Shown piece after piece: positions 1 through 64,000 of a DNA stretch of 64,000 bases. This stretch comes from Anaerococcus hydrogenalis DSM 7454. GTDB lineage: Bacteria > Bacillota > Clostridia > Tissierellales > Peptoniphilaceae. The notes beneath the pieces are model-generated. The model saw only the letters and a program-made list of their open reading frames with translations, did no database searches and was not told the DNA's origin. The stretch spans positions 1 through 64,000 of the forward strand of contig NZ_ABXA01000003.1 in assembly GCF_000173355.1 (NCBI RefSeq), in the 5' to 3' direction. The stretch's first letter is position 1. Every line of letters starts with the position of its first letter. A program made the position numbers and the translations under genes.

Positions 1-383
1 TATGCCCTGTTATTACTTCTATCACTGGTATTGGTGATGTCTTAGGCGCTGCTATTTTCTCAGAAATCGGTGATGTTTCACGATTTGAGAGAGCTAATCA
101 GTTAGTTGCTTATGCTGGTTTAGATGTTGCTGTTAAGCAATCTGGAAATTTTAATGCTACCGATACTAAGATTTCTAAACGTGGTTCTCCTTATCTTAGA
201 CGTGCTATTTGGCTTGCTGCTAGTGTTGCTGCCTTTAAAGATCCTGCTCTGTCTGTGTATTATCAAAAACTTAGACAAAGGGGTAAAGCTCATGGTACAG
301 CTATTGGTGCAGTTGCTAGAAAACTTACTAACATTATTTTTGCTGTTTTGAGGGATAACAAAGCTTACATACCTAATATTTAA
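1..383 (+). CDS. IS110-family transposase, C-terminal part (cut by window edge)
   Basis: An open frame enters from the left edge (codons in phase with base 3) and stops at TAA 381-383, giving about 126 residues. It shows the C-terminal Transposase_20 part of IS110/IS1111 transposases: an ITGIGDVLGAAIFSEIGD helix-hairpin-helix motif, the LVAYAGLD block, KRGSPYLRRAIWLAA, and the ending AVARKLTNIIFAVLRDN. These enzymes use an N-terminal DEDD RuvC-like catalytic domain, which lies outside the window. No defect is visible in the part present. A small hairpin follows the stop. Family assignment is confident; whether the element is intact cannot be judged. Confidence 0.9.
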   Translation, partial: CPVITSITGIGDVLGAAIFSEIGDVSRFERANQLVAYAGLDVAVKQSGNFNATDTKISKRGSPYLRRAIWLAASVAAFKDPALSVYYQKLRQRGKAHGTAIGAVARKLTNIIFAVLRDNKAYIPNI

Positions 384-400
384 TTGTTATTTAGTTTTCT

Positions 401-420
401 AAGCCTAATTTTTAGGCTTT
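401..420 (+). terminator. Small hairpin after the IS110 transposase
   Basis: The arms AAGCCTA and TAGGCTT pair around a 5-nt A/T loop, 17 bp after the transposase stop. It is either a weak terminator or a structured end of the insertion sequence; IS110 ends lack long terminal repeats. Confidence 0.5.
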
Positions 421-501
421 GTTTGACGTGCCATAAATTACAAGATTAATTATTTTCTATTTTCTCTTGACATTTGATAGCTGGTCTAATACTTAAATAT
501 A

Positions 502-546
502 AAATCTCCCTTCAATAAACTATATTGTTTACTGTAGGGAGATTTT
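502..546 (-). terminator. Bidirectional terminator after the XRE gene
   Basis: A long stem (AAATCTCCC..CAATAAAC with GTTTACTG..GGGAGATTT) has A-runs and T-runs on its two flanks. It lies 19 bp beyond the stop of the minus-strand regulator and faces the plus-strand transposase, so it can stop transcription from both sides. Confidence 0.8.
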
Positions 547-564
547 TAGTTTAACTATATTTGT

Positions 565-771
565 CTAAAAATAGAAAAGATCCTCAAATTTCTTTTCCAA
601 AGCAATGCAAAGTATCAAAGCTAATTTAGCAGTGGGGTTGAATTGACCAGTTTCAATTGAGCTAATTGTATTTCTTGAAACACCCACCTCATCAGCTAAC
701 TGTTGTTGTGAATAGTCTTTTTCTTTTCTAACTTCTTTTAAATGATTTTTGAGAACTAGTTTATCATCCAT
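565..771 (-). CDS. XRE-family HTH transcriptional regulator (68 aa)
   Basis: A single-domain DNA-binding protein. Residues 8-60 form a Cro/CI-type helix-turn-helix (LADEVGVSRNTISSIETGQF contains the turn and recognition helix), followed by the usual ALEKKFEDLF ending. Small stand-alone proteins of this type (YozG/HipB-like) usually repress their own operon. It starts 9 bp after the membrane-protein gene at 781-1104, and both follow one consensus promoter, so they form a two-gene unit. Palindromes near that promoter are plausible binding sites. The regulated function is unknown; the pair probably senses or accompanies a membrane process. Confidence 0.88.
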   Translation of the reverse strand: MDDKLVLKNHLKEVRKEKDYSQQQLADEVGVSRNTISSIETGQFNPTAKLALILCIALEKKFEDLFYF

Positions 772-780
772 AATCCATCA

Positions 781-1104
781 CTACTTCAATGTTATAAGGT
801 TAGCTACAAATAAGGCAATTCCTATAATCGCCATAAGTATCCCCATTAACAATTGCTTTCTTTCTTTTAATTTTGTATACTTAACAAGCTCTTTCGTTGC
901 TTCAATACTAAAATAAATACTTAGTATTCCATAATTAAAGGAATTGAAGAAAAAAGCTTCAATTCCAAATAGGATGGCAGCAACAGCTAATCCGATTTGG
1001 CTGGAAACTTCACCTGCTTTTTTAAAAATATCAACCATCATCTCATCGTGATTTCTATACTCCTCACGACTTCTTGCTAAAATTTCATCTCTTTTCATAG
1101 TCAT
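781..1104 (-). CDS. Small membrane protein, DUF6442-like, paired with the XRE regulator
   Basis: 107 residues. A charged N-terminus (MKRDEILARSREEYRNHDEM) is followed by hydrophobic spans at about residues 32-52, 54-66 and 86-105, predicting two or three membrane helices. This matches the uncharacterised DUF6442 family, which I recall as commonly encoded beside a small XRE regulator. No catalytic motif is seen. Two in-phase ATGs (1104 and 1098) are possible; a GGAG stands about 4 nt before the first and 10 nt before the second. The function is unknown. Confidence 0.7.
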   Translation of the reverse strand: MTMKRDEILARSREEYRNHDEMMVDIFKKAGEVSSQIGLAVAAILFGIEAFFFNSFNYGILSIYFSIEATKELVKYTKLKERKQLLMGILMAIIGIALFVANLITLK

Positions 1105-1121
1105 TCTCCTTTATTCTTTTG

Positions 1122-1170
1122 CCAAGTTTACTTGGTATTTATATTATATCATGACAAGTTTTATTGTCAA
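1122..1170 (-). promoter_or_regulatory. Consensus promoter with operator palindromes for the DUF6442-XRE operon
   Basis: On the minus strand a perfect -35 TTGACA (1165-1170) and -10 TATAAT (1143-1148) are separated by 16 bp. The spacer region contains TGACA-N8-TGTCA. A second palindrome, CCAAGT-TT-ACTTGG (1122-1135), lies just downstream of the expected transcription start. Both are plausible autorepression sites for the XRE protein. Confidence 0.75.
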
Positions 1171-1596
1171 TAGTTGAGAATAAATATTTTCCCTTTTGAA
1201 TGATATTCTTTAATACCCACTTGAACTCGTTTTTTTGTGCTTGAGAGGGCGGCACCGTTTGTGGGGAATCACTAGAAGAGATTTGTCATCCACATCTCAC
1301 TAAAGCTATCCACCAAATCTGTATAAACCTATTTTTATTTCATACTCAATAAAACTTTCCCCAAACCATCACTTGATAAGCTAATATTTCCTAATTTCTT
1401 TATCATTATTTTCTCCTAATTCATGGATAAATATAAATAACATATAATTTTATATTCTTATTTTATTGAAATTAATACCATACTTTCGACATGGCTTGAG
1501 TGGTCTGTATAGATAAAATCAGAGATTTTGAAAAGGCTTGGTATGTGGGAATAGGTCAAGATGATAAGTTCGATAAACTCGGATGGTTGAATCTCA
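1171..1596. other. Long non-coding stretch with a decayed coding relic
   Basis: No intact gene is visible. At about 1491-1604 the plus strand holds a decayed frame (VCIDKIRDFEKAWYVGIG, one upstream TGA) ending in TAA at 1602-1604. It aligns loosely with stretches at about 2122-2200 and 7555-7625. The rest, including a short GC-richer patch near 1246-1262, resembles nothing I recognise. Confidence 0.5.
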
Positions 1597-2019
1597 TTAT
1601 TTAATCAAATCACTACTGATTCTATCAAATGTTTCTTCTCTTAACTTCCAAATACCTGCATATGGCTGTTCAACATAACGACTGTTTTTGTCTTTATATA
1701 AATACGCAATGCTTGGACTTTCTTCTGCTTTTTTATAATGAAATTTAACGATAATACAATCCTTTATATTTGTGGGTTGATCATTAACACTTTCCTTACC
1801 AGTATCATTGGTGTTTTCCTTAATCTCTGCAATAATGCCGGATATTTCATCTTTATTCTCAATTTTCAAACTTTTTTCTGAAGTGTTCTCCATAATTTCA
1901 ATTTCTTTTACTTCTTCAGCTTTTGGTAGAACTATTTCTTTATTACTGCCATTACTGCCACATGCAGTTAATGACAAAATAGTTATTAAAACGAATGCTA
2001 TTCCAATATATTTTTTCAT
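1597..2019 (-). CDS. Small lipoprotein, DUF5301-like
   Basis: About 140 residues with a lipoprotein signal: basic MKKYIGI, hydrophobic core, and lipobox LTAC followed by GSNGSN, predicting lipidation and attachment to the outer face of the membrane. The mature part opens with EIVLPKAEEVKEIEI, a pattern I associate with DUF5301 lipoproteins, and ends in a small domain with IWKLREETFDRISSDL. The start at 2019 is preferred over the in-phase ATG at 2034 because GGAG stands 9 nt upstream. It sits beside bacitracin/lantibiotic-type ABC genes, but a role in immunity is only a guess from position. Confidence 0.65.
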   Translation of the reverse strand: MKKYIGIAFVLITILSLTACGSNGSNKEIVLPKAEEVKEIEIMENTSEKSLKIENKDEISGIIAEIKENTNDTGKESVNDQPTNIKDCIIVKFHYKKAEESPSIAYLYKDKNSRYVEQPYAGIWKLREETFDRISSDLIK

Positions 2020-2034
2020 GATTTTCATCTCCAT

Positions 2035-2304
2035 TTTCGTTTTATTGTAATGCTATCACAGTACAATTATTTTCTTTTTTAAGTCTAATTTACCCAATTT
2101 CTTTTGAAAGAATAGCTATTGCTTCCACGTGTCTTGGGTGTTAGTGTGGATAAGGTTTAATATTTCTCAAAAACCTCATATGTGGGAATATATTAATCAA
2201 TGAGCATCTTATAATTATTATATCTTTTTAGAACTAAGACAAAACAGCCCTACATAATGCTCATTGAAAGAGAAACTGGTTTAGAATTCGTTAAATTACA
2301 TGAT
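2035..2304. other. Non-coding stretch with a relic repeat and an inverted repeat
   Basis: About 2122-2200 is the second copy of the degenerate element seen near 1491-1570; both contain TATGTGGGAATA. TCAATGAGCAT (2197-2207) and its exact complement ATGCTCATTGA (2257-2267) form an 11-bp inverted repeat. An open plus-strand frame at about 2215-2354 (including MLIERETGLEFVKLHDKGYE) reads like a gene tail but has no beginning. Confidence 0.45.
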
Positions 2305-2335
2305 AAAGGCTATGAGTTTAATGCTCACAGCCTTT
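2305..2335 (-). terminator. Terminator after the first ABC permease
   Basis: AAGGCT-A-TGAG pairs with CTCA-C-AGCCTT (one mismatch) around a 7-nt loop immediately beyond the permease stop. T-rich tracts on both sides allow bidirectional use. Confidence 0.65.
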
Positions 2336-2338
2336 TTC

Positions 2339-4837
2339 TTATATACTCTTGAAAGTATTATCTGAGTTTTCGTTTATTGTTTTAAAACCACTTTTTATTG
2401 CTACTAAAACTCCTGCAATCATAAATACAAATACTATTAATAGAGGGACATAATTCATATTTGTTATCAAACCTTTTATCGCAAATCCTAGTTCATAGTT
2501 GCTCCTGTAGGCTCTTAACACAATACCTATAGCGAACATAAAGATATAGACTAAGAAAATATTTTTAAACAATATTTTCCCCTCTCCAAAGACCATCTTT
2601 TCCATTTGTTTTTCTGTCATACCTGTAGTGGATAGGAGTTTAAAATCATTGGCTCTTGCTCTAAGGTTGCCTTTAAAACTATTATAGGCATTGGAAAGAG
2701 CGATTGTTATTAGAATGATTTGAATAGCTAGGTTTAAAAGTCTTTCATTCCTTGTTTGCTCTTTACTTGTTGCTTCTCTTAAAATTTCTGTAGCTGTTCC
2801 ATGGTCAGACTTTGGTACATAATTTGAAATTACTTTTTCGGCATCTTCAAATACTTTTTTCTTGTTTTTTTCAGCCTTTATTTTTACAAAATAATAGTAA
2901 ACAGGATCTGATTTATCTATTCCATATTCATCAATAAATTTTTTCATGGTACTTTCACTTGTAAAGATAGATATTTGATTGTCATTATAAGCTTCTAAGT
3001 CATAAGGCATTTCATCAATACTTGCGTCAATTTTTATATTTATTGGTTTGCCCTGTGCATTATATTTTAAAGTTACTTTTCCTGTATCCTTATCAGAAAT
3101 TTTTATATACTCACTAAAAGCATACGGAGTTTTATTATCTTTTCTTATCTTATTAAGTAATAAATAAGATGCATTAGGGATGTTATTTTCTTTTAAAATT
3201 TTTTCAAAATCTTCATCTGTTAAAGCGTATAAACTTGCATATAGACTATCTTTTGCTATTTCCCCACTATCAAGAGAATTTTTTAAGTCTTTAGAAATAA
3301 AGTCTTTATTATCGTCAAGGTAAAACTTAGTGTCATTTCTTTGATATAGGTGAAGCTCTTTTATTCCGTCAACTTTTTCTAAATCAGCTAATAAGTTTTC
3401 ATCTAAATTCTTATCAGTGTAAATACTTGAATTAAAATTGTAAGGACTTTTATAAGAGTTATATTTTTCGTTCAAAGTTCTATATGATTGGCTAACTAAG
3501 ACTGTGGTCAGTACAAATGCAGAAAGAGCCATTGAAATTACAATAATTCGATAGGTTGAGCGATAAGACCTGTAATAATCTTTTGCTAAAGTCTTTTCTA
3601 TAGGTCCATTTATTTTTGATTTTCCTAATTTTATATTTTTTTCTGTAATCCCATTTAAACCTTCTATTATCTTTAATTTTGCACTTTTCCTAGCAGGGAT
3701 TGTCGCAGATAAATATACTGTCAAAAGCGATAATAAAATAATTATTAAAATAGAAGTAGGATCTAAATAAACTAAGTGAAAATCTGGTGCCTTAAAACTT
3801 TCTCCAATTATCTCAGACATATTCTTATAGGATACTGAGTTATTAAGCCACATTAAATACATTAATAAGTTTGCGAAAACCCAGGATAGAAGTGTACCTA
3901 AGGCTACTGGCAATGCAGATAGCTTAAAGGCTTTCTTTTTTATCATTTTTTTAACTTGTTTTGCAGTCATACCTGTGCTTTTTAATAGGGCAATTTCTTT
4001 TAAATCCCTATTGTTCCATACGTTAAATGCACCATAGATAATAAAAGCAAATAGAAGAACTAGAAAAAAATACGCACTATACTCTTCTACAGCAGATTTT
4101 ATCACTGACTTAGGCGGAAATATTCCTTGAGGATAAATCAACTTATACTCTAAAATATCTGTATTATAAGATAGTCTTCCTATGTCTATTGAAGACTTCT
4201 CGTCTATATTCATAGTAGATAAAATTTCCCTAGTCTTTGTATAAGTATCTCTTGGATGCTTATACCAAATTAAGGCTTCTAAACCTCCATTGTTTTTTAA
4301 TAAGTCTATCTTTTTATCACTATCAGCCAAAGTAAGAAACATAGACTTTTCAAAAGAATATCCATAATCATCATAGACTCCAACTATAATATAAGTTTTA
4401 TCACTTGCAGTAATTTTAGAGCCTATATCATAATTTTTATTCTTTGTTAAAAATCTTTCTGGCACTAATAGTTCGCTTGAGTTATTAGGTTTTCTTCCTT
4501 TTTTAATTTCATAGCCAGTTAATAGGTTGCTATATTTTCCATTTTCATAAATATTTGCATTTAAATCTGTCTCTATGATTTTATTAAAAGAAATTTTTTC
4601 TATATCCGTATCATTTATTAATTTATCATATAGTTTTTCATCAACTTCAGTAATTGCTACATGGTAGTCTCCAATAGTTTTTCTTACGTAGTTATACTTG
4701 TCATATTTTAAGGATCCTACAATAAATACAACTGTACCTAGCAATATAACTGCTAAAAGTATGGAAATTTTAATAGCAAAACTGTCTTTCTTATTATCTT
4801 TTACAGCTCCATCAGCTAGATCATTAATAATTTTCAT
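2339..4837 (-). CDS. FtsX/MacB-type ABC transporter permease, cassette 1 (BceB/YtrF-like)
   Basis: About 832 residues. One membrane helix near 24-46 is followed by an extracytoplasmic domain, then a first FtsX block of three helices (about 255-390). A helix near 430-450, a second large extracellular domain and a final three-helix FtsX block (about 700-815) complete the protein. The intracellular KEIALLKSTGMTAKQV and NDFKLLSTTGMTEKQM segments are the typical FtsX coupling regions. Such permeases with MacB-like ATPases mediate peptide-antibiotic sensing and resistance or lipid/lipoprotein handling. The start at 4837 is chosen because GGAG lies 9 nt before it. The gene overlaps the ATPase by 14 bp, implying translational coupling. 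The substrate is inferred only. Confidence 0.85.
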   Translation of the reverse strand: MKIINDLADGAVKDNKKDSFAIKISILLAVILLGTVVFIVGSLKYDKYNYVRKTIGDYHVAITEVDEKLYDKLINDTDIEKISFNKIIETDLNANIYENGKYSNLLTGYEIKKGRKPNNSSELLVPERFLTKNKNYDIGSKITASDKTYIIVGVYDDYGYSFEKSMFLTLADSDKKIDLLKNNGGLEALIWYKHPRDTYTKTREILSTMNIDEKSSIDIGRLSYNTDILEYKLIYPQGIFPPKSVIKSAVEEYSAYFFLVLLFAFIIYGAFNVWNNRDLKEIALLKSTGMTAKQVKKMIKKKAFKLSALPVALGTLLSWVFANLLMYLMWLNNSVSYKNMSEIIGESFKAPDFHLVYLDPTSILIIILLSLLTVYLSATIPARKSAKLKIIEGLNGITEKNIKLGKSKINGPIEKTLAKDYYRSYRSTYRIIVISMALSAFVLTTVLVSQSYRTLNEKYNSYKSPYNFNSSIYTDKNLDENLLADLEKVDGIKELHLYQRNDTKFYLDDNKDFISKDLKNSLDSGEIAKDSLYASLYALTDEDFEKILKENNIPNASYLLLNKIRKDNKTPYAFSEYIKISDKDTGKVTLKYNAQGKPINIKIDASIDEMPYDLEAYNDNQISIFTSESTMKKFIDEYGIDKSDPVYYYFVKIKAEKNKKKVFEDAEKVISNYVPKSDHGTATEILREATSKEQTRNERLLNLAIQIILITIALSNAYNSFKGNLRARANDFKLLSTTGMTEKQMEKMVFGEGKILFKNIFLVYIFMFAIGIVLRAYRSNYELGFAIKGLITNMNYVPLLIVFVFMIAGVLVAIKSGFKTINENSDNTFKSI

Positions 4838-5513
4838 AAGTTTCATCTCCTAAGAAATTTAACCTACCATCTACCATTCTATAGACCTTATCACAAGAAT
4901 TTGCTACTTTTTCATCATGAGTTATTATCATAATTGTAGAATTTAATCTCTTATTTACAAGTCTGAAAAGTCCTGTGATTTCTTCAGAATTTTTTCTATC
5001 GAGATTTCCTGTAGGCTCATCTGCTAAGATTATTGCAGGTCTTGTAATCAAACTTCTGGCAATAGCGACTCTTTGTTGCTCTCCACCGGATAATTGTTTT
5101 GGATACCTATCAAGCTTTCCTTCTATTCCTAGTATCGATAAAATTTCCTTTAAATATTCTTCATCTGCCTTTTTATTGTCTAATAAAAGAGGAAGTAAAA
5201 TATTTTTTCGAACGTTGATGTTTGGAATCAAATTAAAAAATTGGTAGACAACGCCAATATTTCTTCTGCGAAAGATTGTCATCTCATCTTTGTTAAACTT
5301 GGTAATATTTTTATCTTGAATAAATATATCACCACTTGTTGGTGTATCTACTCCTGCAAGTAAATGAAGTAGTGTAGATTTGCCAGATCCACTGTCTCCA
5401 ATGATGGCAACTAGGTCTCCTTTTTCTAGTTCAAAGTTTACATTTGAAAGGGCATTTACTTCTACTCCGCTATTGTAAGTTTTTGTTAAATCTACTGTTT
5501 TTACTATATTCAT
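4824..5513 (-). CDS. ABC transporter ATP-binding protein, MacB/BceA type, cassette 1
   Basis: 229 residues with every ATPase motif: Walker A GDSGSGKST (39-47), Q-loop Q91, signature LSGGEQQ (141-147), Walker B IILADEP (161-167), D-loop, and the switch histidine in ITHD (197-200). The TGNLDRKNSEEI segment is typical of the LolD/MacB/BceA subfamily, which powers FtsX-type permeases. AAGGAGG precedes the ATG at a good distance. It is the first gene of the operon, under a promoter with two GTGACT boxes, and immediately follows the terminator of the kinase/regulator genes. It most likely energises the permease encoded next. Confidence 0.92.
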   Translation of the reverse strand: MNIVKTVDLTKTYNSGVEVNALSNVNFELEKGDLVAIIGDSGSGKSTLLHLLAGVDTPTSGDIFIQDKNITKFNKDEMTIFRRRNIGVVYQFFNLIPNINVRKNILLPLLLDNKKADEEYLKEILSILGIEGKLDRYPKQLSGGEQQRVAIARSLITRPAIILADEPTGNLDRKNSEEITGLFRLVNKRLNSTIMIITHDEKVANSCDKVYRMVDGRLNFLGDETYENY

Positions 5514-5538
5514 ATTGTATCCTCCTTAACTTGTCTAT

Positions 5539-5571
5539 ATAATACTAGGCTTAAGTGACTGGAGAGTGACT
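5539..5571 (-). promoter_or_regulatory. Response-regulator-type promoter of ABC cassette 1
   Basis: The -10 is TATTAT (5539-5544, minus strand) without a good -35. Instead AGTGACT occurs at 5554-5560 and 5565-5571, exactly 11 bp apart, with 10 bp between the nearer GTGACT and the -10. An 11-bp period upstream of a weak -35 is typical of activation by OmpR-class response regulators. The same layout recurs at 11145-11177 and 14512-14544. Confidence 0.75.
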
Positions 5572-5577
5572 AAAAAA

Positions 5578-5604
5578 ATGGCTGTGCTTTATTTACACAG
5601 CCAT
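5578..5604 (-). terminator. Intrinsic terminator after histidine kinase 1
   Basis: ATGGCTGTG pairs perfectly with CACAGCCAT around a 9-nt loop, followed on the minus strand by a run of seven T. It separates the regulator-kinase operon from the ABC operon, so the two are transcribed independently. Confidence 0.9.
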
Positions 5605-5611
5605 GATTAAA

Positions 5612-6589
5612 TCAGTTATAAAATCTCAGTTCAAAGGAATTTGATTTCTTTCCCTTATGATATAAAAGTTCTCCATTTTGTCTTTCCATAACAGATTTTG
5701 CCATAGGAAGCCCAATCCCATAACCTTTTGAATTTGGATCTATCTTATAAAAACGTTTAAAAACTTTTTCTAACATTTCACGATCCAAACCTTTAGAAAA
5801 ATCTTCCACAAAAATACTTTTATATAAATTCGTTTCTTTTAGATGAATTTCTATATGTCTACCTTCTGTAGCTTCTATGCCATTTTTCATCACATTGAAA
5901 AGTGCTTCATAAGTCCATTTCTTATCGCATATAAGATCAAAATCTTCTCCATAAAGAGGAATTTCAATATTATCATTGATAAAATAATCTTTTAGCTTAT
6001 GTATGATATCTTCAATTAACTCTCTAGCTGATATACTATCTTTTGCCATTTCTATTGTGCCAGAATCAAGGGCTGCAAGTTTTAATAAAATATCAGATAA
6101 GTTGTGGAGTCTAAGTAAATTATCTCTGAGTCTTTCTATATATTCTTCGGAAAAGTTGTCATTTTCGTCTTCTAATAAGTCTAGTAATAATAGAGATCCA
6201 GTTAGAGGAGTTTTTATTTGATGGGCAATGTCTTCAGTATATTCTCTTAAGATCTCTTTGTTTTTTTCAGCATTTTCAGCTATTCTCTTGTTTTCTATAA
6301 TAATTTTAATAATCTCATCTCTGAGTTTGCCAAATTCATCGTCAATAATTTCGTAATTATCAGAGTTTATATCAAGTGAATGTAGTAGGTTAAATATATT
6401 GTTAATCTTATCCTCAAGAGCTTTTTCTTTTTTCTTTTCAATTTTTGAAATAACTATAAACAGAATTATATTTATAAGTAAAAAACCTATAAGTGTTAGA
6501 ATGTCAAATCTTGGGTTGAGATAAATTACAAACAAAGACATTATCAAATTTAAAATTAAGACAAGTAAAATATTTTTGTTTTTACTCAT
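5612..6589 (-). CDS. Sensor histidine kinase 1 (intramembrane-sensing, BceS-like)
   Basis: 325 residues. Two membrane helices (about 8-24 and 30-49) are joined by only a few residues, so there is no extracellular sensor domain; this is the BceS-type intramembrane-sensing architecture. The phospho-acceptor is H123 in EDIAHQIKTPLTGS. The ATPase domain has an N-box (NVMKNGIEA) and a G-box (GYGIGLPMAKSVME). It autophosphorylates and passes phosphate to the adjacent OmpR-type regulator, whose gene it overlaps by 8 bp. In Bce-type systems the paired ABC transporter itself acts as the sensor; that this holds here is inferred from linkage. Confidence 0.9.
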   Translation of the reverse strand: MSKNKNILLVLILNLIMSLFVIYLNPRFDILTLIGFLLINIILFIVISKIEKKKEKALEDKINNIFNLLHSLDINSDNYEIIDDEFGKLRDEIIKIIIENKRIAENAEKNKEILREYTEDIAHQIKTPLTGSLLLLDLLEDENDNFSEEYIERLRDNLLRLHNLSDILLKLAALDSGTIEMAKDSISARELIEDIIHKLKDYFINDNIEIPLYGEDFDLICDKKWTYEALFNVMKNGIEATEGRHIEIHLKETNLYKSIFVEDFSKGLDREMLEKVFKRFYKIDPNSKGYGIGLPMAKSVMERQNGELLYHKGKKSNSFELRFYN

Positions 6590-7241
6590 TGTCCCACCTA
6601 TATCCTATTCCTCTTATTGTTTTTATATGATTACCATAATCTCCAAGTTTAGATCTGAGTCTCTTTATGGTAACAGTTAGGGTATTGTCATTAACTTCAT
6701 AAGAATCATAACCCCAAACATAATCTAAAATTCTCTCTCTTAATAGATTTATATTTTGGTTTTCTAAAAGCATTTCCAAGACAGCAAACTCTTTCAAATT
6801 CAAATCTAAATCTTTTCCATCTATTGAAGCTTGCTTTGAAAGAAGATCTAAAGATAAATTTTCAAAAGTCAATTCGTCCACCTTTTTAACTTTTCTGCTA
6901 AATACATTGTCTATTCTCGCCTTTAGGACAGGAAGAGAAAAAGGTTTTGTAATATAGTCATCTGATCCTTGGGAAAGACCTTTTATAACATATTCATCTT
7001 CATTTTTTACAGTAAGCATTATTACAGGAAGGTCAGAAAATCCCCTCAGCCACTTTAAAAAATTAAAGCCTGATCCATCTGGAAGATTGGCATCAAGTAG
7101 AATTAAATTAAAATCATTAAAATTAAGATTTTCTGTCAGAGAAAGATTGTTATAAATAATAGTTTCAATATTATGTTTGTTTAAGTAAGTTTTAACAGCA
7201 AAAGCAATTGTGCTGTCATCTTCAATCATTAGTATTTTCAA
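6582..7241 (-). CDS. OmpR-family response regulator 1
   Basis: A start at TTG 7241 gives about 219 residues (MKILMIEDD...); GGGAG lies 9 nt upstream. The in-phase ATG at 7277 overlaps the -10 box and is unlikely. The receiver domain has acidic residues D8/D9, phospho-acceptor D50 (LILLDANLPDG) and the conserved lysine in ITKPFS. The C-terminal winged helix ends in NTLTVTIKRLRSKLG and IRGIGYRWD. It is transcribed from an extended -10 promoter shared in sequence with the second regulator. It probably activates one or more of the three ABC promoters carrying paired GTGAC boxes. Confidence 0.9.
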   Translation of the reverse strand: MKILMIEDDSTIAFAVKTYLNKHNIETIIYNNLSLTENLNFNDFNLILLDANLPDGSGFNFLKWLRGFSDLPVIMLTVKNEDEYVIKGLSQGSDDYITKPFSLPVLKARIDNVFSRKVKKVDELTFENLSLDLLSKQASIDGKDLDLNLKEFAVLEMLLENQNINLLRERILDYVWGYDSYEVNDNTLTVTIKRLRSKLGDYGNHIKTIRGIGYRWDNE

Positions 7242-7275
7242 TGAAATGCTCTCCCTTATATACAGCTTTAAATAC

Positions 7276-7322
7276 ATTATACCATTATCACTTATATTAA
7301 AAATAGACCCTTTACGGATCTG
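7276..7322 (-). promoter_or_regulatory. Promoter/terminator module upstream of regulator 1
   Basis: On the minus strand, in order: a hairpin CAGATCC-GTAAA-GGGTCTA with a T-run, then an extended -10 (TGG-TATAAT; the -10 is 7276-7281). There is no good -35. The module matches 16150-16196 upstream of regulator 2 at 43 of 47 positions, including spacer bases, so both systems descend from a copied unit. Confidence 0.75.
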
Positions 7323-7415
7323 CTACTTGTCAATATAAGTATCAATTCCAGACTTGAATATTACCTTTAATTTCTCCTCGTAAACAACTACTTTATCTAC
7401 TAATTTTAAAACAAA
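7323..7415 (-). pseudogene. Relic of a serine recombinase C-terminus
   Basis: The minus-strand frame reads KLVDKVVVYEEKLKVIFKSG and ends at TAG 7323-7325. This matches the end of large serine recombinases (typically FVDKVIVYDDKLEVIFKF). Only about 30 codons remain; upstream the frame is lost. It directly abuts the regulator promoter module, which suggests that the two-component cassette entered next to, or with, an integrative element. Confidence 0.5.
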
Positions 7416-7681
7416 AATTCAATATAACTGTTTTTTCTAATTCATGATTTACTATAAACTCTAAATTTTTTCAAACTTTTTATAAATAAGGTATTTGAAT
7501 CTAATATTAAATTCTCATAGCCTTATAATTTTCTATTTAATCTTCGTTGAAAAAACGGTTCCTGAATAGCTTAAGTGGTCAGTATGAATAAAGTTTCATA
7601 TTTATAAAAATCTTGTATGTTTAAATATGTTAAATTATTATTTATAATGTAATTTATTATATTATTCTTAAGCACAGAAAA
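7416..7681. other. Non-coding stretch with third relic repeat
   Basis: A/T-rich and without an open frame of note. About 7555-7625 (containing GCTTAAGTGGTCAGTATG) aligns with the degenerate elements near 1497 and 2128. Nothing else is recognised. Confidence 0.4.
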
Positions 7682-7703
7682 AACAGCTCATAAAAGAGCT
7701 GTT
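7682..7703 (-). terminator. Intrinsic terminator of ABC operon 2
   Basis: AACAGCTC pairs with GAGCTGTT around a 6-nt loop; on the minus strand a T-rich run follows. It lies 33 bp beyond the stop of the small membrane protein, marking it as last gene of the operon. Confidence 0.9.
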
Positions 7704-7736
7704 TAGATTATTATTTTCTTGTTTTAGACGCATTAC

Positions 7737-7994
7737 TTATATTAGATGACCTAAAAGCATTGCTATAGGAAGTAATAAGATTAACATAATATTCAACACT
7801 ATAATTAATCTGTCCTTTTCCTTTACCCCGAATATTAAACCTATTAATCCAATAATTGGGCAGACAAACATTAATGTCAGTCCAGTTAGTCTTAGACTTG
7901 TATAGCTTTGAAATATATCTACTGGAAGTAGGTAGTAAATCACAAAAATCGTGAGTCCAAGTAGAAATAATTTTCTACTGATATTTTTCTTCAT
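7737..7994 (-). CDS. Small hydrophobic membrane protein (85 aa), unknown function
   Basis: Three predicted membrane helices (about 8-26, 34-57 and 62-83) separated by short polar turns (GVKEKDR in the last). No signal peptidase site or known motif is seen, and I do not recognise the family. It starts 20 bp after the cassette 2 permease and precedes the terminator, so it belongs to that ABC operon. It could be a small accessory or immunity-like subunit, but nothing in the sequence proves this. The other two cassettes lack a counterpart. Confidence 0.7.
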   Translation of the reverse strand: MKKNISRKLFLLGLTIFVIYYLLPVDIFQSYTSLRLTGLTLMFVCPIIGLIGLIFGVKEKDRLIIVLNIMLILLLPIAMLLGHLI

Positions 7995-8014
7995 ACTATT
8001 CTCTTTATTTGAAA

Positions 8015-10447
8015 TTATATTGTTCGAATTAAATCTATAGTCGGTCTGTCTAAAATTCTCTTTAAAGAAAAATGATAGATTATTAGATTAATACCATAGA
8101 CGACTAGTGAGAATCCTAGGAAACTTTTGTAGTCATAATATTTTATTAGAGTACTCATTCTTAAATCAGGAGCGATTAATGATATTACAAATATAAGACC
8201 TAAGCTCACCATAATAGAAATTATAAAGGATTTTACCTGTTCTTCAATAAATTCTTTTTGATAGATGTTCTTTAACTCATCCACGTCCATCCCACAAGAG
8301 TAGAGACTGCCGATTTCTTTTTTTCTGCTCATAAGACTTAAATTAATGGATGAGTAGCCATTAGTTATATTTAGTACAAAGATGATTGATGCAATTCCTA
8401 ATACAATTTTTATTAGACTTTTCAAATCGTTATATTCATTTTTTGCTGTTTCCTCACCTGTAGTAATATTAAAACGATCTTCCGGTGAGATTTTACTTCT
8501 AATCATGGCCTCTACATATTCTTTTATATCTTTGGTATCCGAATCTTTTATCTTCATATTTAATGTATAGGCATAATTTTTGTATTTCTCATCACCTGCT
8601 TCTTCCATAAGTTTAAAATAAGTGTCAAAATCTGTATAAACTTTTACATCGAAGGGGCTTGTTTTAGACTTATATTTTCCCAAATCTGTTATCGTCTTTG
8701 AAATTTTAATAGTCTTCTTATAATCATTTAAGTTAATATCTAAAGTCTGTGGGTTTTCAAAATATGGAATTCTCTTTGCCTTAGCTATTGGAATAGAAGA
8801 ATCTTCTTGAATTGTATTGTAGAGAATAAATTCGCCCTTCTTTCCTCCAAGTTCTCTTAAGTCTTTTTCTTCCAAGGCGATGATAAACCCATCCATACCT
8901 TCTGACTTATGTTTTTTAATATTCTTTTTAGCTTCCTCGTCTAATCCAGCTGACTTTGCTTCTTTTGAGAATTCGTTATTGTTTTCTACTTTAACATACT
9001 TATCTTTTGAAATATATGACTTCTCGTTAGGAATTTTATCTACAATTTCATTTAATATTTTTGGGACTTGATTCTTTTCACTAAAATAATCAACAGAAAA
9101 ATTATAGCCATTATCGTAACTAGAATAATCTCTGTAGTATTTTGATATGCCTATAGTGATTATAAATACTGAAATAATAATTATCCCTATTGCAGAAATA
9201 TATCTCTGTGATTTTATTGAAGCTAAGTTGTTGAGTTTTAATTCCTTCCAAAAATCTTTGGCTCTTTTTTTCTTTGATTTTGAAAAATCTATATTCCCTC
9301 TTATGCCGTCTATGATATTTATTTTAGAAATCTTTTTAGCAGGGGATTTAATGGCTAGTGCCACAATCACAAAGGAAACTACAAGTATTGCCAAACTTAA
9401 TAAGGGATTGAATTTCATCACTTCAAAGGCACTTACTCCTTCACCTTTTGTTATGTTTTTATACAAACAATACATAAAGAAAAATCCTGCAATGTGTCCT
9501 AAGAGTATTGGAATTGCAGTTGTAACAAGTCCTTCCTTTAGAAGTAAGAGATAAATTTGTCCATTGGTAGATCCAATAGATTTATAGATGGAAAGCTCTC
9601 TAATCTTCCTTAGTCCCCAAACCCAAAAGATATTTTTTATAAAAAACACAAATATTGCTACGCATCCAAGAACTGATAGAACAAGGACAGCCTTGCTCAT
9701 TATATTTTGTAAGGGTTCATTTTCTACTCCGTAATAATTTATAAGACCTTCGGAAAATTCTAAATTAACTTTTTTACCCAAAGTCTGATTGATTTCTGCT
9801 TGTATTTTATCTCTATTTTTGTAAGCTTCTTCGAAAGAGTTAAACTTTATAAAGGTTCTAAATGTAGGGATTTTATCTTGTAGACCTAGAGCAAAACTTA
9901 GTTTACTGTACTTGTTGTAGACATCTCCATAAACACCAACTAAAGTAAAACTCTTAGAACCTTGGCTCTCAAATTTTTCTCTGTCAGTATTTGCACTTGT
10001 GGGTCCTATCTCTTCTCCGTCTAACAACCTTTTGCCTAAATAAAGTTCTAGCTTGTCGCCTATTTTAAGTTTATTTTTCTTTACTATGCTTTCAGATAGT
10101 ACAATTTCATCTTCATTTTCAGCAAATCTACCTTCTTGAAGTCTTGAATACTCTCTCATTTCATTTATTGCTTCATCCTGATAATTAATGACAAGTAAAT
10201 CATTATTATATTTAGCATTATCTGGATTAAGTGACATTTTCCCAATTAATTCGATATCTTCAATAGACCTTAGTTTTTCTACTTCTTCATTTGATAACTC
10301 ATCCTTAATCTCAGCATGATAAAAATTATTTGACATGGCATATCCATAGTTGGCTTGTCTATTTGTATAACCATAATAAAAAACCACAGTAAAAAACAGA
10401 CTTACAATAAATAATGAGATGAAAATAGGAAAATTCTTTTTATTCAT
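8015..10447 (-). CDS. FtsX-type ABC transporter permease, cassette 2
   Basis: About 810 residues with the same plan as cassette 3: an N-terminal helix (about 9-28), an extracellular domain, three helices of FtsX block 1 (about 255-390), another helix (about 415-437), a second extracellular domain, and a last three-helix block. Conserved coupling segments are LRKIRELSIYKSIGSTNGQI and LMSRKKEIGSLYSCGMDVDE. The protein resembles cassette 3 along its length (for example WGLRKIRE and NITNGYSSINLSLM are shared) and cassette 1 only distantly. The start at 10447 is favoured by GGAG 9 nt upstream. It overlaps the ATPase gene by 8 bp. Peptide-antibiotic detoxification is likely by family and context. 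Confidence 0.85.
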   Translation of the reverse strand: MNKKNFPIFISLFIVSLFFTVVFYYGYTNRQANYGYAMSNNFYHAEIKDELSNEEVEKLRSIEDIELIGKMSLNPDNAKYNNDLLVINYQDEAINEMREYSRLQEGRFAENEDEIVLSESIVKKNKLKIGDKLELYLGKRLLDGEEIGPTSANTDREKFESQGSKSFTLVGVYGDVYNKYSKLSFALGLQDKIPTFRTFIKFNSFEEAYKNRDKIQAEINQTLGKKVNLEFSEGLINYYGVENEPLQNIMSKAVLVLSVLGCVAIFVFFIKNIFWVWGLRKIRELSIYKSIGSTNGQIYLLLLKEGLVTTAIPILLGHIAGFFFMYCLYKNITKGEGVSAFEVMKFNPLLSLAILVVSFVIVALAIKSPAKKISKINIIDGIRGNIDFSKSKKKRAKDFWKELKLNNLASIKSQRYISAIGIIIISVFIITIGISKYYRDYSSYDNGYNFSVDYFSEKNQVPKILNEIVDKIPNEKSYISKDKYVKVENNNEFSKEAKSAGLDEEAKKNIKKHKSEGMDGFIIALEEKDLRELGGKKGEFILYNTIQEDSSIPIAKAKRIPYFENPQTLDINLNDYKKTIKISKTITDLGKYKSKTSPFDVKVYTDFDTYFKLMEEAGDEKYKNYAYTLNMKIKDSDTKDIKEYVEAMIRSKISPEDRFNITTGEETAKNEYNDLKSLIKIVLGIASIIFVLNITNGYSSINLSLMSRKKEIGSLYSCGMDVDELKNIYQKEFIEEQVKSFIISIMVSLGLIFVISLIAPDLRMSTLIKYYDYKSFLGFSLVVYGINLIIYHFSLKRILDRPTIDLIRTI

Positions 10448-11120
10448 GTTTCTCATCTCCTAGGATTTTTCCATCTACTATTGTAATAATACGATTTGCT
10501 TGTAAGGCTATTTCTTCGTCATGTGTGATTAGGATAATCGTCTGTTTTAAGGTTTTGTTAAAATATTTAAAAATTTCTATAATTTCCTTAGAATTTTTCC
10601 TGTCCAAATTACCTGTTGGTTCATCCGCTAATATGATAGATGGATTATAGATAAGACTTCTGGCTATGGCAACTCTCTGCTGCTGACCTCCTGAAAGTTC
10701 ACTTGGAAATGAGTCAAGTTTATTTTCTATACCCAGTTTTTTTACTATATCTGAAAATTCATCTTGATTTATTTTTCTTTTATCAAGTTTTAATGGAAGC
10801 TCTATATTGTGACGAACTGTTAAATTTGGTATCAAATTATAAAATTGATAAATTAGTCCAACTTTTCTTCTTCTAAAGTAGGCTAATTCTTTTGAGGAAT
10901 ACTTTGAGATGTCATTGCCATCTATAAATATTTTTCCAGAACTTGGATTGTCAACTCCACCCAACAAGTGAAGTAGAGTTGACTTGCCTGATCCACTTGG
11001 TCCAACAATTGCAATAAATTCTCCTTTTTCTATTTTTAAATTAACATCATCAATTGCCCTTACAACATTTTCTCCACTTCCATAAGTTTTTGATAAGTTT
11101 TCAGTTCTAACAATTTCCAT
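10440..11120 (-). CDS. ABC transporter ATP-binding protein, MacB/BceA type, cassette 2
   Basis: 226 residues. Walker A GPSGSGKST (40-48), Q-loop in YQFYNLIP, signature LSGGQQQ (142-148), Walker B IILADEP (162-168) and switch ITHDEE are complete. Residues 66-132 are identical to the cassette 3 ATPase although both ends differ, which suggests local gene conversion. GGGAGG stands before the ATG. It is the first gene of an operon with its permease and a small membrane protein. Confidence 0.92.
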   Translation of the reverse strand: MEIVRTENLSKTYGSGENVVRAIDDVNLKIEKGEFIAIVGPSGSGKSTLLHLLGGVDNPSSGKIFIDGNDISKYSSKELAYFRRRKVGLIYQFYNLIPNLTVRHNIELPLKLDKRKINQDEFSDIVKKLGIENKLDSFPSELSGGQQQRVAIARSLIYNPSIILADEPTGNLDRKNSKEIIEIFKYFNKTLKQTIILITHDEEIALQANRIITIVDGKILGDEKHE

Positions 11121-11144
11121 ATGTACCTCCCTCTTTTTGTCTCA

Positions 11145-11177
11145 ATAATAAAGGGTTAAAATGACTTTTAAGTGACA
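11145..11177 (-). promoter_or_regulatory. Response-regulator-type promoter of ABC cassette 2
   Basis: The minus-strand -10 TATTAT (11145-11150) is preceded, 10 bp away, by ATGACT (11161-11166) and 11 bp further by GTGACA (11172-11177), the same spacing as in cassettes 1 and 3. The distal box overlaps the end of the kinase relic, as it does in the intact kinase gene upstream of cassette 3. Confidence 0.7.
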
Positions 11178-11334
11178 TTGTAAAATTTAATTTTAAAAAT
11201 CGCACCATCTTTTCCATTTTTTTACAGATATATCTCCATTGTTTGCCTCAACAATTGATTTTGCCATGGCAAGTCCTATGCCAAAGCCCTTAGAGTCAGG
11301 ACTTTTGTAAAATCTTACTAATATTCTTACTCAT
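11168..11334 (-). pseudogene. Histidine kinase remnant (C-terminal tail only)
   Basis: The minus strand encodes FYKSPDSKGFGIGLAMAKSI and continues to a tail resembling FKIKFYNVT, the G-box end of kinase 2 (14535-15395). A one-base shift in the A-run before the TGG codon breaks the frame, and everything upstream (H-box, N-box, membrane helix) is missing. It lies exactly where the full kinase lies in the other cassette, just before the ATPase promoter. It therefore marks a tandem duplication of a kinase-ABC unit followed by loss of the kinase. Confidence 0.85.
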
Positions 11335-11343
11335 AAGTCCCTC

Positions 11344-13815
11344 CTAGTCAAATCCTCTTATCAAATCAATGGGATCGATCTTTAAAATATTTTGTAAAGT
11401 TGTCTTGTAAATTAAAATATTTATACCATAAATCAAAATTCCAAAAGCAAGGAAATATTTATATTCAAAATAAGACAACAAAATTTTCATATCCAATGTT
11501 GGAGATATTTTTGCAATTACAAATAAAGCAGCAAAACTTACTATTAAAACTATTGCCAGTGATTTAATTTCTTCTAATATAAAATCTCTTGTATATATAT
11601 GTTTTAGTTCTTCCTCATCTATTCCACAAGAAATTAAAGATCCAATTTCTTTTTTCCTTGCCATTAAACTCAAATTAATGGAAGAATATCCATTAGTTAT
11701 ATTTAAAATGAAAATTATACTTGCAATAGAAATTATCATAAGGCCAAAAGTTTTTACATCTTTCATGCGATTTGCCTCTACATCTTTGCTTGTAGTTAAA
11801 TTATAAGTTTCATTGTAGGCAATGGAAGAATCTAATCTCTCTTTAACTTCATTCTTTATATCGTCTAACTTATTTTCATCAACTTGCATTGATAATTCAT
11901 AGGTGTTTCTTCTCAATTCATTGTTGTTTTTTAAATAATATTTATTCCATTCATCTAATAATTTAAAATATGTTTCAAAATCAACGTATAAATTCACATA
12001 AAAAGGTAGTCTTCTTTGCCTAAAGTCCTTTGTGCTATCGATTAATTTATCTACTTTGATTGAATAATTGTAATCTTTTTTCTCTTCTGTTATAGAGTAA
12101 TTTAAACTATTTATGTTTTTAAAATATTTTGTTGTTTCTGATCCATCAATAGGTGCATTTGGATTGACTTGGACCCTATTTAATAGCAAAGCCTCTCCCT
12201 TTTTGCCACCTATTTTTTCAAAAGTTTGATCATCTAAGGCCGTAATAATTCCATCGAGATAAAAATCTTCGCCATTATCATAATATTTGCGGATTGTTTC
12301 ATCTAAATCAAGAGACCTAAACTCATCTGAATAATTTTGATCCTTACTAAGGGAAATATATTTTTCAGTTGAAAGGAAGGCTCTGTGATTTTCTGTAGTC
12401 TTCATTATATCCTTTAAGACATTTGGAACTTCAGCTTCATTTGAATGAATTAGTATATTAATATTCGTATTGTAAGTGTAAGTATTCTTCACCCTATTGT
12501 ACTTTGCCATAGAGAAAACTATCAAAAAAATTGATACAATTATCATTCCAATTGCAGAAATATATCTCTGAGAAGAAATAGTTTTTAAATTATTTATCTT
12601 TAATTCCTTCCAAATATCTTTATTCCTTTTTAGTTTTATATTTTTGTCACTAAAGTTGCCCTTTATACCATCAATTATATTTATCTTTGCGATTTTTTTA
12701 GCTGGAGCAAATATTGATATGAAAATTATAAAAAAGCAAATTAATAGAACTACAAGTGAAAGGCTTGGCGAAAATTCTATATACTTGTACTTTTCCTCTA
12801 CCTCTACAATCCTTTGAATTCCAAGATTGAGGAGGTTGATTCCTCCATATCCGAAAATATGTCCCAAAACTATTGGTAAAAATGAAATTTTTAATCCATC
12901 TTTTAAAAGCAATTTATAAATTTGATAATCTGTTGAACCAATTGATTTGTACATTGAAATTTCTCTTATCTTTCTTAGACCCCAAACTGTAAAAATATTT
13001 TTTACAAAAAATATAAAAATGAGGATTGTAGCAAATATTAAAATAGAGTCTACAATCACCTGCCTATTTTGTTGTAAAAGACTTCCATCAACATTATAGT
13101 AATCTTTCATTATCTCGCTAAATGCAAGTTCTACTTTATCTTTATTCAAGGCAGATGCTATTTCTTTTTCTAAATTATCTTTATTACTATAGGCTTTTCT
13201 AAAATTATCAAATCTTACAAAGCTATTGGTTTTTTGACCCTTTCCTATGACAGTAGAAGCATAAAAAACCTTCATATTTTCATTGTAAAGATTTCTTGTG
13301 AGACCACTTATTACATATTCTTTGCTATCTTTTCTTATAAATTCTTCATCCTTAGTAACACTTGAAACTGCTTTTATTTGTTTTCCATCAACCAATCTAT
13401 TTCCAAATTCTACTTTTATCTTATCGCCAATTTTTAAATTTTCTTTTTTTGCAAGACTTTTTGGTATGGTAATTTCATTATCTTTTGTAGCAAAACTTCC
13501 CTCTTTTAACATATTATCTTCTAACATCTTGTTATAACCCTGGTCTATGTAATTTACCACTAAGACATTTTGAGATAGCTTGGCAGAATTATTTTCTACT
13601 GCAACTTCTCCCGCTTCTTTAATGTTTTTTATTTCTTTTAATTTGCTTGAGTCACTAAAAACTGTATCAGAAATAATTTTAGCATCATAAATTGATCTAT
13701 TCCTAAAATGTTCATAATCAAACTTATTATTTACATATCCAAAGTAAACACAAAATGTAAAGAAAATTGCAGTTATAAAAAGTGAAAGTGAGATTGAGAG
13801 ATTCTTCTTATTCAT
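11344..13815 (-). CDS. FtsX-type ABC transporter permease, cassette 3
   Basis: About 823 residues; close paralogue of the cassette 2 permease. An N-terminal helix (about 8-26), an extracellular domain, FtsX block 1 (helices about 260-395, with LRKIREISMYKSIGSTDYQI), another helix near 420-440, a second extracellular domain, and a C-terminal block with SLMARKKEIGSLISCGIDEE. The start at 13815 has GGAG 9 nt upstream and overlaps the ATPase gene by 8 bp. Unlike cassette 2 there is no small membrane protein gene downstream; the kinase remnant begins 9 bp beyond the stop. A peptide-antibiotic or lantibiotic substrate is inferred from family and linked kinase. Confidence 0.85.
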   Translation of the reverse strand: MNKKNLSISLSLFITAIFFTFCVYFGYVNNKFDYEHFRNRSIYDAKIISDTVFSDSSKLKEIKNIKEAGEVAVENNSAKLSQNVLVVNYIDQGYNKMLEDNMLKEGSFATKDNEITIPKSLAKKENLKIGDKIKVEFGNRLVDGKQIKAVSSVTKDEEFIRKDSKEYVISGLTRNLYNENMKVFYASTVIGKGQKTNSFVRFDNFRKAYSNKDNLEKEIASALNKDKVELAFSEIMKDYYNVDGSLLQQNRQVIVDSILIFATILIFIFFVKNIFTVWGLRKIREISMYKSIGSTDYQIYKLLLKDGLKISFLPIVLGHIFGYGGINLLNLGIQRIVEVEEKYKYIEFSPSLSLVVLLICFFIIFISIFAPAKKIAKINIIDGIKGNFSDKNIKLKRNKDIWKELKINNLKTISSQRYISAIGMIIVSIFLIVFSMAKYNRVKNTYTYNTNINILIHSNEAEVPNVLKDIMKTTENHRAFLSTEKYISLSKDQNYSDEFRSLDLDETIRKYYDNGEDFYLDGIITALDDQTFEKIGGKKGEALLLNRVQVNPNAPIDGSETTKYFKNINSLNYSITEEKKDYNYSIKVDKLIDSTKDFRQRRLPFYVNLYVDFETYFKLLDEWNKYYLKNNNELRRNTYELSMQVDENKLDDIKNEVKERLDSSIAYNETYNLTTSKDVEANRMKDVKTFGLMIISIASIIFILNITNGYSSINLSLMARKKEIGSLISCGIDEEELKHIYTRDFILEEIKSLAIVLIVSFAALFVIAKISPTLDMKILLSYFEYKYFLAFGILIYGINILIYKTTLQNILKIDPIDLIRGFD

Positions 13816-14488
13816 TATTCTCATCTCCCACTATTTTCCCATCGACAATTGTTATTACCCTTTCTGCCTCTAGGGCTATAGACTCATCATGGGTGATTAC
13901 TATAATTGTCTGTTTTAAAGTCCTGTTAAAATATTTTAAAATTTCAATTATTTCTCTTGAATTCTCCCTGTCTAGGTTTCCCGTTGGTTCATCAGCGAGT
14001 ACAAGAGACGGAGAATAGATAAGACTCCTTGCTATGGCAACCCTTTGTTGTTGACCACCTGATAGTTCACTTGGAAAAGAGTTAAGTTTACTTTCTATAC
14101 CCAATTTTTTAACTATATCTGAAAATTCATCTTGATTTATTTTTCTTTTATCTAGTTTTAGTGGAAGTTCTATATTGTGACGAACTGTTAAGTTGGGAAT
14201 TAAATTATAAAACTGATAGATTAGTCCAACTTTTCTTCTTCTAAAGTAGGCTAATTCTTTTGAGGAATACTTTGAGATGTCGTTACCATCTATGTAAACT
14301 TTTCCACCATCTGGACTATCCACTCCTCCTATGATATGTAGTAGGGTTGATTTACCAGACCCACTCGGTCCTACAATAGCAACAAATTCGCCTCTTTCAA
14401 TTTCAAGGTTAACACCGTCTAAGGCAATAACCTTAGAATTACCCTCGCCGTATTCCTTTCTTAAATTTTCTACTTTTAATATTTCCAT
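13808..14488 (-). CDS. ABC transporter ATP-binding protein, MacB/BceA type, cassette 3
   Basis: 226 residues, all motifs present: Walker A GPSGSGKST (40-48), LSGGQQQ signature (142-148), Walker B LVLADEP, and ITHDES switch region. The central third (residues 66-132) is identical to the cassette 2 ATPase. AGGAGG precedes the ATG. It is preceded by the paired-box promoter that overlaps the end of the kinase gene, so kinase, regulator and transporter are closely coupled. Confidence 0.92.
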   Translation of the reverse strand: MEILKVENLRKEYGEGNSKVIALDGVNLEIERGEFVAIVGPSGSGKSTLLHIIGGVDSPDGGKVYIDGNDISKYSSKELAYFRRRKVGLIYQFYNLIPNLTVRHNIELPLKLDKRKINQDEFSDIVKKLGIESKLNSFPSELSGGQQQRVAIARSLIYSPSLVLADEPTGNLDRENSREIIEILKYFNRTLKQTIIVITHDESIALEAERVITIVDGKIVGDENNE

Positions 14489-14511
14489 ACTTTCCTCCTT
14501 AATTTAAGGTA

Positions 14512-14544
14512 AGTATATAAAAGTAAAGTGATTTTTAGGTGACA
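14512..14544 (-). promoter_or_regulatory. Response-regulator-type promoter of ABC cassette 3
   Basis: The minus-strand -10 TATACT (14512-14517) lies 10 bp from GTGATT (14528-14533), and 11 bp further is GTGACA (14539-14544). The distal box sits inside the last codons of the kinase gene, whose stop is at 14535-14537. Confidence 0.7.
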
Positions 14545-15395
14545 TTGTAAAATTTAATTTCAAATCTTGCTCCACCACCATTATTTGAAACAGAAATTTC
14601 CCCCTTGTTTTTTTCGACAATTGTCTTCGCCATAGCAAGGCCAATTCCAAAACCATTTGAGTCTGGTGTCTTATAAAAGCGTTTAAAGATTTTTTTCATA
14701 TTCTCTTTCTCTATTCCTCCGCCATTGTCTTCAATAATTAAGCTTGTATAGAGGGGGTTTTTGTATGATGAAAGCACAATTTTGTCACAAGTCGGTCTGT
14801 TATCAGCATTTTTCATAATATTAATGAGAGCTTCTGCCAACCAATAAAAATCTCCATTGATGCTATTTTCTTTTAAATCTGTTCTCTTTTCTACCTTCAT
14901 AGATTTCTTTAAATTCAAACTATCTAGAGCATAATCTATTAATTCATCTAAACGAATTTGATCTTTTTTCATAAGATCTTTGTTTGCATCTAGGCTTGAT
15001 AGTTTAAGTAAAATATCTGATAGAGAATTTAATCTGATTGTTTGCCTTTTTAAAATCTCTATATCTCTATTATCTGGAAAGTCCATCTCCAAATTTTCTA
15101 TGGAAAAAAGCATAGATGTGATTGGAGTTTTTATCTGATGAGCAATATCTTCTAGGTATTCTATTTGCTTTTCGCTATTTTTAGTGCTTGTCTCTTTGGC
15201 TTCTACTATTTCTATAAAAAGCTTGTAAATTTTATCTTCTAAAATTGAAAAATCATCTTGCTTCATAGGAATTTTATAATTTTGATTTTTCATATTTTCT
15301 ATCAGATCTATAAGCTCATTTATTCTATTTTTCTTTCTTTTTTTTAAAAAATAATAAAGAAGTAAAAGACTTATTATCCAAAATATATATAGCAT
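14535..15395 (-). CDS. Sensor histidine kinase 2 (short, one membrane helix)
   Basis: The ATG at 15395, one base after the regulator's stop, gives 286 residues; a longer in-phase reading from 15494 lies inside the regulator gene and is spurious. A single N-terminal membrane helix (about 1-18) is followed directly by basic residues, so there is no extracellular sensor. The phospho-acceptor is H86 in EDIAHQIKTPITSM; N-box ALINIMKNAD and G-box GFGIGLAMAKTIVE are present. It presumably senses through the membrane or via the ABC transporter. The last codons overlap the promoter of the ABC operon. Confidence 0.88.
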   Translation of the reverse strand: MLYIFWIISLLLLYYFLKKRKKNRINELIDLIENMKNQNYKIPMKQDDFSILEDKIYKLFIEIVEAKETSTKNSEKQIEYLEDIAHQIKTPITSMLFSIENLEMDFPDNRDIEILKRQTIRLNSLSDILLKLSSLDANKDLMKKDQIRLDELIDYALDSLNLKKSMKVEKRTDLKENSINGDFYWLAEALINIMKNADNRPTCDKIVLSSYKNPLYTSLIIEDNGGGIEKENMKKIFKRFYKTPDSNGFGIGLAMAKTIVEKNKGEISVSNNGGGARFEIKFYNVT

Positions 15396-15396
15396 C

Positions 15397-16047
15397 TCAA
15401 TCCATCCTGTAACCAATTCCTCTGACAGTAGTAATAATTTCCCTATCAAGCTTTTCTCTGATTCTCTTAATAGTTGATGTGAGAGTATTGTCATTTACAA
15501 ATTTATCCCTATCTTCCCAAAACATTTCTAAAAGTTGGCTTCTTGTGAAAACCCTGTGGGGATTTTTGATAAATAACAGTAATATTTCATATTCAAGTGG
15601 AGTTAGGTCTATTTGATTAGCTTTAAAATAAATTTTTGATTCTTTTAAATCTATTCTGATATCTTTATAAGCGATTTTTTTGTCTTGACTTAGAGGTATT
15701 GTTCTTAAAACTGCATCGATTCTAGCCCTTAGTATTGCAAGGGAAAATGGCTTAGTTAAATAGTCGTCTGCTCCTTGATCTAGGGCAGCGATTATAAAAT
15801 CTTCGTCATTTTTAACTGTTGTTACAATAACTCTTATGTCCTTATCTTTCAATCTTTCTATCAAATGTTGACCGTCTTTATCTGGTAGATTTATATCAAG
15901 TAGTGCCACATCCACATCTACATTCATCTTATAGCTTGTTTCGTAAAAAGATGATGCAATCTCTACCTCATAACCATTATTAAGCAAATACTTTTCCATT
16001 TGTAAAGCAATTTCTTTGTTATCCTCTATAATCAAAACACTCTTCAT
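15397..16047 (-). CDS. OmpR-family response regulator 2
   Basis: Starting at ATG 16047 (GAGAGG 6 nt upstream; the in-phase ATG at 16068 lacks a site), it has 217 residues. The receiver domain has D9, phospho-acceptor D51 (ALLDINLPDKDG) and the lysine in LTKPFS. The winged-helix output domain contains NTLTSTIKRIREKLD and VRGIGYRMD. It is the first gene of a regulator-kinase operon from an extended -10 promoter. It likely binds paired GTGAC boxes at the ABC promoters; cross-talk with regulator 1 is possible because all three promoters share the motif. Confidence 0.9.
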   Translation of the reverse strand: MKSVLIIEDNKEIALQMEKYLLNNGYEVEIASSFYETSYKMNVDVDVALLDINLPDKDGQHLIERLKDKDIRVIVTTVKNDEDFIIAALDQGADDYLTKPFSLAILRARIDAVLRTIPLSQDKKIAYKDIRIDLKESKIYFKANQIDLTPLEYEILLLFIKNPHRVFTRSQLLEMFWEDRDKFVNDNTLTSTIKRIREKLDREIITTVRGIGYRMD

Positions 16048-16149
16048 TCTCATCCTCTCATGTATCAACTTTGAAATCTATTAAAAAATTTAGTTATATA
16101 GCAATCTTCTATAAGTAAATTAAAACTATATACAAATAATCACACTTAT

Positions 16150-16196
16150 AGTATACCATTATCACTTATATTAAAAACAGACCCTCTAAGGATCTG
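16150..16196 (-). promoter_or_regulatory. Promoter/terminator module upstream of regulator 2
   Basis: On the minus strand a hairpin CAGATCC-TTAGA-GGGTCTG with a T-run is followed by an extended -10, TGG-TATACT (16150-16155). It is nearly the same as 7276-7322. The hairpin would insulate the regulator from transcription entering from the recombinase relic. Confidence 0.75.
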
Positions 16197-16224
16197 TTTA
16201 CTTTCAAATATTTATTTTATTTTC

Positions 16225-16608
16225 TCAAGAAGAGAAACTGATTCCACATGCATTGTCTTTTGCTTGGGAACATAATTTTTTATCCTCGTCATTCTTGTAG
16301 GAGCACAATTTATTAATGTCATTGTCTTTGGCGTTTTTTCTTTTATCTTTGAATTTATTAGAATTTTGACTATCTTTAACTCCTGTTTTGAAATAGAATG
16401 TTAAGTCATATGGATGAACTGTTCTGTTAAATTCCTCTATAATTTTTTTATTTTCTAAGACTTTTTTAAATTGCTTTAGTCTTTCCTTAATAGAGTTTTC
16501 ATCTTTTATTGTTAACTCTAGGGTTTTCTTTTCATCAAGTAATTCTTCTTTTTGTTGTAGGGTCATAGCAGTATCCAAGGCAAGCTTGAAAACCAATAAA
16601 ACAAACAA
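16225..16608 (-). pseudogene. C-terminal relic of a large serine recombinase
   Basis: The frame contains LALDTAMTLQQKEELLDEKK, a coiled-coil stretch (ERLKQFKKVLENKKIIEEF), then PYDLTFYFKTGVKD and a Cys-containing tail (LCSYKNDEDKKLCS). This resembles the coiled-coil and C-terminal part of large serine recombinases of integrative elements. The usual ESIVEKVIIGGYDEDG segment between FNRTV and PYDLTF appears deleted, and the resolvase and zinc-ribbon domains are absent. The best reading is a decayed recombinase fragment; the identification rests on pattern memory and is moderate. Confidence 0.5.
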
Positions 16609-16744
16609 TTGCTAGCTTAAAACGGATATTTATAGTATGCATAACTGTTAAGCCTTTTATGAATACAACTAATATCAATCTGATAGTATTTGGATTAAAT
16701 AGAGCATTATAAGAAAAAGTAGGCATTATACAAAGCCTTATTTT
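16609..16744. other. Scar region between recombinase relic and ABC gene
   Basis: No gene is supported. On the minus strand a short frame within 16742-16822 (YLLGTIIGAYIGKALFKK) looks like the end of an unrelated small membrane protein and overlaps the 3' end of the ABC gene, implying a deletion junction. Confidence 0.35.
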
Positions 16745-18517
16745 TCAAAGTGTTTCTTGAATAGAGCCTTGCCTATATATGCTCCAATTATTGTTCCTAA
16801 TAAATAAATTCTTCTGCCATTTTTGTTTTTCTATCAAATTCTTGTAAACTTTTGATTTTTGTAAAAGCTCTTCATGGTTTCCTTGGCTTTCTACTTTTCC
16901 ATTTTCAAGAACTACTATCTTGTCTGCATTTTCTATGGATTTCATTCTGTGTGAAATGATTACAACCGTCTTATCTTTAATCAAATTATTTAAAGACTCT
17001 TGAATTTTTTTCTCGTTGTCAACATCTAGGCTTGCTGCTATCTCATCTAAGATTAGTATTGGCGCATCTTTTAAAAAGGCTCTGGCTATTGATAATCTTT
17101 GTCTTTCTCCTCCTGATAGCTCAGCACCGTTCTCACCAATAACTGTATCGAAACCCTTATCCATTTTTTCTATAAAATCTGTGCAATTTGCAAGTTTCGC
17201 TGCTCTTTTAACTTCTTCGTCACTTGCATTTTGATTTCCGATTCTAATATTTTCCATAACGCTTTGATTAAAAAGAACCACATCTTGGAAAACTATTGAG
17301 ACCTTGTCAAAAAGAGATTCTGTCGATATTTCTTTTATATCTTTGCCATCAATTAAGATTTGTCCCTCGCCATAATCATAAAGTCTTGATATGAGTTTCA
17401 ATATAGTTGTTTTACCGCAGCCGCTTGCTCCTACCAAAGCAGTAACCTCTCCCTGCTTTGCTTTAAAGCTTAGGCCATTTAAAACTTTTGCGTCTTTATT
17501 ATAAGCAAATTCAACATCTTTTAGATCAATATCAAATTTTTGTAGATTATAGTCTTCGCCCTCTTGTAATTCTTGATTTTGAATTTCTTTTAATCTTTCA
17601 ATCTTTGGTGTTAAATAAAATATCTCCATCATGCCCTCTTTAGATGCGTCTAGAGAGTCTTTTACCTTCATAGCAGCTAGTAAATATCCTACAAGGTAGA
17701 GTGTGCTTATTTCTTTATTAATAATTAGATTTACGCCAACAAGTATTACGACAGCAAGGGAAATAAAGCTAAATATTGAAGATATGGACATAATTAAGAT
17801 GTTTGCAATTTCTGCTTTTAAGTGCACTTTTTCACCTTTATCCATTTTTTTATAGAGCTTTTCTTTCATTTCATCTGATAAGCCATAGGCTTTGATCTCC
17901 ATTTGCATCTCGATGTTTTCTTGAAAGCTTTCTGAGTTTTCTCTTAAGACCTTATAATATTCTCTCTCTCCCTTAACTGAATGTTTTTTAGATAGTGGTA
18001 TAAATATAAAGCTCAAAATCGTTGGAATAATTACAGCTAAACCCATCTTGACATTGCCAACTAGCATCATGACAGATATTAGTGGGAAGAAGAGTGCCAT
18101 GCCGCCTACTTTTGGTATCGAGTGGCTCATTGCATGCTCTATACCTTCAATATCAGACATTATTGTTTGGGCTAGGTCTGAAATATCATGTTTAGAAAAG
18201 TATGATAGAGGTAGTTTTGATAAATTCTCAGCTGTCCTTATTCTTAAATCTGCACTTTCTTGATAGGTTGCCCTATATAATTTATCGTATTCGATAGAAA
18301 GCAAAATATACATTGCTATCAAGGTCAAAACTGAGAATACTATATAAAAGCCCTTGCTTCTACTCATATTTTCCAAAACTTCCTGAGCAAAAATCATTAG
18401 TAGTATGGCAGGGACCATGTTTATACAATAAACGAAAAATGAAGCCAGTGTTGCCTTAGATAAATTTCTCGCTCCTTTATCTGTAAGAGCAAATCTTTTT
18501 TTATAAAACTCCTTCAT
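16745..18517 (-). CDS. ABC transporter half, exporter fold (permease + ATPase), AraC-linked pair
   Basis: About 590 residues. Six membrane helices occupy about 15-310 (ABC_membrane domain). The ATPase domain has Walker A GASGCGKTT, signature LSGGERQRLSIARA, Walker B LILDEIAASLD and switch SHRM. The start at 18517 has GGAGGG 6 nt upstream and overlaps the preceding ABC gene by 17 bp, so the two form a heterodimer. The last ~20 residues after KQKWQKN (LFIRNNNWSIYRQGS...) have no counterpart in the paralogues and look like read-through across a deletion scar. Similar AraC-linked exporter-fold pairs (YbtPQ type) import metal-siderophores; the Fur-like box upstream supports that, but export remains possible. 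Confidence 0.85.
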   Translation of the reverse strand: MKEFYKKRFALTDKGARNLSKATLASFFVYCINMVPAILLMIFAQEVLENMSRSKGFYIVFSVLTLIAMYILLSIEYDKLYRATYQESADLRIRTAENLSKLPLSYFSKHDISDLAQTIMSDIEGIEHAMSHSIPKVGGMALFFPLISVMMLVGNVKMGLAVIIPTILSFIFIPLSKKHSVKGEREYYKVLRENSESFQENIEMQMEIKAYGLSDEMKEKLYKKMDKGEKVHLKAEIANILIMSISSIFSFISLAVVILVGVNLIINKEISTLYLVGYLLAAMKVKDSLDASKEGMMEIFYLTPKIERLKEIQNQELQEGEDYNLQKFDIDLKDVEFAYNKDAKVLNGLSFKAKQGEVTALVGASGCGKTTILKLISRLYDYGEGQILIDGKDIKEISTESLFDKVSIVFQDVVLFNQSVMENIRIGNQNASDEEVKRAAKLANCTDFIEKMDKGFDTVIGENGAELSGGERQRLSIARAFLKDAPILILDEIAASLDVDNEKKIQESLNNLIKDKTVVIISHRMKSIENADKIVVLENGKVESQGNHEELLQKSKVYKNLIEKQKWQKNLFIRNNNWSIYRQGSIQETL

Positions 18518-20255
18518 TTGAAACCCTCCATTCATTGGCACTATTAAACATCTCTTGCAGTCTCTTATAACTTGTATCCTTTGACATTAATTTTTTGTCG
18601 GAACCTCTTTCTATAATTTTTCCACCATCCATGACAATAATTTCATCAAGGTCTTTAATTGTAGATAGCCTGTGTGCAATCATGATAACTGTTTTATCTT
18701 TCATAAGATTTTTGAAAGCTTTTTGTAGTTCAAACTCGTTATCTGGGTCTATGGATGCTGATGCCTCATCCATAATAATAATTTTGGAATCCTTTAAAAT
18801 TGATCTGGCAATTGCAATTCTTTGTTTTTCTCCTCCGGATAAATAAACTCCTTTTGAGCCTATGACTGTATTTTCTCTTTCTGGGAATTTTTCTAATATC
18901 AAATCACATCCAGCTAATTTTAAGGCTCTCATAACCTCATCTCTGCTCGCTTCTTTATTAGCTAAAGCAACATTATCATAAATACTTTTCTTGAATAATT
19001 TTGAATCTTGAAAAACAAAGGAAATGGCTTTAATTAAAGCTTCGTCAGAATATTCACTTATTGGAATCCCGCCTATCTTAATCCTTCCTTCATTAACATT
19101 GTAAAAACCTGATATAAGTTTTGCTACTGTTGATTTACCTGATCCAGATGAACCGACAAGTGCATAGGACTTGCCCTCTTCTAATTTAAAAGATAAATTT
19201 TCAATAACAGCCTTATCATTGTAAGCAAAGCTTACATTGTCAAACTCAATATTATAATTTTTAAAATTATTGACATTACCATGGACCAATTTATCTTTTT
19301 GCATATCTTCGTAAAGTGCCTCTAAGGTATCTACTGCATAATTTCCTTGAGAAATGTACATGGAGTACCACATCATTCTCATAAATGAAACAAAGAGAAC
19401 TCCCGATAAAAATAAAATCATGATAAGCTCAAGTAAAATTACCTTTGCACTGCCTAAGCTAGTAATAAAATAAACTATAGGAATAATTAAAATTGCAATC
19501 AAACCAAAAAATAACCATTGGTACAAAACATAAGGCTTTTTACAAGATAGGGAATAATTATAAGCATACTTAGAGTAATCTTTTATCGCCTTATAAAAGC
19601 TTTTAAATGATTCGACATTTGCTCTAAATATCTTTACTACCTGCATTCCTCTAACGTATTCAACAGTTTCAGCACTTAGTTTTGATAGGGCTTCTTGGTA
19701 TATGATCATAAATTCTTGCTCACCCATCATCGCCCCTAAAATTAAGCCCCCAATTATAGTAAGAGCAAGCAAAGTGATACCAACTCTTATACTTACTATA
19801 AAGCCAAGCACAAGTACAAGTATAGGTGTAATTATTGCCTGAGAACTATCGGGGATCATGTGCGCTACAACTTGATGAGTCTGTGCTGCATTGTCATCTA
19901 TAATCTTTCTTATTTGACCAGATGGATTTAAGTCGAAGAATCTAAAACTAGCTTTTTCCAGACCATCGATTCCCCTTTTCCTCAAATTTGTTTCAAGCCT
20001 AAATCCCAATATGTGTGAAAATGTTCCTGAAACAAAATAAAATATCGCCCCACTTGTTAGTGTAATAACAGATTTTAATGCTATGTTCTCTGCACCAGAT
20101 AAATTTGAATTAATTATTAACTTATCTAAAAATTTGTAGATTAAATAATATCCATATACTGTAAGTACAGCAGATATAGCAGAAAAAACTATAGCTAAAA
20201 AGCCAAGATATTTTTTATCCTGTACATAAGCAAATAGTTTTTTGTAAATCTTCAT
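18501..20255 (-). CDS. ABC transporter half, exporter fold, partner of the following gene
   Basis: 584 residues from ATG 20255 (AGGAG 8 nt upstream; the longer frame to 20339 runs into the promoter). Six membrane helices lie in about 15-320. Walker A is GSSGSGKST, signature LSGGEKQRIAIARS, Walker B IIMDEASASID, and switch AHRL. It is the first gene of the operon that diverges from the AraC-type regulator. A Fur-like box lies just downstream of its promoter. It likely dimerises with the 16745-18517 product to move an iron chelate or related compound. Confidence 0.87.
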   Translation of the reverse strand: MKIYKKLFAYVQDKKYLGFLAIVFSAISAVLTVYGYYLIYKFLDKLIINSNLSGAENIALKSVITLTSGAIFYFVSGTFSHILGFRLETNLRKRGIDGLEKASFRFFDLNPSGQIRKIIDDNAAQTHQVVAHMIPDSSQAIITPILVLVLGFIVSIRVGITLLALTIIGGLILGAMMGEQEFMIIYQEALSKLSAETVEYVRGMQVVKIFRANVESFKSFYKAIKDYSKYAYNYSLSCKKPYVLYQWLFFGLIAILIIPIVYFITSLGSAKVILLELIMILFLSGVLFVSFMRMMWYSMYISQGNYAVDTLEALYEDMQKDKLVHGNVNNFKNYNIEFDNVSFAYNDKAVIENLSFKLEEGKSYALVGSSGSGKSTVAKLISGFYNVNEGRIKIGGIPISEYSDEALIKAISFVFQDSKLFKKSIYDNVALANKEASRDEVMRALKLAGCDLILEKFPERENTVIGSKGVYLSGGEKQRIAIARSILKDSKIIIMDEASASIDPDNEFELQKAFKNLMKDKTVIMIAHRLSTIKDLDEIIVMDGGKIIERGSDKKLMSKDTSYKRLQEMFNSANEWRVSNEGVL

Positions 20256-20305
20256 AATGACATCTCCTTTCTTTGATATCCCTTTTAGATATAAATTTAA
20301 TTTGT

Positions 20306-20360
20306 TGATAATAACTATCATTGTATTTTTATTATACATCGGTTATAATTACTAATACAA
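20306..20360. promoter_or_regulatory. Overlapping divergent promoters with a Fur-like box
   Basis: TGATAATAACTATCA (20306-20320) matches the Fur 7-1-7 inverted repeat TGATAAT-N-ATTATCA with one mismatch. Plus-strand promoter for the AraC gene: TTGTAT (20321-20326), 17 bp, TATAAT (20344-20349). Minus-strand promoter for the ABC pair: TTGTAT (20355-20360), 18 bp, TATAAT (20331-20336). The box touches the plus-strand -35 and the minus-strand initial transcribed region, so one repressor could close both. Confidence 0.7.
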
Positions 20361-20415
20361 TAGTTTTGAATTAATAAGGCTAATTGGAATATTGTCTAAA
20401 AGGGATAGGTGTATT

Positions 20416-21408
20416 ATGACTTATTTTGATTTTGTAAAAGATTATATGAAAGTAGATGAATGTAAGAATAATAAGAAGTATTCAAGTGCAGGCCATACTT
20501 TTTGTTGGAAAAAAGAGGACTCTACTTATGGAGAAGGCCTATATTGGTTTTATGAAGGAGACGTCTTCATTATCGATGTACATGATTTTTATATCAGAAA
20601 GGAAGTAGTTCAAAATAACACTTATAGTATGGCAGACTATGTTTCAATTTATTCAAGCTACATTGTCAGCGCAAATGGAGAAAAGTTTAGTCCTTATCAA
20701 ACTTTGACCGCAAACTCCTTATGCACTCTTGATTTTGATAATATAAAAGATGACTTCCTATTTCTATTACACGAGAATTCATATTATCTTTGTGTTTCTA
20801 TTGGATTTAAAAGAGAACTTTTGGAAAAGCAACTATCATCCATTAATATTGATCCAGAATCATTTTATGAGGCTTTGCTTGAGACTAATCAAATAATACT
20901 TACAAAGTCTTTAGAAAAAGTAGCAATGGAAATATTAAATTGTAAGATGGACCCTCCTGCTGCGGATTTTTTCTTTAAAGCTAAGGCAAATGAATGGGTA
21001 AGTATAGTAATTGATACCTACTTAAATAGAAAGAAATATAAAATTGAGTCAGACGATAATAAAGCACTTGAAGATGTAGCAAGATTCTTAGATGATCATT
21101 TCGCCATGAATGTAAATCAAGAAACCCTTGAAAAAATATCTAAAATGAGCGGAACAAAATTAAAAAATTTGTTCAAAGAAAAATATGGTCAAAGCATTAC
21201 AGAATACACCCAAAGAAAAAGAATGAATGTGGCTGAAACTCTTCTCTTAAATACTGAACTTCCTATAAAAGAAATAGCTGAGTCTGTCGGATACACATCA
21301 CATAGCAAATTTTCCATTTATTACAAAAGATACAAGGGAAAACTCCCAAGTGAGGTTCGTAATTTAGCTTGCAAACGTCATAATTTAAAATGCGATTATT
21401 GTGATTAA
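20416..21408 (+). CDS. AraC-family transcriptional regulator
   Basis: 330 residues from ATG 20416 (a TTG at 20392 would add eight residues; AGGT lies 6 nt before the ATG). The N-terminal ~200 residues form a ligand-binding region without a clear motif. The C-terminal ~100 residues hold two helix-turn-helix units: LEKISKMSGTKLKNLFKEKY and IKEIAESVGYTSHSKFSIYY, the latter being the AraC signature. It is divergently transcribed from the two ABC half-transporters. YbtA-type regulators with this layout activate siderophore-uptake genes when the chelate is present; that role is inferred. The extreme C-terminus has three cysteines (CKRHNLKCDYC), which is unusual and could bind a metal. Confidence 0.9.
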   Translation: MTYFDFVKDYMKVDECKNNKKYSSAGHTFCWKKEDSTYGEGLYWFYEGDVFIIDVHDFYIRKEVVQNNTYSMADYVSIYSSYIVSANGEKFSPYQTLTANSLCTLDFDNIKDDFLFLLHENSYYLCVSIGFKRELLEKQLSSINIDPESFYEALLETNQIILTKSLEKVAMEILNCKMDPPAADFFFKAKANEWVSIVIDTYLNRKKYKIESDDNKALEDVARFLDDHFAMNVNQETLEKISKMSGTKLKNLFKEKYGQSITEYTQRKRMNVAETLLLNTELPIKEIAESVGYTSHSKFSIYYKRYKGKLPSEVRNLACKRHNLKCDYCD

Positions 21409-21496
21409 ACTAATTTTTATATTTATACACCTTTATCTTATATGAGTTTATAGATATTTGTATAGGTATATATAAATTTGGTAAAAAGCAAAAAAA

Positions 21497-21519
21497 GAGA
21501 CTAGCCTAATGCCAGTCTC
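21497..21519 (-). terminator. Terminator between the AraC gene and the ECF/ABC operon
   Basis: GAGACT pairs with AGTCTC around an 11-nt loop, with a run of seven T on the minus strand. It ends the long operon that begins with the TetR gene. Confidence 0.8.
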
Positions 21520-21535
21520 GATATCTATAGTTCTA

Positions 21536-23272
21536 TCAATTATTTAATTTCCATGATTCCGCCTTAGCTTTTGCATTGATAAGGTCAGAATAAAGTCCAT
21601 TATTTTTAATCAGTTCTTCATGATTTCCACATTCTACTATTTCTCCATCTTTTAAGACTAAAATCTGGTCAGCATTTCTAATTGTCTTTAGTCTGTGGGC
21701 AATCATAATTACTGTTTTGTCTTTTGTTAATGATTCTATTGCTTCTTTAAGTTTATCTTCATTTTCTGGGTCTATATTTGCTGTGGCTTCATCAAATATA
21801 ATTATGTCTGCGTCTTTTAGCATGGCTCTGGCTATGGAGATTCTTTGTTTTTCTCCGCCTGATAGACTTGCTCCACCTTCTCCGATGATAGTGTCATATC
21901 CTTCTGGTAAAGCTTCTATAAATTCATGACATCTTGCTTTTTTAGCAGCTTGAACTACTTCTTCATGGCTTGCGTTTTGTTTTCCAAATTTTATATTATT
22001 TTCAATTGTATCTTCAAATAGATATACATCTTGAAATACCATGGAAATAGAATTCATTAAGTTTTCTATCTTATAGCCCTTAATATTCTTTCCTCCAATT
22101 AAAATTTCTCCAGAGTTTACATCCCAAAATCTCGCTATGAGATTACAAAATGTTGTCTTACCAGATCCAGATGGACCAACTATGGCAGTCATGGTATTTT
22201 CTTTTATCTCTGTTGATACATTTTTTAAAATTGGTCTGTCATCATAAGAAAAGCTGACATTTTTAAAGACTATATTGTGATTTTTTATAGGCTCTATAAT
22301 ACTTCCTTCTTTCATATCAGGCATAGAGTCGATAAAACCTACAGAATCTATAGCATTTTCGCAAGCTCTTAGGATTGCCATGTTTGATCCTGCCCCGATT
22401 AAGCCTTCAAAGATAATAAAGGATGCCATAATCATAAGAATTGTTTCAGCAAGTGGAAGTTCACCAGATAAATTTAATTTTAATGATACATAGACCATAG
22501 CCACTGTTGTTATTCCCATTACAATTCTTTGGATAACTGTGTATGGTGCTACAGATTTCTCCAGGTCTAAGAGTATTCTTGATGTGTCTTTTATAGACTT
22601 TCTTAAAGCCCTGTTATTTTCTCCACCAAGATTATAGGATTTTATAACCTGCATTCCTTGTAAAGTTGCTAATACTTCTTTTGTAAGTCTTGTTTGTGTT
22701 TCTGTCATTTTGTCTGCATTAGCTGATGATTTTTTCTCCATCATTGATGTAACGATGAAAAATACTACCACACCTGCTACAGCAACCAGTCCTACCTTTA
22801 CGTTAAAAATTAAAGTTCCAAGGACAAAGACTAAAGTATTTAAAACTCCACCAAGTACAAGAACCAAAAGCATAGGCACCCACATTTCTGCTTGGGAAAG
22901 TGAAGATGTGGCAATTGTAGTTAATCTTCCAAGTGAAAAGCTTGAAAAGAAACCCATAGGAACTCTTTTAATTTTTTCTCCTATTTCTATTCTCTTATGG
23001 GCTGCCATAAAATATCCAGCGTGTGTTTGTGCCATTTGTGAAATTTTTAGTGTCATAATTTTGCCAACAAGAGATATTACTAATATGCCGAGACAAATAA
23101 AGATTGCCTTATAGTCTAAAGTTTTAGAGAATATATTTACTAGCATATAGTAAATTGCTCCAAACTCAAGGGCATTAAATACTGCGTGCAAAAATCCAGC
23201 GAGAATGGATTTCTTAATATTTACCTGTTCTTCTTTTGAAAAATTCCATATCTTTTTAAACACATTAAGCAT
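21536..23272 (-). CDS. ABC transporter half, exporter fold, second pair (last gene of the TetR operon)
   Basis: About 578 residues. Membrane domain with six helices in about 20-300; ATPase domain with Walker A GPSGSGKTT, LSGGEKQRISIARA signature, Walker B IIFDEATANIDPE and switch AHRL. The start at 23272 has AAGGGG 8 nt upstream and overlaps the upstream ABC gene by 8 bp, so the two are translationally coupled and probably heterodimeric. It is homologous to the AraC-linked pair. As the final gene of the TetR/ECF/MATE operon it shares the same predicted iron control. Confidence 0.87.
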   Translation of the reverse strand: MLNVFKKIWNFSKEEQVNIKKSILAGFLHAVFNALEFGAIYYMLVNIFSKTLDYKAIFICLGILVISLVGKIMTLKISQMAQTHAGYFMAAHKRIEIGEKIKRVPMGFFSSFSLGRLTTIATSSLSQAEMWVPMLLVLVLGGVLNTLVFVLGTLIFNVKVGLVAVAGVVVFFIVTSMMEKKSSANADKMTETQTRLTKEVLATLQGMQVIKSYNLGGENNRALRKSIKDTSRILLDLEKSVAPYTVIQRIVMGITTVAMVYVSLKLNLSGELPLAETILMIMASFIIFEGLIGAGSNMAILRACENAIDSVGFIDSMPDMKEGSIIEPIKNHNIVFKNVSFSYDDRPILKNVSTEIKENTMTAIVGPSGSGKTTFCNLIARFWDVNSGEILIGGKNIKGYKIENLMNSISMVFQDVYLFEDTIENNIKFGKQNASHEEVVQAAKKARCHEFIEALPEGYDTIIGEGGASLSGGEKQRISIARAMLKDADIIIFDEATANIDPENEDKLKEAIESLTKDKTVIMIAHRLKTIRNADQILVLKDGEIVECGNHEELIKNNGLYSDLINAKAKAESWKLNN

Positions 23273-24987
23273 TTTCATCACCCCTTAAATTTGCAGCATA
23301 CATTTCCTTATAAAGCTCTGATGACTTTAATAAGCCCTCATGAGTTCCATAGGAGTTTAATTTACCATCTTTTATAACAAATATCCTATCTGCATCAACA
23401 ATTGTCTTTAATCTATGAGCGATTATGATTAAAGTTTTACCCTTAACTAGATTTGCCAAGGCGTTTTGTATGAGAGCTTCATTTTCAGGATCTATATAAG
23501 AAGTTGCTTCATCTAAAATTACGATTGGTGCATTCTTTAGCATGGCACGAGCAATAGATATTCTTTGTCTTTCTCCTCCAGATAGATGACCTCCACCTTC
23601 ACCAACTCTTGTATCATAACCATTAGATAGATTCATAATAAAATCATGGCAGGCAGATTTTTTACATACATCTATAATTTCTTCGTCAGAGGTATTCTTA
23701 TTTCCAAGCCTAATATTTTCCTTTATAGTCATATCAAAGAGGAAATTGTCTTGGGATACAAAAGAAATAAGTGAAGACAAGTTTTCGAGCGACACATCTT
23801 TTGTTTCTACTCCGCCAATTTTAATAGATCCCTTATCTACATTCCAAAATCCAGCAATAAGTTTTGCTATTGTGGACTTGCCTGACCCAGAAGGACCAAC
23901 GAGGGCTGAAACATTAGATTCTTTTATTTCCATAGAAAGATTATCTATAACCTTATTTTTTCCATCATAAGAAAAGTCTACGTCTTGAAGTTCTATATTA
24001 TAGGATCCTATTTTTTCTCCCTTGTCAATATTTTCTAACTCTCTTGAGTCTAAAATCTTTCCTATTTCAGAAGTTATAGTTGATATTCTTGACATATCAT
24101 CCATATAGTTCATGATTTTTAAAATACTAGAAACTGTAGCAAATGATAAGACGATTAAGGTAATTAAATTTCCTAAATCAAGGCTTCCATTGATATAAAA
24201 TAAAATTCCAAAGGGTATGATTGTAAGTATCCCCATAGGAGAAAGTAACCTACCTATGGCAACCTTATTCATAGACTCGTCCATCCAAGAATAATAAAAT
24301 TTTGCATTGTCATAGACGGAATCAGTATATTTTTTATAAGATGATTCGCTTTGATTAAATGTCTTTATTACTTCTATCCCATTTATATACTCAACAATGG
24401 AATTATTCATATGTTGACCAATGGCAACTGACTTTCCAAACATTTCCTTATAATGAGCATTCATAACAGACATCATAATAGACATGCCAAGGACAAAAGG
24501 AACAAGAGAAAGTAGAGTCAATCTCCAATCCAAAGTAAACATATAGATAAATAATAGGATAGGCCCAACTAAATTTGCCGTAAATTCTGGCACTAGATGG
24601 GCAAGGGACGTTTCCATAGAATCCACCTGCTCAACTATAATATTTTTAAGTTCTCCAGATGATCTTGATAACACATCTCCCAGTGGCATTTTAAATAATT
24701 TTTTAGAAATATCATTTCTGATTTCTCCTAGTGCATTAAAAGTCGCCGTATGAGAAATACTTGTAGAAATTCCTGCTGCCACTTCTTTTATAACAAATGT
24801 TATTAAAATACTTATACAAAGTGGAGTATATAAACTCATATCACTTATGCCATTAATCAAATTTACAATGATTTTTGCCATGTATATATAGGAAAAAAAA
24901 ACCTGCCACCACTCCCACTATCGCAAGTAGGACGGATGCAAAATATGATCCTTTTCTTTTACTTACATATTCTTTTACTAAATTCAC
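23265..24987 (-). CDS. ABC transporter half, exporter fold, frameshifted near its start
   Basis: The long frame (from ATG 24881, 538 residues) has Walker A GPSGSGKST, LSGGERQRISIARA, Walker B VILDEATSYIDPE and AHRL but lacks the first membrane helix. Upstream, GTG at 24987 with AAAGGAGG before it begins MNLVKEYVSKRKGSYFASVL in another phase. Removing one base from the nine-A run at 24893-24901 joins them into a normal ~575-residue protein (AGFFSYIYMAKIIV). Several other genes in the window have similar homopolymer defects, so a sequence error is likeliest; true slippage or phase variation cannot be excluded. It pairs with the next ABC gene. Confidence 0.82.
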
Positions 24988-25024
24988 TTTAAAACCTCCT
25001 TTAGTAATATTTTTAAATAGTTTA

Positions 25025-26377
25025 TTATATTTTTTTTATTTCAGAGGGCATTCTATTAAGCTCTCCAATCATCATTGCTATTCCCGCTAAAATCATAATT
25101 AAATCTACAAGGGGTTCAGCAAACCATACTGCTTTTACTCCAAATATCATTGGTAAAATAATCATGGCAGGTACGAATAAAAATAACTGTCTTAGCATTA
25201 CTATTATCCCAGCTTTTTTAGCGTTTCCTATTGATTGGAAGAATGTTATAGTTATTACCATTACTCCATATAGGATAAAGATAGAATAAAATAGTCTAAA
25301 GTTTCCTATTCCTTGAGTTATAATACTTTCTTCTACTCCAAATAAAGAAAGAATATTCTTTGAAAATGCTAATGCTGGTATCCAAAATATTGATGCAAGA
25401 ACTAATCCTCCGATAGAAAATACTTTCATAGCTTCTTTTACTCTGTCGTATTTTTTCGCTCCAAAATTTGTACCAACTACAGGTTGTAAACCTTGACTCA
25501 TTCCCCAAAGAGGAATAAATGAAAAGGCATATATTCTAAGTGTTGCTGCCATCAAGATAGCATTTGTATCTCCGCCATATTTAAATGACATTTTGTAAAG
25601 CATGGTCTGCTGAATCATAAATAAAACTTGCATCATCATGGCAGATGTTCCGACAGCAAACATTTCTTTTTTTACTTCTGGCTCAGACTTTATTTTATTT
25701 ATTTTTACAACTTTACTCTTGTTTTTGAAATAATGTAAAGTAATGGCTGCTTGGACAAATTGGGCTGTAATAGTTGCAAGTGCAGCTCCTTCAATTGCGT
25801 ATTTTCCCATTAATTTCATTAGAATTGGATCAAGAATTATGTTTAAAAAAGCCCCTAGACCCATAATAAGCATTGCTTTTTTCATTAATCCTTCTCCACG
25901 CATAACCATATTTGCTGATTGAGTAAAGTTTACAAATAAAGAACCAATGAAAATCACTCGTAAATATCTGATACCATATTCTTTAATTTCTCCACTTGCT
26001 CCAACCATATCTAAAAAATGTGGTGCAAGTAAAATTCCGCCTATTGTAATAATTAATGAGAATATAATAACCCAAAAGATTAAATTCCCCATAATTTTAT
26101 CAACTGTTTTTTGGTCGCCCTTTCCTATAGCTCTTGATAAAACTGATGCTGAACCTACACCTATGAGTGTAGATACTCCACTATTAAAAAAGGTAAGTGG
26201 CATAGCTACACCACAAGCTGTCATTGCAGTTTGTCCTATAATATTTCCTGCAAAAATTCCATCCATTAGTGGATAAAGACCTATTACTATCATTCCTATT
26301 ACAGCAGGGATAGATAATTGAAAAAGTAAATCTATAGGTCTTTTTGTTAATAATTGTTCTTTCATATCTTGTTGCAT
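25025..26377 (-). CDS. MATE-family efflux transporter
   Basis: 450 residues, twelve predicted membrane helices, and the two-fold MatE repeat: an N-terminal half with PAVIGMIVIGLYPLMDGIFAG and a C-terminal half with LRIYAFSFIPLWGMSQGLQP. These pumps export cationic drugs or metabolites by Na+ or H+ antiport. AGGAG lies 8 nt before the ATG. It sits between the ECF ATPase and an ABC pair in one operon, so it may export a chelator, toxic by-product or porphyrin rather than a general drug; this is inference from context. Confidence 0.9.
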   Translation of the reverse strand: MQQDMKEQLLTKRPIDLLFQLSIPAVIGMIVIGLYPLMDGIFAGNIIGQTAMTACGVAMPLTFFNSGVSTLIGVGSASVLSRAIGKGDQKTVDKIMGNLIFWVIIFSLIITIGGILLAPHFLDMVGASGEIKEYGIRYLRVIFIGSLFVNFTQSANMVMRGEGLMKKAMLIMGLGAFLNIILDPILMKLMGKYAIEGAALATITAQFVQAAITLHYFKNKSKVVKINKIKSEPEVKKEMFAVGTSAMMMQVLFMIQQTMLYKMSFKYGGDTNAILMAATLRIYAFSFIPLWGMSQGLQPVVGTNFGAKKYDRVKEAMKVFSIGGLVLASIFWIPALAFSKNILSLFGVEESIITQGIGNFRLFYSIFILYGVMVITITFFQSIGNAKKAGIIVMLRQLFLFVPAMIILPMIFGVKAVWFAEPLVDLIMILAGIAMMIGELNRMPSEIKKI

Positions 26378-26389
26378 AAAATCAACTCC

Positions 26390-27838
26390 TTACGCAATCA
26401 GTCCATCTTTAATAAATTCCAAAATTTCTTTTTCATGTCCCTGGATATTTACTTTCTTGTATCCATTTTTTCCAAGCATTAACACAGAGTTACAAACCTT
26501 AAAAATAAGTTCTATATCATGAGTTATTATTGCAAAGGGATAAGTTTTTGAATATCTTTTTATTATTTGAGAAATGTCGTTCATCCTCTTATAATCTAAA
26601 CCTGATGTGGGTTCATCAAGAATTATTAACTTTCTACCACTTAAACAAGCTGTCAATAGGGCAAGTCTTTGTTTTTGCCCACCAGATAGATTTTGAGGGT
26701 GATCATACCTATTTTCCCAAAGGTCAATATGTTTTAATTCTTTTCTAAGTCTATCTAAATATCCATCGTCATTAATTCTATCTTTTTGTAAAAGCTCGTT
26801 TTCTACTGTATCAAAGAAAATCTGATAATCCACGTCCTGCATCATATAATAAGAGTTTTTTAACCTTTCTTTTTTATTTTTTCCATAACTTGTTTTCCCA
26901 TTATTTTTAATTAAGCCTGATAAAGTCTTTCCCAAAGTTGTTTTACCAATTCCATTTTGTCCAATAATTGCCATTATTTCTCCAGAATTGAGACTAAAGT
27001 AAAGATTTGTTATTAATTCATTATTACCTATTTTGATATTTAAGCCTGAGACCTCTAAGGCTTGTTCTTGAGGACAAACTAAATTTTCTGCTTTCAAAGA
27101 TTTATAATTAATTGCTCTTAGTCCATATTCTTTGCAAGCATCTTCTGTAAGCTCTCCACGTGAAAATATTCTCTCTATTGTTCCGTTTTTCATATAGATT
27201 AGCCTGTCATACAAGTCATTTAAAAAGAATAATCGATGTTCAGCTATAATAACAGTTTTTCCCATTTTTCTTAAATTAGAAATGATATCCTTAAACTGTA
27301 GAATCCCGTGATAATCTAAATTAGACGAAGGCTCATCAAAGAAAATAATTTTTGTATCATATAGTAACGTGGAAGCTATTGCTACTTTTTGTTTCTGACC
27401 TCCAGATAGTTCTGAAAGCTTCCTATCCATCAAGTCGCTAATTCCCATTTTTTCAAAAGTTTCTTTTGTTTTTAACTTCAATTTATCTAAGGGCATTCCT
27501 AAATTTTCACCAACAAAAGCAACTTCCTCATCGGCAATAGTTGCAAAAAACTGGTCTGATGGATTTTGAAAGACATTGCCTATATATTTTGCAAGTTCTC
27601 CTTTTCTATAATCCATCAGATTTTTATCTAATAGTTTCACTTCTCCATTTAAAATTCCATTATAATGATTTGGGATAAGCCCATTTAGAATTCTTGTCAA
27701 AGTTGTTTTACCACAACCCGATAAGCCTGTAATTACAACTAATTCACCCTCGTAAATTTCTAAATCAATATTTTCAAGAACGGAAGAATTGTCTTCATCA
27801 TATCGGAAATTCAAAATTTTAGCTTTTAATAAGCTCAT
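26390..27838 (-). CDS. ECF transporter fused double ATPase (EcfA-EcfA')
   Basis: 482 residues with two complete ABC domains in tandem. First: Walker A GLSGCGKTT, signature LSGGQKQKVAIA, Walker B IIFFDEPSSNLD, switch AEHR. Second: GQNGIGKTT, LSGGQKQRLALL, LIILDEPTSGLD, ITHD. Most ECF systems use two separate ATPases; here they are fused. The start at 27838 overlaps the EcfT stop (ATGA) and has GGAGG 8 nt upstream. With EcfT and the S component encoded just upstream, it forms a dedicated (group I) vitamin, metal or haem importer. Confidence 0.9.
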   Translation of the reverse strand: MSLLKAKILNFRYDEDNSSVLENIDLEIYEGELVVITGLSGCGKTTLTRILNGLIPNHYNGILNGEVKLLDKNLMDYRKGELAKYIGNVFQNPSDQFFATIADEEVAFVGENLGMPLDKLKLKTKETFEKMGISDLMDRKLSELSGGQKQKVAIASTLLYDTKIIFFDEPSSNLDYHGILQFKDIISNLRKMGKTVIIAEHRLFFLNDLYDRLIYMKNGTIERIFSRGELTEDACKEYGLRAINYKSLKAENLVCPQEQALEVSGLNIKIGNNELITNLYFSLNSGEIMAIIGQNGIGKTTLGKTLSGLIKNNGKTSYGKNKKERLKNSYYMMQDVDYQIFFDTVENELLQKDRINDDGYLDRLRKELKHIDLWENRYDHPQNLSGGQKQRLALLTACLSGRKLIILDEPTSGLDYKRMNDISQIIKRYSKTYPFAIITHDIELIFKVCNSVLMLGKNGYKKVNIQGHEKEILEFIKDGLIA

Positions 27839-28524
27839 CCTTCTAACCTCCATAATGCAAATACCATCAAAAAGGAAAATATGACAATATAATCTAAAAT
27901 ACCAAAATATATTGGATTATAACTTGTTTTTTCACCCTCATACTCAATACCTCTTGTTATTATAGAAGATGTTAATGTTTCGCTTACTTGAAGGCATTTA
28001 TAGATAAGTGGAATAAGATAAAATTCAAATGAACGCACAGGATGTAAGAGGCTTATTTTTAAGCCCCTCACCCTCATTCCATTGCGTATTTCTTTAATTC
28101 TAGATTCTAATTCTCCAAGATATCTTAATGCAGTTACAAGAGCTATACTTACCATTTGTGGAAAATGAACCTTTCTTAAAGCTGCCATTATTTTGAGAGG
28201 GCTAGTGAGGATCAATACCCTACCAATATTAAAAATTGGATATAATTTTAATACCAAGGCAATTAGACCTATTATTGCCCCAGTAGTTAATCCTAAGTCA
28301 ATATAAGATAAGATTTTTATTAACACATATAATCCTAAATAGATGCTCAACCTTTTGATAGCTTCTAAGTATGAAAATAACAAGACAACCACAAAGCTCA
28401 TTCCCAAAAGAACATAATAAGCTATTCCATTAACAAGAAAAACCAAGAAAGACGAAATCAATATTATCAAAAAAAGAGTGATTGGATTTATATCTTTTGT
28501 CTTACTTTTTCCAAAATTGTTCAC
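27835..28524 (-). CDS. ECF transporter transmembrane coupling protein (EcfT)
   Basis: 229 residues. Hydrophobic helices in about 15-115 and near the C-terminus, with the cytoplasmic coupling helix between them carrying the EcfT Arg-containing motif (ESRIKEIRNGMRVRG, about residues 135-150). EcfT binds the two ATPase domains and the S component. GTG start at 28524 overlaps the S-component stop (TAGTG). Confidence 0.88.
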   Translation of the reverse strand: MNNFGKSKTKDINPITLFLIILISSFLVFLVNGIAYYVLLGMSFVVVLLFSYLEAIKRLSIYLGLYVLIKILSYIDLGLTTGAIIGLIALVLKLYPIFNIGRVLILTSPLKIMAALRKVHFPQMVSIALVTALRYLGELESRIKEIRNGMRVRGLKISLLHPVRSFEFYLIPLIYKCLQVSETLTSSIITRGIEYEGEKTSYNPIYFGILDYIVIFSFLMVFALWRLEG

Positions 28525-29102
28525 TACAAAATTCCTTTTTCTTTTCTCTTTTCAAAAAATTTATTGTTTATATATATGCCAAAGCATCCTGCAAGTAGTT
28601 CTAATATTACATTACATCCCATAGCTATTGCTATTACTTTATTCGTATAAAAGCTCGCCATCCACTCAGCTTGCTCTCTGCCTATAGAAGACGCAAACTT
28701 AACTATTCCTTCCACTCCTAAAACTTTAACAAAGATAATAGGATGCATAGCAACAATAAACATAGCCACTGAAAATGCTATTCCTACCTTCGTATTATTT
28801 TTATAATCACCTATTATAATTTCTGCCAATATTGCTGAAACTAGGCAGATAGGAATCATAATCCAATATCCCATCACTGAATATAGTAGACCATATATAA
28901 TCCAAAATAGGGCTGCAGCTCCTCTCTTCTGAATTCTTTTTGCCATTATTACAAAAACTGGTCCAACAGCAAAAGCTGCAAATCCAGCTGAAGCATAAAG
29001 AGCGATAGCTCCAAGTGTTCCTGTAAACATTGAAACAGCCATTCCAATAGCAAAACCAATTACTGTTAATACTGCAATTTGTACTATATCTTTTAATTTC
29101 AT
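28524..29102 (-). CDS. ECF transporter substrate-binding (S) component, Trep_Strep/MptD-like
   Basis: 192 residues, about six membrane helices, Gly/Ala-rich (IGFAIGMAVSMFTGTLGAIA). It matches the Trep_Strep (MptD-type) family of putative S components, whose substrates are mostly unknown. From memory, some ECF systems in lactobacilli and streptococci have been linked to haem uptake; I cannot verify which S families those use. The ATG at 29102 has GGAGG 5 nt upstream and is preferred over 29114. The Fur-like box at the operon promoter favours an iron-related ligand. Confidence 0.82.
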   Translation of the reverse strand: MKLKDIVQIAVLTVIGFAIGMAVSMFTGTLGAIALYASAGFAAFAVGPVFVIMAKRIQKRGAAALFWIIYGLLYSVMGYWIMIPICLVSAILAEIIIGDYKNNTKVGIAFSVAMFIVAMHPIIFVKVLGVEGIVKFASSIGREQAEWMASFYTNKVIAIAMGCNVILELLAGCFGIYINNKFFEKRKEKGIL

Positions 29103-29156
29103 ATAAACCTCCAATTTAAGATATATTTTTTCTTTCTGAGTAAACCCTAAGATTTA

Positions 29157-29726
29157 CTAAGCATTATTATCTAAGATAATTACTATCATTTTTTTTAATG
29201 CAAGTTTATTCTTCACAAAATTTTCTCTTGCATTTAGAACTTCACAACCTAGAATAAATGTGTTAATCAAATCAGTTATTAATTCGATAGCTTCACTTAA
29301 TTCACCTCTTACATCTTCATCAAATAACATTAGAATACTATCAGATGATGATTTTTTTAGTTTATTATATAAATCTTTTAACTTATCGTCATGATTTAAT
29401 TCCTGCAAAAACATTGCATAAATTGAAACATAGTCACTCTGATATAGCATTTTTTCTAAAATAATCTCAGATAAAACTTCGCTAAAATCCTGACTTGTTT
29501 TATTCATCTCATCATAGATCATCTTCTCTCTGTGTTTATTTCCTTCTACCATAATGTCGTATAAAATTTCATAGGTAGAACCATAATGATGATACAAGCC
29601 ACCTCTAGAAAGCCCAGTAGCTTCCATTATGTCATTCATAACTGTATTTCTAAATCCTTTTTCTAAAAATACTTTTATAGTTGCTTCTCTAATCTGCTTT
29701 TTTCTTTCATCAGCTTCCATTTTCAT
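29157..29726 (-). CDS. TetR-family transcriptional regulator
   Basis: About 189 residues. The N-terminal TetR helix-turn-helix is clear (IREATIKVFLEKGFRNTVMN, then TGLSRGGLYHHYGSTYEIL). The C-terminal domain is ligand-binding and unassigned. The exact start is uncertain: in-phase candidates lie at 29726, 29720 and a TTG at 29744, and the GGAGG is 11 nt before 29726. It is the first gene of the ECF-MATE-ABC operon. An 18-bp palindrome at 29745-29762, next to the expected transcription start, is its likely operator. Confidence 0.88.
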   Translation of the reverse strand: MKMEADERKKQIREATIKVFLEKGFRNTVMNDIMEATGLSRGGLYHHYGSTYEILYDIMVEGNKHREKMIYDEMNKTSQDFSEVLSEIILEKMLYQSDYVSIYAMFLQELNHDDKLKDLYNKLKKSSSDSILMLFDEDVRGELSEAIELITDLINTFILGCEVLNARENFVKNKLALKKMIVIILDNNA

Positions 29727-29744
29727 TTCATAAATAACCTCCAA

Positions 29745-29794
29745 ACCGACGCTCTTGTCGGTATTATTGTATCAGAACTGATAATCATTGTCAA
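29745..29794 (-). promoter_or_regulatory. Consensus promoter with TetR operator and Fur-like box
   Basis: Minus strand: -35 TTGACA (29789-29794), 17-bp spacer, -10 TACAAT (29766-29771). Immediately downstream is the palindrome ACCGAC-N6-GTCGGT (29745-29762), probably the TetR operator. TGATAATCATTGTCA (29779-29793) overlaps the -35 and spacer and matches the Fur 7-1-7 consensus with one mismatch. The operon therefore looks doubly repressed. Confidence 0.75.
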
Positions 29795-29862
29795 TAGCTT
29801 CGCTTATACCTCTTTATTAATTTCTTTAAATGCGGTATAATTAATAAAACTGAATACACGCT

Positions 29863-30000
29863 TAACGCTTATAACTTTAATAGCTTTAATAGCAAGCACA
29901 GTAAGTGAGTACCCACTTACGAAAAATTGATGAAGCAGAACCTTTATGGACTGCTTCTTTTTTTATCAATTTTACCTTGTTAGGGAGAACCCTAAGACCC
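29863..30000 (+). other. oriT-like region with three inverted repeats
   Basis: Upstream of mobC lie GTAAGTG-N6-CACTTAC (29901-29920), GAAGCAG-N12-CTGCTTC followed by a T-run (29932-29957 plus tail), and TTAGGG-AGAA-CCCTAA (29980-29995). The first resembles the TAAGTGCGCCCTTA-type nick regions of mobilizable elements. Position next to MobC and relaxase genes supports a transfer origin; the nick site is not determined. Confidence 0.6.
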
Positions 30001-30027
30001 CAATATTTTATGATAAGGAGATATACT

Positions 30028-30384
30028 ATGGATAATAGAAAAAGAAATAATCAATTAAAAATATATTTAACAGATGAAGAAAAAGAAATTTTTGAAAAGA
30101 AAATGAAACTTGCTAATTGCAAAACTATGTCCCACTTTCTTAGAAAATGTGTATTAGAAAAAGAAATTTATGTTGTAGATTTAGAACCATTTAGAAACTT
30201 ACAATGGCTACTTTCAAATGCAACAAATAATATAAACCAGATTGCAAAAGCTACTTATACAACTGGTGTTATTTACAAAAATGAAATCGAGTCAATGAAT
30301 AAACAGATAGAAAAATTATCAAAAGAAATATTGCAGATCCATTCCCTACTTCTTAACAAATCAAAAGAAAGTTCTGGTGATTAA
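30028..30384 (+). CDS. mobC: MobC-like relaxosome accessory protein
   Basis: 118 residues from ATG 30028 (AAGGAG 8 nt upstream; the longer frame to 29905 runs through oriT). The N-terminal ribbon-helix-helix-like part (NNQLKIYLTDEEKEIFEKKM) and the mid-section LQWLLSNATNNINQIAKATY are the MobC (Pfam) signature. It binds oriT and helps the relaxase nick. The relaxase gene starts 1 bp after its stop. Confidence 0.85.
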   Translation: MDNRKRNNQLKIYLTDEEKEIFEKKMKLANCKTMSHFLRKCVLEKEIYVVDLEPFRNLQWLLSNATNNINQIAKATYTTGVIYKNEIESMNKQIEKLSKEILQIHSLLLNKSKESSGD

Positions 30385-30385
30385 T

Positions 30386-31717
30386 ATGGCAATTACAAAA
30401 ATACATCCTATAAAATCAACTCTAAATTTAGCAATAGATTACATTACTAAGAGCGAAAAAACTGATGAAAAAGTCTTAGTATCTTCATTCAAATGTCATC
30501 CATCTACTGCCCATATTCAATTTATAAAAACTCGAAAAGATAATGATACTAAAGGAACAGTCTTAGCTAGACATTTAATTCAATCTTTTCTACCAGGAGA
30601 GGTTGATCCTATAAAAGCTCACGAAATTGGAATGGAATTATGTAAGAAAATTTTAAAAGAGGATTATGAATTTGTTCTTGCAACTCACATAGATAGAGGA
30701 CATATCCATAACCATATTATTTTTAATAATGTTAATTACAAGACTGGTAAGTGCTACCAATCTAACAAAAAAACTTACCATAAAATTAGGTATAAAAGTG
30801 ACGAATTATGTAAAGAAAATAAGCTTTCAGTCATTGATGAATATTATGAAGCTTACAAAAGAAAATATAAAACTTCTGGTAAATCCTGGTATGAATATGA
30901 CCAAAATAAAAAAGGAAATTCTTGGAAGTCTAAACTGCAATTTGATATAGATAGAATGATTAATAAGTCTAAATCGTGGGAAGAGTTTTTAGATAATATG
31001 AAGTCTCTTGATTATGAAATTAAATTTGGTAAACACATTGCTTTTCGTCATAAAGATAAGCAAAGATTTACAAGAGCTAAGACTATCGGAGAAGATTATA
31101 CTGAGGAAAAAATCAAAGAAAGAATAGATTTAGCTATTAAAAACAAAGCTAACCCTATTAAAAAACGTGTAGGAAACGTCATTGATATATCTACTAATGA
31201 AAAAGCTCAATCCTCAAAAGGTTATGAAGTTTGGGCAAGAAAACATAATATCAAAACAATGGCTGATTCAATAATTAAACTTAGAGAACAAGGAATTAAT
31301 TCAATCACTCAACTCGATGATCTAATCAAAAAATCTGCTGATGATAGACAAGACTTGTTAGATAAAATAAAGAAAATTGAACCTGAAATGAAGAGTTTAT
31401 CACAAGATATGGAAAATATAAATACTATAAATAAATATCGTGAAATCTATAAATACCACAAGAAAAATCCTGAAGATAAACAATTTGCTGAAGAATATTA
31501 TAGTGAACTTTCCGTCTATAAAATTGCCGCTAAAGAAATTTTAGAAAACTATAAAAAACTACCAAAAACAAAAGAAATATTAACGAAACTCGATGAATTG
31601 CAAGAAAAAAAGAATACCCTTATGCAAGAGTATTCTTTGAATAAAGAGCAATTTTCTGACCTTGTTCAGTATAGGAAAAACTATGAAAATTATTATGGAA
31701 AGGAAGTAGAGAGGTAA
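30386..31717 (+). CDS. MobA/VirD2-type relaxase (MOBP-like)
   Basis: About 443 residues. The N-terminal relaxase domain has a candidate catalytic tyrosine (AIDYIT, Y19) and the metal-binding histidine motif HIDRGHIHNH (101-110). The C-terminal half is charged and predicted coiled-coil. It nicks oriT and leads the strand into a recipient cell. The ATG at 30386 is chosen; a GTG at 30377 overlapping mobC is possible. No replication, coupling or integrase gene is nearby, so this is a remnant of a mobilizable element that would need a helper. Confidence 0.88.
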   Translation: MAITKIHPIKSTLNLAIDYITKSEKTDEKVLVSSFKCHPSTAHIQFIKTRKDNDTKGTVLARHLIQSFLPGEVDPIKAHEIGMELCKKILKEDYEFVLATHIDRGHIHNHIIFNNVNYKTGKCYQSNKKTYHKIRYKSDELCKENKLSVIDEYYEAYKRKYKTSGKSWYEYDQNKKGNSWKSKLQFDIDRMINKSKSWEEFLDNMKSLDYEIKFGKHIAFRHKDKQRFTRAKTIGEDYTEEKIKERIDLAIKNKANPIKKRVGNVIDISTNEKAQSSKGYEVWARKHNIKTMADSIIKLREQGINSITQLDDLIKKSADDRQDLLDKIKKIEPEMKSLSQDMENINTINKYREIYKYHKKNPEDKQFAEEYYSELSVYKIAAKEILENYKKLPKTKEILTKLDELQEKKNTLMQEYSLNKEQFSDLVQYRKNYENYYGKEVER

Positions 31718-31730
31718 CTACTTCCTTTCC
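31697..31730 (+). terminator. Perfect 13-bp hairpin at the end of the relaxase gene
   Basis: GGAAAGGAAGTAG (31697-31709) pairs exactly with CTACTTCCTTTCC (31718-31730), with the stop codon in the loop. There is no T-run, so it may be an mRNA-stabilising structure or a factor-dependent terminator. Confidence 0.5.
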
Positions 31731-31872
31731 TAATATCTTCTTTGAATTAGCTTGAATTTGAATAGTGATAATCCTCTAAATAAAATTTTTTATCCTTGTG
31801 AGATTATATAATATTCTGTGTATGGAAAACCTCCTGTTTAGAATGAAGTATAACTAATCAGGAGGAATTTTT

Positions 31873-32076
31873 ATGCCAAGAAAAAGACCAGAAACAAAAA
31901 GAAGCAAAATAGCAAAAATGTTAATTGAAGAATATGAGCCTCAAAGCGTACAAGATATTCAAGAAGCTCTAAAAGACCTTCTAGGCGATACAATGGAAGA
32001 ACTTTTAAAAGCAGAATTAGATGAGCATTTAGGCTATGAATATGGAAAAAAACACTATCCTAAATACAAGAAATAA
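31873..32076 (+). pseudogene. IS256-family transposase, N-terminal fragment
   Basis: 67 codons with CAGGAGGAA before the ATG. The frame shows the IS256 N-terminal pattern (VQDIQEALKDLLGDTMEELL, then AELDEHLGYEYG) and ends at a stop where the family would continue for over 300 residues with the DDE domain. The ATTCTGTGTATGG sequence upstream (near 31812-31824) may be part of the left inverted repeat. It is a truncated, inactive copy. Confidence 0.8.
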
Positions 32077-32436
32077 CAAAAAGCTGTTAAGTCATATCAC
32101 TAAGAACGGATCAAATATTGTCATAGTTATCCATATATTTTGAAGAGTGGTAACTTAGGAAAATAAATAGTAAGTTATCTTCAAATTATAAAAATTTTAC
32201 AGTTTATTAAAGTCATATAAAATTAAGTTAAGCTCTATTTAGATAGAAATTGACATCTATTGATACAATCAAGTAGAGGCTAATCTGTAGCCCCTAAAAT
32301 ACGCTACGCTTTAACTATTGGCAAATTCTTTTAATAAAATTAATTTAGCTTTTAGAAAGCAAGGAATCAATAGATTTTTATTGTACCAATACTTTACACA
32401 AGATGAATAACTTAGCAAAATATTTGCTTGGGCTTT
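32077..32436. other. Non-coding stretch after the IS256 fragment
   Basis: No open frame is supported. CTTTACACAAGATG near 32391-32404 could be the opposite IS256 end, which would imply a large internal deletion of the element. Otherwise only A/T-rich sequence without recognisable structure. Confidence 0.35.
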
Positions 32437-33120
32437 TTAGATAGACAATGTATTTATTGCCCTTTCTTTAGTTATTTTAAGATAACAAATAATCGCGTAT
32501 AATCCAATAACCATTAGTATTATCCATGTTCCTATCCAATTATATATTTTAAAATCATTAGGCACTATATACATGGTAAATATAGAACCTAAATACATAA
32601 TAACAGATATAAACTGAATAGTTTTAGCATAAGCCAGACTAGCACACCACATTGCATAACAATTTATCACTGAATAAAATATCTGAAATATTGTAGAGAT
32701 TACTAATACCTCCATTAAAGGAACTATAGAAAATATTTCTATATTGAACATTACAATACCAACAATGAAAGAAATAACATAGAATATAATTGATACTATT
32801 ATACTCATTAGTATTGGCAAAATTATCTTTCCTAGTATTATTAAGTTTATGCTTGCTGGTAAGCTAAATAAAACTTCTAACATACCCATATTTTTTTCAT
32901 ACCAGAATCTTAAATTTGAAATGTATATAATATATCCAATGATTGCTGTCATATATGTTATGTTATTTTTATAAATTTGAGGTGAAAAATGTGATGCTTT
33001 TGATTTTACATATAGTAATAAGAATATAAACAGAATCGTACCAACTGTCATTACAAATTTTGATTTAATATTTTTTTGTAAACTCCTAAGTTCTTTCCAA
33101 AAAATAGCTTTTACTACCAT
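32437..33120 (-). CDS. ABC-2-type transporter permease
   Basis: 227 residues with about six membrane helices after a cytoplasmic start (KAIFWKELRSLQKNIKSKF). The conserved position FWYEKNMGMLEVLFSLPAS is the coupling region of ABC-2 permeases. GAGG precedes the ATG, 3 bp after the ATPase gene. It is the last gene of a unit led by a SPASM-domain remnant, which suggests export of, or immunity to, a modified peptide; this is inference. Confidence 0.78.
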   Translation of the reverse strand: MVVKAIFWKELRSLQKNIKSKFVMTVGTILFIFLLLYVKSKASHFSPQIYKNNITYMTAIIGYIIYISNLRFWYEKNMGMLEVLFSLPASINLIILGKIILPILMSIIVSIIFYVISFIVGIVMFNIEIFSIVPLMEVLVISTIFQIFYSVINCYAMWCASLAYAKTIQFISVIMYLGSIFTMYIVPNDFKIYNWIGTWIILMVIGLYAIICYLKITKERAINTLSI

Positions 33121-33123
33121 TTA

Positions 33124-34032
33124 TTACCTCACTTTTTCAAAATATAAATCTTCTAATTTTTTCTCTATGCGGTTTATTTCATGAATATTAATATTATATT
33201 TATTAATAATGCAAGATATAATATTGTTCTCAACATTGCTTATTTTGTTATCAAATTCAATAAACAATATGTTCTTTTCCAATTCTGCTTTCAAAACGCC
33301 CTCAATATTATCTAAGTTTTTAATTACATTTATATCAAAATTACTATTATCACAAACCACTTTAAGCTTTATAATACTATCCACATTAATACCTTTAACA
33401 TCTCCAAAATATTTTAAATTCTGATTTAAAATTATGACCTTGTCACAGATATTTTCAATAAGAGATAGATTATGGCTACTTATTATTATTAAAGATTTAG
33501 AACTTAATTTTATTAAAACATTATTTAGTTTTCTCTGATTTTCTAAATCAAGCCAATTCATTGGTTCATCCATTATAATTATAGGAGAACAAGTAATTAT
33601 AGATCTGATTAAAGCTACTTTTTTTTTCATGCCTTTAGATAAATTCTTCGTTTCATTATCTAATTCCTTATGAATATCGAATAGCATAGATAAATGTTCA
33701 ATTTTTTTATCACTATCTTTAATGCTATAGCATCTAGCAATAAATTCTAAATTCTCTTTTACTGTTAAATCTTCATAAAGGTTATCTCCGTCTGAGCAAT
33801 AGCTAATTTTTTTTCCTATCTCACAGCTATCTAACTTTCTTCCCCATAATCTTACTTCACCATCGGTTGGCTCTATCAGACCCATAATAATCCTAAATAA
33901 TGTAGTTTTGCCAGCGCCATTTGGTCCTACAATGCCAATAATTTCATTTTTATCTAAACTTAGATTAATATCATCTAAGGCTAATTTAGCATTATATTTT
34001 TTTGAAATATGCTTTAAACTTAATATGCCCAT
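33124..34032 (-). CDS. ABC transporter ATP-binding protein (CcmA-like)
   Basis: 302 residues. Walker A GPNGAGKTT (37-45), Walker B IIIMDEPMNWLD, switch SSHN. The signature is NLSKGMKKK rather than LSGGQ, common in ABC-2-linked ATPases. At the Q-loop position the sequence reads SYCSDGDNLYEDLT with no clear glutamine, which is unusual. The ~85-residue C-terminal extension is typical of drug or bacteriocin exporters. GGAGG lies 5 nt upstream; it overlaps the SPASM remnant by 13 bp. Confidence 0.88.
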   Translation of the reverse strand: MGILSLKHISKKYNAKLALDDINLSLDKNEIIGIVGPNGAGKTTLFRIIMGLIEPTDGEVRLWGRKLDSCEIGKKISYCSDGDNLYEDLTVKENLEFIARCYSIKDSDKKIEHLSMLFDIHKELDNETKNLSKGMKKKVALIRSIITCSPIIIMDEPMNWLDLENQRKLNNVLIKLSSKSLIIISSHNLSLIENICDKVIILNQNLKYFGDVKGINVDSIIKLKVVCDNSNFDINVIKNLDNIEGVLKAELEKNILFIEFDNKISNVENNIISCIINKYNINIHEINRIEKKLEDLYFEKVR

Positions 34033-34250
34033 ACTAACCTCCTAACACAACTTATCTTTTCATCTATCGTTGATCCTAACTTCATTTCCATACTTCTGCA
34101 ATCATTACAAGCGTACCTAAGTCCACAATCTCGATATTTATTGATTTTACTATTATTCAAATTCCGGAATTTCAACAAATTTTTTTCAGTAAATATTTTA
34201 TTAATATTTAAATAATTACCTCCATATGAAAAATCTAAAAGAGCAACCAT
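34020..34250 (-). pseudogene. Remnant of a radical-SAM peptide maturase (SPASM end)
   Basis: 76 codons. The segment INKYRDCGLRYACNDCRSME, followed by ISC, has the cysteine layout of the C-terminal SPASM domain of radical-SAM peptide maturases (usual form: I..CkdCefRyaC.DCR). The preceding DFSYGGNYLN resembles the usual linker. The CxxxCxxC radical-SAM core and N-terminal leader-binding part are missing, and no ribosome-binding site precedes the first ATG. It sits upstream of and overlaps an ABC exporter, as in RiPP operons. No precursor peptide was found. I read it as the surviving end of a lost RiPP locus. Confidence 0.6.
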
Positions 34251-34306
34251 TTACTTAATTAGAATAGCTTTATATTCTTCTTATAGGATACAATACTTTT
34301 ATTTAT

Positions 34307-34329
34307 TTTACATGAGTAAAAACTGCAAA
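34307..34329 (-). promoter_or_regulatory. Putative LuxR-regulator operator upstream of the SPASM-ABC unit
   Basis: The palindrome TTTAC-N4-GTAAA (34307-34320) with adjoining AACTGCAAA matches 38200-38222 at 21 of 22 positions. Both copies precede an ABC operon next to a NarL/LuxR two-component system, so this is a candidate response-regulator site. Confidence 0.65.
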
Positions 34330-34335
34330 GTTCAC

Positions 34336-34370
34336 AAAAAAAATTGGAGATAGAATATTCTAATCTCCAA
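34336..34370 (-). terminator. Intrinsic terminator after the NarL/LuxR regulator
   Basis: TTGGAGAT pairs with ATCTCCAA (34344-34370), followed on the minus strand by a run of eight T. It ends the five-gene ABC/kinase/regulator operon. Confidence 0.92.
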
Positions 34371-34390
34371 ATATTTTTAATCAATAAATT

Positions 34391-34987
34391 TTACATGACT
34401 GGATTGATATATCCAAGTTCCATAGCCTTATTATAGGCTTCAACAATATTTTTAGCCCTTAATTTATCGTATATATTTGCTATATGGTTATAAAGGGTTC
34501 TCTCGCTAATAAAAAGCTTAGCCGCAATATCTTTTTTGCTTGACCCCTTTATTAATTCTTCAAGTACTTCTATCTCTCGTTTAGTCAGTGGATCAGCAAT
34601 GTACTTATCTATTTTCTTGAATTTTCCTTTATATACATTTTTTATTCTTTCTAAAAGTTCTTCAATTTCTATAGACTTATTAATAAAATCCTTTACTCCT
34701 AAGTCAAAAGCCATATCCTTGTAATTATCTAAATCATAGGAGGTTAAGACTATTATCTTTTGTTTTGGATTATCATTTACCAAGTCTTTAATTAAATCAA
34801 GACCTGTCTTATCATCTTTTAAATTTATGTCAATTAAGAAAATATCATAAGCTTCTTCTTTTATCATTTTTAAAAACTTTTGAGCATCAGATACATAAGA
34901 ACATGAGATATAATCTGCTTGCTCTTCTAAAAGCATCTTTATAGACTGACCAAAAATTTTATGGTCATCAAGCAAAATAATTTTCAT
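34391..34987 (-). CDS. NarL/LuxR-family response regulator
   Basis: 198 residues. The receiver domain has D7/D8, phospho-acceptor D53 (IFLIDINLKDD) and a lysine near NKSIE. The C-terminal LuxR helix-turn-helix is clear (LTKREIEVLEELIKGSSKKD, then FISERTLYNHIANIYDKL). It overlaps its kinase gene by 20 bp. Its likely targets are the two ABC operons carrying TTTAC-N4-GTAAA sites, including its own. Confidence 0.92.
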   Translation of the reverse strand: MKIILLDDHKIFGQSIKMLLEEQADYISCSYVSDAQKFLKMIKEEAYDIFLIDINLKDDKTGLDLIKDLVNDNPKQKIIVLTSYDLDNYKDMAFDLGVKDFINKSIEIEELLERIKNVYKGKFKKIDKYIADPLTKREIEVLEELIKGSSKKDIAAKLFISERTLYNHIANIYDKLRAKNIVEAYNKAMELGYINPVM

Positions 34988-36125
34988 TTCTATCCACCTC
35001 CAAGGAAACTTTAGTTGAAAGTATTCCCTTGTTTAATCCGTAAGAAATATTTCCTGAATTTGAATCTATTAAAAGATTAAGAAGCAATACTCCTCTTTTT
35101 GATTCCTTAATTTTATTAAAATCATCTAAGCTTGCTCCATCACTATCCATTTCTATAACTATAAGACTTTCCTTCCTATATAATTTATAGTTTAAATAAG
35201 ACGCATCTGAGTGCTTATAAACATTATTTATAAGTTCTTTTGATATTATTGAAATCAACCTAATTAATCTTTTATCTTCTGTTAGATCACTATCTATATA
35301 TTTGGTAACTTCAATATTTTTATCTGGATATAGTGAACTTACATTATCAAATATAGCTAAGAGCGATGTTTCCAAATTTGCTTTTTCAAATAAAGAAGAT
35401 TGATAGAATTTCATTATATTTCGTGCTTTTTTCTCAAGTTCCCTTAGAATGTTTTTAGTATATTCTATATCAGGATTTTTTGAAGACAGATAATTTTTAC
35501 TTGCAAATATGTCTTGGATAATATCATCATGGATAATTCTTGCAAATTCATCTCTTTCGCTCGCCATATAATCTGACAGGTAATAGAGTTTGAAAGTTTT
35601 ATCATATGCTAATTCTTTTTCCTTTAAAAATAGAATAAATAAGAACTCTGTAATAAGGAAAATTATCTGGATAAATATATTTATCATTACCGTTCCTATA
35701 TCAAATAAATAAATCACTGCAAAAATAAAAAATACAAGTCCAATAGTAAATATTTGTGTAGATTTTCTAGATATTGGCAAGATGTTTATATATTTTATAT
35801 TCTCCAATACCAGGTATTTTTTTATAAATAGGCTTGTCGAAATTATGCTTATAAGGGCGAATAGAAACTTATAAGGTAAAGCATTTATTAAAATCAAGCT
35901 TAGTGGCAAAAGTGATGTGAGTATAGCTAAAATAGAAAATTTTCCTGATATCTTTTTATTTGAAATTTCTGTGTATATAAGTCCATATAAAGTAAAAAAT
36001 AAAATAAGTGAAACTGCATTTAAAATCGGGCCCTCTTTTATTAACATATTGTTTTTAAAAAGAAGACCCCAAAATAAAATTATCATTAAATGGCTGATTA
36101 AAATTTTTTCTAATTTCTTATACAT
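34968..36125 (-). CDS. Sensor histidine kinase, HisKA_3 (NarX/LiaS-like)
   Basis: 385 residues. About five or six membrane helices fill residues 8-165 with no large extracellular loop, so the signal is probably sensed within the membrane. The HisKA_3 H-box is ERDEFARIIHDDIIQDIF with phospho-acceptor H199. The C-terminal HATPase_c part is short (ISKELINNVYKHSD as N-box; the G-box, ESKRGVLLLNLLIDSN, is atypical and lacks the usual GxGLxG). It is cotranscribed with the ABC genes upstream and its regulator downstream. Confidence 0.88.
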   Translation of the reverse strand: MYKKLEKILISHLMIILFWGLLFKNNMLIKEGPILNAVSLILFFTLYGLIYTEISNKKISGKFSILAILTSLLPLSLILINALPYKFLFALISIISTSLFIKKYLVLENIKYINILPISRKSTQIFTIGLVFFIFAVIYLFDIGTVMINIFIQIIFLITEFLFILFLKEKELAYDKTFKLYYLSDYMASERDEFARIIHDDIIQDIFASKNYLSSKNPDIEYTKNILRELEKKARNIMKFYQSSLFEKANLETSLLAIFDNVSSLYPDKNIEVTKYIDSDLTEDKRLIRLISIISKELINNVYKHSDASYLNYKLYRKESLIVIEMDSDGASLDDFNKIKESKRGVLLLNLLIDSNSGNISYGLNKGILSTKVSLEVDRNENYFA

Positions 36126-36127
36126 AT

Positions 36128-36766
36128 CTAATAGTAGCTAACTACAATCCTTTCTTTATTAGTATTTATACCCAAAATTATAATTACTGATCCTAAAATC
36201 AAAAGCTTAGTTATCAAGTAGCCAGGCAAGGAATTTGTAAAATTATATACTAGGTAAGAACTTATCAAGACTACTAAGGATAGTCCTATCAAACGAATTT
36301 GGAGAGAATTTACTTTATTCATGTTTCTAGTATTAAGAATTACAAAAACTATTATTAGAGTGTAAAGAAAACTTGATGTAATTAAGTTTATACCAATGGT
36401 TAAGCTTAGATCAAGTTTAACTAGGTTTAATATAAAGCTTGGAAGGACTATAATTAATGTCGCTAAATAGATACTAAACAAATATTTAATTAGAATTTCT
36501 TTAATAGAAAGTCCATTTGCAAGTAAAAATTCAAGCTTTTTACTAATCTTATCTGATACCAAGGTATTTTTAGCGATTTCTACTCCAAACATTACAAAAA
36601 GTATTAAAATCCCATCAATTTTAACTATATTCATGACCTTATTTATTTCTTGACTTCCTACATCAGCAAAAAACAAAGCCATAAAGGAGCAGATTAGTGC
36701 CATAAGAGACATTAATAAGGCATTTTTGTCTAAAAGTTTTCTTAAATCGTTAATGACTAACTTCAT
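36128..36766 (-). CDS. ABC transporter permease subunit (second membrane protein)
   Basis: About 212 residues with six predicted membrane helices. Conserved feature: SKKLEFLLANGLSIKEILIK, paralogous to NKRIEFILASGINIKDVIKA in the preceding gene. The start at 36766 overlaps the preceding stop (ATGA), with AAGGG 8 nt upstream. With that paralogue it likely forms the membrane channel for the operon's ATPase. The substrate is unknown. Confidence 0.8.
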   Translation of the reverse strand: MKLVINDLRKLLDKNALLMSLMALICSFMALFFADVGSQEINKVMNIVKIDGILILFVMFGVEIAKNTLVSDKISKKLEFLLANGLSIKEILIKYLFSIYLATLIIVLPSFILNLVKLDLSLTIGINLITSSFLYTLIIVFVILNTRNMNKVNSLQIRLIGLSLVVLISSYLVYNFTNSLPGYLITKLLILGSVIIILGINTNKERIVVSYY

Positions 36767-37476
36767 GACCATGACCCTTCTTTATTAATTACAGATTCAT
36801 TATTCATTTTAGACAAATCTTTCATAGAAAATATTGCAAATATTAATCCTAATCCTATATTTATTCCTAGAATGATATAAATAAGGTTTAAATTATATCT
36901 TTCTATCAATAAGAGAATCTTCTCTGAAAATGTGCCTATCATGTAAATTAGAATTGTAGTTCCAAAGAAAACTATATTTTTGAAAAACTTAAAGTTTTTT
37001 TGGGATAAAGATATAAGGTTAAAAAATAGGATTTCAAAATATGTCATTCCTATCATTGTAACAAATATGCCTACAATCCACTTAAATTCAATCTTATAGT
37101 CATAGAGGACATAAGATAGGAAAAATAATAAAAATGGAATTATAGAAGATAGTCTCCACATTTCTATTGCATAGGCTTTAATCACATCTTTTATATTAAT
37201 TCCTGATGCTAGGATAAATTCAATACGTTTATTTAGTTTATCCTTGACTGTTAAATTTACAACCATAGAATTAGACATAATCAGTGAAATGCCAAGCATT
37301 AGCACGTATAGCATCAATACAATATAATCATTTCCTCTTGAATTAAACATCCCCTTATATAGTAAAAAAATAAAGCCAAGGGAAATCAAGGTAAATAATA
37401 ATAAATTCAAAATAAAATCTTTATCTTTAGTTAAATAATAGCGACAAGCCCTATTAATATTCATCTTATCATTCAT
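36763..37476 (-). CDS. ABC transporter permease subunit (first membrane protein)
   Basis: 237 residues with six predicted membrane helices; shares the LEF-type coupling segment (NKRIEFILASGINIKDVIKA) with its neighbour. The start overlaps the ATPase stop (AAAATGA). The operon order ATPase-permease-permease-kinase-regulator is typical of self-regulated exporters for antimicrobial compounds, but nothing specifies the ligand. Confidence 0.8.
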   Translation of the reverse strand: MNDKMNINRACRYYLTKDKDFILNLLLFTLISLGFIFLLYKGMFNSRGNDYIVLMLYVLMLGISLIMSNSMVVNLTVKDKLNKRIEFILASGINIKDVIKAYAIEMWRLSSIIPFLLFFLSYVLYDYKIEFKWIVGIFVTMIGMTYFEILFFNLISLSQKNFKFFKNIVFFGTTILIYMIGTFSEKILLLIERYNLNLIYIILGINIGLGLIFAIFSMKDLSKMNNESVINKEGSWS

Positions 37477-38135
37477 TTTGTACCTTCCTCTATAAATAAA
37501 TCTTCTAAGCTCTCTCCCTTAATTTCTCCTATATTTTTCGTAAAAAGTAAGACTCCTGATTTTATCATAGATACTTTATCGGCTACTTTTTCAATTTCAG
37601 AAAGATCATGACTTGTAATTACTATTGTTTTACCCTCATCTTTTAGAAGCTTAATAAGCTTTCTTATCTCGACCCTTGATATTGGATCTACTCCACTTGT
37701 TACTTCATCTAAAAATATTATCTCCCTATTCATCATTACAATAATTAACAAAGATAATTTTCTCTTCATACCCTTAGAATATGTCGAAACATTTCTACCA
37801 AGATCATTTGTAATTTCTAACAAGTCAGAATATTTTTGATAATTATCTAGACCATATCCAAAATACAAACCGTATAATTTAATATTTTCAAGTCCAGTCT
37901 TATCTTCATACAAGTAGTCATTTTCAAGTAACATCGCATGATTTCCCTTAATCTTAACTTCGCCACCATCTTCTTCATAAAGACCAGTAAGTATCCTAAG
38001 CAAAGAAGTCTTGCCGGAACCATTTGGTCCAACTATTGCATGGACCGTATTTGCTTCAATCTCTAAGGAAAAATTATTAAAAAGCTTCTTGTTTTTAAAA
38101 TTTTTACTCATGTTTTTTACTTCGATTACATTCAT
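37473..38135 (-). CDS. ABC transporter ATP-binding protein
   Basis: 220 residues from ATG 38135 (AGGAGG 8 nt upstream). Walker A GPNGSGKTS, signature TYSKGMKRKLSLL, Walker B IIFLDEVTSGVDP and switch TSHD. First gene of the five-gene operon under the TTTAC-N4-GTAAA element. The signature variant SKGMK is shared with the ATPase at 33124-34032. Confidence 0.9.
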   Translation of the reverse strand: MNVIEVKNMSKNFKNKKLFNNFSLEIEANTVHAIVGPNGSGKTSLLRILTGLYEEDGGEVKIKGNHAMLLENDYLYEDKTGLENIKLYGLYFGYGLDNYQKYSDLLEITNDLGRNVSTYSKGMKRKLSLLIIVMMNREIIFLDEVTSGVDPISRVEIRKLIKLLKDEGKTIVITSHDLSEIEKVADKVSMIKSGVLLFTKNIGEIKGESLEDLFIEEGTK

Positions 38136-38199
38136 ATATAAACCTCCTATCAATAATTCTAATTTTCTTATATTTATATTTTAAAGAATCTTAGACTTA

Positions 38200-38222
38200 T
38201 TTACATGAGTAAATACTGCAAA
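38200..38222 (-). promoter_or_regulatory. Putative LuxR-regulator operator upstream of the ABC/TCS operon
   Basis: TTTAC-N4-GTAAA at 38200-38213 plus adjoining TACTGCAAA, nearly identical to 34307-34329. It lies about 65 bp upstream of the first gene; TAAAAT about 16 bp downstream of it is a possible -10. Confidence 0.65.
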
Positions 38223-38238
38223 TTTAACAAAGAATAAA

Positions 38239-38256
38239 GGCAGTCCGAAGACTGCC
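38239..38256 (-). terminator. Very stable UUCG-loop hairpin
   Basis: GGCAGTC pairs perfectly with GACTGCC; on the minus strand the loop is the C(UUCG)G tetraloop, followed by TTTATTCTTT. It would stop transcription from the IS relic before the ABC operon. Confidence 0.75.
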
Positions 38257-38429
38257 GATATTTATCTATCTGCACCTTTGTTATGTCTTTCCTATTTGAC
38301 TTAGCTTTGTCATCTGTCTTAATTCTTTCTATTTGCCATAATATAGACTTTTTATTTTTATCTTGACTTTTTGCTTTTAAGAGCTTAGAAGACAAATACG
38401 AACATTCTTATGTTCCTTCCCATTGTTAT

Positions 38430-38950
38430 CAACGCTTGTTTTATGTAACTTTTCTTAGTTACCTATTGAAGTTTTCCATTGCATTTGTTGTATATATTAG
38501 TTTTCATACTCCTTCTGGATATTTAAAATATTTGGATAATTCTGCCCAGTTGTTTTTCCAAGAGTTTACACACATTGGGTAATTTTTACCCCATTTTTCT
38601 TCAAAGATTCCTAGATTTGTTAAGTCTAAGTCTTCTGTTGGTGGCTTGTATACTGATTTAAGGTATTTCATTAATTCTTTTATATCTCTGTATGACACAT
38701 ATTTAGTTGAGTTTCTTATTTGATGGATTATGTATTTTTGTATTTCTGCTTTTGGATATACTGCTTCTATTGCTTGGTTAAATCCTGGTAGATTGTCTGT
38801 TGAGAAAATTAATACATCTTCTAACCCTCTTTCTTTTAGTCCATTTAATACTAAAATCCAATATTTGCTTAATCTATTTTCTCCTACCCGTGGTATTACT
38901 AGATTTTTCTTTTCATTAACATTATAATTTTCTATTTCATTTAATACATA
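38430..38950 (-). pseudogene. IS256-family transposase relic, central/C-terminal part
   Basis: The minus strand encodes GENRLSKYWILVLNGLKERG, VLIFSTDNLPGFNQAIEAVY, HQIRNSTKYVSYRDIKELMK and NNWAELSKYFKYPEGV, all IS256 DDE-domain blocks. In-frame stops interrupt it after PEGV and within NR*LRKVT*NK. The N-terminal third is missing. It is oriented opposite to the IS256 fragment at 31873-32076. A weak frame continuing to about 38201 (KLLKAKSQDKNKKSILWQIE) is not recognisably part of it. Confidence 0.82.
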
Positions 38951-38960
38951 TTTTTTCCAG

Positions 38961-39080
38961 TGTTATATAAAGTTTTGATACTCTAAAACCAAGCTTTTCT
39001 ATAAAATATTCCTGTATATCTTTGTATATTTCATACTTTGAAATTAAATTTCCAATTGTTCTTCTTATCAAAATTCCAGC
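38961..39080 (-). pseudogene. Relic resembling a mobile C-terminal domain of clostridial proteins
   Basis: Minus-strand frame YKDIQEYFIEKLGFRVSKLY resembles the pattern TYxEIxxYVLEKFGxKVSxLYIxQxK. I recall this as a C-terminal extension of RlmD-type methyltransferases and other clostridial proteins. A second decayed copy lies at 41041-41280. Only about 40 codons are readable. Confidence 0.4.
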
Positions 39081-39218
39081 TTAATATGATTATTGAAATC
39101 TAGTGTGGATAATATTTCAGTAATGATTATTGCAAAGGATTATTCATTAATACTCATTTTAATTATAATTATTTATTAAATTATTCTAATCTTTTCATAA
39201 GTTGTGATAGCTTTGATT

Positions 39219-40854
39219 CTAAACTCTTATTTTTTCTTTTAATACTTCATTTTCTCTCTTAAGCTCCTCATTTACCTTACTAGCAGAATTTTTTCGCCAA
39301 TTTAATATTTCAAGAACTGTTTCATATAATTTAGGATTATTAATAATAACTATCTCTAGCTTATCTTTAACTCTAGTTAAAGCTTCAAAATAACAGTTTC
39401 TTTCAATGTATGGATAATGGCTATAATCATCACTTTTATTATAATTCGAATTCAATAAAGCGGTGATGTCGTCATAAACTATATATTCATCAAATATTAC
39501 AATTACATTATTATATTCCTTACCAACAACATCATGAGTGTTTTTTTGAAAAAGACAAAAAATTATCCCTTTGTTTTTTACCAGTAGTTTTAGTACGATA
39601 CTCTGTTAGTTCTATTGGAATAAATTTATTACACTTATTCATATGATGAATATAATTTGATGCTGTTTCTTTATTATCAAAATATTTAACTGATACTTTA
39701 TTAAAATTAGAAGGCTGACTTTTTTTATTTTTAGGATTTAATAATTTCTTGATAAACCATGACATTTCATTATTTTGACGTATTTTTTCTCCTAATCTAT
39801 GCTTTTTTACCCTACTGTTATTTATTAGTTTTTCTTCAATATCTATTAAGACTTCTTTATGATGTAATGTTTGAACTTTATCTACACTATAGACAACCAA
39901 CTCATTATTCAACTTTATTAATTTCTCATAATTCTCCTCTCTAATTCTTTGAAACTCATCAAATAGAACTACATCATATTTCTTGAGTTTAGAAATATCA
40001 TTATTTATAGATTTTATTTCTACAATATCAAATTTATGAATACTACTTAATTCACTATAATTCTCTAATTTCCCACAAAATACTAAAATCACATCCTTTT
40101 TCATTTTCATACACTTTGTTGCTAAATCAAAAATTACCAATGATTTTCCAGTTCCAGCTCCACCTAATACACAATGATATTTATTGTCAAATTTTAAAAT
40201 ATTTTTGACTATTAACTGCTGTTTATCATTTAAATAATAAGATTTTCTTGTAAACTTTTCAGGTTCACTATAAGGAGATATTATTAAATCTGAAGGAACT
40301 AATTTTTCAAGCAAATTAATATTGCTATAATCTTCAGATATATCTCTTATCAGATTAGAAAAATTAGATTCTTTCAGTATATAATCATCATTACTATCAC
40401 TATCTTTATTCAAATATAATTTATATAGTTTCTCATCGCTCAAAACATATGCATAATTATATACTTTTTCTGTACAATTTAGTAGAATATGATTTTGACG
40501 CTTTAAATCATATTCTAATTGTTTTTTTCCACCTTTCTGATATTTATACTTTAATTCTATATTTAATGTTTTTCCAGCTGTAAATCTTATTAAATCAAAT
40601 TCTTGGTTGATGGATTTACTATTCTTATATCCATAATAAAATCCATTTTTTTGTGCGTCAGTTAATTCATTACCTATTTTCTCATACAACGATTTAAAAG
40701 TTTCCAGTTCTCTATTTTTTATTTGTATTTTTGAAATATCACGAATTTCATCATCAAGTGTTCCCAAAAAATTTTTCATAATATTCTCTCTTTGATATAT
40801 ACTTGGATTATTTATCATTTGATATAATGATTCTAAATTAATACTTCTACTCAT
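39219..40854 (-). CDS. DUF2075/UvrD-like helicase with nuclease-like N-terminus (frameshifted)
   Basis: The first frame (39532-40854, 440 residues) has D87...E100-x-K102 (NIELKYKYQK), which fits a PD-(D/E)XK nuclease core. A superfamily-1 helicase domain follows, with Walker A GGAGTGKS (231-238) and Walker B DVVLFDE (294-300). It runs out at KKHS*. A one-base change in the seven-T run at 39541-39547 continues into NTHDVVGKEYNNVIVIFDEY, and then the frame ending at 39219 (YFEALTRVKDKLEIVIINNP), the UvrD_C motifs. The whole protein would be about 545 residues. It is flanked by transposase relics and may be an accessory defence gene; that function is a guess. Confidence 0.75.
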
Positions 40855-41040
40855 TTTCTACCTTCCAATTTATTATATTATTTTGAAGTTGTATTATGCA
40901 CTTCAAATATTTTATCTACATTAATATAATCAAACTAACTAATTTATACTTTATATTATTAATTAATTTATTGATAATTCCATCGTAATAGATATAATAA
41001 TATTTATCTATAACAAGTAAAAATTGAATTCAGTTTATAT

Positions 41041-41280
41041 CATTTTCTAGTTTCAAATCGTCCCAAGCCAATTAAAGCGTCTTAAATAGTCTTTACTTTC
41101 TCCTATGGAGATAGAGGCTACTGCCTTTTCATCTTTATAGATTGCATTATAATTTTATATTTACTTGGCTATGTAAATATTTGAAACTTTAAAACCTAAT
41201 CTATCCAATGAACATTCTTGTTATTCTTTTTAGGTCTGATCATTTAAAACTTCTATTTTCTGTAATTCATTTTCGCTTAT
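41041..41280 (-). pseudogene. Decayed C-terminal extension downstream of rlmD
   Basis: Beyond the rlmD stop the minus strand reads SLDRLGFKVSNIYIAK, then YKDEKAVASISIGESKDYL, with several stops. It resembles the C-terminal extension carried by many clostridial RlmD proteins and the relic at 38961-39080. The remaining ~190 bp up to the helicase gene (40855-41040) shows nothing recognisable. Confidence 0.4.
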
Positions 41281-42546
41281 TTATAACTCTACTTTGTGCT
41301 CTGCATATAGTTTTGATAATATAACCACACTCTCCACATGCATAGTCTGAGAAAACATATCGCATCCCTTTATTTTTTCTAATTTATATCCTTGATTTTG
41401 AAACCTATTTATGTCCCTAGCTAGTGTTTGTGGATTACAGGATATGTAGACAATTTTTTTAATTTTTGTTTTTGCTATAGTTTTTATTATTTCTTTATCA
41501 AGACCAGCTCTTGGCGGGTCTAGAACTATGGCGTCTATTTTTCTTTTTTATAAATTTATGATCTATATAGTTTGCATTTTTAGCTATAAATTTATAATCT
41601 GTTAATCTGTTTAATTCAGCGTTTTCTTTCGCATCTTTTATAGCATTTTTATTTATTTCTATTCCTACTACATGATTACCATTTATGGCAATTGAGCTTG
41701 TTGCTGATCCACAAAATAAGTCTAGGACTTTTTGATTTTGACCTAAAAATTCTTTGGCAGTTTTGTATAATTTCTCTGTCATATAGTCATTTACTTGGTA
41801 AAAATCATTCATAGATATTTTGAATTTTTTTCCAAAAAGATTATAAATTAAATAGTCTTTGCCCGAAATATTTACTTTTTCTTTTTATTTATTAGGTTAA
41901 TATTAAAAGATGAATTTTTATATTGCTTTTTTATATACGGAATTATTTTATCGTCTTTTATTTTTATATTTAAAAGAATTTCTTCATCGTTTGCTCTAAT
42001 TGTTATTTCTTCTAGGCTATTTGGATATTTTTTTGAAATTTCTTTTGTTATGGTTTCAATTTGTCCTAAATTATCTCTAATTAAATCTTTTGCCAATAGA
42101 CAATCTTTTATTTCTACAAGGTCATTTGAATATTTTTTATTATAGGCAAGTTTTCCATCTTTTGTAATTTGTAGTCTTATTTTATTTCTATAGGAAAATT
42201 CTTTACTTTGAAGAACTTCTATATCCTCTAATTCTATTTTTGCAGATTTAAGTAGAGCATTTTTTATTAGGTTTTCTTTTAATTTTATTTGACTTTTATA
42301 ATTTATATCCATAATAGAACAACCACCACATTCATAATAATATGGACATGGTGGTTGTTTATAATGACAGCTTTGTTTTTTGTTTTATTTTTTTGCTTCT
42401 ATAAAATTTTTCTTTTCATTTGTTATTTCTATATCACAAATTTCGCCGAAACTAGCATTTTCTATAAAATAAACTTTAGAATCGGCTTTTCCAACTCCCC
42501 TGCCATCTTGTAGGATATCAACTATTTTGATATCTTTTATTCGCAT
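41281..42546 (-). CDS. rlmD: 23S rRNA (uracil-1939-C5)-methyltransferase RlmD (several frameshifts)
   Basis: Read across frames, the locus gives an N-terminal TRAM-like domain from ATG 42546 (MRIKDIKIVDILQDGRGVGK). The iron-sulfur cysteines CPYYYECGGC follow, then FSYRNKIRLQITKDGKLAYN, the SAM-binding VLDLFCGSATSSIAI, and the catalytic region DPPRAGLDKE with ISCNPQTLARD, ending LYAEHKVEL at TAA 41281. The frame breaks at A-runs near 42370-42395, 41875-41885 and 41540-41550. It adds the C5 methyl group to U1939 of 23S rRNA. Its start overlaps the pyk stop (TAATG). The gene is probably intact in the organism. Confidence 0.85.
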
Positions 42547-44318
42547 TATAGTACCTTTGCTTCTCCCTTGTAGATTATTCCTCCAAGTGGATCAATTGTT
42601 ACTACATCTCCATCTTTTAATGAACTTGTTGCATCTTTTACACCTAAGATTGCAGGTATTCCAAAGTGGATTGATACTACTGCTGTATGACTTGTTAATC
42701 CTCCGTTTTCAGCTATTACTCCAGAAGATCTTTCCATAAATTCATTGATATCTTTGTCTGTGTATTTTGCAACAATTATATCTCCATCTTCAAATTTTCC
42801 TTCAAGTTCTTCTTTTGTAGATCCAACTACAACTTTTGCTGATACAGATTTATTTCCTACACCAGTACCATTTGCAATTATATCTCCTATCACATGAACT
42901 TTGATAAGGTTAGATGTTCCTGATACTCCTAGTGGAATTCCAGCTGTTAGTACAGTGATATCTCCTTCTTGTACATAGTTTTCTTTTAAAGCACCAACTA
43001 TAGCTCTTTCGATTAGTTCGTCTGTTTCGTGTGCTTTTTCAACTATTACTGGATATACACCCCATGAAACTGAAAGTCTTCTTGCAACTTTTTCATCAAT
43101 TGTACATGCTATAATGTTTGTTTTTGGTCTAAATTTAGAAACTGCTTTTGCTGTATTTCCTGATGCTGTACAGGTAATAATTGCTTTTGCATTTAATTGA
43201 CTAGCTATTGTACATGTTGATTTTGAAATAGCATTTGTTGTTGTAATTTTTCTATCAATTTCTGCTTGGTAGATATTTTCTTCGAAGTCATCAGAAAGTT
43301 CTGTTGTTATACAGATATCTCTCATTGTTTTTACAGCTTCTACTGGATATTTTCCTGCTGCTGTTTCTCCTGAAAGCATAACACAGTCTGTTCCATCTAT
43401 AATTGCATTTGCTACGTCAGTTGTTTCTGCCCTTGTTGGTCTTGGGTTTCTTTGCATTGAATCAAGCATTTGTGTAGCAGTAATTACTGGTTTTGCAGCC
43501 TTATTACATTTTCTTATTACTTCTTTTTGTACTAATGGAATTAGCTCTGTTCTAATTTCTACACCAAGGTCTCCTCTAGCAACCATGATTCCATCACTTG
43601 CTTCTATAATTTCATCAATATTATCAACACCTTCTTGTGATTCTATTTTTGATAAAATTAAAATATCTTCTCCACCGTGATCTTCTAGTACTTTTCTTAT
43701 ATCATAAATATCTTCTTTTTTTCTTATAAATGATGCTGCAATCATATCGATACCGTTTTCGATACCAAATTTTATATCATCAACATCTTTTGGAGTAATT
43801 GCTGGAAGATTTGTAACTCTGCCTGGAAGATTTACTCCCTTGTTATTTGAAATTACACCATTATTTTGAACTCTACATACAATATCTGTACCGTCTTTTA
43901 TTTCCATAACTTCAAGTTGGATTAAACCATCATCTACAGAAATAATTGATCCCTTTTCAACATCATTTGGAAGTCCTGAGTAAGAAACTGAAACTATATC
44001 CTTATTACCAATTATATCTCTTGTTGTGATTGTAAAAATATCATCTGGTTTTAAAAAATATTCTTTTTCTTCAAATCTACCAATTCTAATTTCTGGTCCT
44101 TTTGTATCAAGCATTAGTCCCAATGGTACATTTAATTTTCTTCTTAGTTTTTTAATTGTTTTGATTTTTTCAAGATGTTCTTCATGAGATCCATGAGAGA
44201 AGTTTAATCTTGCTACGTTCATTCCGTTTTTTACTAATTGTTCCAAAACTTCTGGTGATTCTGAAGCTGGACCTATTGTACATACAATTTTTGTTTTCTT
44301 TAAAATATCTGGTTTCAT
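42546..44318 (-). CDS. pyk: Pyruvate kinase with C-terminal PEP-utilizer domain
   Basis: 590 residues; converts phosphoenolpyruvate and ADP to pyruvate and ATP, the last step of glycolysis. N-terminal KTKIVCTIGPAS, substrate loop GMNVARLNFSHG, MLDTKGPEIR, active-site lysine in ILSKIES, and MVARGDLGVEI. The alpha/beta domain is followed by an extra ~100-residue PEP-utilizer-like mobile domain (GGLTSHTAVVSIHFGIPAIL), as in Bacillus-type enzymes, giving the greater length than the usual 470. It lies 20 bp downstream of pfkA in one glycolytic unit. Confidence 0.95.
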   Translation of the reverse strand: MKPDILKKTKIVCTIGPASESPEVLEQLVKNGMNVARLNFSHGSHEEHLEKIKTIKKLRRKLNVPLGLMLDTKGPEIRIGRFEEKEYFLKPDDIFTITTRDIIGNKDIVSVSYSGLPNDVEKGSIISVDDGLIQLEVMEIKDGTDIVCRVQNNGVISNNKGVNLPGRVTNLPAITPKDVDDIKFGIENGIDMIAASFIRKKEDIYDIRKVLEDHGGEDILILSKIESQEGVDNIDEIIEASDGIMVARGDLGVEIRTELIPLVQKEVIRKCNKAAKPVITATQMLDSMQRNPRPTRAETTDVANAIIDGTDCVMLSGETAAGKYPVEAVKTMRDICITTELSDDFEENIYQAEIDRKITTTNAISKSTCTIASQLNAKAIITCTASGNTAKAVSKFRPKTNIIACTIDEKVARRLSVSWGVYPVIVEKAHETDELIERAIVGALKENYVQEGDITVLTAGIPLGVSGTSNLIKVHVIGDIIANGTGVGNKSVSAKVVVGSTKEELEGKFEDGDIIVAKYTDKDINEFMERSSGVIAENGGLTSHTAVVSIHFGIPAILGVKDATSSLKDGDVVTIDPLGGIIYKGEAKVL

Positions 44319-44337
44319 AATAATCCTCCACTTATTT

Positions 44338-45296
44338 CTATTTTGACAATTTATTTGCTAATGCGTATAGACCTTCGTTAAAGTCGCCTTTTATTGAAAC
44401 AGCTTCATCTAGGCTTACTTGAGTAATTTTACCACCTGTATATCCTAGTGCAATATTTGTTTTTCTTCTTTTAATAATTCAACGGCCTTTGCACCCATAA
44501 TTGATCCTAGTAGCCTATCAGTTGCTGATGGTGATCCACCTCTTTGGACGTGACCTAAAACTGTAACTTTAGTTTCAACACCACTTCTTTCCTCAACTTC
44601 TTTTGCTACTGTATATGGATTGCCAACCCCTTCTGCAAGAACTATTAGGTGGTGTAATTTTCCTCTTTTTCTACCATGGTTTACTTTTTCAACTATTTCA
44701 TCGATTGAAAACTTATGCTCAGGAACTATTATTGATTCTGCTCCACCAGCAAGTCCTGAAAATAGAGCTAAATCTCCACAGTTACGTCCCATAACTTCAA
44801 TTACAACTGCTCTACCGTGAGATGAAGAAGTATCTCTTAATTTTCCAATTGCATCTGTAACTGTTTCAATTGCAGTAAAAAATCCAATTGTAAAATCAGT
44901 ATATCCCATATCATTATCAATAGTTCCTGGAATACCTATAGCTTTAATTCCCAAATCACTAAGGGCCTTTGCTCCCTTATATGATCCATCTCCACCGATT
45001 ACAATAAGTCCTTCAATTCCATAGTCTCTAAGAATTTGAGCACCTCTTTTTTGACCTTCTGCATGCTTAAATTCTGTAGATCTTGCTGTTCCTAGAATTG
45101 TACCACCCTTATGTATGATGTCTGCTACTGATGATACGTTCATTTCATATATATCACCTTTCATAAGTCCATCATAACCATTTCTAATTCCTTTAATTCT
45201 CATTCCATTGTTTAGGGCTGTTCTTACTGCAGCTCTAATCGCTGAATTCATTCCTGGTGCATCTCCACCACTAGTAAGTATACCTATTGTCTTCAT
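44338..45296 (-). CDS. pfkA: 6-phosphofructokinase (one frameshift near the end)
   Basis: ATP-dependent phosphorylation of fructose 6-phosphate. Motifs: [27 protein letters not shown], and [10 protein letters not shown] with the catalytic aspartate in TIDND. The first frame stops after KEEKQILH at 44445. Adding one base to the five-T run at about 44460-44464 restores [14 protein letters not shown]...ALANKLSK ending at TAG 44338-44340, for the usual ~319 residues. The break removes a conserved part and is most likely a sequence error. It lies between dnaE and pyk. Confidence 0.93.
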
Positions 45297-45306
45297 AGTA
45301 TCTCCT

Positions 45307-48300
45307 TTAATTTAATTTAACATTATCCTTTCCAATCTTTAACTTTAGATAATTTATTATATCTGAATTTTGATCAATCCACAAACTTTCATCAAGCTTG
45401 ACTGTCTTTTTCTTGTCAGTAAAATAAATTATCACGGGCGTTGTGCCATGATTATCTAATAAATCTTTTCGTATCTTATTATACCTTATATAATCCATTT
45501 TTATATATAAATTTTTAAAAGAATTTTCATCTATCTCTTTTATATTTGATACAATCAATTTCAACTCATCATCACTTGATTGAAGATTTCCCTTAACCAT
45601 AACTAGTGTATCATTTTCAACAACATTTCTAAAATCTTTATAGATGTTTGGAAAAATTATCATCTCTATTGATCCATACATATCCTCAAGCGTAGAAAAA
45701 GCCATTAAGGTATTTTTTTTAGTCATAGTTTCAGATTTGTTTGTAATTACTCCAGCCATTACTACTTCTTTATTATCATATTTATCAAGATCAATTGGCC
45801 TTAATTCACTTAAAATTTCTGTTGAAAAATTTGTATATTTTTTTACCCTATCACTAAGTGAGTTTAGAGGGTGGTCTGATATATAAAAACCTAAAACCTC
45901 CTTTTCAAGACTAAGTTTTTGCTTATTTTTGTATTCATTTACAGGAGGAAATTTTATATCATCTTGTTCGTTTTGATCTTTTTGGTCAAAATCAAGTAGG
46001 TTCATTTGTCCTTTTAGATTTACTTTTTCATTGTCATGGATTGATTGAAGGGCTGTTTCATGAACTGCTATTAGTTCTGATCTTTTGTAACCAAGTGAAT
46101 CAAAGGCACCTGATTTTATTAAAGATTCTAGGGCTTTTTTATTTAAGGCTGTTGGATCATTTGCTTCAATTCTTTCTAGAAAATCTTTAAAGGTCTTATA
46201 TTTTTTCTCATCCCTAATTTTTACTATCAAATCTATAAGATTATCACCAACATTTTTTATAGCAGACATTCCAAAAATTATTTTATTTTTTTCAGCTATA
46301 AACCTTCTTTCAGATTTATTTATATCTGGTGGAACAATTTCTATCCCCAATCTTTTAGCCTCTGATATATAAAGATATACCTTGGAGCTATCTCCCATTA
46401 TAGATGTTAATAAATTTGCCATATATTCTTCTTTGAAATAGCATTTTAAGTATGCAGTTTGGATAGCAACCAAAGAATATGCAGCAGAGTGTGATTTGTT
46501 AAAGGCGTATTTTGCAAAAGATATCATTTCATCATAAATCTTGTTGGCATTTTTTTCTGAAATTCCATTGTTTACACAACCTAAAACTTCATAATTTCCC
46601 TTTGCATCTTTTTTCCCATGGACAAATATTTCCCTATTTGCCTCCATTACGCTCATTTTCTTCTTACTCATAGCTCGTCTTAAATTATCAGCTTCTCCTA
46701 GAGAAAAACCTGCAAGTTGTTGAACTATTTGCATAACTTGCTCTTGGTAGACAATTATTCCATAAGTAACTTCAAGGATTGGCTTTAAGGATGGGTCTAT
46801 ATAAGATACATTTTGTGGGTGCATTTTATTTTTTATATAATTTGGTATTTGATCCATTGGACCTGGTCTAAAAAGCGAATTTGCGGCAACCAAATCGTCA
46901 AATCTTGTTGGCTTTAAGTTTTTCAAAAAATTTCTCATCCCTGCAGATTCAAATTGAAATATTCCAATGGTCTCCGCCTTTCTAAATTGTTCAAGAACTT
47001 TAGGGTCATTTTCATCAATATTATCCAAATTTATATCTATATTTTTATATTTTTTAACATCTTTTATGGTATCTTGAATTACTGTAAGGTTTCTAAGTCC
47101 CAAAAAATCCATTTTTAATAGGCCTAGTTCTTCTATTTCAGTCATATTAAATTGGGTAACTATTTGGTCATTTGAAAGTGCGAGTGGGACAATATCAGTC
47201 AAAATTTCTTTACTAATTACAACACCTGCAGCATGAATTGAGGTATGTCTTGGAAGATTTTCTATATTTCTTGCCGTATCAATCATTCTTTTCGTCTCTA
47301 CGTCATTTTCATATTCGTAGGCTAATTTTTCTGTATTTTCAAGAGCCTTATCAATGGTCATTCCTATAGCTTGGGGAATCAATTTGGCAATTTTGTCGAC
47401 TTTTTTAAAGGAAATATCCATTACCCTTCCTACATCTCTTATAGCATTTCTTGCCTTCATCCTTCCAAATGTCACAATTTGTGAAACGTGGTCTTTTCCA
47501 TAAAGATCATATACATAGTCTACAACCCTATCCCTATTTTCATAGCAAAAATCTATATCTATATCGGGCATGGACACTCTTTCTGGGTTTAAAAAATCTT
47601 TCAAAAAGTAAATTGTATTTGATTGGATCAATTTGTGTAATATCTAGGGCATAAGAAATTATAGATCCTGCAGCAGAACCTCTTCCTGGTCCTACTGCAA
47701 TTTTATTATCCTTTGCATATCTTACAAAATCCCAAACTATCAAAAAATAATCAACATAGCCCATATTATTTATTACAGAAATTTCTTTTTCAGCTCTTTT
47801 TTGAATTTTTTCATCAACTTTTCCGTATTTTTTTGCAAGTCCCTTATTTACCAAATATTTTAAATAGTCTAAATTTGTCATATTCTCTGGAACTTTTGTA
47901 AAGTATGGAAGATGGGGATTGTGAAATTCTAATTTCACATTGCACATATCTGCTATTTTTTGACTGTTTTCATAGGCTCTTGGAAAATCTTTAAAAATTT
48001 CACTCATCATTTGCTGATCTTTTAGATAGAATTCATCACATGGCATCTTCATCCTTTTTTCATCTTCTAAAAAAGAGCCTGTTTGTATACAAGATAAAAC
48101 GTCTTGGTAGAAGGAATCATTTTTTTCTACATAATGGACATCATTTGTACAGACCATTTCAATTTTTAAATCTTCATGAATTTTTAGTAAGTTTTGATTT
48201 ACTATTTTTTGTTCTTTTAATCCGTGATTTTGAATTTCTAAGTAAAAATTTTCCCTACCAAACAAGTCTAAATATTTTTGGGCTGTTTGATAGGCTTTTT

Positions 48301-48757
48301 CTATATCATTTTCTAAAATCCTTTGGTTTATTTCTCCATTTAAGCAGGCAGAAAGGGCGATTATATCATCCTTATATTCTTCTAAAACTTCAAAGTCAAT
48401 TCTTGGTTTATAGTAAAACCCTTCTGTGTAGGCCTTTGACACTATTTTTATTAGATTTTGATAGCCCTTATTGTTTTTTGCCAATAGTATTAAGTGATAA
48501 TATCTTTTATTTTGAGGATTTTTTATCTTATGATCATTTTCACTTACATAAACTTCACATCCTATTATGGGTTTTATCCCATTATCTTGACATTTTTTAT
48601 AAAATTCTATAACCCCATACATATTTCCATGGTCTGTTATGGCACATGAATTCATCTTATATTCTTTTAATTTTTCCATTAATTTATCTATCTTGGTAAA
48701 GCCATCCAAAAGAGAATATTCGGTATGAAGGTGGAGGTGGGTAAAATTATTTGTCAT
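45307..48757 (-). CDS. dnaE: DNA polymerase III alpha subunit DnaE (one frameshift)
   Basis: About 1150 residues over two frames. The N-terminal PHP domain begins [16 protein letters not shown], followed by [16 protein letters not shown]. After LLFERF the frame is lost at the six-A run 47591-47596; with five the protein continues [20 protein letters not shown], which holds the catalytic PDxDxD aspartates. Then come [26 protein letters not shown], finger and helix-hairpin-helix regions, and a C-terminal OB-fold ([13 protein letters not shown]). It is a replicative polymerase, essential in low-GC Firmicutes, so a true break is improbable. Its start overlaps the whiA stop. Confidence 0.93.
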
Positions 48758-49674
48758 TAATCCTCACTTTCTGCAAGTTTTATAAGTTTTTGTAACCTAT
48801 AATTCACCTTTGCCTTGGAAAGGGCTGGTGTCATCATTTTTCCTAATTCTTCTAGGGAAATGTAGGGATAAGTTAGTCTAAGTTCTGATATTTCTTGTAA
48901 GTCTTCAGATAAATTTTCTAAAATATTCTTATCTTTTAATTTATTTATGGCATCAATCTGCCTAAAGGCTGCCTTTACAGTCCTATCTATATTTGCCTTA
49001 TCAAAATTTGTCTGCCTATTTATGTCATTTCTTATTGATTTCATTGCTCTAACATTTTCAAGGTCAAAAAGAGACTTATTAGCCCCAATAATAGCCAAAA
49101 AATCTGATATTTTATCTGAATCTTTTATATAAACACAATATAGGTCATTTCTTAAGTTTAATTTAGGATTTATAGAAAAATCTTCCATAATTTTTCCAAT
49201 TAATAGGGCCTCTTCTTTTTGTTGGAGATTTATCTCAAGATTATAGCCCCTATAAGGATCGTTTATTGAGCCTTTTAATAAAAAAGCTAACTTTAAAATT
49301 ATCTTTTTTTGCTCCCTTGTTTTCAAATTCTCATAAAATTTTTCCATTTCGTAAAGATCATACTGATCAGCAAGTTTTAAAATCTTATCAGAAACAAGGC
49401 TATCTTCTACTAAAACTATAAATGACCTATCCTTTGAGAATTTTCTCTTATTTTGTATCTCCATAGCCGGAGAATACTTATATTTTTCTTTTATAATTTT
49501 ATAAATATATCTTGCCTCTATATTTTCACTAGCCTTAAATAAAATTTGGTAAGAATTTTTAACAATCCTAATAGAGCCTTGAAAATAAAAGTAGGCTAAT
49601 AGTTCCATATCAATCTCTTTATATTCAGGCTCTTTTTTTAATATTTCTTTTTTACATCTTTTTGAAAAAGACAT
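48757..49674 (-). CDS. whiA: WhiA-family DNA-binding protein
   Basis: 305 residues. The N-terminal part resembles a degenerate LAGLIDADG homing endonuclease fold ([15 protein letters not shown] ... [20 protein letters not shown]). The C-terminal helix-turn-helix contains [20 protein letters not shown], then [12 protein letters not shown]. WhiA proteins act in cell division and chromosome segregation in Firmicutes. The ATG at 49674 is chosen (GAGAG 7 nt upstream; the codon before it is TTG). The order rapZ-phosphatase-whiA-dnaE is compact, and rapZ-whiA linkage is common in this phylum. Confidence 0.92.
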
Positions 49675-49685
49675 CAAATCACTCT

Positions 49686-50408
49686 CTATTCAATCATTTT
49701 TTCTTTTAATTTCTTAAATGTTTTTTTATCAATTCCAACTTTTTCTAGGTAGGTTTCTATATTTTTATATTTATTTTCAACATAGTCCATGGCTTCTTTC
49801 ATATTATATGGACTTGTAATTCTAAAAATCGATTCTGCCTCATCAGCTTCAAACCTATCTATATAACCTAAATTTGCTGATGAGACTTCATAATCAGCCA
49901 TAATAATTTCTCTTGATGATTTTGCTAATAAAAGAAGAATCATAGAAATTATTCCAGTCCTATCCTTTCCTTCTTGGCAGTGATACAAGACACGTCCATC
50001 AGCATCTGCCATTATTTCAAGAATTTCTTTGACAGCCGAGAAATTGTCTATCAAGTAAGAGTAAGAATTTCCAATAGAAATTTTTCTTTCAATAATATTT
50101 TGTATATCTTCTTGTTTCATTGGCCAAGGCATAAGGGAAATTTGCTTATAGGAAAAATTGTTTTTTATAATTTCAATTTTCTCACCCTTATTTTTTGTCT
50201 CTTCCTCTCTTCTTAAATCGATTATTGTAGATACATTTAAATCTTTTAGTAAAGCCATATCATTTTCTGTAAGACTATCTAGATTTGCACTTCTTATAAA
50301 AGAATCCCAGGAAGTAATCTCTCCATCATGAGTTGGGTATCCTCCCAAACTCCTGGCATTTTTAATATTCTCAAAGGGTAAGATTTTTAAATACTTTATT
50401 TTTTCCAT
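49686..50408 (-). CDS. Tyrosine-protein phosphatase (Y_phosphatase3 / lipid phosphatase-like)
   Basis: 240 residues. The catalytic P-loop is HCQEGKDRTG (the CX5R form with lysine and aspartate as in the Mycobacterium PtpB/LipA and phosphoinositide-type group). The N-terminal NARSLGGYPT and STIIDLRREEET blocks are characteristic of this family. It hydrolyses phosphotyrosine or phospholipid phosphates; the natural substrate is unknown. It overlaps rapZ by 13 bp, an unusual insertion between rapZ and whiA that may be lineage-specific. Confidence 0.88.
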   Translation of the reverse strand: MEKIKYLKILPFENIKNARSLGGYPTHDGEITSWDSFIRSANLDSLTENDMALLKDLNVSTIIDLRREEETKNKGEKIEIIKNNFSYKQISLMPWPMKQEDIQNIIERKISIGNSYSYLIDNFSAVKEILEIMADADGRVLYHCQEGKDRTGIISMILLLLAKSSREIIMADYEVSSANLGYIDRFEADEAESIFRITSPYNMKEAMDYVENKYKNIETYLEKVGIDKKTFKKLKEKMIE

Positions 50409-51250
50409 TTTTCCCTATCCCTATGTTTTTTTACTACAATATAATCGCTATCTTTCAAAAGCTCATATATTTTTTCGCACATATAAACTGACCTATGCTG
50501 GCCACCAGTACAACCAAATCCTATAGATATAGAATTTTTGCCTTCTTTTATAAAATAAGGAATTAATTTGGTCAAATTTTCATAAACTATATTTTTAAAA
50601 TCATTTGCAATTTCAAATTTATCAAGATATTCCTGTAACTTTTTATCACTACCATTTAGGTGTTTTAATTCCTTTATATAAAAAGGATTTGGCAAAAATC
50701 TCAAATCAAATACAACATCAACATCCAGGCTTAGACCGTTTTTGTAACCAAAAGAAAATAAATTTATGATGAAATTTTCCTTTTTTTCAGAAACATCTAA
50801 AATTACCTTTCTAAGGTCTTTATTATTATAGTTACTAGTGTCAATTATTAAATCAGCTAACTTTTCGACACTCTTTAATTCTTTTTTCTCTTTTTTAAGC
50901 CCATCTTCTACATCACCAAAAGATCCTAAGGGGTGAGGACGCCTAAGCTCATTATATCTTTTCATTATTATTTCATCTTGGCTTGTAAGATAAATTATTT
51001 TGGTATCCTCATTTATTTTTTTAAGATTTTCAAGATTTTTAACTAAGTTTTTATCTACTTCCATAGACCTAAAATCAACTACACAAGCAAGTTTATCAAT
51101 AGGATTATCCTGGGACATATTTAATTTAATAAAAGATTCAATCAGGCTTGATGGGACATTATCCATGGCATAATAATCAAGATCTTCAAAAATTCTAAGG
51201 GCAGTAGTCTTTCCAGAACCACTAAGACCTGTTATAATTTTTACCTTCAT
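50396..51250 (-). CDS. rapZ: RNase adapter / nucleotide-binding protein RapZ (YvcJ)
   Basis: 284 residues. P-loop GLSGSGKTT near the N-terminus, DYYAMDNVP, VVDFRS, and the C-terminal GFGCTGGQHRSVYMCEKI block that defines the RapZ/YvcJ family. In Bacillus it hydrolyses nucleotides and is linked to competence and metabolism; in enterobacteria it controls GlmS through small RNAs. Its ATG overlaps the murB stop (TAATG), so it is translationally coupled to cell-wall synthesis. Confidence 0.95.
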   Translation of the reverse strand: MKVKIITGLSGSGKTTALRIFEDLDYYAMDNVPSSLIESFIKLNMSQDNPIDKLACVVDFRSMEVDKNLVKNLENLKKINEDTKIIYLTSQDEIIMKRYNELRRPHPLGSFGDVEDGLKKEKKELKSVEKLADLIIDTSNYNNKDLRKVILDVSEKKENFIINLFSFGYKNGLSLDVDVVFDLRFLPNPFYIKELKHLNGSDKKLQEYLDKFEIANDFKNIVYENLTKLIPYFIKEGKNSISIGFGCTGGQHRSVYMCEKIYELLKDSDYIVVKKHRDREKWKK

Positions 51251-52152
51251 TATTTCTCACCTATAACCTTAACTTCTCTTTCAAGTTTAAAACCTGTTTT
51301 TTCAAATACGATGCTTGCAACTTCTTCAATAAAATCAATCATTTCATTGTAAGTTGCATCCCCATTATTTATCAAAAATCCACAATGCTTTTCACTTACT
51401 TGGCAATCTCCTTTTTTATATCCCCTAAGCCCGCATTCATCAATTAACTTTGATGCGTAGGAGCCCACTGGTCTTTTAAAAGTTGATCCAGCTGATTTTT
51501 TTTCTAAAGGTTGTTTTGTAACCCTTCTATTTGTAAAATCATTATATTTTTCATTAATTTCTTCTTGATTTCCCTCTTTAAGTTCAAAAATAGCTTCAGA
51601 AACAATTAAGTCATCATCAAAGACTTTTGAATGTCTATAAGAAAAATCCATATCTTGGTTAGAAAGTTCAATTATTTGACCATCTCTTGAAATTAATTTA
51701 ACACTTTTTATAATATCTTTCATCTCAACACCATAGGCACCCGCATTCATTGCAACAGCTCCGCCTACAGTTCCTGGGATTCCTGATACTTCTTCCATAC
51801 CTGTCAAAGAATTTTTGAAAGAAAACTTGCTAGCTTCAGATAAGAGAGCACCAGCACTAACCTTTAAAAGATTTCCATCTACTGAAATCCTATTATAATT
51901 TTTAGAAATTATTATAACACAGCCCCTAATCCCCTTATCGGTGACCAAAATATTTGTACCATTTCCAATAATTGTAGTTTTTATATTATTTGCCTTACTA
52001 AATTTAATCAAATCTACAAGTTGATATTCATCTTCAACCTCAACCAAAACATCGGCACATCCCCCAATGCCAAAATTTGTATAATTTTTTAGTTTTTCAT
52101 TAAATTTAATAATTCCAAAATCTTTTCCTTCATACAATGATTTATAATCCAT
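51250..52152 (-). CDS. murB: UDP-N-acetylenolpyruvoylglucosamine reductase MurB
   Basis: 300 residues from ATG 52152 (GAAGGAG upstream); a longer in-phase reading to 52374 runs through the promoter and across rpmB and is spurious. FAD-binding blocks NYTNFGIGGCADVLVEVED and TIIGNGTNILVTDKG; NAGAYGVEM; SYRHSKVF; catalytic serine in KSAGSTFKRP; and the final glutamate region. It reduces the enolpyruvyl ether to UDP-MurNAc using NADPH. It is a type II enzyme by the absence of the extra loop. It is divergent from rpmB. Confidence 0.95.
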   Translation of the reverse strand: MDYKSLYEGKDFGIIKFNEKLKNYTNFGIGGCADVLVEVEDEYQLVDLIKFSKANNIKTTIIGNGTNILVTDKGIRGCVIIISKNYNRISVDGNLLKVSAGALLSEASKFSFKNSLTGMEEVSGIPGTVGGAVAMNAGAYGVEMKDIIKSVKLISRDGQIIELSNQDMDFSYRHSKVFDDDLIVSEAIFELKEGNQEEINEKYNDFTNRRVTKQPLEKKSAGSTFKRPVGSYASKLIDECGLRGYKKGDCQVSEKHCGFLINNGDATYNEMIDFIEEVASIVFEKTGFKLEREVKVIGEK

Positions 52153-52246
52153 AAACACTCCTTCTAACTTACTAAAATCTAATCTTATTATACTCTTATT
52201 TGATTTTTTGTCCGTTTTTCTATATAATAGCAAGTAGCGATTATAT

Positions 52247-52275
52247 TTGTAAATTTTTAATAAATTTGGTATAAT
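52247..52275 (+). promoter_or_regulatory. Promoter of rpmB
   Basis: -35 TTGTAA (52247-52252), 17-bp spacer ending TGG, -10 TATAAT (52270-52275): an extended -10 promoter. The rpmB GGAGG (52299-52303 region) and ATG follow 35 bp later. Confidence 0.75.
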
Positions 52276-52310
52276 AACTAAGATAAAATTAAGACTTGGA
52301 GGTGTAAAGT

Positions 52311-52499
52311 ATGGCAAGAGAATGTGATATCTGTGGAAAAGGTACAAAATTTGGAAACAAAGTAACTTTCTCACACAGAAGACTAAATAGAAACTTTAAA
52401 CCAAACGTTCATAAATTAAGAGCTAAAATTAATGGAAGCGTAAAAACAATCAACGTTTGTACAAAATGTATAAAAAGCGGTAAAGTAGAAAAAGCTTAA
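52311..52499 (+). CDS. rpmB: 50S ribosomal protein L28
   Basis: 62 residues, the normal length. MARECDICGKGTKFGNKVTF and SHRRLNRNFKPNVH are the L28 core. It retains a four-cysteine zinc-binding form (CDIC near the start and CTKC near the end), as opposed to zinc-free paralogues induced by zinc limitation. It is the only plus-strand gene in the right third of the window, with its own promoter and terminator. Confidence 0.97.
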   Translation: MARECDICGKGTKFGNKVTFSHRRLNRNFKPNVHKLRAKINGSVKTINVCTKCIKSGKVEKA

Positions 52500-52510
52500 T
52501 AGAAATTTTA

Positions 52511-52533
52511 TAGTGCTAAAAGCACTATTTTTT
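52511..52533 (+). terminator. Intrinsic terminator of rpmB
   Basis: TAGTGCT pairs with AGCACTA around AAA, followed by six T. Confidence 0.92.
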
Positions 52534-52542
52534 CATTAAAAA

Positions 52543-52575
52543 AAGAAAGTAGCCTTGAACTACTTTCTTTTTTTT
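52543..52575 (-). terminator. Bidirectional terminator between rpmB and rpe
   Basis: AAGAAAGTAG pairs with CTACTTTCTT around CCTTGAA, with A-run before and T-run after, so it works in both directions. It marks the end of the smc-to-rpe operon. Confidence 0.9.
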
Positions 52576-52583
52576 AATTTCTT

Positions 52584-53246
52584 TTATTCATTTATTATCT
52601 CATAATATTTATTTACTTGCTCTATTATAGAATTTTCCTTGTGGGAGAAAATGTCAGATCCACTAACAACGACATCTACTCCTGCATCTATAACTTTTTT
52701 CAAATTATGATCTTTAATTCCACCATCAACTTCAATTAAGCATGATAGATTATTATCATCTATATAAGACCTTAATTTTTGAATTTTTCCAATAGAATTT
52801 TTAATAAAACTTTGTCCACCAAAACCTGGTTCTACACTCATTACCAAACATAAGTCAATTTTTTCAAGGTAAGGAATAATTTTTTCTATGTCGGTTTTTG
52901 GTTTAAAACTTAATCCAACTTTTAGACCAGAATCTTTGATTTTTTCAATAGTTTCATCCAAATTTGAACATGCTTCATAGTGAACAGTTATAAGGTCAGC
53001 TCCACTTTTTTTAAACTGATCAATATATCTAATTGGTTCATCAATCATAAGGTGGGTATCAAAAATAAAATCATTATCTTCACGAATCGCCTTGATAATT
53101 GGAAAACCGAAAGAAATATTTGGAACGAATTTTCCATCCATAATATCAAGGTGTAAATATTTTACCTTTGTCTTTTTCAATTGGTCTAAATCATTTTGCA
53201 AATTAGCAAAATTTGCCGATAAAACTGATGGGGATATTTCTACCAT
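52584..53246 (-). CDS. rpe: Ribulose-phosphate 3-epimerase
   Basis: 220 residues, a TIM barrel. It interconverts ribulose 5-phosphate and xylulose 5-phosphate in the pentose-phosphate pathway. Motifs: ISPSVLSANFANL, the metal-binding HLDIMDGKFVPNISFG, DTHLMI, VHYEA, MSVEPGFGGQ and VDGGI with VSGSDIF. It overlaps rsgA by 7 bp, and the prkC-rsgA-rpe order is conserved in Firmicutes. Confidence 0.96.
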   Translation of the reverse strand: MVEISPSVLSANFANLQNDLDQLKKTKVKYLHLDIMDGKFVPNISFGFPIIKAIREDNDFIFDTHLMIDEPIRYIDQFKKSGADLITVHYEACSNLDETIEKIKDSGLKVGLSFKPKTDIEKIIPYLEKIDLCLVMSVEPGFGGQSFIKNSIGKIQKLRSYIDDNNLSCLIEVDGGIKDHNLKKVIDAGVDVVVSGSDIFSHKENSIIEQVNKYYEIINE

Positions 53247-54103
53247 GTTTGTCTCCTTTTTTTAATTTCTTCAAATAAAGTTAAATAATTCTCATATCTT
53301 GTTTTTTCAATTATGTTTTTAGATAAGTCATCTTTAACCTTACATTTAGGTTCATTAATATGGTTACAATCCTTAAACTTGCAAGAATTGTTATCAAATT
53401 CTCTAAAACAATATTTCAAATCTTTTTCATCATCGATAAAGTCTATATCAAAACTATCAAATCCAGGTGTATCAAAAATGTTTGTATTTTTTTCTAGATT
53501 AAATATCTCAACATGTCTTGTTGTATTTTTACCTCTTTTTGATTTTTCCGAAATTGAGCCAATTTCAATATCTTTTTCAACTAAGTTAGATAAAAATGTA
53601 GACTTGCCAACACCGGAAGATCCAGAAACAGCTGAAGTTTTTCCTCTTAATATTTCTAAAATCTCAGATTCAGGAAAATCCTTATAATTGTCTATAAAAA
53701 TTAATTTATAACCAATTTTTTCATACATTTTTATAAAATCTAAATCTTTTTTATCAGCCAAATCTTTTTTCGAAACAATAATTATAACATCTACATTTAT
53801 ATATTCACACATAGATATGTACTTATCGATATTAAAAAGATTTAAACTAGGATTTTTTATAGTTATAAAATATAAAATTTGGTCAATATTTGCAATATTA
53901 GGTCTTTTAATTTGATTTTTTCTATCTAAAATTTTCGTAATATAACCTTTAGAATATTCAGTAACATCAAATTCAACATTATCACCAACCAGGGGCTTTA
54001 TATTTTTATTTCTAAAAACGCCCCTAGCCTTACACATATAGCTTTTTTCATCACTTAACACATAATATATTTCTTTTTGAGATTTTATAATTTTACCAAT
54101 CAT
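53240..54103 (-). CDS. rsgA: Ribosome small-subunit-dependent GTPase RsgA
   Basis: 287 residues. An N-terminal OB-fold is followed by a circularly permuted GTPase: G4-like VSKKDL comes before G1 GSSGVGKS and G3 DTPGF. The C-terminal zinc site shows C-x(6)-C-x-H-x(5)-C (FDNNSCKFKDCNHINEPKC). It assists late 30S subunit maturation. It overlaps prkC (ATGA). Confidence 0.95.
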   Translation of the reverse strand: MIGKIIKSQKEIYYVLSDEKSYMCKARGVFRNKNIKPLVGDNVEFDVTEYSKGYITKILDRKNQIKRPNIANIDQILYFITIKNPSLNLFNIDKYISMCEYINVDVIIIVSKKDLADKKDLDFIKMYEKIGYKLIFIDNYKDFPESEILEILRGKTSAVSGSSGVGKSTFLSNLVEKDIEIGSISEKSKRGKNTTRHVEIFNLEKNTNIFDTPGFDSFDIDFIDDEKDLKYCFREFDNNSCKFKDCNHINEPKCKVKDDLSKNIIEKTRYENYLTLFEEIKKRRQTW

Positions 54104-56116
54104 CTATTTACTTCATATACTCCCTGTGACTTATCATCTATAAGTATATTTACCTTTGTTCCTACTACAGATTTAAAATCTAAATTTAAATTTCCATTAG
54201 AGTCGAGTTCATCTTTTGTATGGTTTTGATTGTATAAGAGATCTGAATTTTTATTATTATCTCCAAGCTTATAAACTTTTACATTAAATGAGTCCTTATC
54301 AGTAGGAACTGAAATAGTAAATTTAACATTCACTTGTTGTGATTTATTTCCATCATCTGTATCCTCATCACTAGAATCATTAGGATTTTTTCCTCTTGAT
54401 ACAACAAAATCTATACTAGAGTGTTCTGCTACTTGAGTTTTAGCTGCTATTGATTGGCTAATTACAACTCCTTTTTCATATTTATCAGAGTATTTATATG
54501 TTATGTTACCTACAGTAAGACCATTTTCATTTGCTAGACTTATTGCATCTTCTTCGTAATTTCCTATGAAATTTGGAACTTTTACATTTTTCACATCATC
54601 TTCTTCTTTACCCAAACTTACTGTAACATCTATTTCACTTCCAGCTTGGACCTTCTCATTTTTTCTAGGATCTTGGTCTATAATTTTATCTTTTTTTACG
54701 CTTTCACTAAAATCTGTACTGGTTTTTCCAAGTTCTAAATCCAATTCTTTTAATTTTTCCTCAGCTTGTTCTAAAGTTAGACCTGAAAGATCTGGAACTT
54801 TTACTTCTCTTCCTTGACTTACAACTAAGTTTACTGTTGAATTTTTCCTAACTTTAGTCTTTGGTGTTGGATCTTGTTCCATTACTTTTCCAGCCTCATA
54901 GTTATTGCTTTGAGCATAACGAGAAATATTAGCTTTAAGATTTTTTTCTTCTAGAATCTTTACTGCCTCTTCTTCACTTAAATTTAAAACTGTTGGAACT
55001 TGAACCATATTTGAGTTACTTGATTTTACATAGTAAAATCCTCCAGCAAGAACAGCTATTAAAAGTAAAATAAAAGGCCACAATTTTCTTTTTTTCTTTT
55101 TTTCTTAGGATTTTTTTCATCCTTATCTGTAGGTGTTACATAAACAGCTTCATTTTCTATTTCTTCTTTTTTTCCTTCTTCTTTATCTTTTTTCTTTTTA
55201 TTTTCAACGACAGGAATAAAAGTTGTTTCTGTAATTTCTTTTGGCTTTTCTATCTTTGCAGTATCTTCTTTTTTTATGACTCCTATATCATAAGAGTTAT
55301 CTTCCAAAGCTCTTATCAATTCATTTGCATTTTTAAATCTTTTTTTGAGGATCTTTTTCAAGAAGCTTCATTATTATATCGTTTAATCTTGGTGATAAAT
55401 TCTCATTTAATTTTATTGGACTTTCTGGTTCATCTTGAATATGCATCACAGCAATTCCAACAGAGTTATCAGCATCAAATGGAACTTTGCCTGTAGCCAT
55501 TTCATACATTACAACTCCAAGAGAATATAAATCTGATTTTTCGTCAACAAATTTACCCTTGGCCTGCTCTGGTGAAATATAATGAACAGTTCCTAAAATC
55601 GATGAAGTATAAGTTATAGTTGCATTTGTTGAGACTCTTGCTATTCCAAAATCCGTTACTTTTAATAAACCATACTTATCCATCAAAATATTTTGTGGTT
55701 TAATATCTCTATGGATAATATTTGATGAATGCGCTTGGTTTAAAGCTTGAGCAATTTGTATTGAATAATCAACTATATCATGATTCGATATAATTTTTTC
55801 CCTATCAATAAGGTCTTTTAAGGTTTCTCCATCCACATATTCCATAACTATATAGTGGATTTTTTTTGCCTTCTATCATATCCTCACCAATATCATAAAC
55901 ACTTACTATATTTACATGTGTAAGTCTTGCAGCAGATAAGGCTTCATTTGAAAACTTTTTTACAAATTCATCATCTTCTGCATATTGGTCCTTTAAAATT
56001 TTAATTGCTACATCTCTTTGTAAGAGTCTGTCCGTCGCCTTATAAACTTTGGCCATCCCTCCTACACCAATTAGATCTTGCAATTGATATCTATTACCTA
56101 AAATAATATTGTCCAT
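54100..56116 (-). CDS. prkC: PASTA-domain Ser/Thr protein kinase PrkC (three frameshifts)
   Basis: The N-terminal kinase domain has glycine loop GVGGMAKVYKA, VAIKIL, catalytic HRDIKPQN and DFGIA, then GTVHYISPEQ. A charged linker, one membrane helix (FILLLIAVLAGGFYYV) and three extracellular PASTA domains, which bind peptidoglycan or muropeptides, follow. Frames break at T-runs 55860-55867 and 55340-55346 and in the A/T tracts near 55088-55103; one base fewer at each restores a ~670-residue protein. It phosphorylates cell-division and wall-synthesis proteins. It lies next to its phosphatase gene (7 bp). Confidence 0.92.
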
Positions 56117-56123
56117 ATTTACC

Positions 56124-56852
56124 TCAAATCAAAATTGTAGTTACAGTGATATTATCATGTCCACCATTTCTTATAGCTAAATCAACTAGGCTAGATGATA
56201 TTTTATCTGCTGTTGAATTATTAGCAATGATTGACTCAATTTCTACATCACTGACTTCATTTGTCAACCCATCTGTCACCATTAGTAATATATCACTATC
56301 TTTCATATCAAGTGACCTTGACTCTGGTTTAATTTTACTAGCTACTCCAACCGCTCTTGTTATAGTAGATTTGTTAGCAAAATTTTGGGCTTCATCCTCT
56401 GTTATTGATCCTGAATCAATTAAATCATTAACCAAGGAATGATCTCTGGTTATTCTTTGTAACTTATTATCAGAATAAATATAAGCCCTTGAATCACCAA
56501 TATGACTTATGTGGTAAGATTTTTTTTCATAATCTATACAAACACAAACAGCTGTTGTACCCATATTTGAATATTGCTCATAAGATTTTGATAGTGAATA
56601 AATTTTATTATTTGCATCCCTTAAGGCTTCTTCTTGTAAATCGATAATTGATGGAAAATCCTCAATATTTGCATCTTTAATAAAATCTATGTAATATTTA
56701 GCAGCAAGTTTTGAAGCAATCTCACCACCATTGTATCCACCCATACCATCAGCAACTATAAAAAAGCAATACTTATCTAATTCTAAATTACCATAATAAT
56801 CCTGGTTTTCGCTTCTTACCTTGCCGATATTTGAAATAGTACTAAATTTCAT
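56124..56852 (-). CDS. stp: PP2C-type Ser/Thr phosphatase Stp
   Basis: 242 residues of the PPM family. Metal-binding aspartates occur in RSENQDYYGNLE, VADGMGGYNGGE, MVTDGLTNEV and GGHDNITV. It reverses phosphorylation by PrkC, encoded just downstream. Overlaps nothing but sits 2 bp from rlmN. Confidence 0.95.
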   Translation of the reverse strand: MKFSTISNIGKVRSENQDYYGNLELDKYCFFIVADGMGGYNGGEIASKLAAKYYIDFIKDANIEDFPSIIDLQEEALRDANNKIYSLSKSYEQYSNMGTTAVCVCIDYEKKSYHISHIGDSRAYIYSDNKLQRITRDHSLVNDLIDSGSITEDEAQNFANKSTITRAVGVASKIKPESRSLDMKDSDILLMVTDGLTNEVSDVEIESIIANNSTADKISSSLVDLAIRNGGHDNITVTTILI

Positions 56853-56854
56853 TT

Positions 56855-57886
56855 TTACCTCGCATAGTTATTTCTCAACTGACCACATGATGCATCAATA
56901 TCAGAACCCATCGATCTTCTAATAGTAGCATTTAGGCCTTTTTTTGTAAGTTTTTGTTGAAATTGATCCATTACATTATTTTTAGTCTTTGAATATTTAA
57001 ACTCTTCTATTGGATTTAAGGGGATCAAATTTATATGAATATTTTTTCCCTTAAAAAGTTTTTCTAACTGATCAATGTCTTCTCTTAAATTATTTACCCC
57101 ATCAATTACAACATATTCATATGAGACTCTTCTTTTGGTTTTTTCAAGATAATAGTCACAAGCTTTTATAATATCTTTTATTTTATATTTATTTCCACTT
57201 GGCATATAAGCCATTCTTTTTTCATCAAAAGCATAGTGTAGGGAAACTGCCAGATTAATATCATAACCTAAATTTGCTAAATCATATATTTTATCAACTA
57301 GACCAACAGTAGATACAGTTATAGAACGATGGGATAAATTTCTCCCCTTTTGATCTGTTATAATTTTAATAAATTTTTCAATATTTGAAAAATTATCTAA
57401 AGGTTCTCCTATTCCCATAACTACAATATTGCTTATATCAGAATTTTCTCTTTCCAAAAGATAAATTTCTTCAATTATCTCAGATGCTGAAAGAGATCTT
57501 TCAAGGCCATTTTTTGTAGATGCACAAAATTTGCACCCCATCCTACAACCTACTTGTGATGAAATACAAATAGTATTTCTATTATTATATTCCATAAAAA
57601 CAGCTTCTATTATATTTTTATCATCAAGTTCAAATAAATATTTTTTAGTTTTATCAAGATTGGATTTAAATTCTTTTACTACCTTTATTTTTGGAAAATA
57701 GAAATACTTATCTAAATCTTCACGCATCTTTTTTGATAAATCTGTCATTTTAGAAAAATCATTTATTTTATTTACATGAATTTGCCTGAAAACTTGTTTT
57801 GCCCTAAACTTTTTAAATCCTAAGTCCAAAAATATTTTTTCTAACTCTTCTATTGTCTTATCATTTATAGTTTGTTTCATAATCAT
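56855..57886 (-). CDS. rlmN: Dual-specificity RNA methyltransferase RlmN
   Basis: 343 residues, radical-SAM. The iron-sulfur motif is CRMGCKFC; the catalytic cysteine near the C-terminus lies in DASCGQLR; the GxGEPL block is present (MGIGEPLDNF). It methylates C2 of A2503 in 23S rRNA and A37 in some tRNAs. Its ATG overlaps the rsmB stop (ATGA). Confidence 0.96.
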   Translation of the reverse strand: MIMKQTINDKTIEELEKIFLDLGFKKFRAKQVFRQIHVNKINDFSKMTDLSKKMREDLDKYFYFPKIKVVKEFKSNLDKTKKYLFELDDKNIIEAVFMEYNNRNTICISSQVGCRMGCKFCASTKNGLERSLSASEIIEEIYLLERENSDISNIVVMGIGEPLDNFSNIEKFIKIITDQKGRNLSHRSITVSTVGLVDKIYDLANLGYDINLAVSLHYAFDEKRMAYMPSGNKYKIKDIIKACDYYLEKTKRRVSYEYVVIDGVNNLREDIDQLEKLFKGKNIHINLIPLNPIEEFKYSKTKNNVMDQFQQKLTKKGLNATIRRSMGSDIDASCGQLRNNYAR

Positions 57887-59163
57887 ATCTTTTCAAATTT
57901 TGTAAGGAAAAATCCATCGGTTTCATCTTCAAAAGTATTATATTCCAAATACTCCTCACCATTAATTTTTATATTCTTAAGACTTTTTTTCTTGCTTAAA
58001 TAGGTAAAATTATCTTTATTTTCAATATTTCCAATAGTACAAGTTGAAAACACCATAATGCCACCCTTCTTAAGGTATAAAAAAGCTCTGTCTAAAATAT
58101 TTTTTTGAAGTTTTGAAAGATTTATAACATCTTCCATAGTCCTATTATATCTTATCTCTGGTTTTCTATCCATAACACCAAGACCTGAACAAGGTAAATC
58201 ACATAAAATATAATCAAATTTTTCTTTATACTCATCTTTTACTATACTAGCATCAAAATTTGTAATTTCTATATTTTTAAGGCCAAGTCTTTTTATATTC
58301 TCATTTATTTTTGAAAGTTTATTAAATGATATATCATTGGCTACAATTCGAGATGAATTTTCGCAAAGCTCTGCTAAAAAAGAAGTTTTAGTTCCTGGAG
58401 CCGCACACAAGTCAAGTATTTGAGAATTTTTTTCAGGACTTAAGACTTCACAAACCTTAATTGATGCCTCTGATTGGATAGTAAATAGTCCTTTTTTAAA
58501 TTCTTCTGTATCTGCCAAAGAGCTTGGGTTTTTAACTATCAAACTTCTAGAAGAAATTTTAGATTCTGCAAGTTGATATCCCTTATCTTCTAGAAGATTT
58601 TTTAATTTATTTTTATAAATCTTATTTTCATTCACCCTAATTGACAATTTTCTTTTCTTATTTAAGGAATTTAAAAATTTTTCTGTGTAGTCATATCCAT
58701 AAGATTCATTCAAATACTTAATAATCCATAAAGGAATAGAATATTTTATAGATTGAAATTGGTCTTTATTTTTTGCCTTTATTTTTGATAGGTTTTCTTC
58801 ATCTCTAATATATGACCTTAAAACAGCATTTACAAAAGACTTAGATTTATAAGAAACTTTTTTTGTTAAATTTACAAGTTCATTTACTATGGCATAATTT
58901 TTTCTATCTAAAAAATGAATATTATATATTCCAATCTCTAAAATTAGCAAAACTTTTTTATCTAATTTTTTTATTTTTATTTTAGATAATTTTCCAATAA
59001 TATATTCAAGATACAGCTTATTTTCCAAAACTCCATATATATTTTTGGTAATATAAGATATATCGCTGACTTCTCTTGCTATATCATTTATAATATCTGT
59101 AGATTTTTCGTTTTTATAGCATATCCTATAAAGTCCATCTAATATTAATTTGAAATCTTCCAT
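57883..59163 (-). CDS. rsmB: 16S rRNA (cytosine-967-C5)-methyltransferase RsmB
   Basis: 426 residues. The N-terminal NusB-like RNA-binding domain (about 1-135) is followed by a Rossmann methyltransferase domain: LDLCAAPGTKTSFLAE SAM site, DLPCSGLG with one catalytic cysteine, and STCTI with the other. The gene is 1 bp from fmt. Confidence 0.95.
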   Translation of the reverse strand: MEDFKLILDGLYRICYKNEKSTDIINDIAREVSDISYITKNIYGVLENKLYLEYIIGKLSKIKIKKLDKKVLLILEIGIYNIHFLDRKNYAIVNELVNLTKKVSYKSKSFVNAVLRSYIRDEENLSKIKAKNKDQFQSIKYSIPLWIIKYLNESYGYDYTEKFLNSLNKKRKLSIRVNENKIYKNKLKNLLEDKGYQLAESKISSRSLIVKNPSSLADTEEFKKGLFTIQSEASIKVCEVLSPEKNSQILDLCAAPGTKTSFLAELCENSSRIVANDISFNKLSKINENIKRLGLKNIEITNFDASIVKDEYKEKFDYILCDLPCSGLGVMDRKPEIRYNRTMEDVINLSKLQKNILDRAFLYLKKGGIMVFSTCTIGNIENKDNFTYLSKKKSLKNIKINGEEYLEYNTFEDETDGFFLTKFEKI

Positions 59164-59164
59164 A

Positions 59165-60106
59165 TTATTCTAAATAAATTCCTTCTTCAAAATCATTTCC
59201 TAATAAAAATGACTTCGTATCCATGGCTTTTTTCCCAGGAAATTGAATTTTTTCTATTTTTATCCCACCATTTTTGCAGCCTATAATAATCTTATCTTCC
59301 TTATTTGCCTTATATACAAAAGATATTTTTGGATTTTCTATTTGAACAGGACTTGCCTTTAAAATTTTTACGTTTTCTCCCTTATAAGTAAAATAAGCCT
59401 TAGGAAATTCTACAAAAGCCCTTATTTTATTGATTATATCTTCTTTATCATTAGAAAAATCGATTTTTCCCATATCTTTTGATATTTTTTTGGTAAATGT
59501 AGCATTTTCATCATCTTGTTTTATACTTTTTTCAATTAAATCATTGTAATTTAATAAGGAATATAAAATTGCCTGGCTTCCAATTTTAGATAATTTTTCA
59601 CTCAATGATGTAAAATCATCTTCATCTTGTATTTCCAATTCTTTTTGATATAAAATATCTCCAGAATCCATTCCTTTTTCTATAAGCATGGCTGATGCAT
59701 GAGTTGTTTTATCACCATTTAATAAGGTAAATTGGACAGGACTTGGTCCCCTATATTTTGGTAAGGATGAAGGATGTAGGTTTATAATTTTATTTTTAAA
59801 TTCTTTTAATAGATTTTCTTTTATTAGTTGACCGAAGGCAACCACCACAATAAAATCTATCTCTTTTTCTCTTAAAATATTGATAAATTCATCTGTATTG
59901 ACACTATCTGGTGTAAGTACTTCCAAATTATTATCCAAAGCATATTGTTTGATTACAGTTGGTTTGAATTTATTTCTATTTCTTTTTTTATCTTTTCCAC
60001 TTACTACTAAACTTACATTTATATTTTCATTTTTATTAAGAATATCCAAAGTTTCTAGCGAAAACTTTGGACTTCCCATAAAACATATATTTATTTTTTT
60101 AGTCAA
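59165..60106 (-). CDS. fmt: Methionyl-tRNA formyltransferase
   Basis: 313 residues from TTG 60106, chosen because GAGGAAG lies 6 nt upstream and the product then begins MTKKINICFMGSPKFSLETL; the ATG at 60124 has no site. It transfers a formyl group to initiator methionyl-tRNA. Catalytic block NLHPSSLPKYRGPSP (with asparagine and histidine), and the downstream aspartate in KGMDSGDILYQ. The start overlaps def by 8 bp; the two act at the two ends of the same formyl-methionine cycle. Confidence 0.95.
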   Translation of the reverse strand: MTKKINICFMGSPKFSLETLDILNKNENINVSLVVSGKDKKRNRNKFKPTVIKQYALDNNLEVLTPDSVNTDEFINILREKEIDFIVVVAFGQLIKENLLKEFKNKIINLHPSSLPKYRGPSPVQFTLLNGDKTTHASAMLIEKGMDSGDILYQKELEIQDEDDFTSLSEKLSKIGSQAILYSLLNYNDLIEKSIKQDDENATFTKKISKDMGKIDFSNDKEDIINKIRAFVEFPKAYFTYKGENVKILKASPVQIENPKISFVYKANKEDKIIIGCKNGGIKIEKIQFPGKKAMDTKSFLLGNDFEEGIYLE

Positions 60107-60560
60107 ATTTAACTTCCTCTTCATAATTATCTATAAATAAAACTCCATTTAGGTGATCAATTTCATGGCAAAGAGCAACAGCCTTTAATCCTTCAGCTTC
60201 AATTTTTTTCTCTTCTCCATTTTCATCTAAATATTTTACTATTACATGGGCAGGTCTTTTTACATTTGCATTAAAGTTTGGAACTGAAAGACATCCTTCA
60301 ACTCCAACTTGCTCTCCATCTTTTTCAATAATTTCTGGATTTACAAGTTTTATTAGCCCATCTTCATCTCTAATATCTACAACTATGACTCTTTTTAAAA
60401 GGCCTACTTGGGGAGCTGCAAGTCCCACTCCGTCAGCCTTATACATAGTCTCAGCCATATCATCTAACAAAATTTTAATTCTATCATTAACTTCTTTAAC
60501 TTCTTTTGAAGTTTTTCTTAAAATTGGATCTCCTACTTGTCTTATATTTCTAATTGCCAT
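60099..60560 (-). CDS. def: Peptide deformylase
   Basis: 153 residues from ATG 60560 (AAAGGAG 5 nt upstream; a reading from 60587 overlaps smc). Three catalytic motifs: GVGLAAPQVG, EGCLSVP (metal-binding cysteine) and HEIDHLNG (two metal histidines and catalytic glutamate). It removes the formyl group from nascent proteins. Type I length. Confidence 0.96.
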   Translation of the reverse strand: MAIRNIRQVGDPILRKTSKEVKEVNDRIKILLDDMAETMYKADGVGLAAPQVGLLKRVIVVDIRDEDGLIKLVNPEIIEKDGEQVGVEGCLSVPNFNANVKRPAHVIVKYLDENGEEKKIEAEGLKAVALCHEIDHLNGVLFIDNYEEEVKFD

Positions 60561-60570
60561 ATCTTCTCCT

Positions 60571-63500
60571 TTAATTATTTTGTTCAAAATCTATTGAGTA
60601 AATTTTTGATATCCCACCATCTCCAATTGTTACTCCATGTATTTTTTCTGCAAGTTGCATGGTTGTTTGCCTGTGAGTTATCATTATAAATTGAGTATTA
60701 TTTGATAAGGATTTTAGATAGTCTATATATCTTTTTATATTTGATTCATCCATAGCTGCGTCAATTTCATCTAATAATGAAAATGGTGCAGGATTTGTTT
60801 CAAATATTGCAAATAAAAGTGCTACTGCTGTAAGTGATTTCTCTCCACCAGATAAAAGTGAAATATTCTTAGTACTTTTTCCTGGAGGACAAGCAGAAAT
60901 ATCAATTCCAGCATCTAATAATTCATTAGAATCTAAACTTAATTTTGCATTTCCACCCATAAATAATTCTTTAAATATTCTTTGAAACTTTCTATCTATT
61001 ATATTGAAATTTTTGATAAATTCATCTTTCATGTCATTTTCTAATTTTTTTATCATTTTTTCAATATCTTTTTTAGCTAATTCTAAGTCTATTTTTTGTT
61101 TGTCTAAAAACTCAAATTCTTCATTGATTTTCTTGAAATTTTCCTTTGAATTTTCATCAAAAAATCCTATCTTTCCAAGTTTTTTTTGAAGATCAAATAG
61201 GTCTTCTTTTTTTACAGAAAGCTCTTTTTCCTCATAATTATTTTCTTTTAACTTATCCAAGGGTTTTGAAATAAATGGTCTGATTTCATCTTCTAAATTT
61301 TTCAAATCCTTACTAATAGCTTCCAATTTGTAATTAAACTGAACTATTTTCATAGAATATTCATTTAATTCATTTTCTATATTTTTTGATAAGGATAATA
61401 GTTCATGGTTAGCCTTTTTCTTATCATTGATTTCTTTATTTAGATCAAGCTTTGTTTGTTCAAATTTATCTAGATTATTTTTAGATTTTTCAATTTTTTC
61501 CTTACTCAAAGAAATTTCATTTTCTAAATTCTCCAAAGTTTTATCTAAGCTTATTTTTAATTTTTGATTAAATTTAATATTTTCTTCTAAATTTATTAGG
61601 CTATTTTGATCTTCACCAATCCTATTTTCTAAAATATTTAAGTCCCTAGTATATATTTCAAGACTATTTTTATTTTTAAATATTTGGTTAGATAAATCAT
61701 TTATTAAGTTATTTTTTTCATCAGCTTGATTTTCTAAGTTTTTAATTTTTTTACTAATATCTTCTAAATCTAATTTTATTTTCTCAATATCTTTAAATTC
61801 TTCATCTTCCGAAGACTCTCTTAGAGATTCTTTTAACTCCTTAATTCTTTGAAGTAAAGTTTCCTCTTGATAAGTCTTCCTATCAAGCTCTAAATTTTTA
61901 TTGGAATATTTTTCCTTTAAATCAAGTGATACTTGCTCATTTTTAACTAATATTTCTTTATTTTTTTCGATTTCTATTTTTATATTATTAAAAGAATCCA
62001 ATAATTCATTTCTTTCATTTCTAAGATTATTTATTCTAGCTTTAATTTCATTGATTTTTTTATTTCTATTTAAGATATTAATATTTGATTTTCTCGATTT
62101 ATTTACACCTGCAGCCATAGAACCCCATGTATTTATGAGGTCAAGTTGTAAGGAGATTATCCTATAACCCTTTATTTTATTTGAAAGACTAATAGCATCA
62201 TCAATATTTTTTACTACAACAGTATTAGATAAAAAATGATTTATAATATTTTCAAGCCTATCATCATAGCTTACTAGATCATAAGCCATAGCTATGACTT
62301 CTTTCTCATCAACTCTTGCTTTTTTATTTTGTTTAATTGAATCAAGAGGTAAGAAGGTTATTCTTCCAAGTTTATTCTTATTTACAAAGTTAATAATTTC
62401 TCTAGTATCATTTTTTGACCAAGTTACTATATTTTGAAGGCCCTGTCCAATAAGATTTTCAATTATTTCTTCATAGCCTGACTTTACTGTAATAAGATTT
62501 GCCAGGGTATTTATATAGTATTTTTCAATTTCTGTATTTTTTGTTTTTTCAAAAAATCTGAAACAGAATAAAAATATCCATCATTTCTTTCAATCATTGA
62601 TTTTTGAATCTTATATTTAGAAATTTCTTCCTTACATGATAAATTATTTTGATTAATTTCTTTTTCTAATAAATCTTTTTGATTGTTATCACTTAAGATT
62701 TTTTCTTTTATTTTATTAATGTTTTCATCTGTATCATTAATTTTTTTTGATAAAGTATTTTTTTCTTCTTCAAAAACAGATAAATCTTTTTTATATCAGT
62801 AAGTTCTTTTTCAAAATCACTTATCTTTTCTTTTATTTCTTTATTATTTTTATCTCTTCTCTCTTTTAAAATTAACCTTGTTTTTTGGTCTATATCATAA
62901 TCATATATTAATTTATTTAGTTTTTTCTCCGAGTCTTTTAAACTTACAAGGTCATTTTTTATATTTGATAAAGTAGATAAATTTTGCTTTTTCTTTTTTA
63001 AAAAAATCTTCATTTTCGATTTCTAGATTTTTAATAAGGTTTTTAGTTTGATCTAATTTACTTTTTTGATTATCTAAGGAAATTTTATATTTTTTTATTT
63101 TTTCATCATAAGATTCGAAATCTTTTTTATTTCTTTCTAAATCTTTTTGATTGTAAGATAATTTTTGCTCATCTAATTGAATTTTATTAGTAAGCCTATC
63201 TATATTTTTTTCCTTATTTAAAATATCCTGGCAAATTTTTTCATAATTTTTTTCAAGATTTCTAATTGAATCTGCTATTGGAAGTAAAGACTCATTTACC
63301 TTATCAAATTCTCTTGTTTTCTCTTCTTGGACTTTTTTTTATATTTTTTATATCTTCAATTAATTCTTTATTTTTTCTTCTAAAGATTTGGACCTTCTAA
63401 TATAAAAATAATAAGATTTTTTATCAAGTAAATCTTCAATTTCGTGATACTTGTCAAAATTTTTAGCTTCTATTTCAAGCTTATTTTTATCTTTATTTTT

Positions 63501-64000
63501 ATATTCCCATTCCCTTTGAATTATTTCTAAGTCATCATCGACTTTTGATAATTTTTTTAAGGATTCTTCCCTTCTATATTTATGAGTTGCAATTCCACTT
63601 GCCTCTTCAAAAATATTTCTTCTTTCTTGGTTAGAAGAATTCAATATTTCATCAATTCTTCCTTGACCAATCACAGAATATCCTTCTTTACCAATTCCAG
63701 TATCCAAAAACAATTCTTTTACATCTTTAAGCCTTACTCTTTTTCCATTTAACCTATATTCATTGTCACCATTTCTATAAATTCTTCTAGAAATTTTCAC
63801 CAAGTCATAGTCACTTGATAAGGCCCTATCTTTATTATCGAAAGACAAGTTTACTTCTGCCATATTCATAGGTTTTTTTTGGTCAGAGCCTTGAAATATA
63901 ACATCATCCATCTTTTTTCCTCTCAAAGATTTTACAGATTGTTCTCCCAAAACCCATTTTATGGCATCAGCTATATTAGATTTTCCAGATCCATTCGGTC
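60571..64000 (-). CDS. smc: Chromosome segregation ATPase SMC (5' end beyond window, several frameshifts)
   Basis: The window's right edge holds the N-terminal Walker A (GPNGSGKSNIADAIKWVLGE), followed by IGQGRIDEILNSSNQERRNI. Coiled-coil, the hinge region (DLVSYDDRLENIINHFLSNT, VVKNIDDAIS), coiled-coil, and the C-terminal LSGGEKSLTAVALLFAIF signature and LLDEIDAAMDESN Walker B end at 60571. Frames break near 63345-63375, 63000-63010, 62790-62800 and 62550-62575, all in A/T runs. SMC condenses and segregates chromosomes with ScpAB. It is first in a long operon to rpe. Confidence 0.9.

Follow-up and report, generated by a model that had tools for sequence, protein, structure and literature searches.

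A conserved 19-nt element with fixed promoter spacing, predicted to activate an ABC transporter and two-component operon that is probably the immunity part of a sactipeptide-type cluster in Anaerococcus hydrogenalis

Organization of the locus

The window, a stretch of 64,000 nucleotides from Anaerococcus hydrogenalis DSM 7454, carries two copies of a 23-nt element (34307-34329 and 38200-38222) that differ at one position. The sequence-only reading had reported this repeat as 22 nt long; it is real and one nucleotide longer. The features around it are the following.

30377..31717, plus strand: relaxase gene (PF03432)
32437..33120, minus strand: perm2, permease-like partner of ATP2 (gene order, hydropathy)
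33124..34032, minus strand: ATP2, ABC ATPase (Pfam/NCBIfam models)
34020..34250, minus strand: remnant (76 aa) of a peptide maturase with SPASM domain (TIGR04193, E 4.9e-6)
34285..34290, minus strand: -10-like box TATCCT, 20 nt after element 2; poor match
34311..34329, minus strand: element 2, with sequence TTTGCAGTTTTTACTCATG; putative activator site for the SPASM-remnant/ABC unit
34344..34370, minus strand: TTGGAGAT...ATCTCCAA hairpin with a T-run behind it, separating the regulator gene from element 2; can be aligned across four loci
34391..34987, minus strand: NarL/LuxR-type response regulator (Response_reg and GerE)
34968..36125, minus strand: sensor histidine kinase, hydrophobic in its N-terminal half
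36128..36772, minus strand: permB, hydrophobic ABC permease-like protein (gene order, hydropathy)
36763..37476, minus strand: permA, hydrophobic ABC permease-like protein (gene order, hydropathy)
37473..38135, minus strand: ATP1, ABC ATPase (top NCBIfam match is the lantibiotic protection model TIGR03740, below cut-off)
38178..38183, minus strand: -10 box TAAAAT, 20 nt after element 1
38204..38222, minus strand: element 1, with sequence TTTGCAGTATTTACTCATG; putative activator site for the ABC-kinase-regulator operon
38239..38256, minus strand: terminator-like hairpin upstream of element 1, from a scan that found two where shuffles expect 1.1

The element precedes two ABC units, as had been proposed, but its two copies do not enclose a regulator operon of its own: the run of genes starting at element 1 ends with kinase and regulator, which makes autoregulation likely, and element 2 follows the regulator gene. 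TIGR03740 is the top-scoring model for ATP1, at 148.8 bits against a cut-off of 309.75, which falls short of a LanFEG ATPase. The LanFEG arrangement of one ATPase and two distinct permeases is present by gene order and hydrophobicity only; permA and permB matched no Pfam or NCBIfam model at E 0.001. No long hydrophilic stretch separates the membrane segments of the kinase, which is weakly similar to MctS, LiaS and UhpB, all below cut-off. The regulator belongs to the NarL/LuxR type, with PF00072 at 75.3 bits (cut-off 30.2) and PF00196 at 69.3 (23.5). Five genes of the window are under purifying selection (dN/dS 0.04-0.40 against five relatives). The surroundings are mobile, containing the relaxase gene and transposase fragments, and DNA nearly identical to this gene adjoins the module in two other loci, L045 (95% DNA identity) and L043 (92%).

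The SPASM remnant behind element 2 aligns to positions 269-313 of the 342 in TIGR04193 (45 residues, 26.2 versus 175 bits), far from a full-length grasp-with-SPASM maturase. A search of the 129 other family genomes at E 0.001 gave no homologue of it. A search for perm2 through 130 family and 391 class genomes found it in its own genome only, and the plasmid search returned no match to ATP2 at E 1e-30 and none to the remnant at E 0.1. Element 2 and the hairpin before it, which was read from the sequence and not picked up by the terminator scan, are alignable in three other loci, again after the regulator gene. What comes after them differs in each of the four loci: the SPASM remnant and ABC genes in the window, and elsewhere a decayed gene, a protein of 220 aa whose start is signal-like, or a membrane-like protein of 59 aa. 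Judged by this alignment, element 2 is a predicted conserved exit promoter behind the regulator gene. A direct tie of element 2 to SPASM biology was considered and is not supported, given the unrelated cargo after the regulator gene in the three other loci.

Sequence and distribution of the element

In plus-strand reading the 23-nt element is TTTACATGAGTAAA[A/T]ACTGCAAA, and the unit conserved in relatives is TTTGCAGNNNTTACTCATG on the minus, transcribed strand. Its halves are TTTGCAG and TTACTCATG. Many occurrences at unrelated sites had been named beforehand as the outcome of a genome scan that would speak against a dedicated site. Searched with one free position and up to three mismatches, the 23-mer has two sites only in its own genome (1,889,366 bases of an 84%-complete genome), with none for the reversed-pattern control. 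The broader pattern drawn from relatives gives 66 matches at up to three mismatches in the same genome versus six for its reversed control, which makes this control a lenient one. Exact matches to TTTACNNNNGTAAA in the window number two, both at the elements; with one mismatch allowed the motif is at chance level (eight found, 6.6 expected, eight reached in 40 of 100 shuffles).

The pattern, based on sequences upstream of nine loci, was then scanned through 130 Peptoniphilaceae genomes. At up to one mismatch it has 37 sites in 29 genomes, and the reversed control has none in all 130. Most sites lie upstream of related transporter-kinase-regulator operons, and 29 of the 37 are at module genes. 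The exceptions are four matches inside ORFs elsewhere (L099, L110, L121, L128) and four sites that have no module gene nearby in the ORF listing (L114, L120:2501, L123, L124). The element is also present in two Lactobacillales loci, and the pattern matches in six stretches of viral contigs. Searched with the regulator, plasmids yielded ten records, Anaerococcus prevotii pAPRE01 at 86% and nine below 60%. Among 15 regulator-bearing genomes outside the pattern set, 11 have the element upstream of transporter-kinase-regulator genes and a twelfth, G044, has it with two mismatches.

Regulator and site co-occur across the 130 genomes (both in 21, regulator only in five, site only in eight, neither in 96; Fisher P 2e-13), an association partly built in because the site sits in the regulator-encoding operon. 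Among the eight genomes with a site and no close regulator, G019, G054 and G127 have in-ORF matches, the operon of G073 is cut by a contig end, and G110, G120, G121 and G123 look like decayed copies. In L106, L107 and L131 the element stands before another ABC exporter, and kinase and regulator come after that exporter; the element thus tracks the two-component system and not ATP1. The recognition helix, ISxRT[LI]YNH, has YNH in all 25 aligned regulators from site-bearing loci and YHH in three homologues without a nearby site, a contrast that rests on three related genomes. In this alignment the rows of L106, L107 and L131 lack the first residues, the L031 paralogue is not counted, and the L032 row was left out, as were those regulators that are partial or broken (L098, L118, L135).

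For comparisons between sites, 41 were collected; the four in-ORF matches (L099, L110, L121, L128) were dropped, as were duplicates over 50 nt (L116, L120:11395), leaving 35 distinct sites. The G044 site, with its two mismatches, and element 2 of G048, with a one-base deletion, stand outside this set. The sequence-only reading had taken the element for an inverted-repeat response-regulator site. It holds up as a dedicated predicted site, conserved with a NarL/LuxR-type regulator in other genomes. The proposed TTTAC-N4-GTAAA dyad does not: as a recognition unit it was rejected, being kept in 6/35 distinct sites, and is incidental. At most there is a short AGT-N4-ACT dyad (31/35). The core is kept where regulators are only about 55% identical, also in Lactobacillales, while the flanks diverge.

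Promoter geometry

The 19-nt site lies 20 nt from a -10 box. In 34 of the 35 distinct promoter sites a TAnnnT box begins at an offset of exactly 20 nt from the element; the next best offset scored 11, and the maximum at any offset in 2000 shuffles was 10. None of the four dropped in-ORF matches has TAnnnT at this distance. TTGACA is matched at four or more positions in only 3/35 sites (17-nt spacer). A -10 box at 20 nt puts the element at about -42, the normal place of the -35 box, which is the layout of class II activators; the site over -35, the fixed -10 distance and the want of a consensus -35 are together as expected of a class II activator-dependent promoter. A general sigma-70 pattern scan of 32300-38500 was uninformative (41 promoter-like sites versus 46.6 expected). 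An element acting at the RNA level was considered and is disfavoured, since the conserved -10 box lies downstream and the element would stay untranscribed from it.

Sactipeptide-type clusters in relatives

Four loci (L101, L103, L120 and L048) have a fuller order: element, 41-aa Cys-rich peptide, AlbA-like radical SAM maturase, ATP1, permA, permB, kinase, regulator. The peptide is present in all four, and in each there is a 4-nt overlap between the maturase gene and ATP1, under a common promoter. These loci combine a Cys-rich precursor with a radical SAM/SPASM maturase bearing CxxxCxxC. The best match of the maturase is NF012164 (E 1.1e-27; 96.5 versus an AlbA cut-off of 850). The maturase of L045, the same as that of L120, has CNVKCLHC and later cysteines, matches PF04055 at E 2.4e-17 and scores just below cut-off with the SPASM model. 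The peptide has no convincing match in Pfam, NCBIfam or PDB; two weak PDB matches to R-spondin-1 cysteines (E above 1) were rejected as relatives. The peptide would resemble subtilosin in more than its maturase.

The AlbA-like maturase is found in four of the 130 family genomes, in one of them truncated. Where L045 has 1.7 kb, the window has 40 nt between homology blocks at 38149 and 38189, and it holds neither precursor nor radical SAM maturase. Its own genome has no AlbA-like gene at E 1e-20, within an assembly that is 84% complete and could miss a distant bacteriocin locus. Other copies of the operon adjoin LanM/LanT-like genes (L050) or daptide-type protease/ThiF genes (L049/L098). As read from these comparisons, the window probably carries the immunity and sensing part of a sactipeptide cluster. 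As to the earlier suggestion of an envelope-active compound and two induced exporters, immunity to, or export of, an envelope-active peptide is plausible, in view of the peptide-maturation genes that share the operon in related loci.

Proposed mechanism and alternative explanations

The element, its fixed -10 spacing, its conservation with the module, the purifying selection on five genes and the fuller clusters in relatives are the computed basis of the following model. The membrane kinase would detect a ligand and lead to phosphorylation of the regulator (34391-34987), which would bind TTTGCAGNNNTTACTCATG at about -42, stand in for the missing -35 contact and recruit RNA polymerase to the -10 box 20 nt downstream by class II activation. 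From element 1 this would drive ATP1-permA-permB-kinase-regulator in a positive autoregulatory loop, and from element 2 the adjacent SPASM-remnant/ATP2/perm2 unit. The operon would be one half of a bacteriocin cluster of sactipeptide type, the half for immunity and sensing; with the precursor and AlbA-like maturase genes absent, its probable role is a defence that is induced against the peptide of a neighbour. We consider this explanation as a whole likely.

Several alternatives bear on the site itself. Mobile surroundings, with relaxase and transposase fragments, might leave a repeat as a mere duplication or recombination scar without regulatory role. This is very improbable: element 2 and its hairpin can be aligned in three other loci, the core outlasts its flanks down to about 55% regulator identity and into Lactobacillales, and the -10 spacing is fixed. 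The element could instead be the site of another, chromosomal regulator, with the two-component system acting elsewhere. Any site in the promoter of that operon would show such co-occurrence, and G110, G120, G121 and G123 have sites without a close regulator. Yet the genome has no third site, 29/37 family sites are at module genes, the element stays with kinase and regulator despite a different transporter (L106, L107, L131), and the three homologues with a changed recognition helix have no nearby site, so we hold this to be unlikely. Sites overlapping the -35 region can block polymerase, and the regulator might accordingly repress, or act both ways, with the element as operator. A -35 hexamer that is largely missing (3/35) and a -10 distance fixed in 34/35, as for an activator replacing the -35 contact, make this improbable as well.

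A stronger challenge concerns the function of the operon, which might be a general envelope-stress or antibiotic detoxification system coupled to bacteriocin genes secondarily in some strains. Most operons lack biosynthetic genes, the AlbA-like maturase being so rare, and other transporters can replace ATP1-permA-permB; LanFEG transporters, too, are known in non-producers without biosynthetic genes and have relaxed specificity, according to passages of PMC4239024. The 4-nt maturase-ATP1 overlap under a common promoter in four loci, and the copies beside LanM/LanT-like or daptide-type protease/ThiF genes, argue against it. We regard this alternative as a real possibility, if short of an even chance. 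Returning to the bacteriocin-immunity reading, one may speculate, with some doubt, that the operon is a travelling, self-inducing defence cassette whose second, regulator-controlled exit promoter at the 3' end (hairpin plus element) picks up new cargo in each host, so that the regulon grows at its edge, and whose parent would encode an AlbA-type sactipeptide not yet described from anaerobic cocci, together with its own two-component autoinduction.

For anaerobic cocci, the element offers a sharp regulatory code of a two-component system linked to bacteriocins. Searching with it leads, across the family, to peptide clusters that are fuller, to copies stripped down to immunity and to decayed ones. 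Ligand and regulon are directly testable with one reporter.

Comparison with known systems

Regulators of the LiaR/CesR/VraR group, NarL-family members with an autoregulated operon, have a like domain architecture, VraR is among the solved relatives of the window regulator, and LiaS is weakly similar to the kinase. LiaR sites consist of an inverted repeat and a flanking A-stretch, in the part of PMC4447274 consulted, and AA 2 to 3 nt before the window-type element (29/35) is a parallel. The element differs in sequence from the lactococcal CesR motif, TCAGHCTnnAGDCTGA (same source and part). No LiaF family of Pfam or NCBIfam matched the operon proteins, which, with the different site, sets the system apart from this subgroup, and unlike those systems the operon encodes an ABC transporter.

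A. prevotii pAPRE01 carries a thuricin CD-like cluster, Apre_1834-1840 (Murphy et al. 2011, PMC3132745). It is a separate cluster just upstream of a full operon of the AlbA-like/ABC/two-component type, and the passages seen of that paper cover the former and not the latter. The operon is not described in the literature searched, that is, titles and abstract beginnings mostly from outside subscription journals.

LanFEG immunity ABC transporters, including CprABC of Clostridium difficile in non-producers, likewise combine one ATPase with two different permeases. Transporters of this type often lie beside a two-component system. In the ORF list of the window no immunity lipoprotein was noticed, and the closest loci have an AlbA-like maturase rather than a lanthionine synthetase. 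With subtilosin/AlbA clusters, the relatives share a small Cys-rich peptide gene, an AlbA-like radical SAM/SPASM enzyme and then ABC genes. The alb operon of Bacillus subtilis is not known to contain a two-component system. The present operon differs from subtilosin/AlbA clusters in having the two-component system inside it, and the window copy also in missing maturase and peptide.

A regulator-terminated operon with a repeated element

The best-supported reading of the locus is a predicted self-activating two-component circuit derived from a sactipeptide immunity module. The circuit would switch on a LanFEG-like transporter via a class II promoter and, likewise via a class II promoter, a second transporter unit. 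The features concerned are:

38204-38222, minus strand: element 1
37473-38135, minus strand: ABC ATPase gene ATP1, followed by permA and permB (permease-like), the sensor histidine kinase gene and the regulator gene
34391-34987, minus strand: NarL/LuxR-type response regulator gene, last in the run begun by ATP1
34311-34329, minus strand: element 2
3' of the regulator gene, minus strand: SPASM remnant (76 aa), then ATP2, then perm2 (32437-33120)

The sequence-only reading had pictured two operons bracketing a regulator. Because the kinase and regulator genes close the first run, this is replaced by a single operon whose last gene encodes its own regulator, followed by a second unit. The repeat reported at 34307 and 38200 is confirmed as a 23-nt element at both positions, with one mismatch between the copies. 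The part of the genome that was searched (84% complete; the contig carrying the window is 108 kb) contains no third copy with up to three mismatches. The bare 14-mer, one mismatch permitted, occurs at a chance-level count, and the information therefore resides in the extended element.

Conservation of the element and promoter architecture

The sequence TTTGCAGNNNTTACTCATG (transcribed strand) is common to the upstream regions of related operons at nine loci, with single-base changes in L044 and L046. The closest regulator relatives are from Anaerococcus, Peptoniphilus, Urinicoccus and an Ezakiella MAG, and the nine loci take in Atopobacter and Hutsoniella (Lactobacillales), with regulators 56% and 54% identical. 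At up to three mismatches, the A. hydrogenalis genome has 66 matches to this pattern versus 6 for the reversed pattern, which makes the latter a lenient control; only the two elements match perfectly, none has one mismatch and six have two. One copy with two mismatches, at 26518-26536 (minus strand) within ORF 26390-27853, is probably due to chance.

Among 130 Peptoniphilaceae genomes, 37 sites with at most one mismatch were found in 29 genomes and 10 of 39 genera, versus none in 130/130 genomes for the lenient reversed control. Twenty-nine lie at module genes, four within ORFs elsewhere and four without a listed module gene nearby. Two points slightly lower the confidence in the main reading: the leniency of this control and the four sites that have no module genes.

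Adding four sites in L048, L050 and L052 gave 41, or 35 distinct promoter sites after removal of the four in-ORF matches and two duplicates. The TTTAC-N4-GTAAA dyad, earlier proposed as an inverted-repeat response-regulator site, is found in just 6 of these 35; AGT-N4-ACT is present in 31. The hexamer TAnnnT begins exactly 20 nt past the element in 34/35 sites (11 sites at the next best offset; no offset exceeded a count of 10 in 2000 shuffles). The sole exception, L114, is a locus without module genes, and the hexamer is absent from all four in-ORF matches (0/4). This -10 spacing is independent evidence because the -10 played no part in the search. Counted back from a -10 set at -12 to -7, the element spans approximately -51 to -33, with its centre near -42, and at a 17-nt spacer only 3/35 sites have at least four matches to TTGACA. 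An element centred around -42 combined with a weak -35 is the layout of class II activation.

Association with the regulator

Close regulator homologues (best match of at least 163 bits) are present in 26 of the 130 genomes. Regulator and site co-occur in 21, with regulator only in five, site only in eight and neither in 96. Among the regulator-only genomes, G018 involves a contig edge, G044 has a site with two mismatches (L131), and in G009, G013 and G017 RNA polymerase genes precede the kinase-regulator pair, and the recognition helix reads YHH rather than YNH. Site-only cases comprise in-ORF matches (G019, G054, G127), an operon truncated by a contig end (G073) and what are apparently decayed copies (G110, G120, G121, G123). 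Co-occurrence alone is no proof of binding, because the site sits inside the regulator's own operon. A different ABC exporter gene, with kinase and regulator after it, stands behind the element in L106, L107 and L131; the element therefore tracks the two-component system, not ATP1-permA-permB.

Peptide and maturase genes in related loci

Four loci carry, after the element, a gene for a 41-aa peptide with five cysteines and then one for a 453-aa radical-SAM/SPASM protein, which overlaps ATP1 by 4 nt: L101 (a contig shared with L044, Anaerococcus sp. 9403502), L103 (A. prevotii plasmid pAPRE01), L120 (P. timonensis, L045) and L048 (a MAG). The top NCBIfam match of the L045 protein is AlbA (E 1.1e-27, below cut-off). 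The maturase is truncated in L108; L102 and L112 lack it altogether and have a broken form of the peptide. AlbA-like proteins occur in 4/130 family genomes, one of them truncated, and none was found in A. hydrogenalis in that search. Homology between the window and L045 stops at 38189 and restarts at 38149, 40 nt versus 1.7 kb in L045. The short leader of the window is similar to those of L100, L126 and L127; the immunity-only form is therefore common to several loci and need not be a recent deletion. None of the five module genes is disrupted, and dN/dS in comparison with five relatives is 0.04-0.40, which argues for a module that keeps its function without biosynthetic genes.

Other loci vary in gene content. 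L098:2501-11642 (Anaerococcus sp. Marseille-P3915) has the element and an ATP1 fragment, then genes for an IS256 transposase, a daptide-type M50 protease, a ThiF protein and an ABC transporter, with a regulator fragment at the end. In L050:188-3399 (Atopobacter sp. AH10), a LanM C-terminal part and a C39-peptidase ABC exporter lie 5' of the ABC-kinase-regulator operon. Genus g36 has a 49-53-aa membrane-like peptide ORF between element and ATP1 (L113, L115, L116, L118, L122, L123, L124; ~2544-2706, element-forward orientation); in G120 and G121 such an ORF is left behind the element and the ABC and two-component genes are gone. At L114:2839-3222 (element-forward; G110, which lacks a close regulator homologue), an isolated element is followed by the ORF of a 57-aa Cys-containing peptide and by a small membrane-like ORF.

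Element 2 and mobility of the locus

Four loci (window, pAPRE01, G048, L048) can be aligned over element 2 and the hairpin 3' of the regulator gene, with a one-base deletion within the core in G048. The downstream cargo is unlike in each; the window has the SPASM remnant, ATP2 and perm2 there. The remnant matches positions 269-313 of 342 of TIGR04193, below cut-off. Neither it nor perm2 was found elsewhere among the 130 family genomes, and perm2 had no match outside its own genome among 391 class genomes. Because AGGAGG precedes ATP2 and the ATG of the remnant has no apparent ribosome-binding site, judging from the sequence, the element 2 promoter probably serves ATP2-perm2.

A relaxase gene (30377-31717, PF03432) and the preceding mobilisation gene have DNA matches close to the module in L045 (95%) and L043 (92%), and the A. 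prevotii copy of the module sits on a plasmid classified as conjugative. Mutator-type transposase fragments flank the module on both sides (31873-32076 and 38504-38698). Elsewhere in the window, 8015-16068 (minus strand) contains two tandem large-permease-type ABC pairs (ATPase 226 aa, permease 813/826 aa), then a kinase and an OmpR-like regulator, and is named from ORF reading as a putative second peptide-antibiotic defence-like locus. At 16745-24881, two pairs of ABC half-exporters surround an AraC-type-looking regulator gene (20392-21408, plus strand).

Comparison with known systems

Autoregulation is common in two-component systems of this kind. Murphy et al. 2011 (PMC3132745) describe Apre_1834-1840 on A. 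prevotii pAPRE01, and a 2014 survey of anaerobes (PMC4289311) lists Apre_1837; this cluster is distinct from the AlbA-type operon on that plasmid. The site, the spacing rule and the AlbA-type operon do not figure in these descriptions. Immunity transporters are described in non-producers (PMC4239024).
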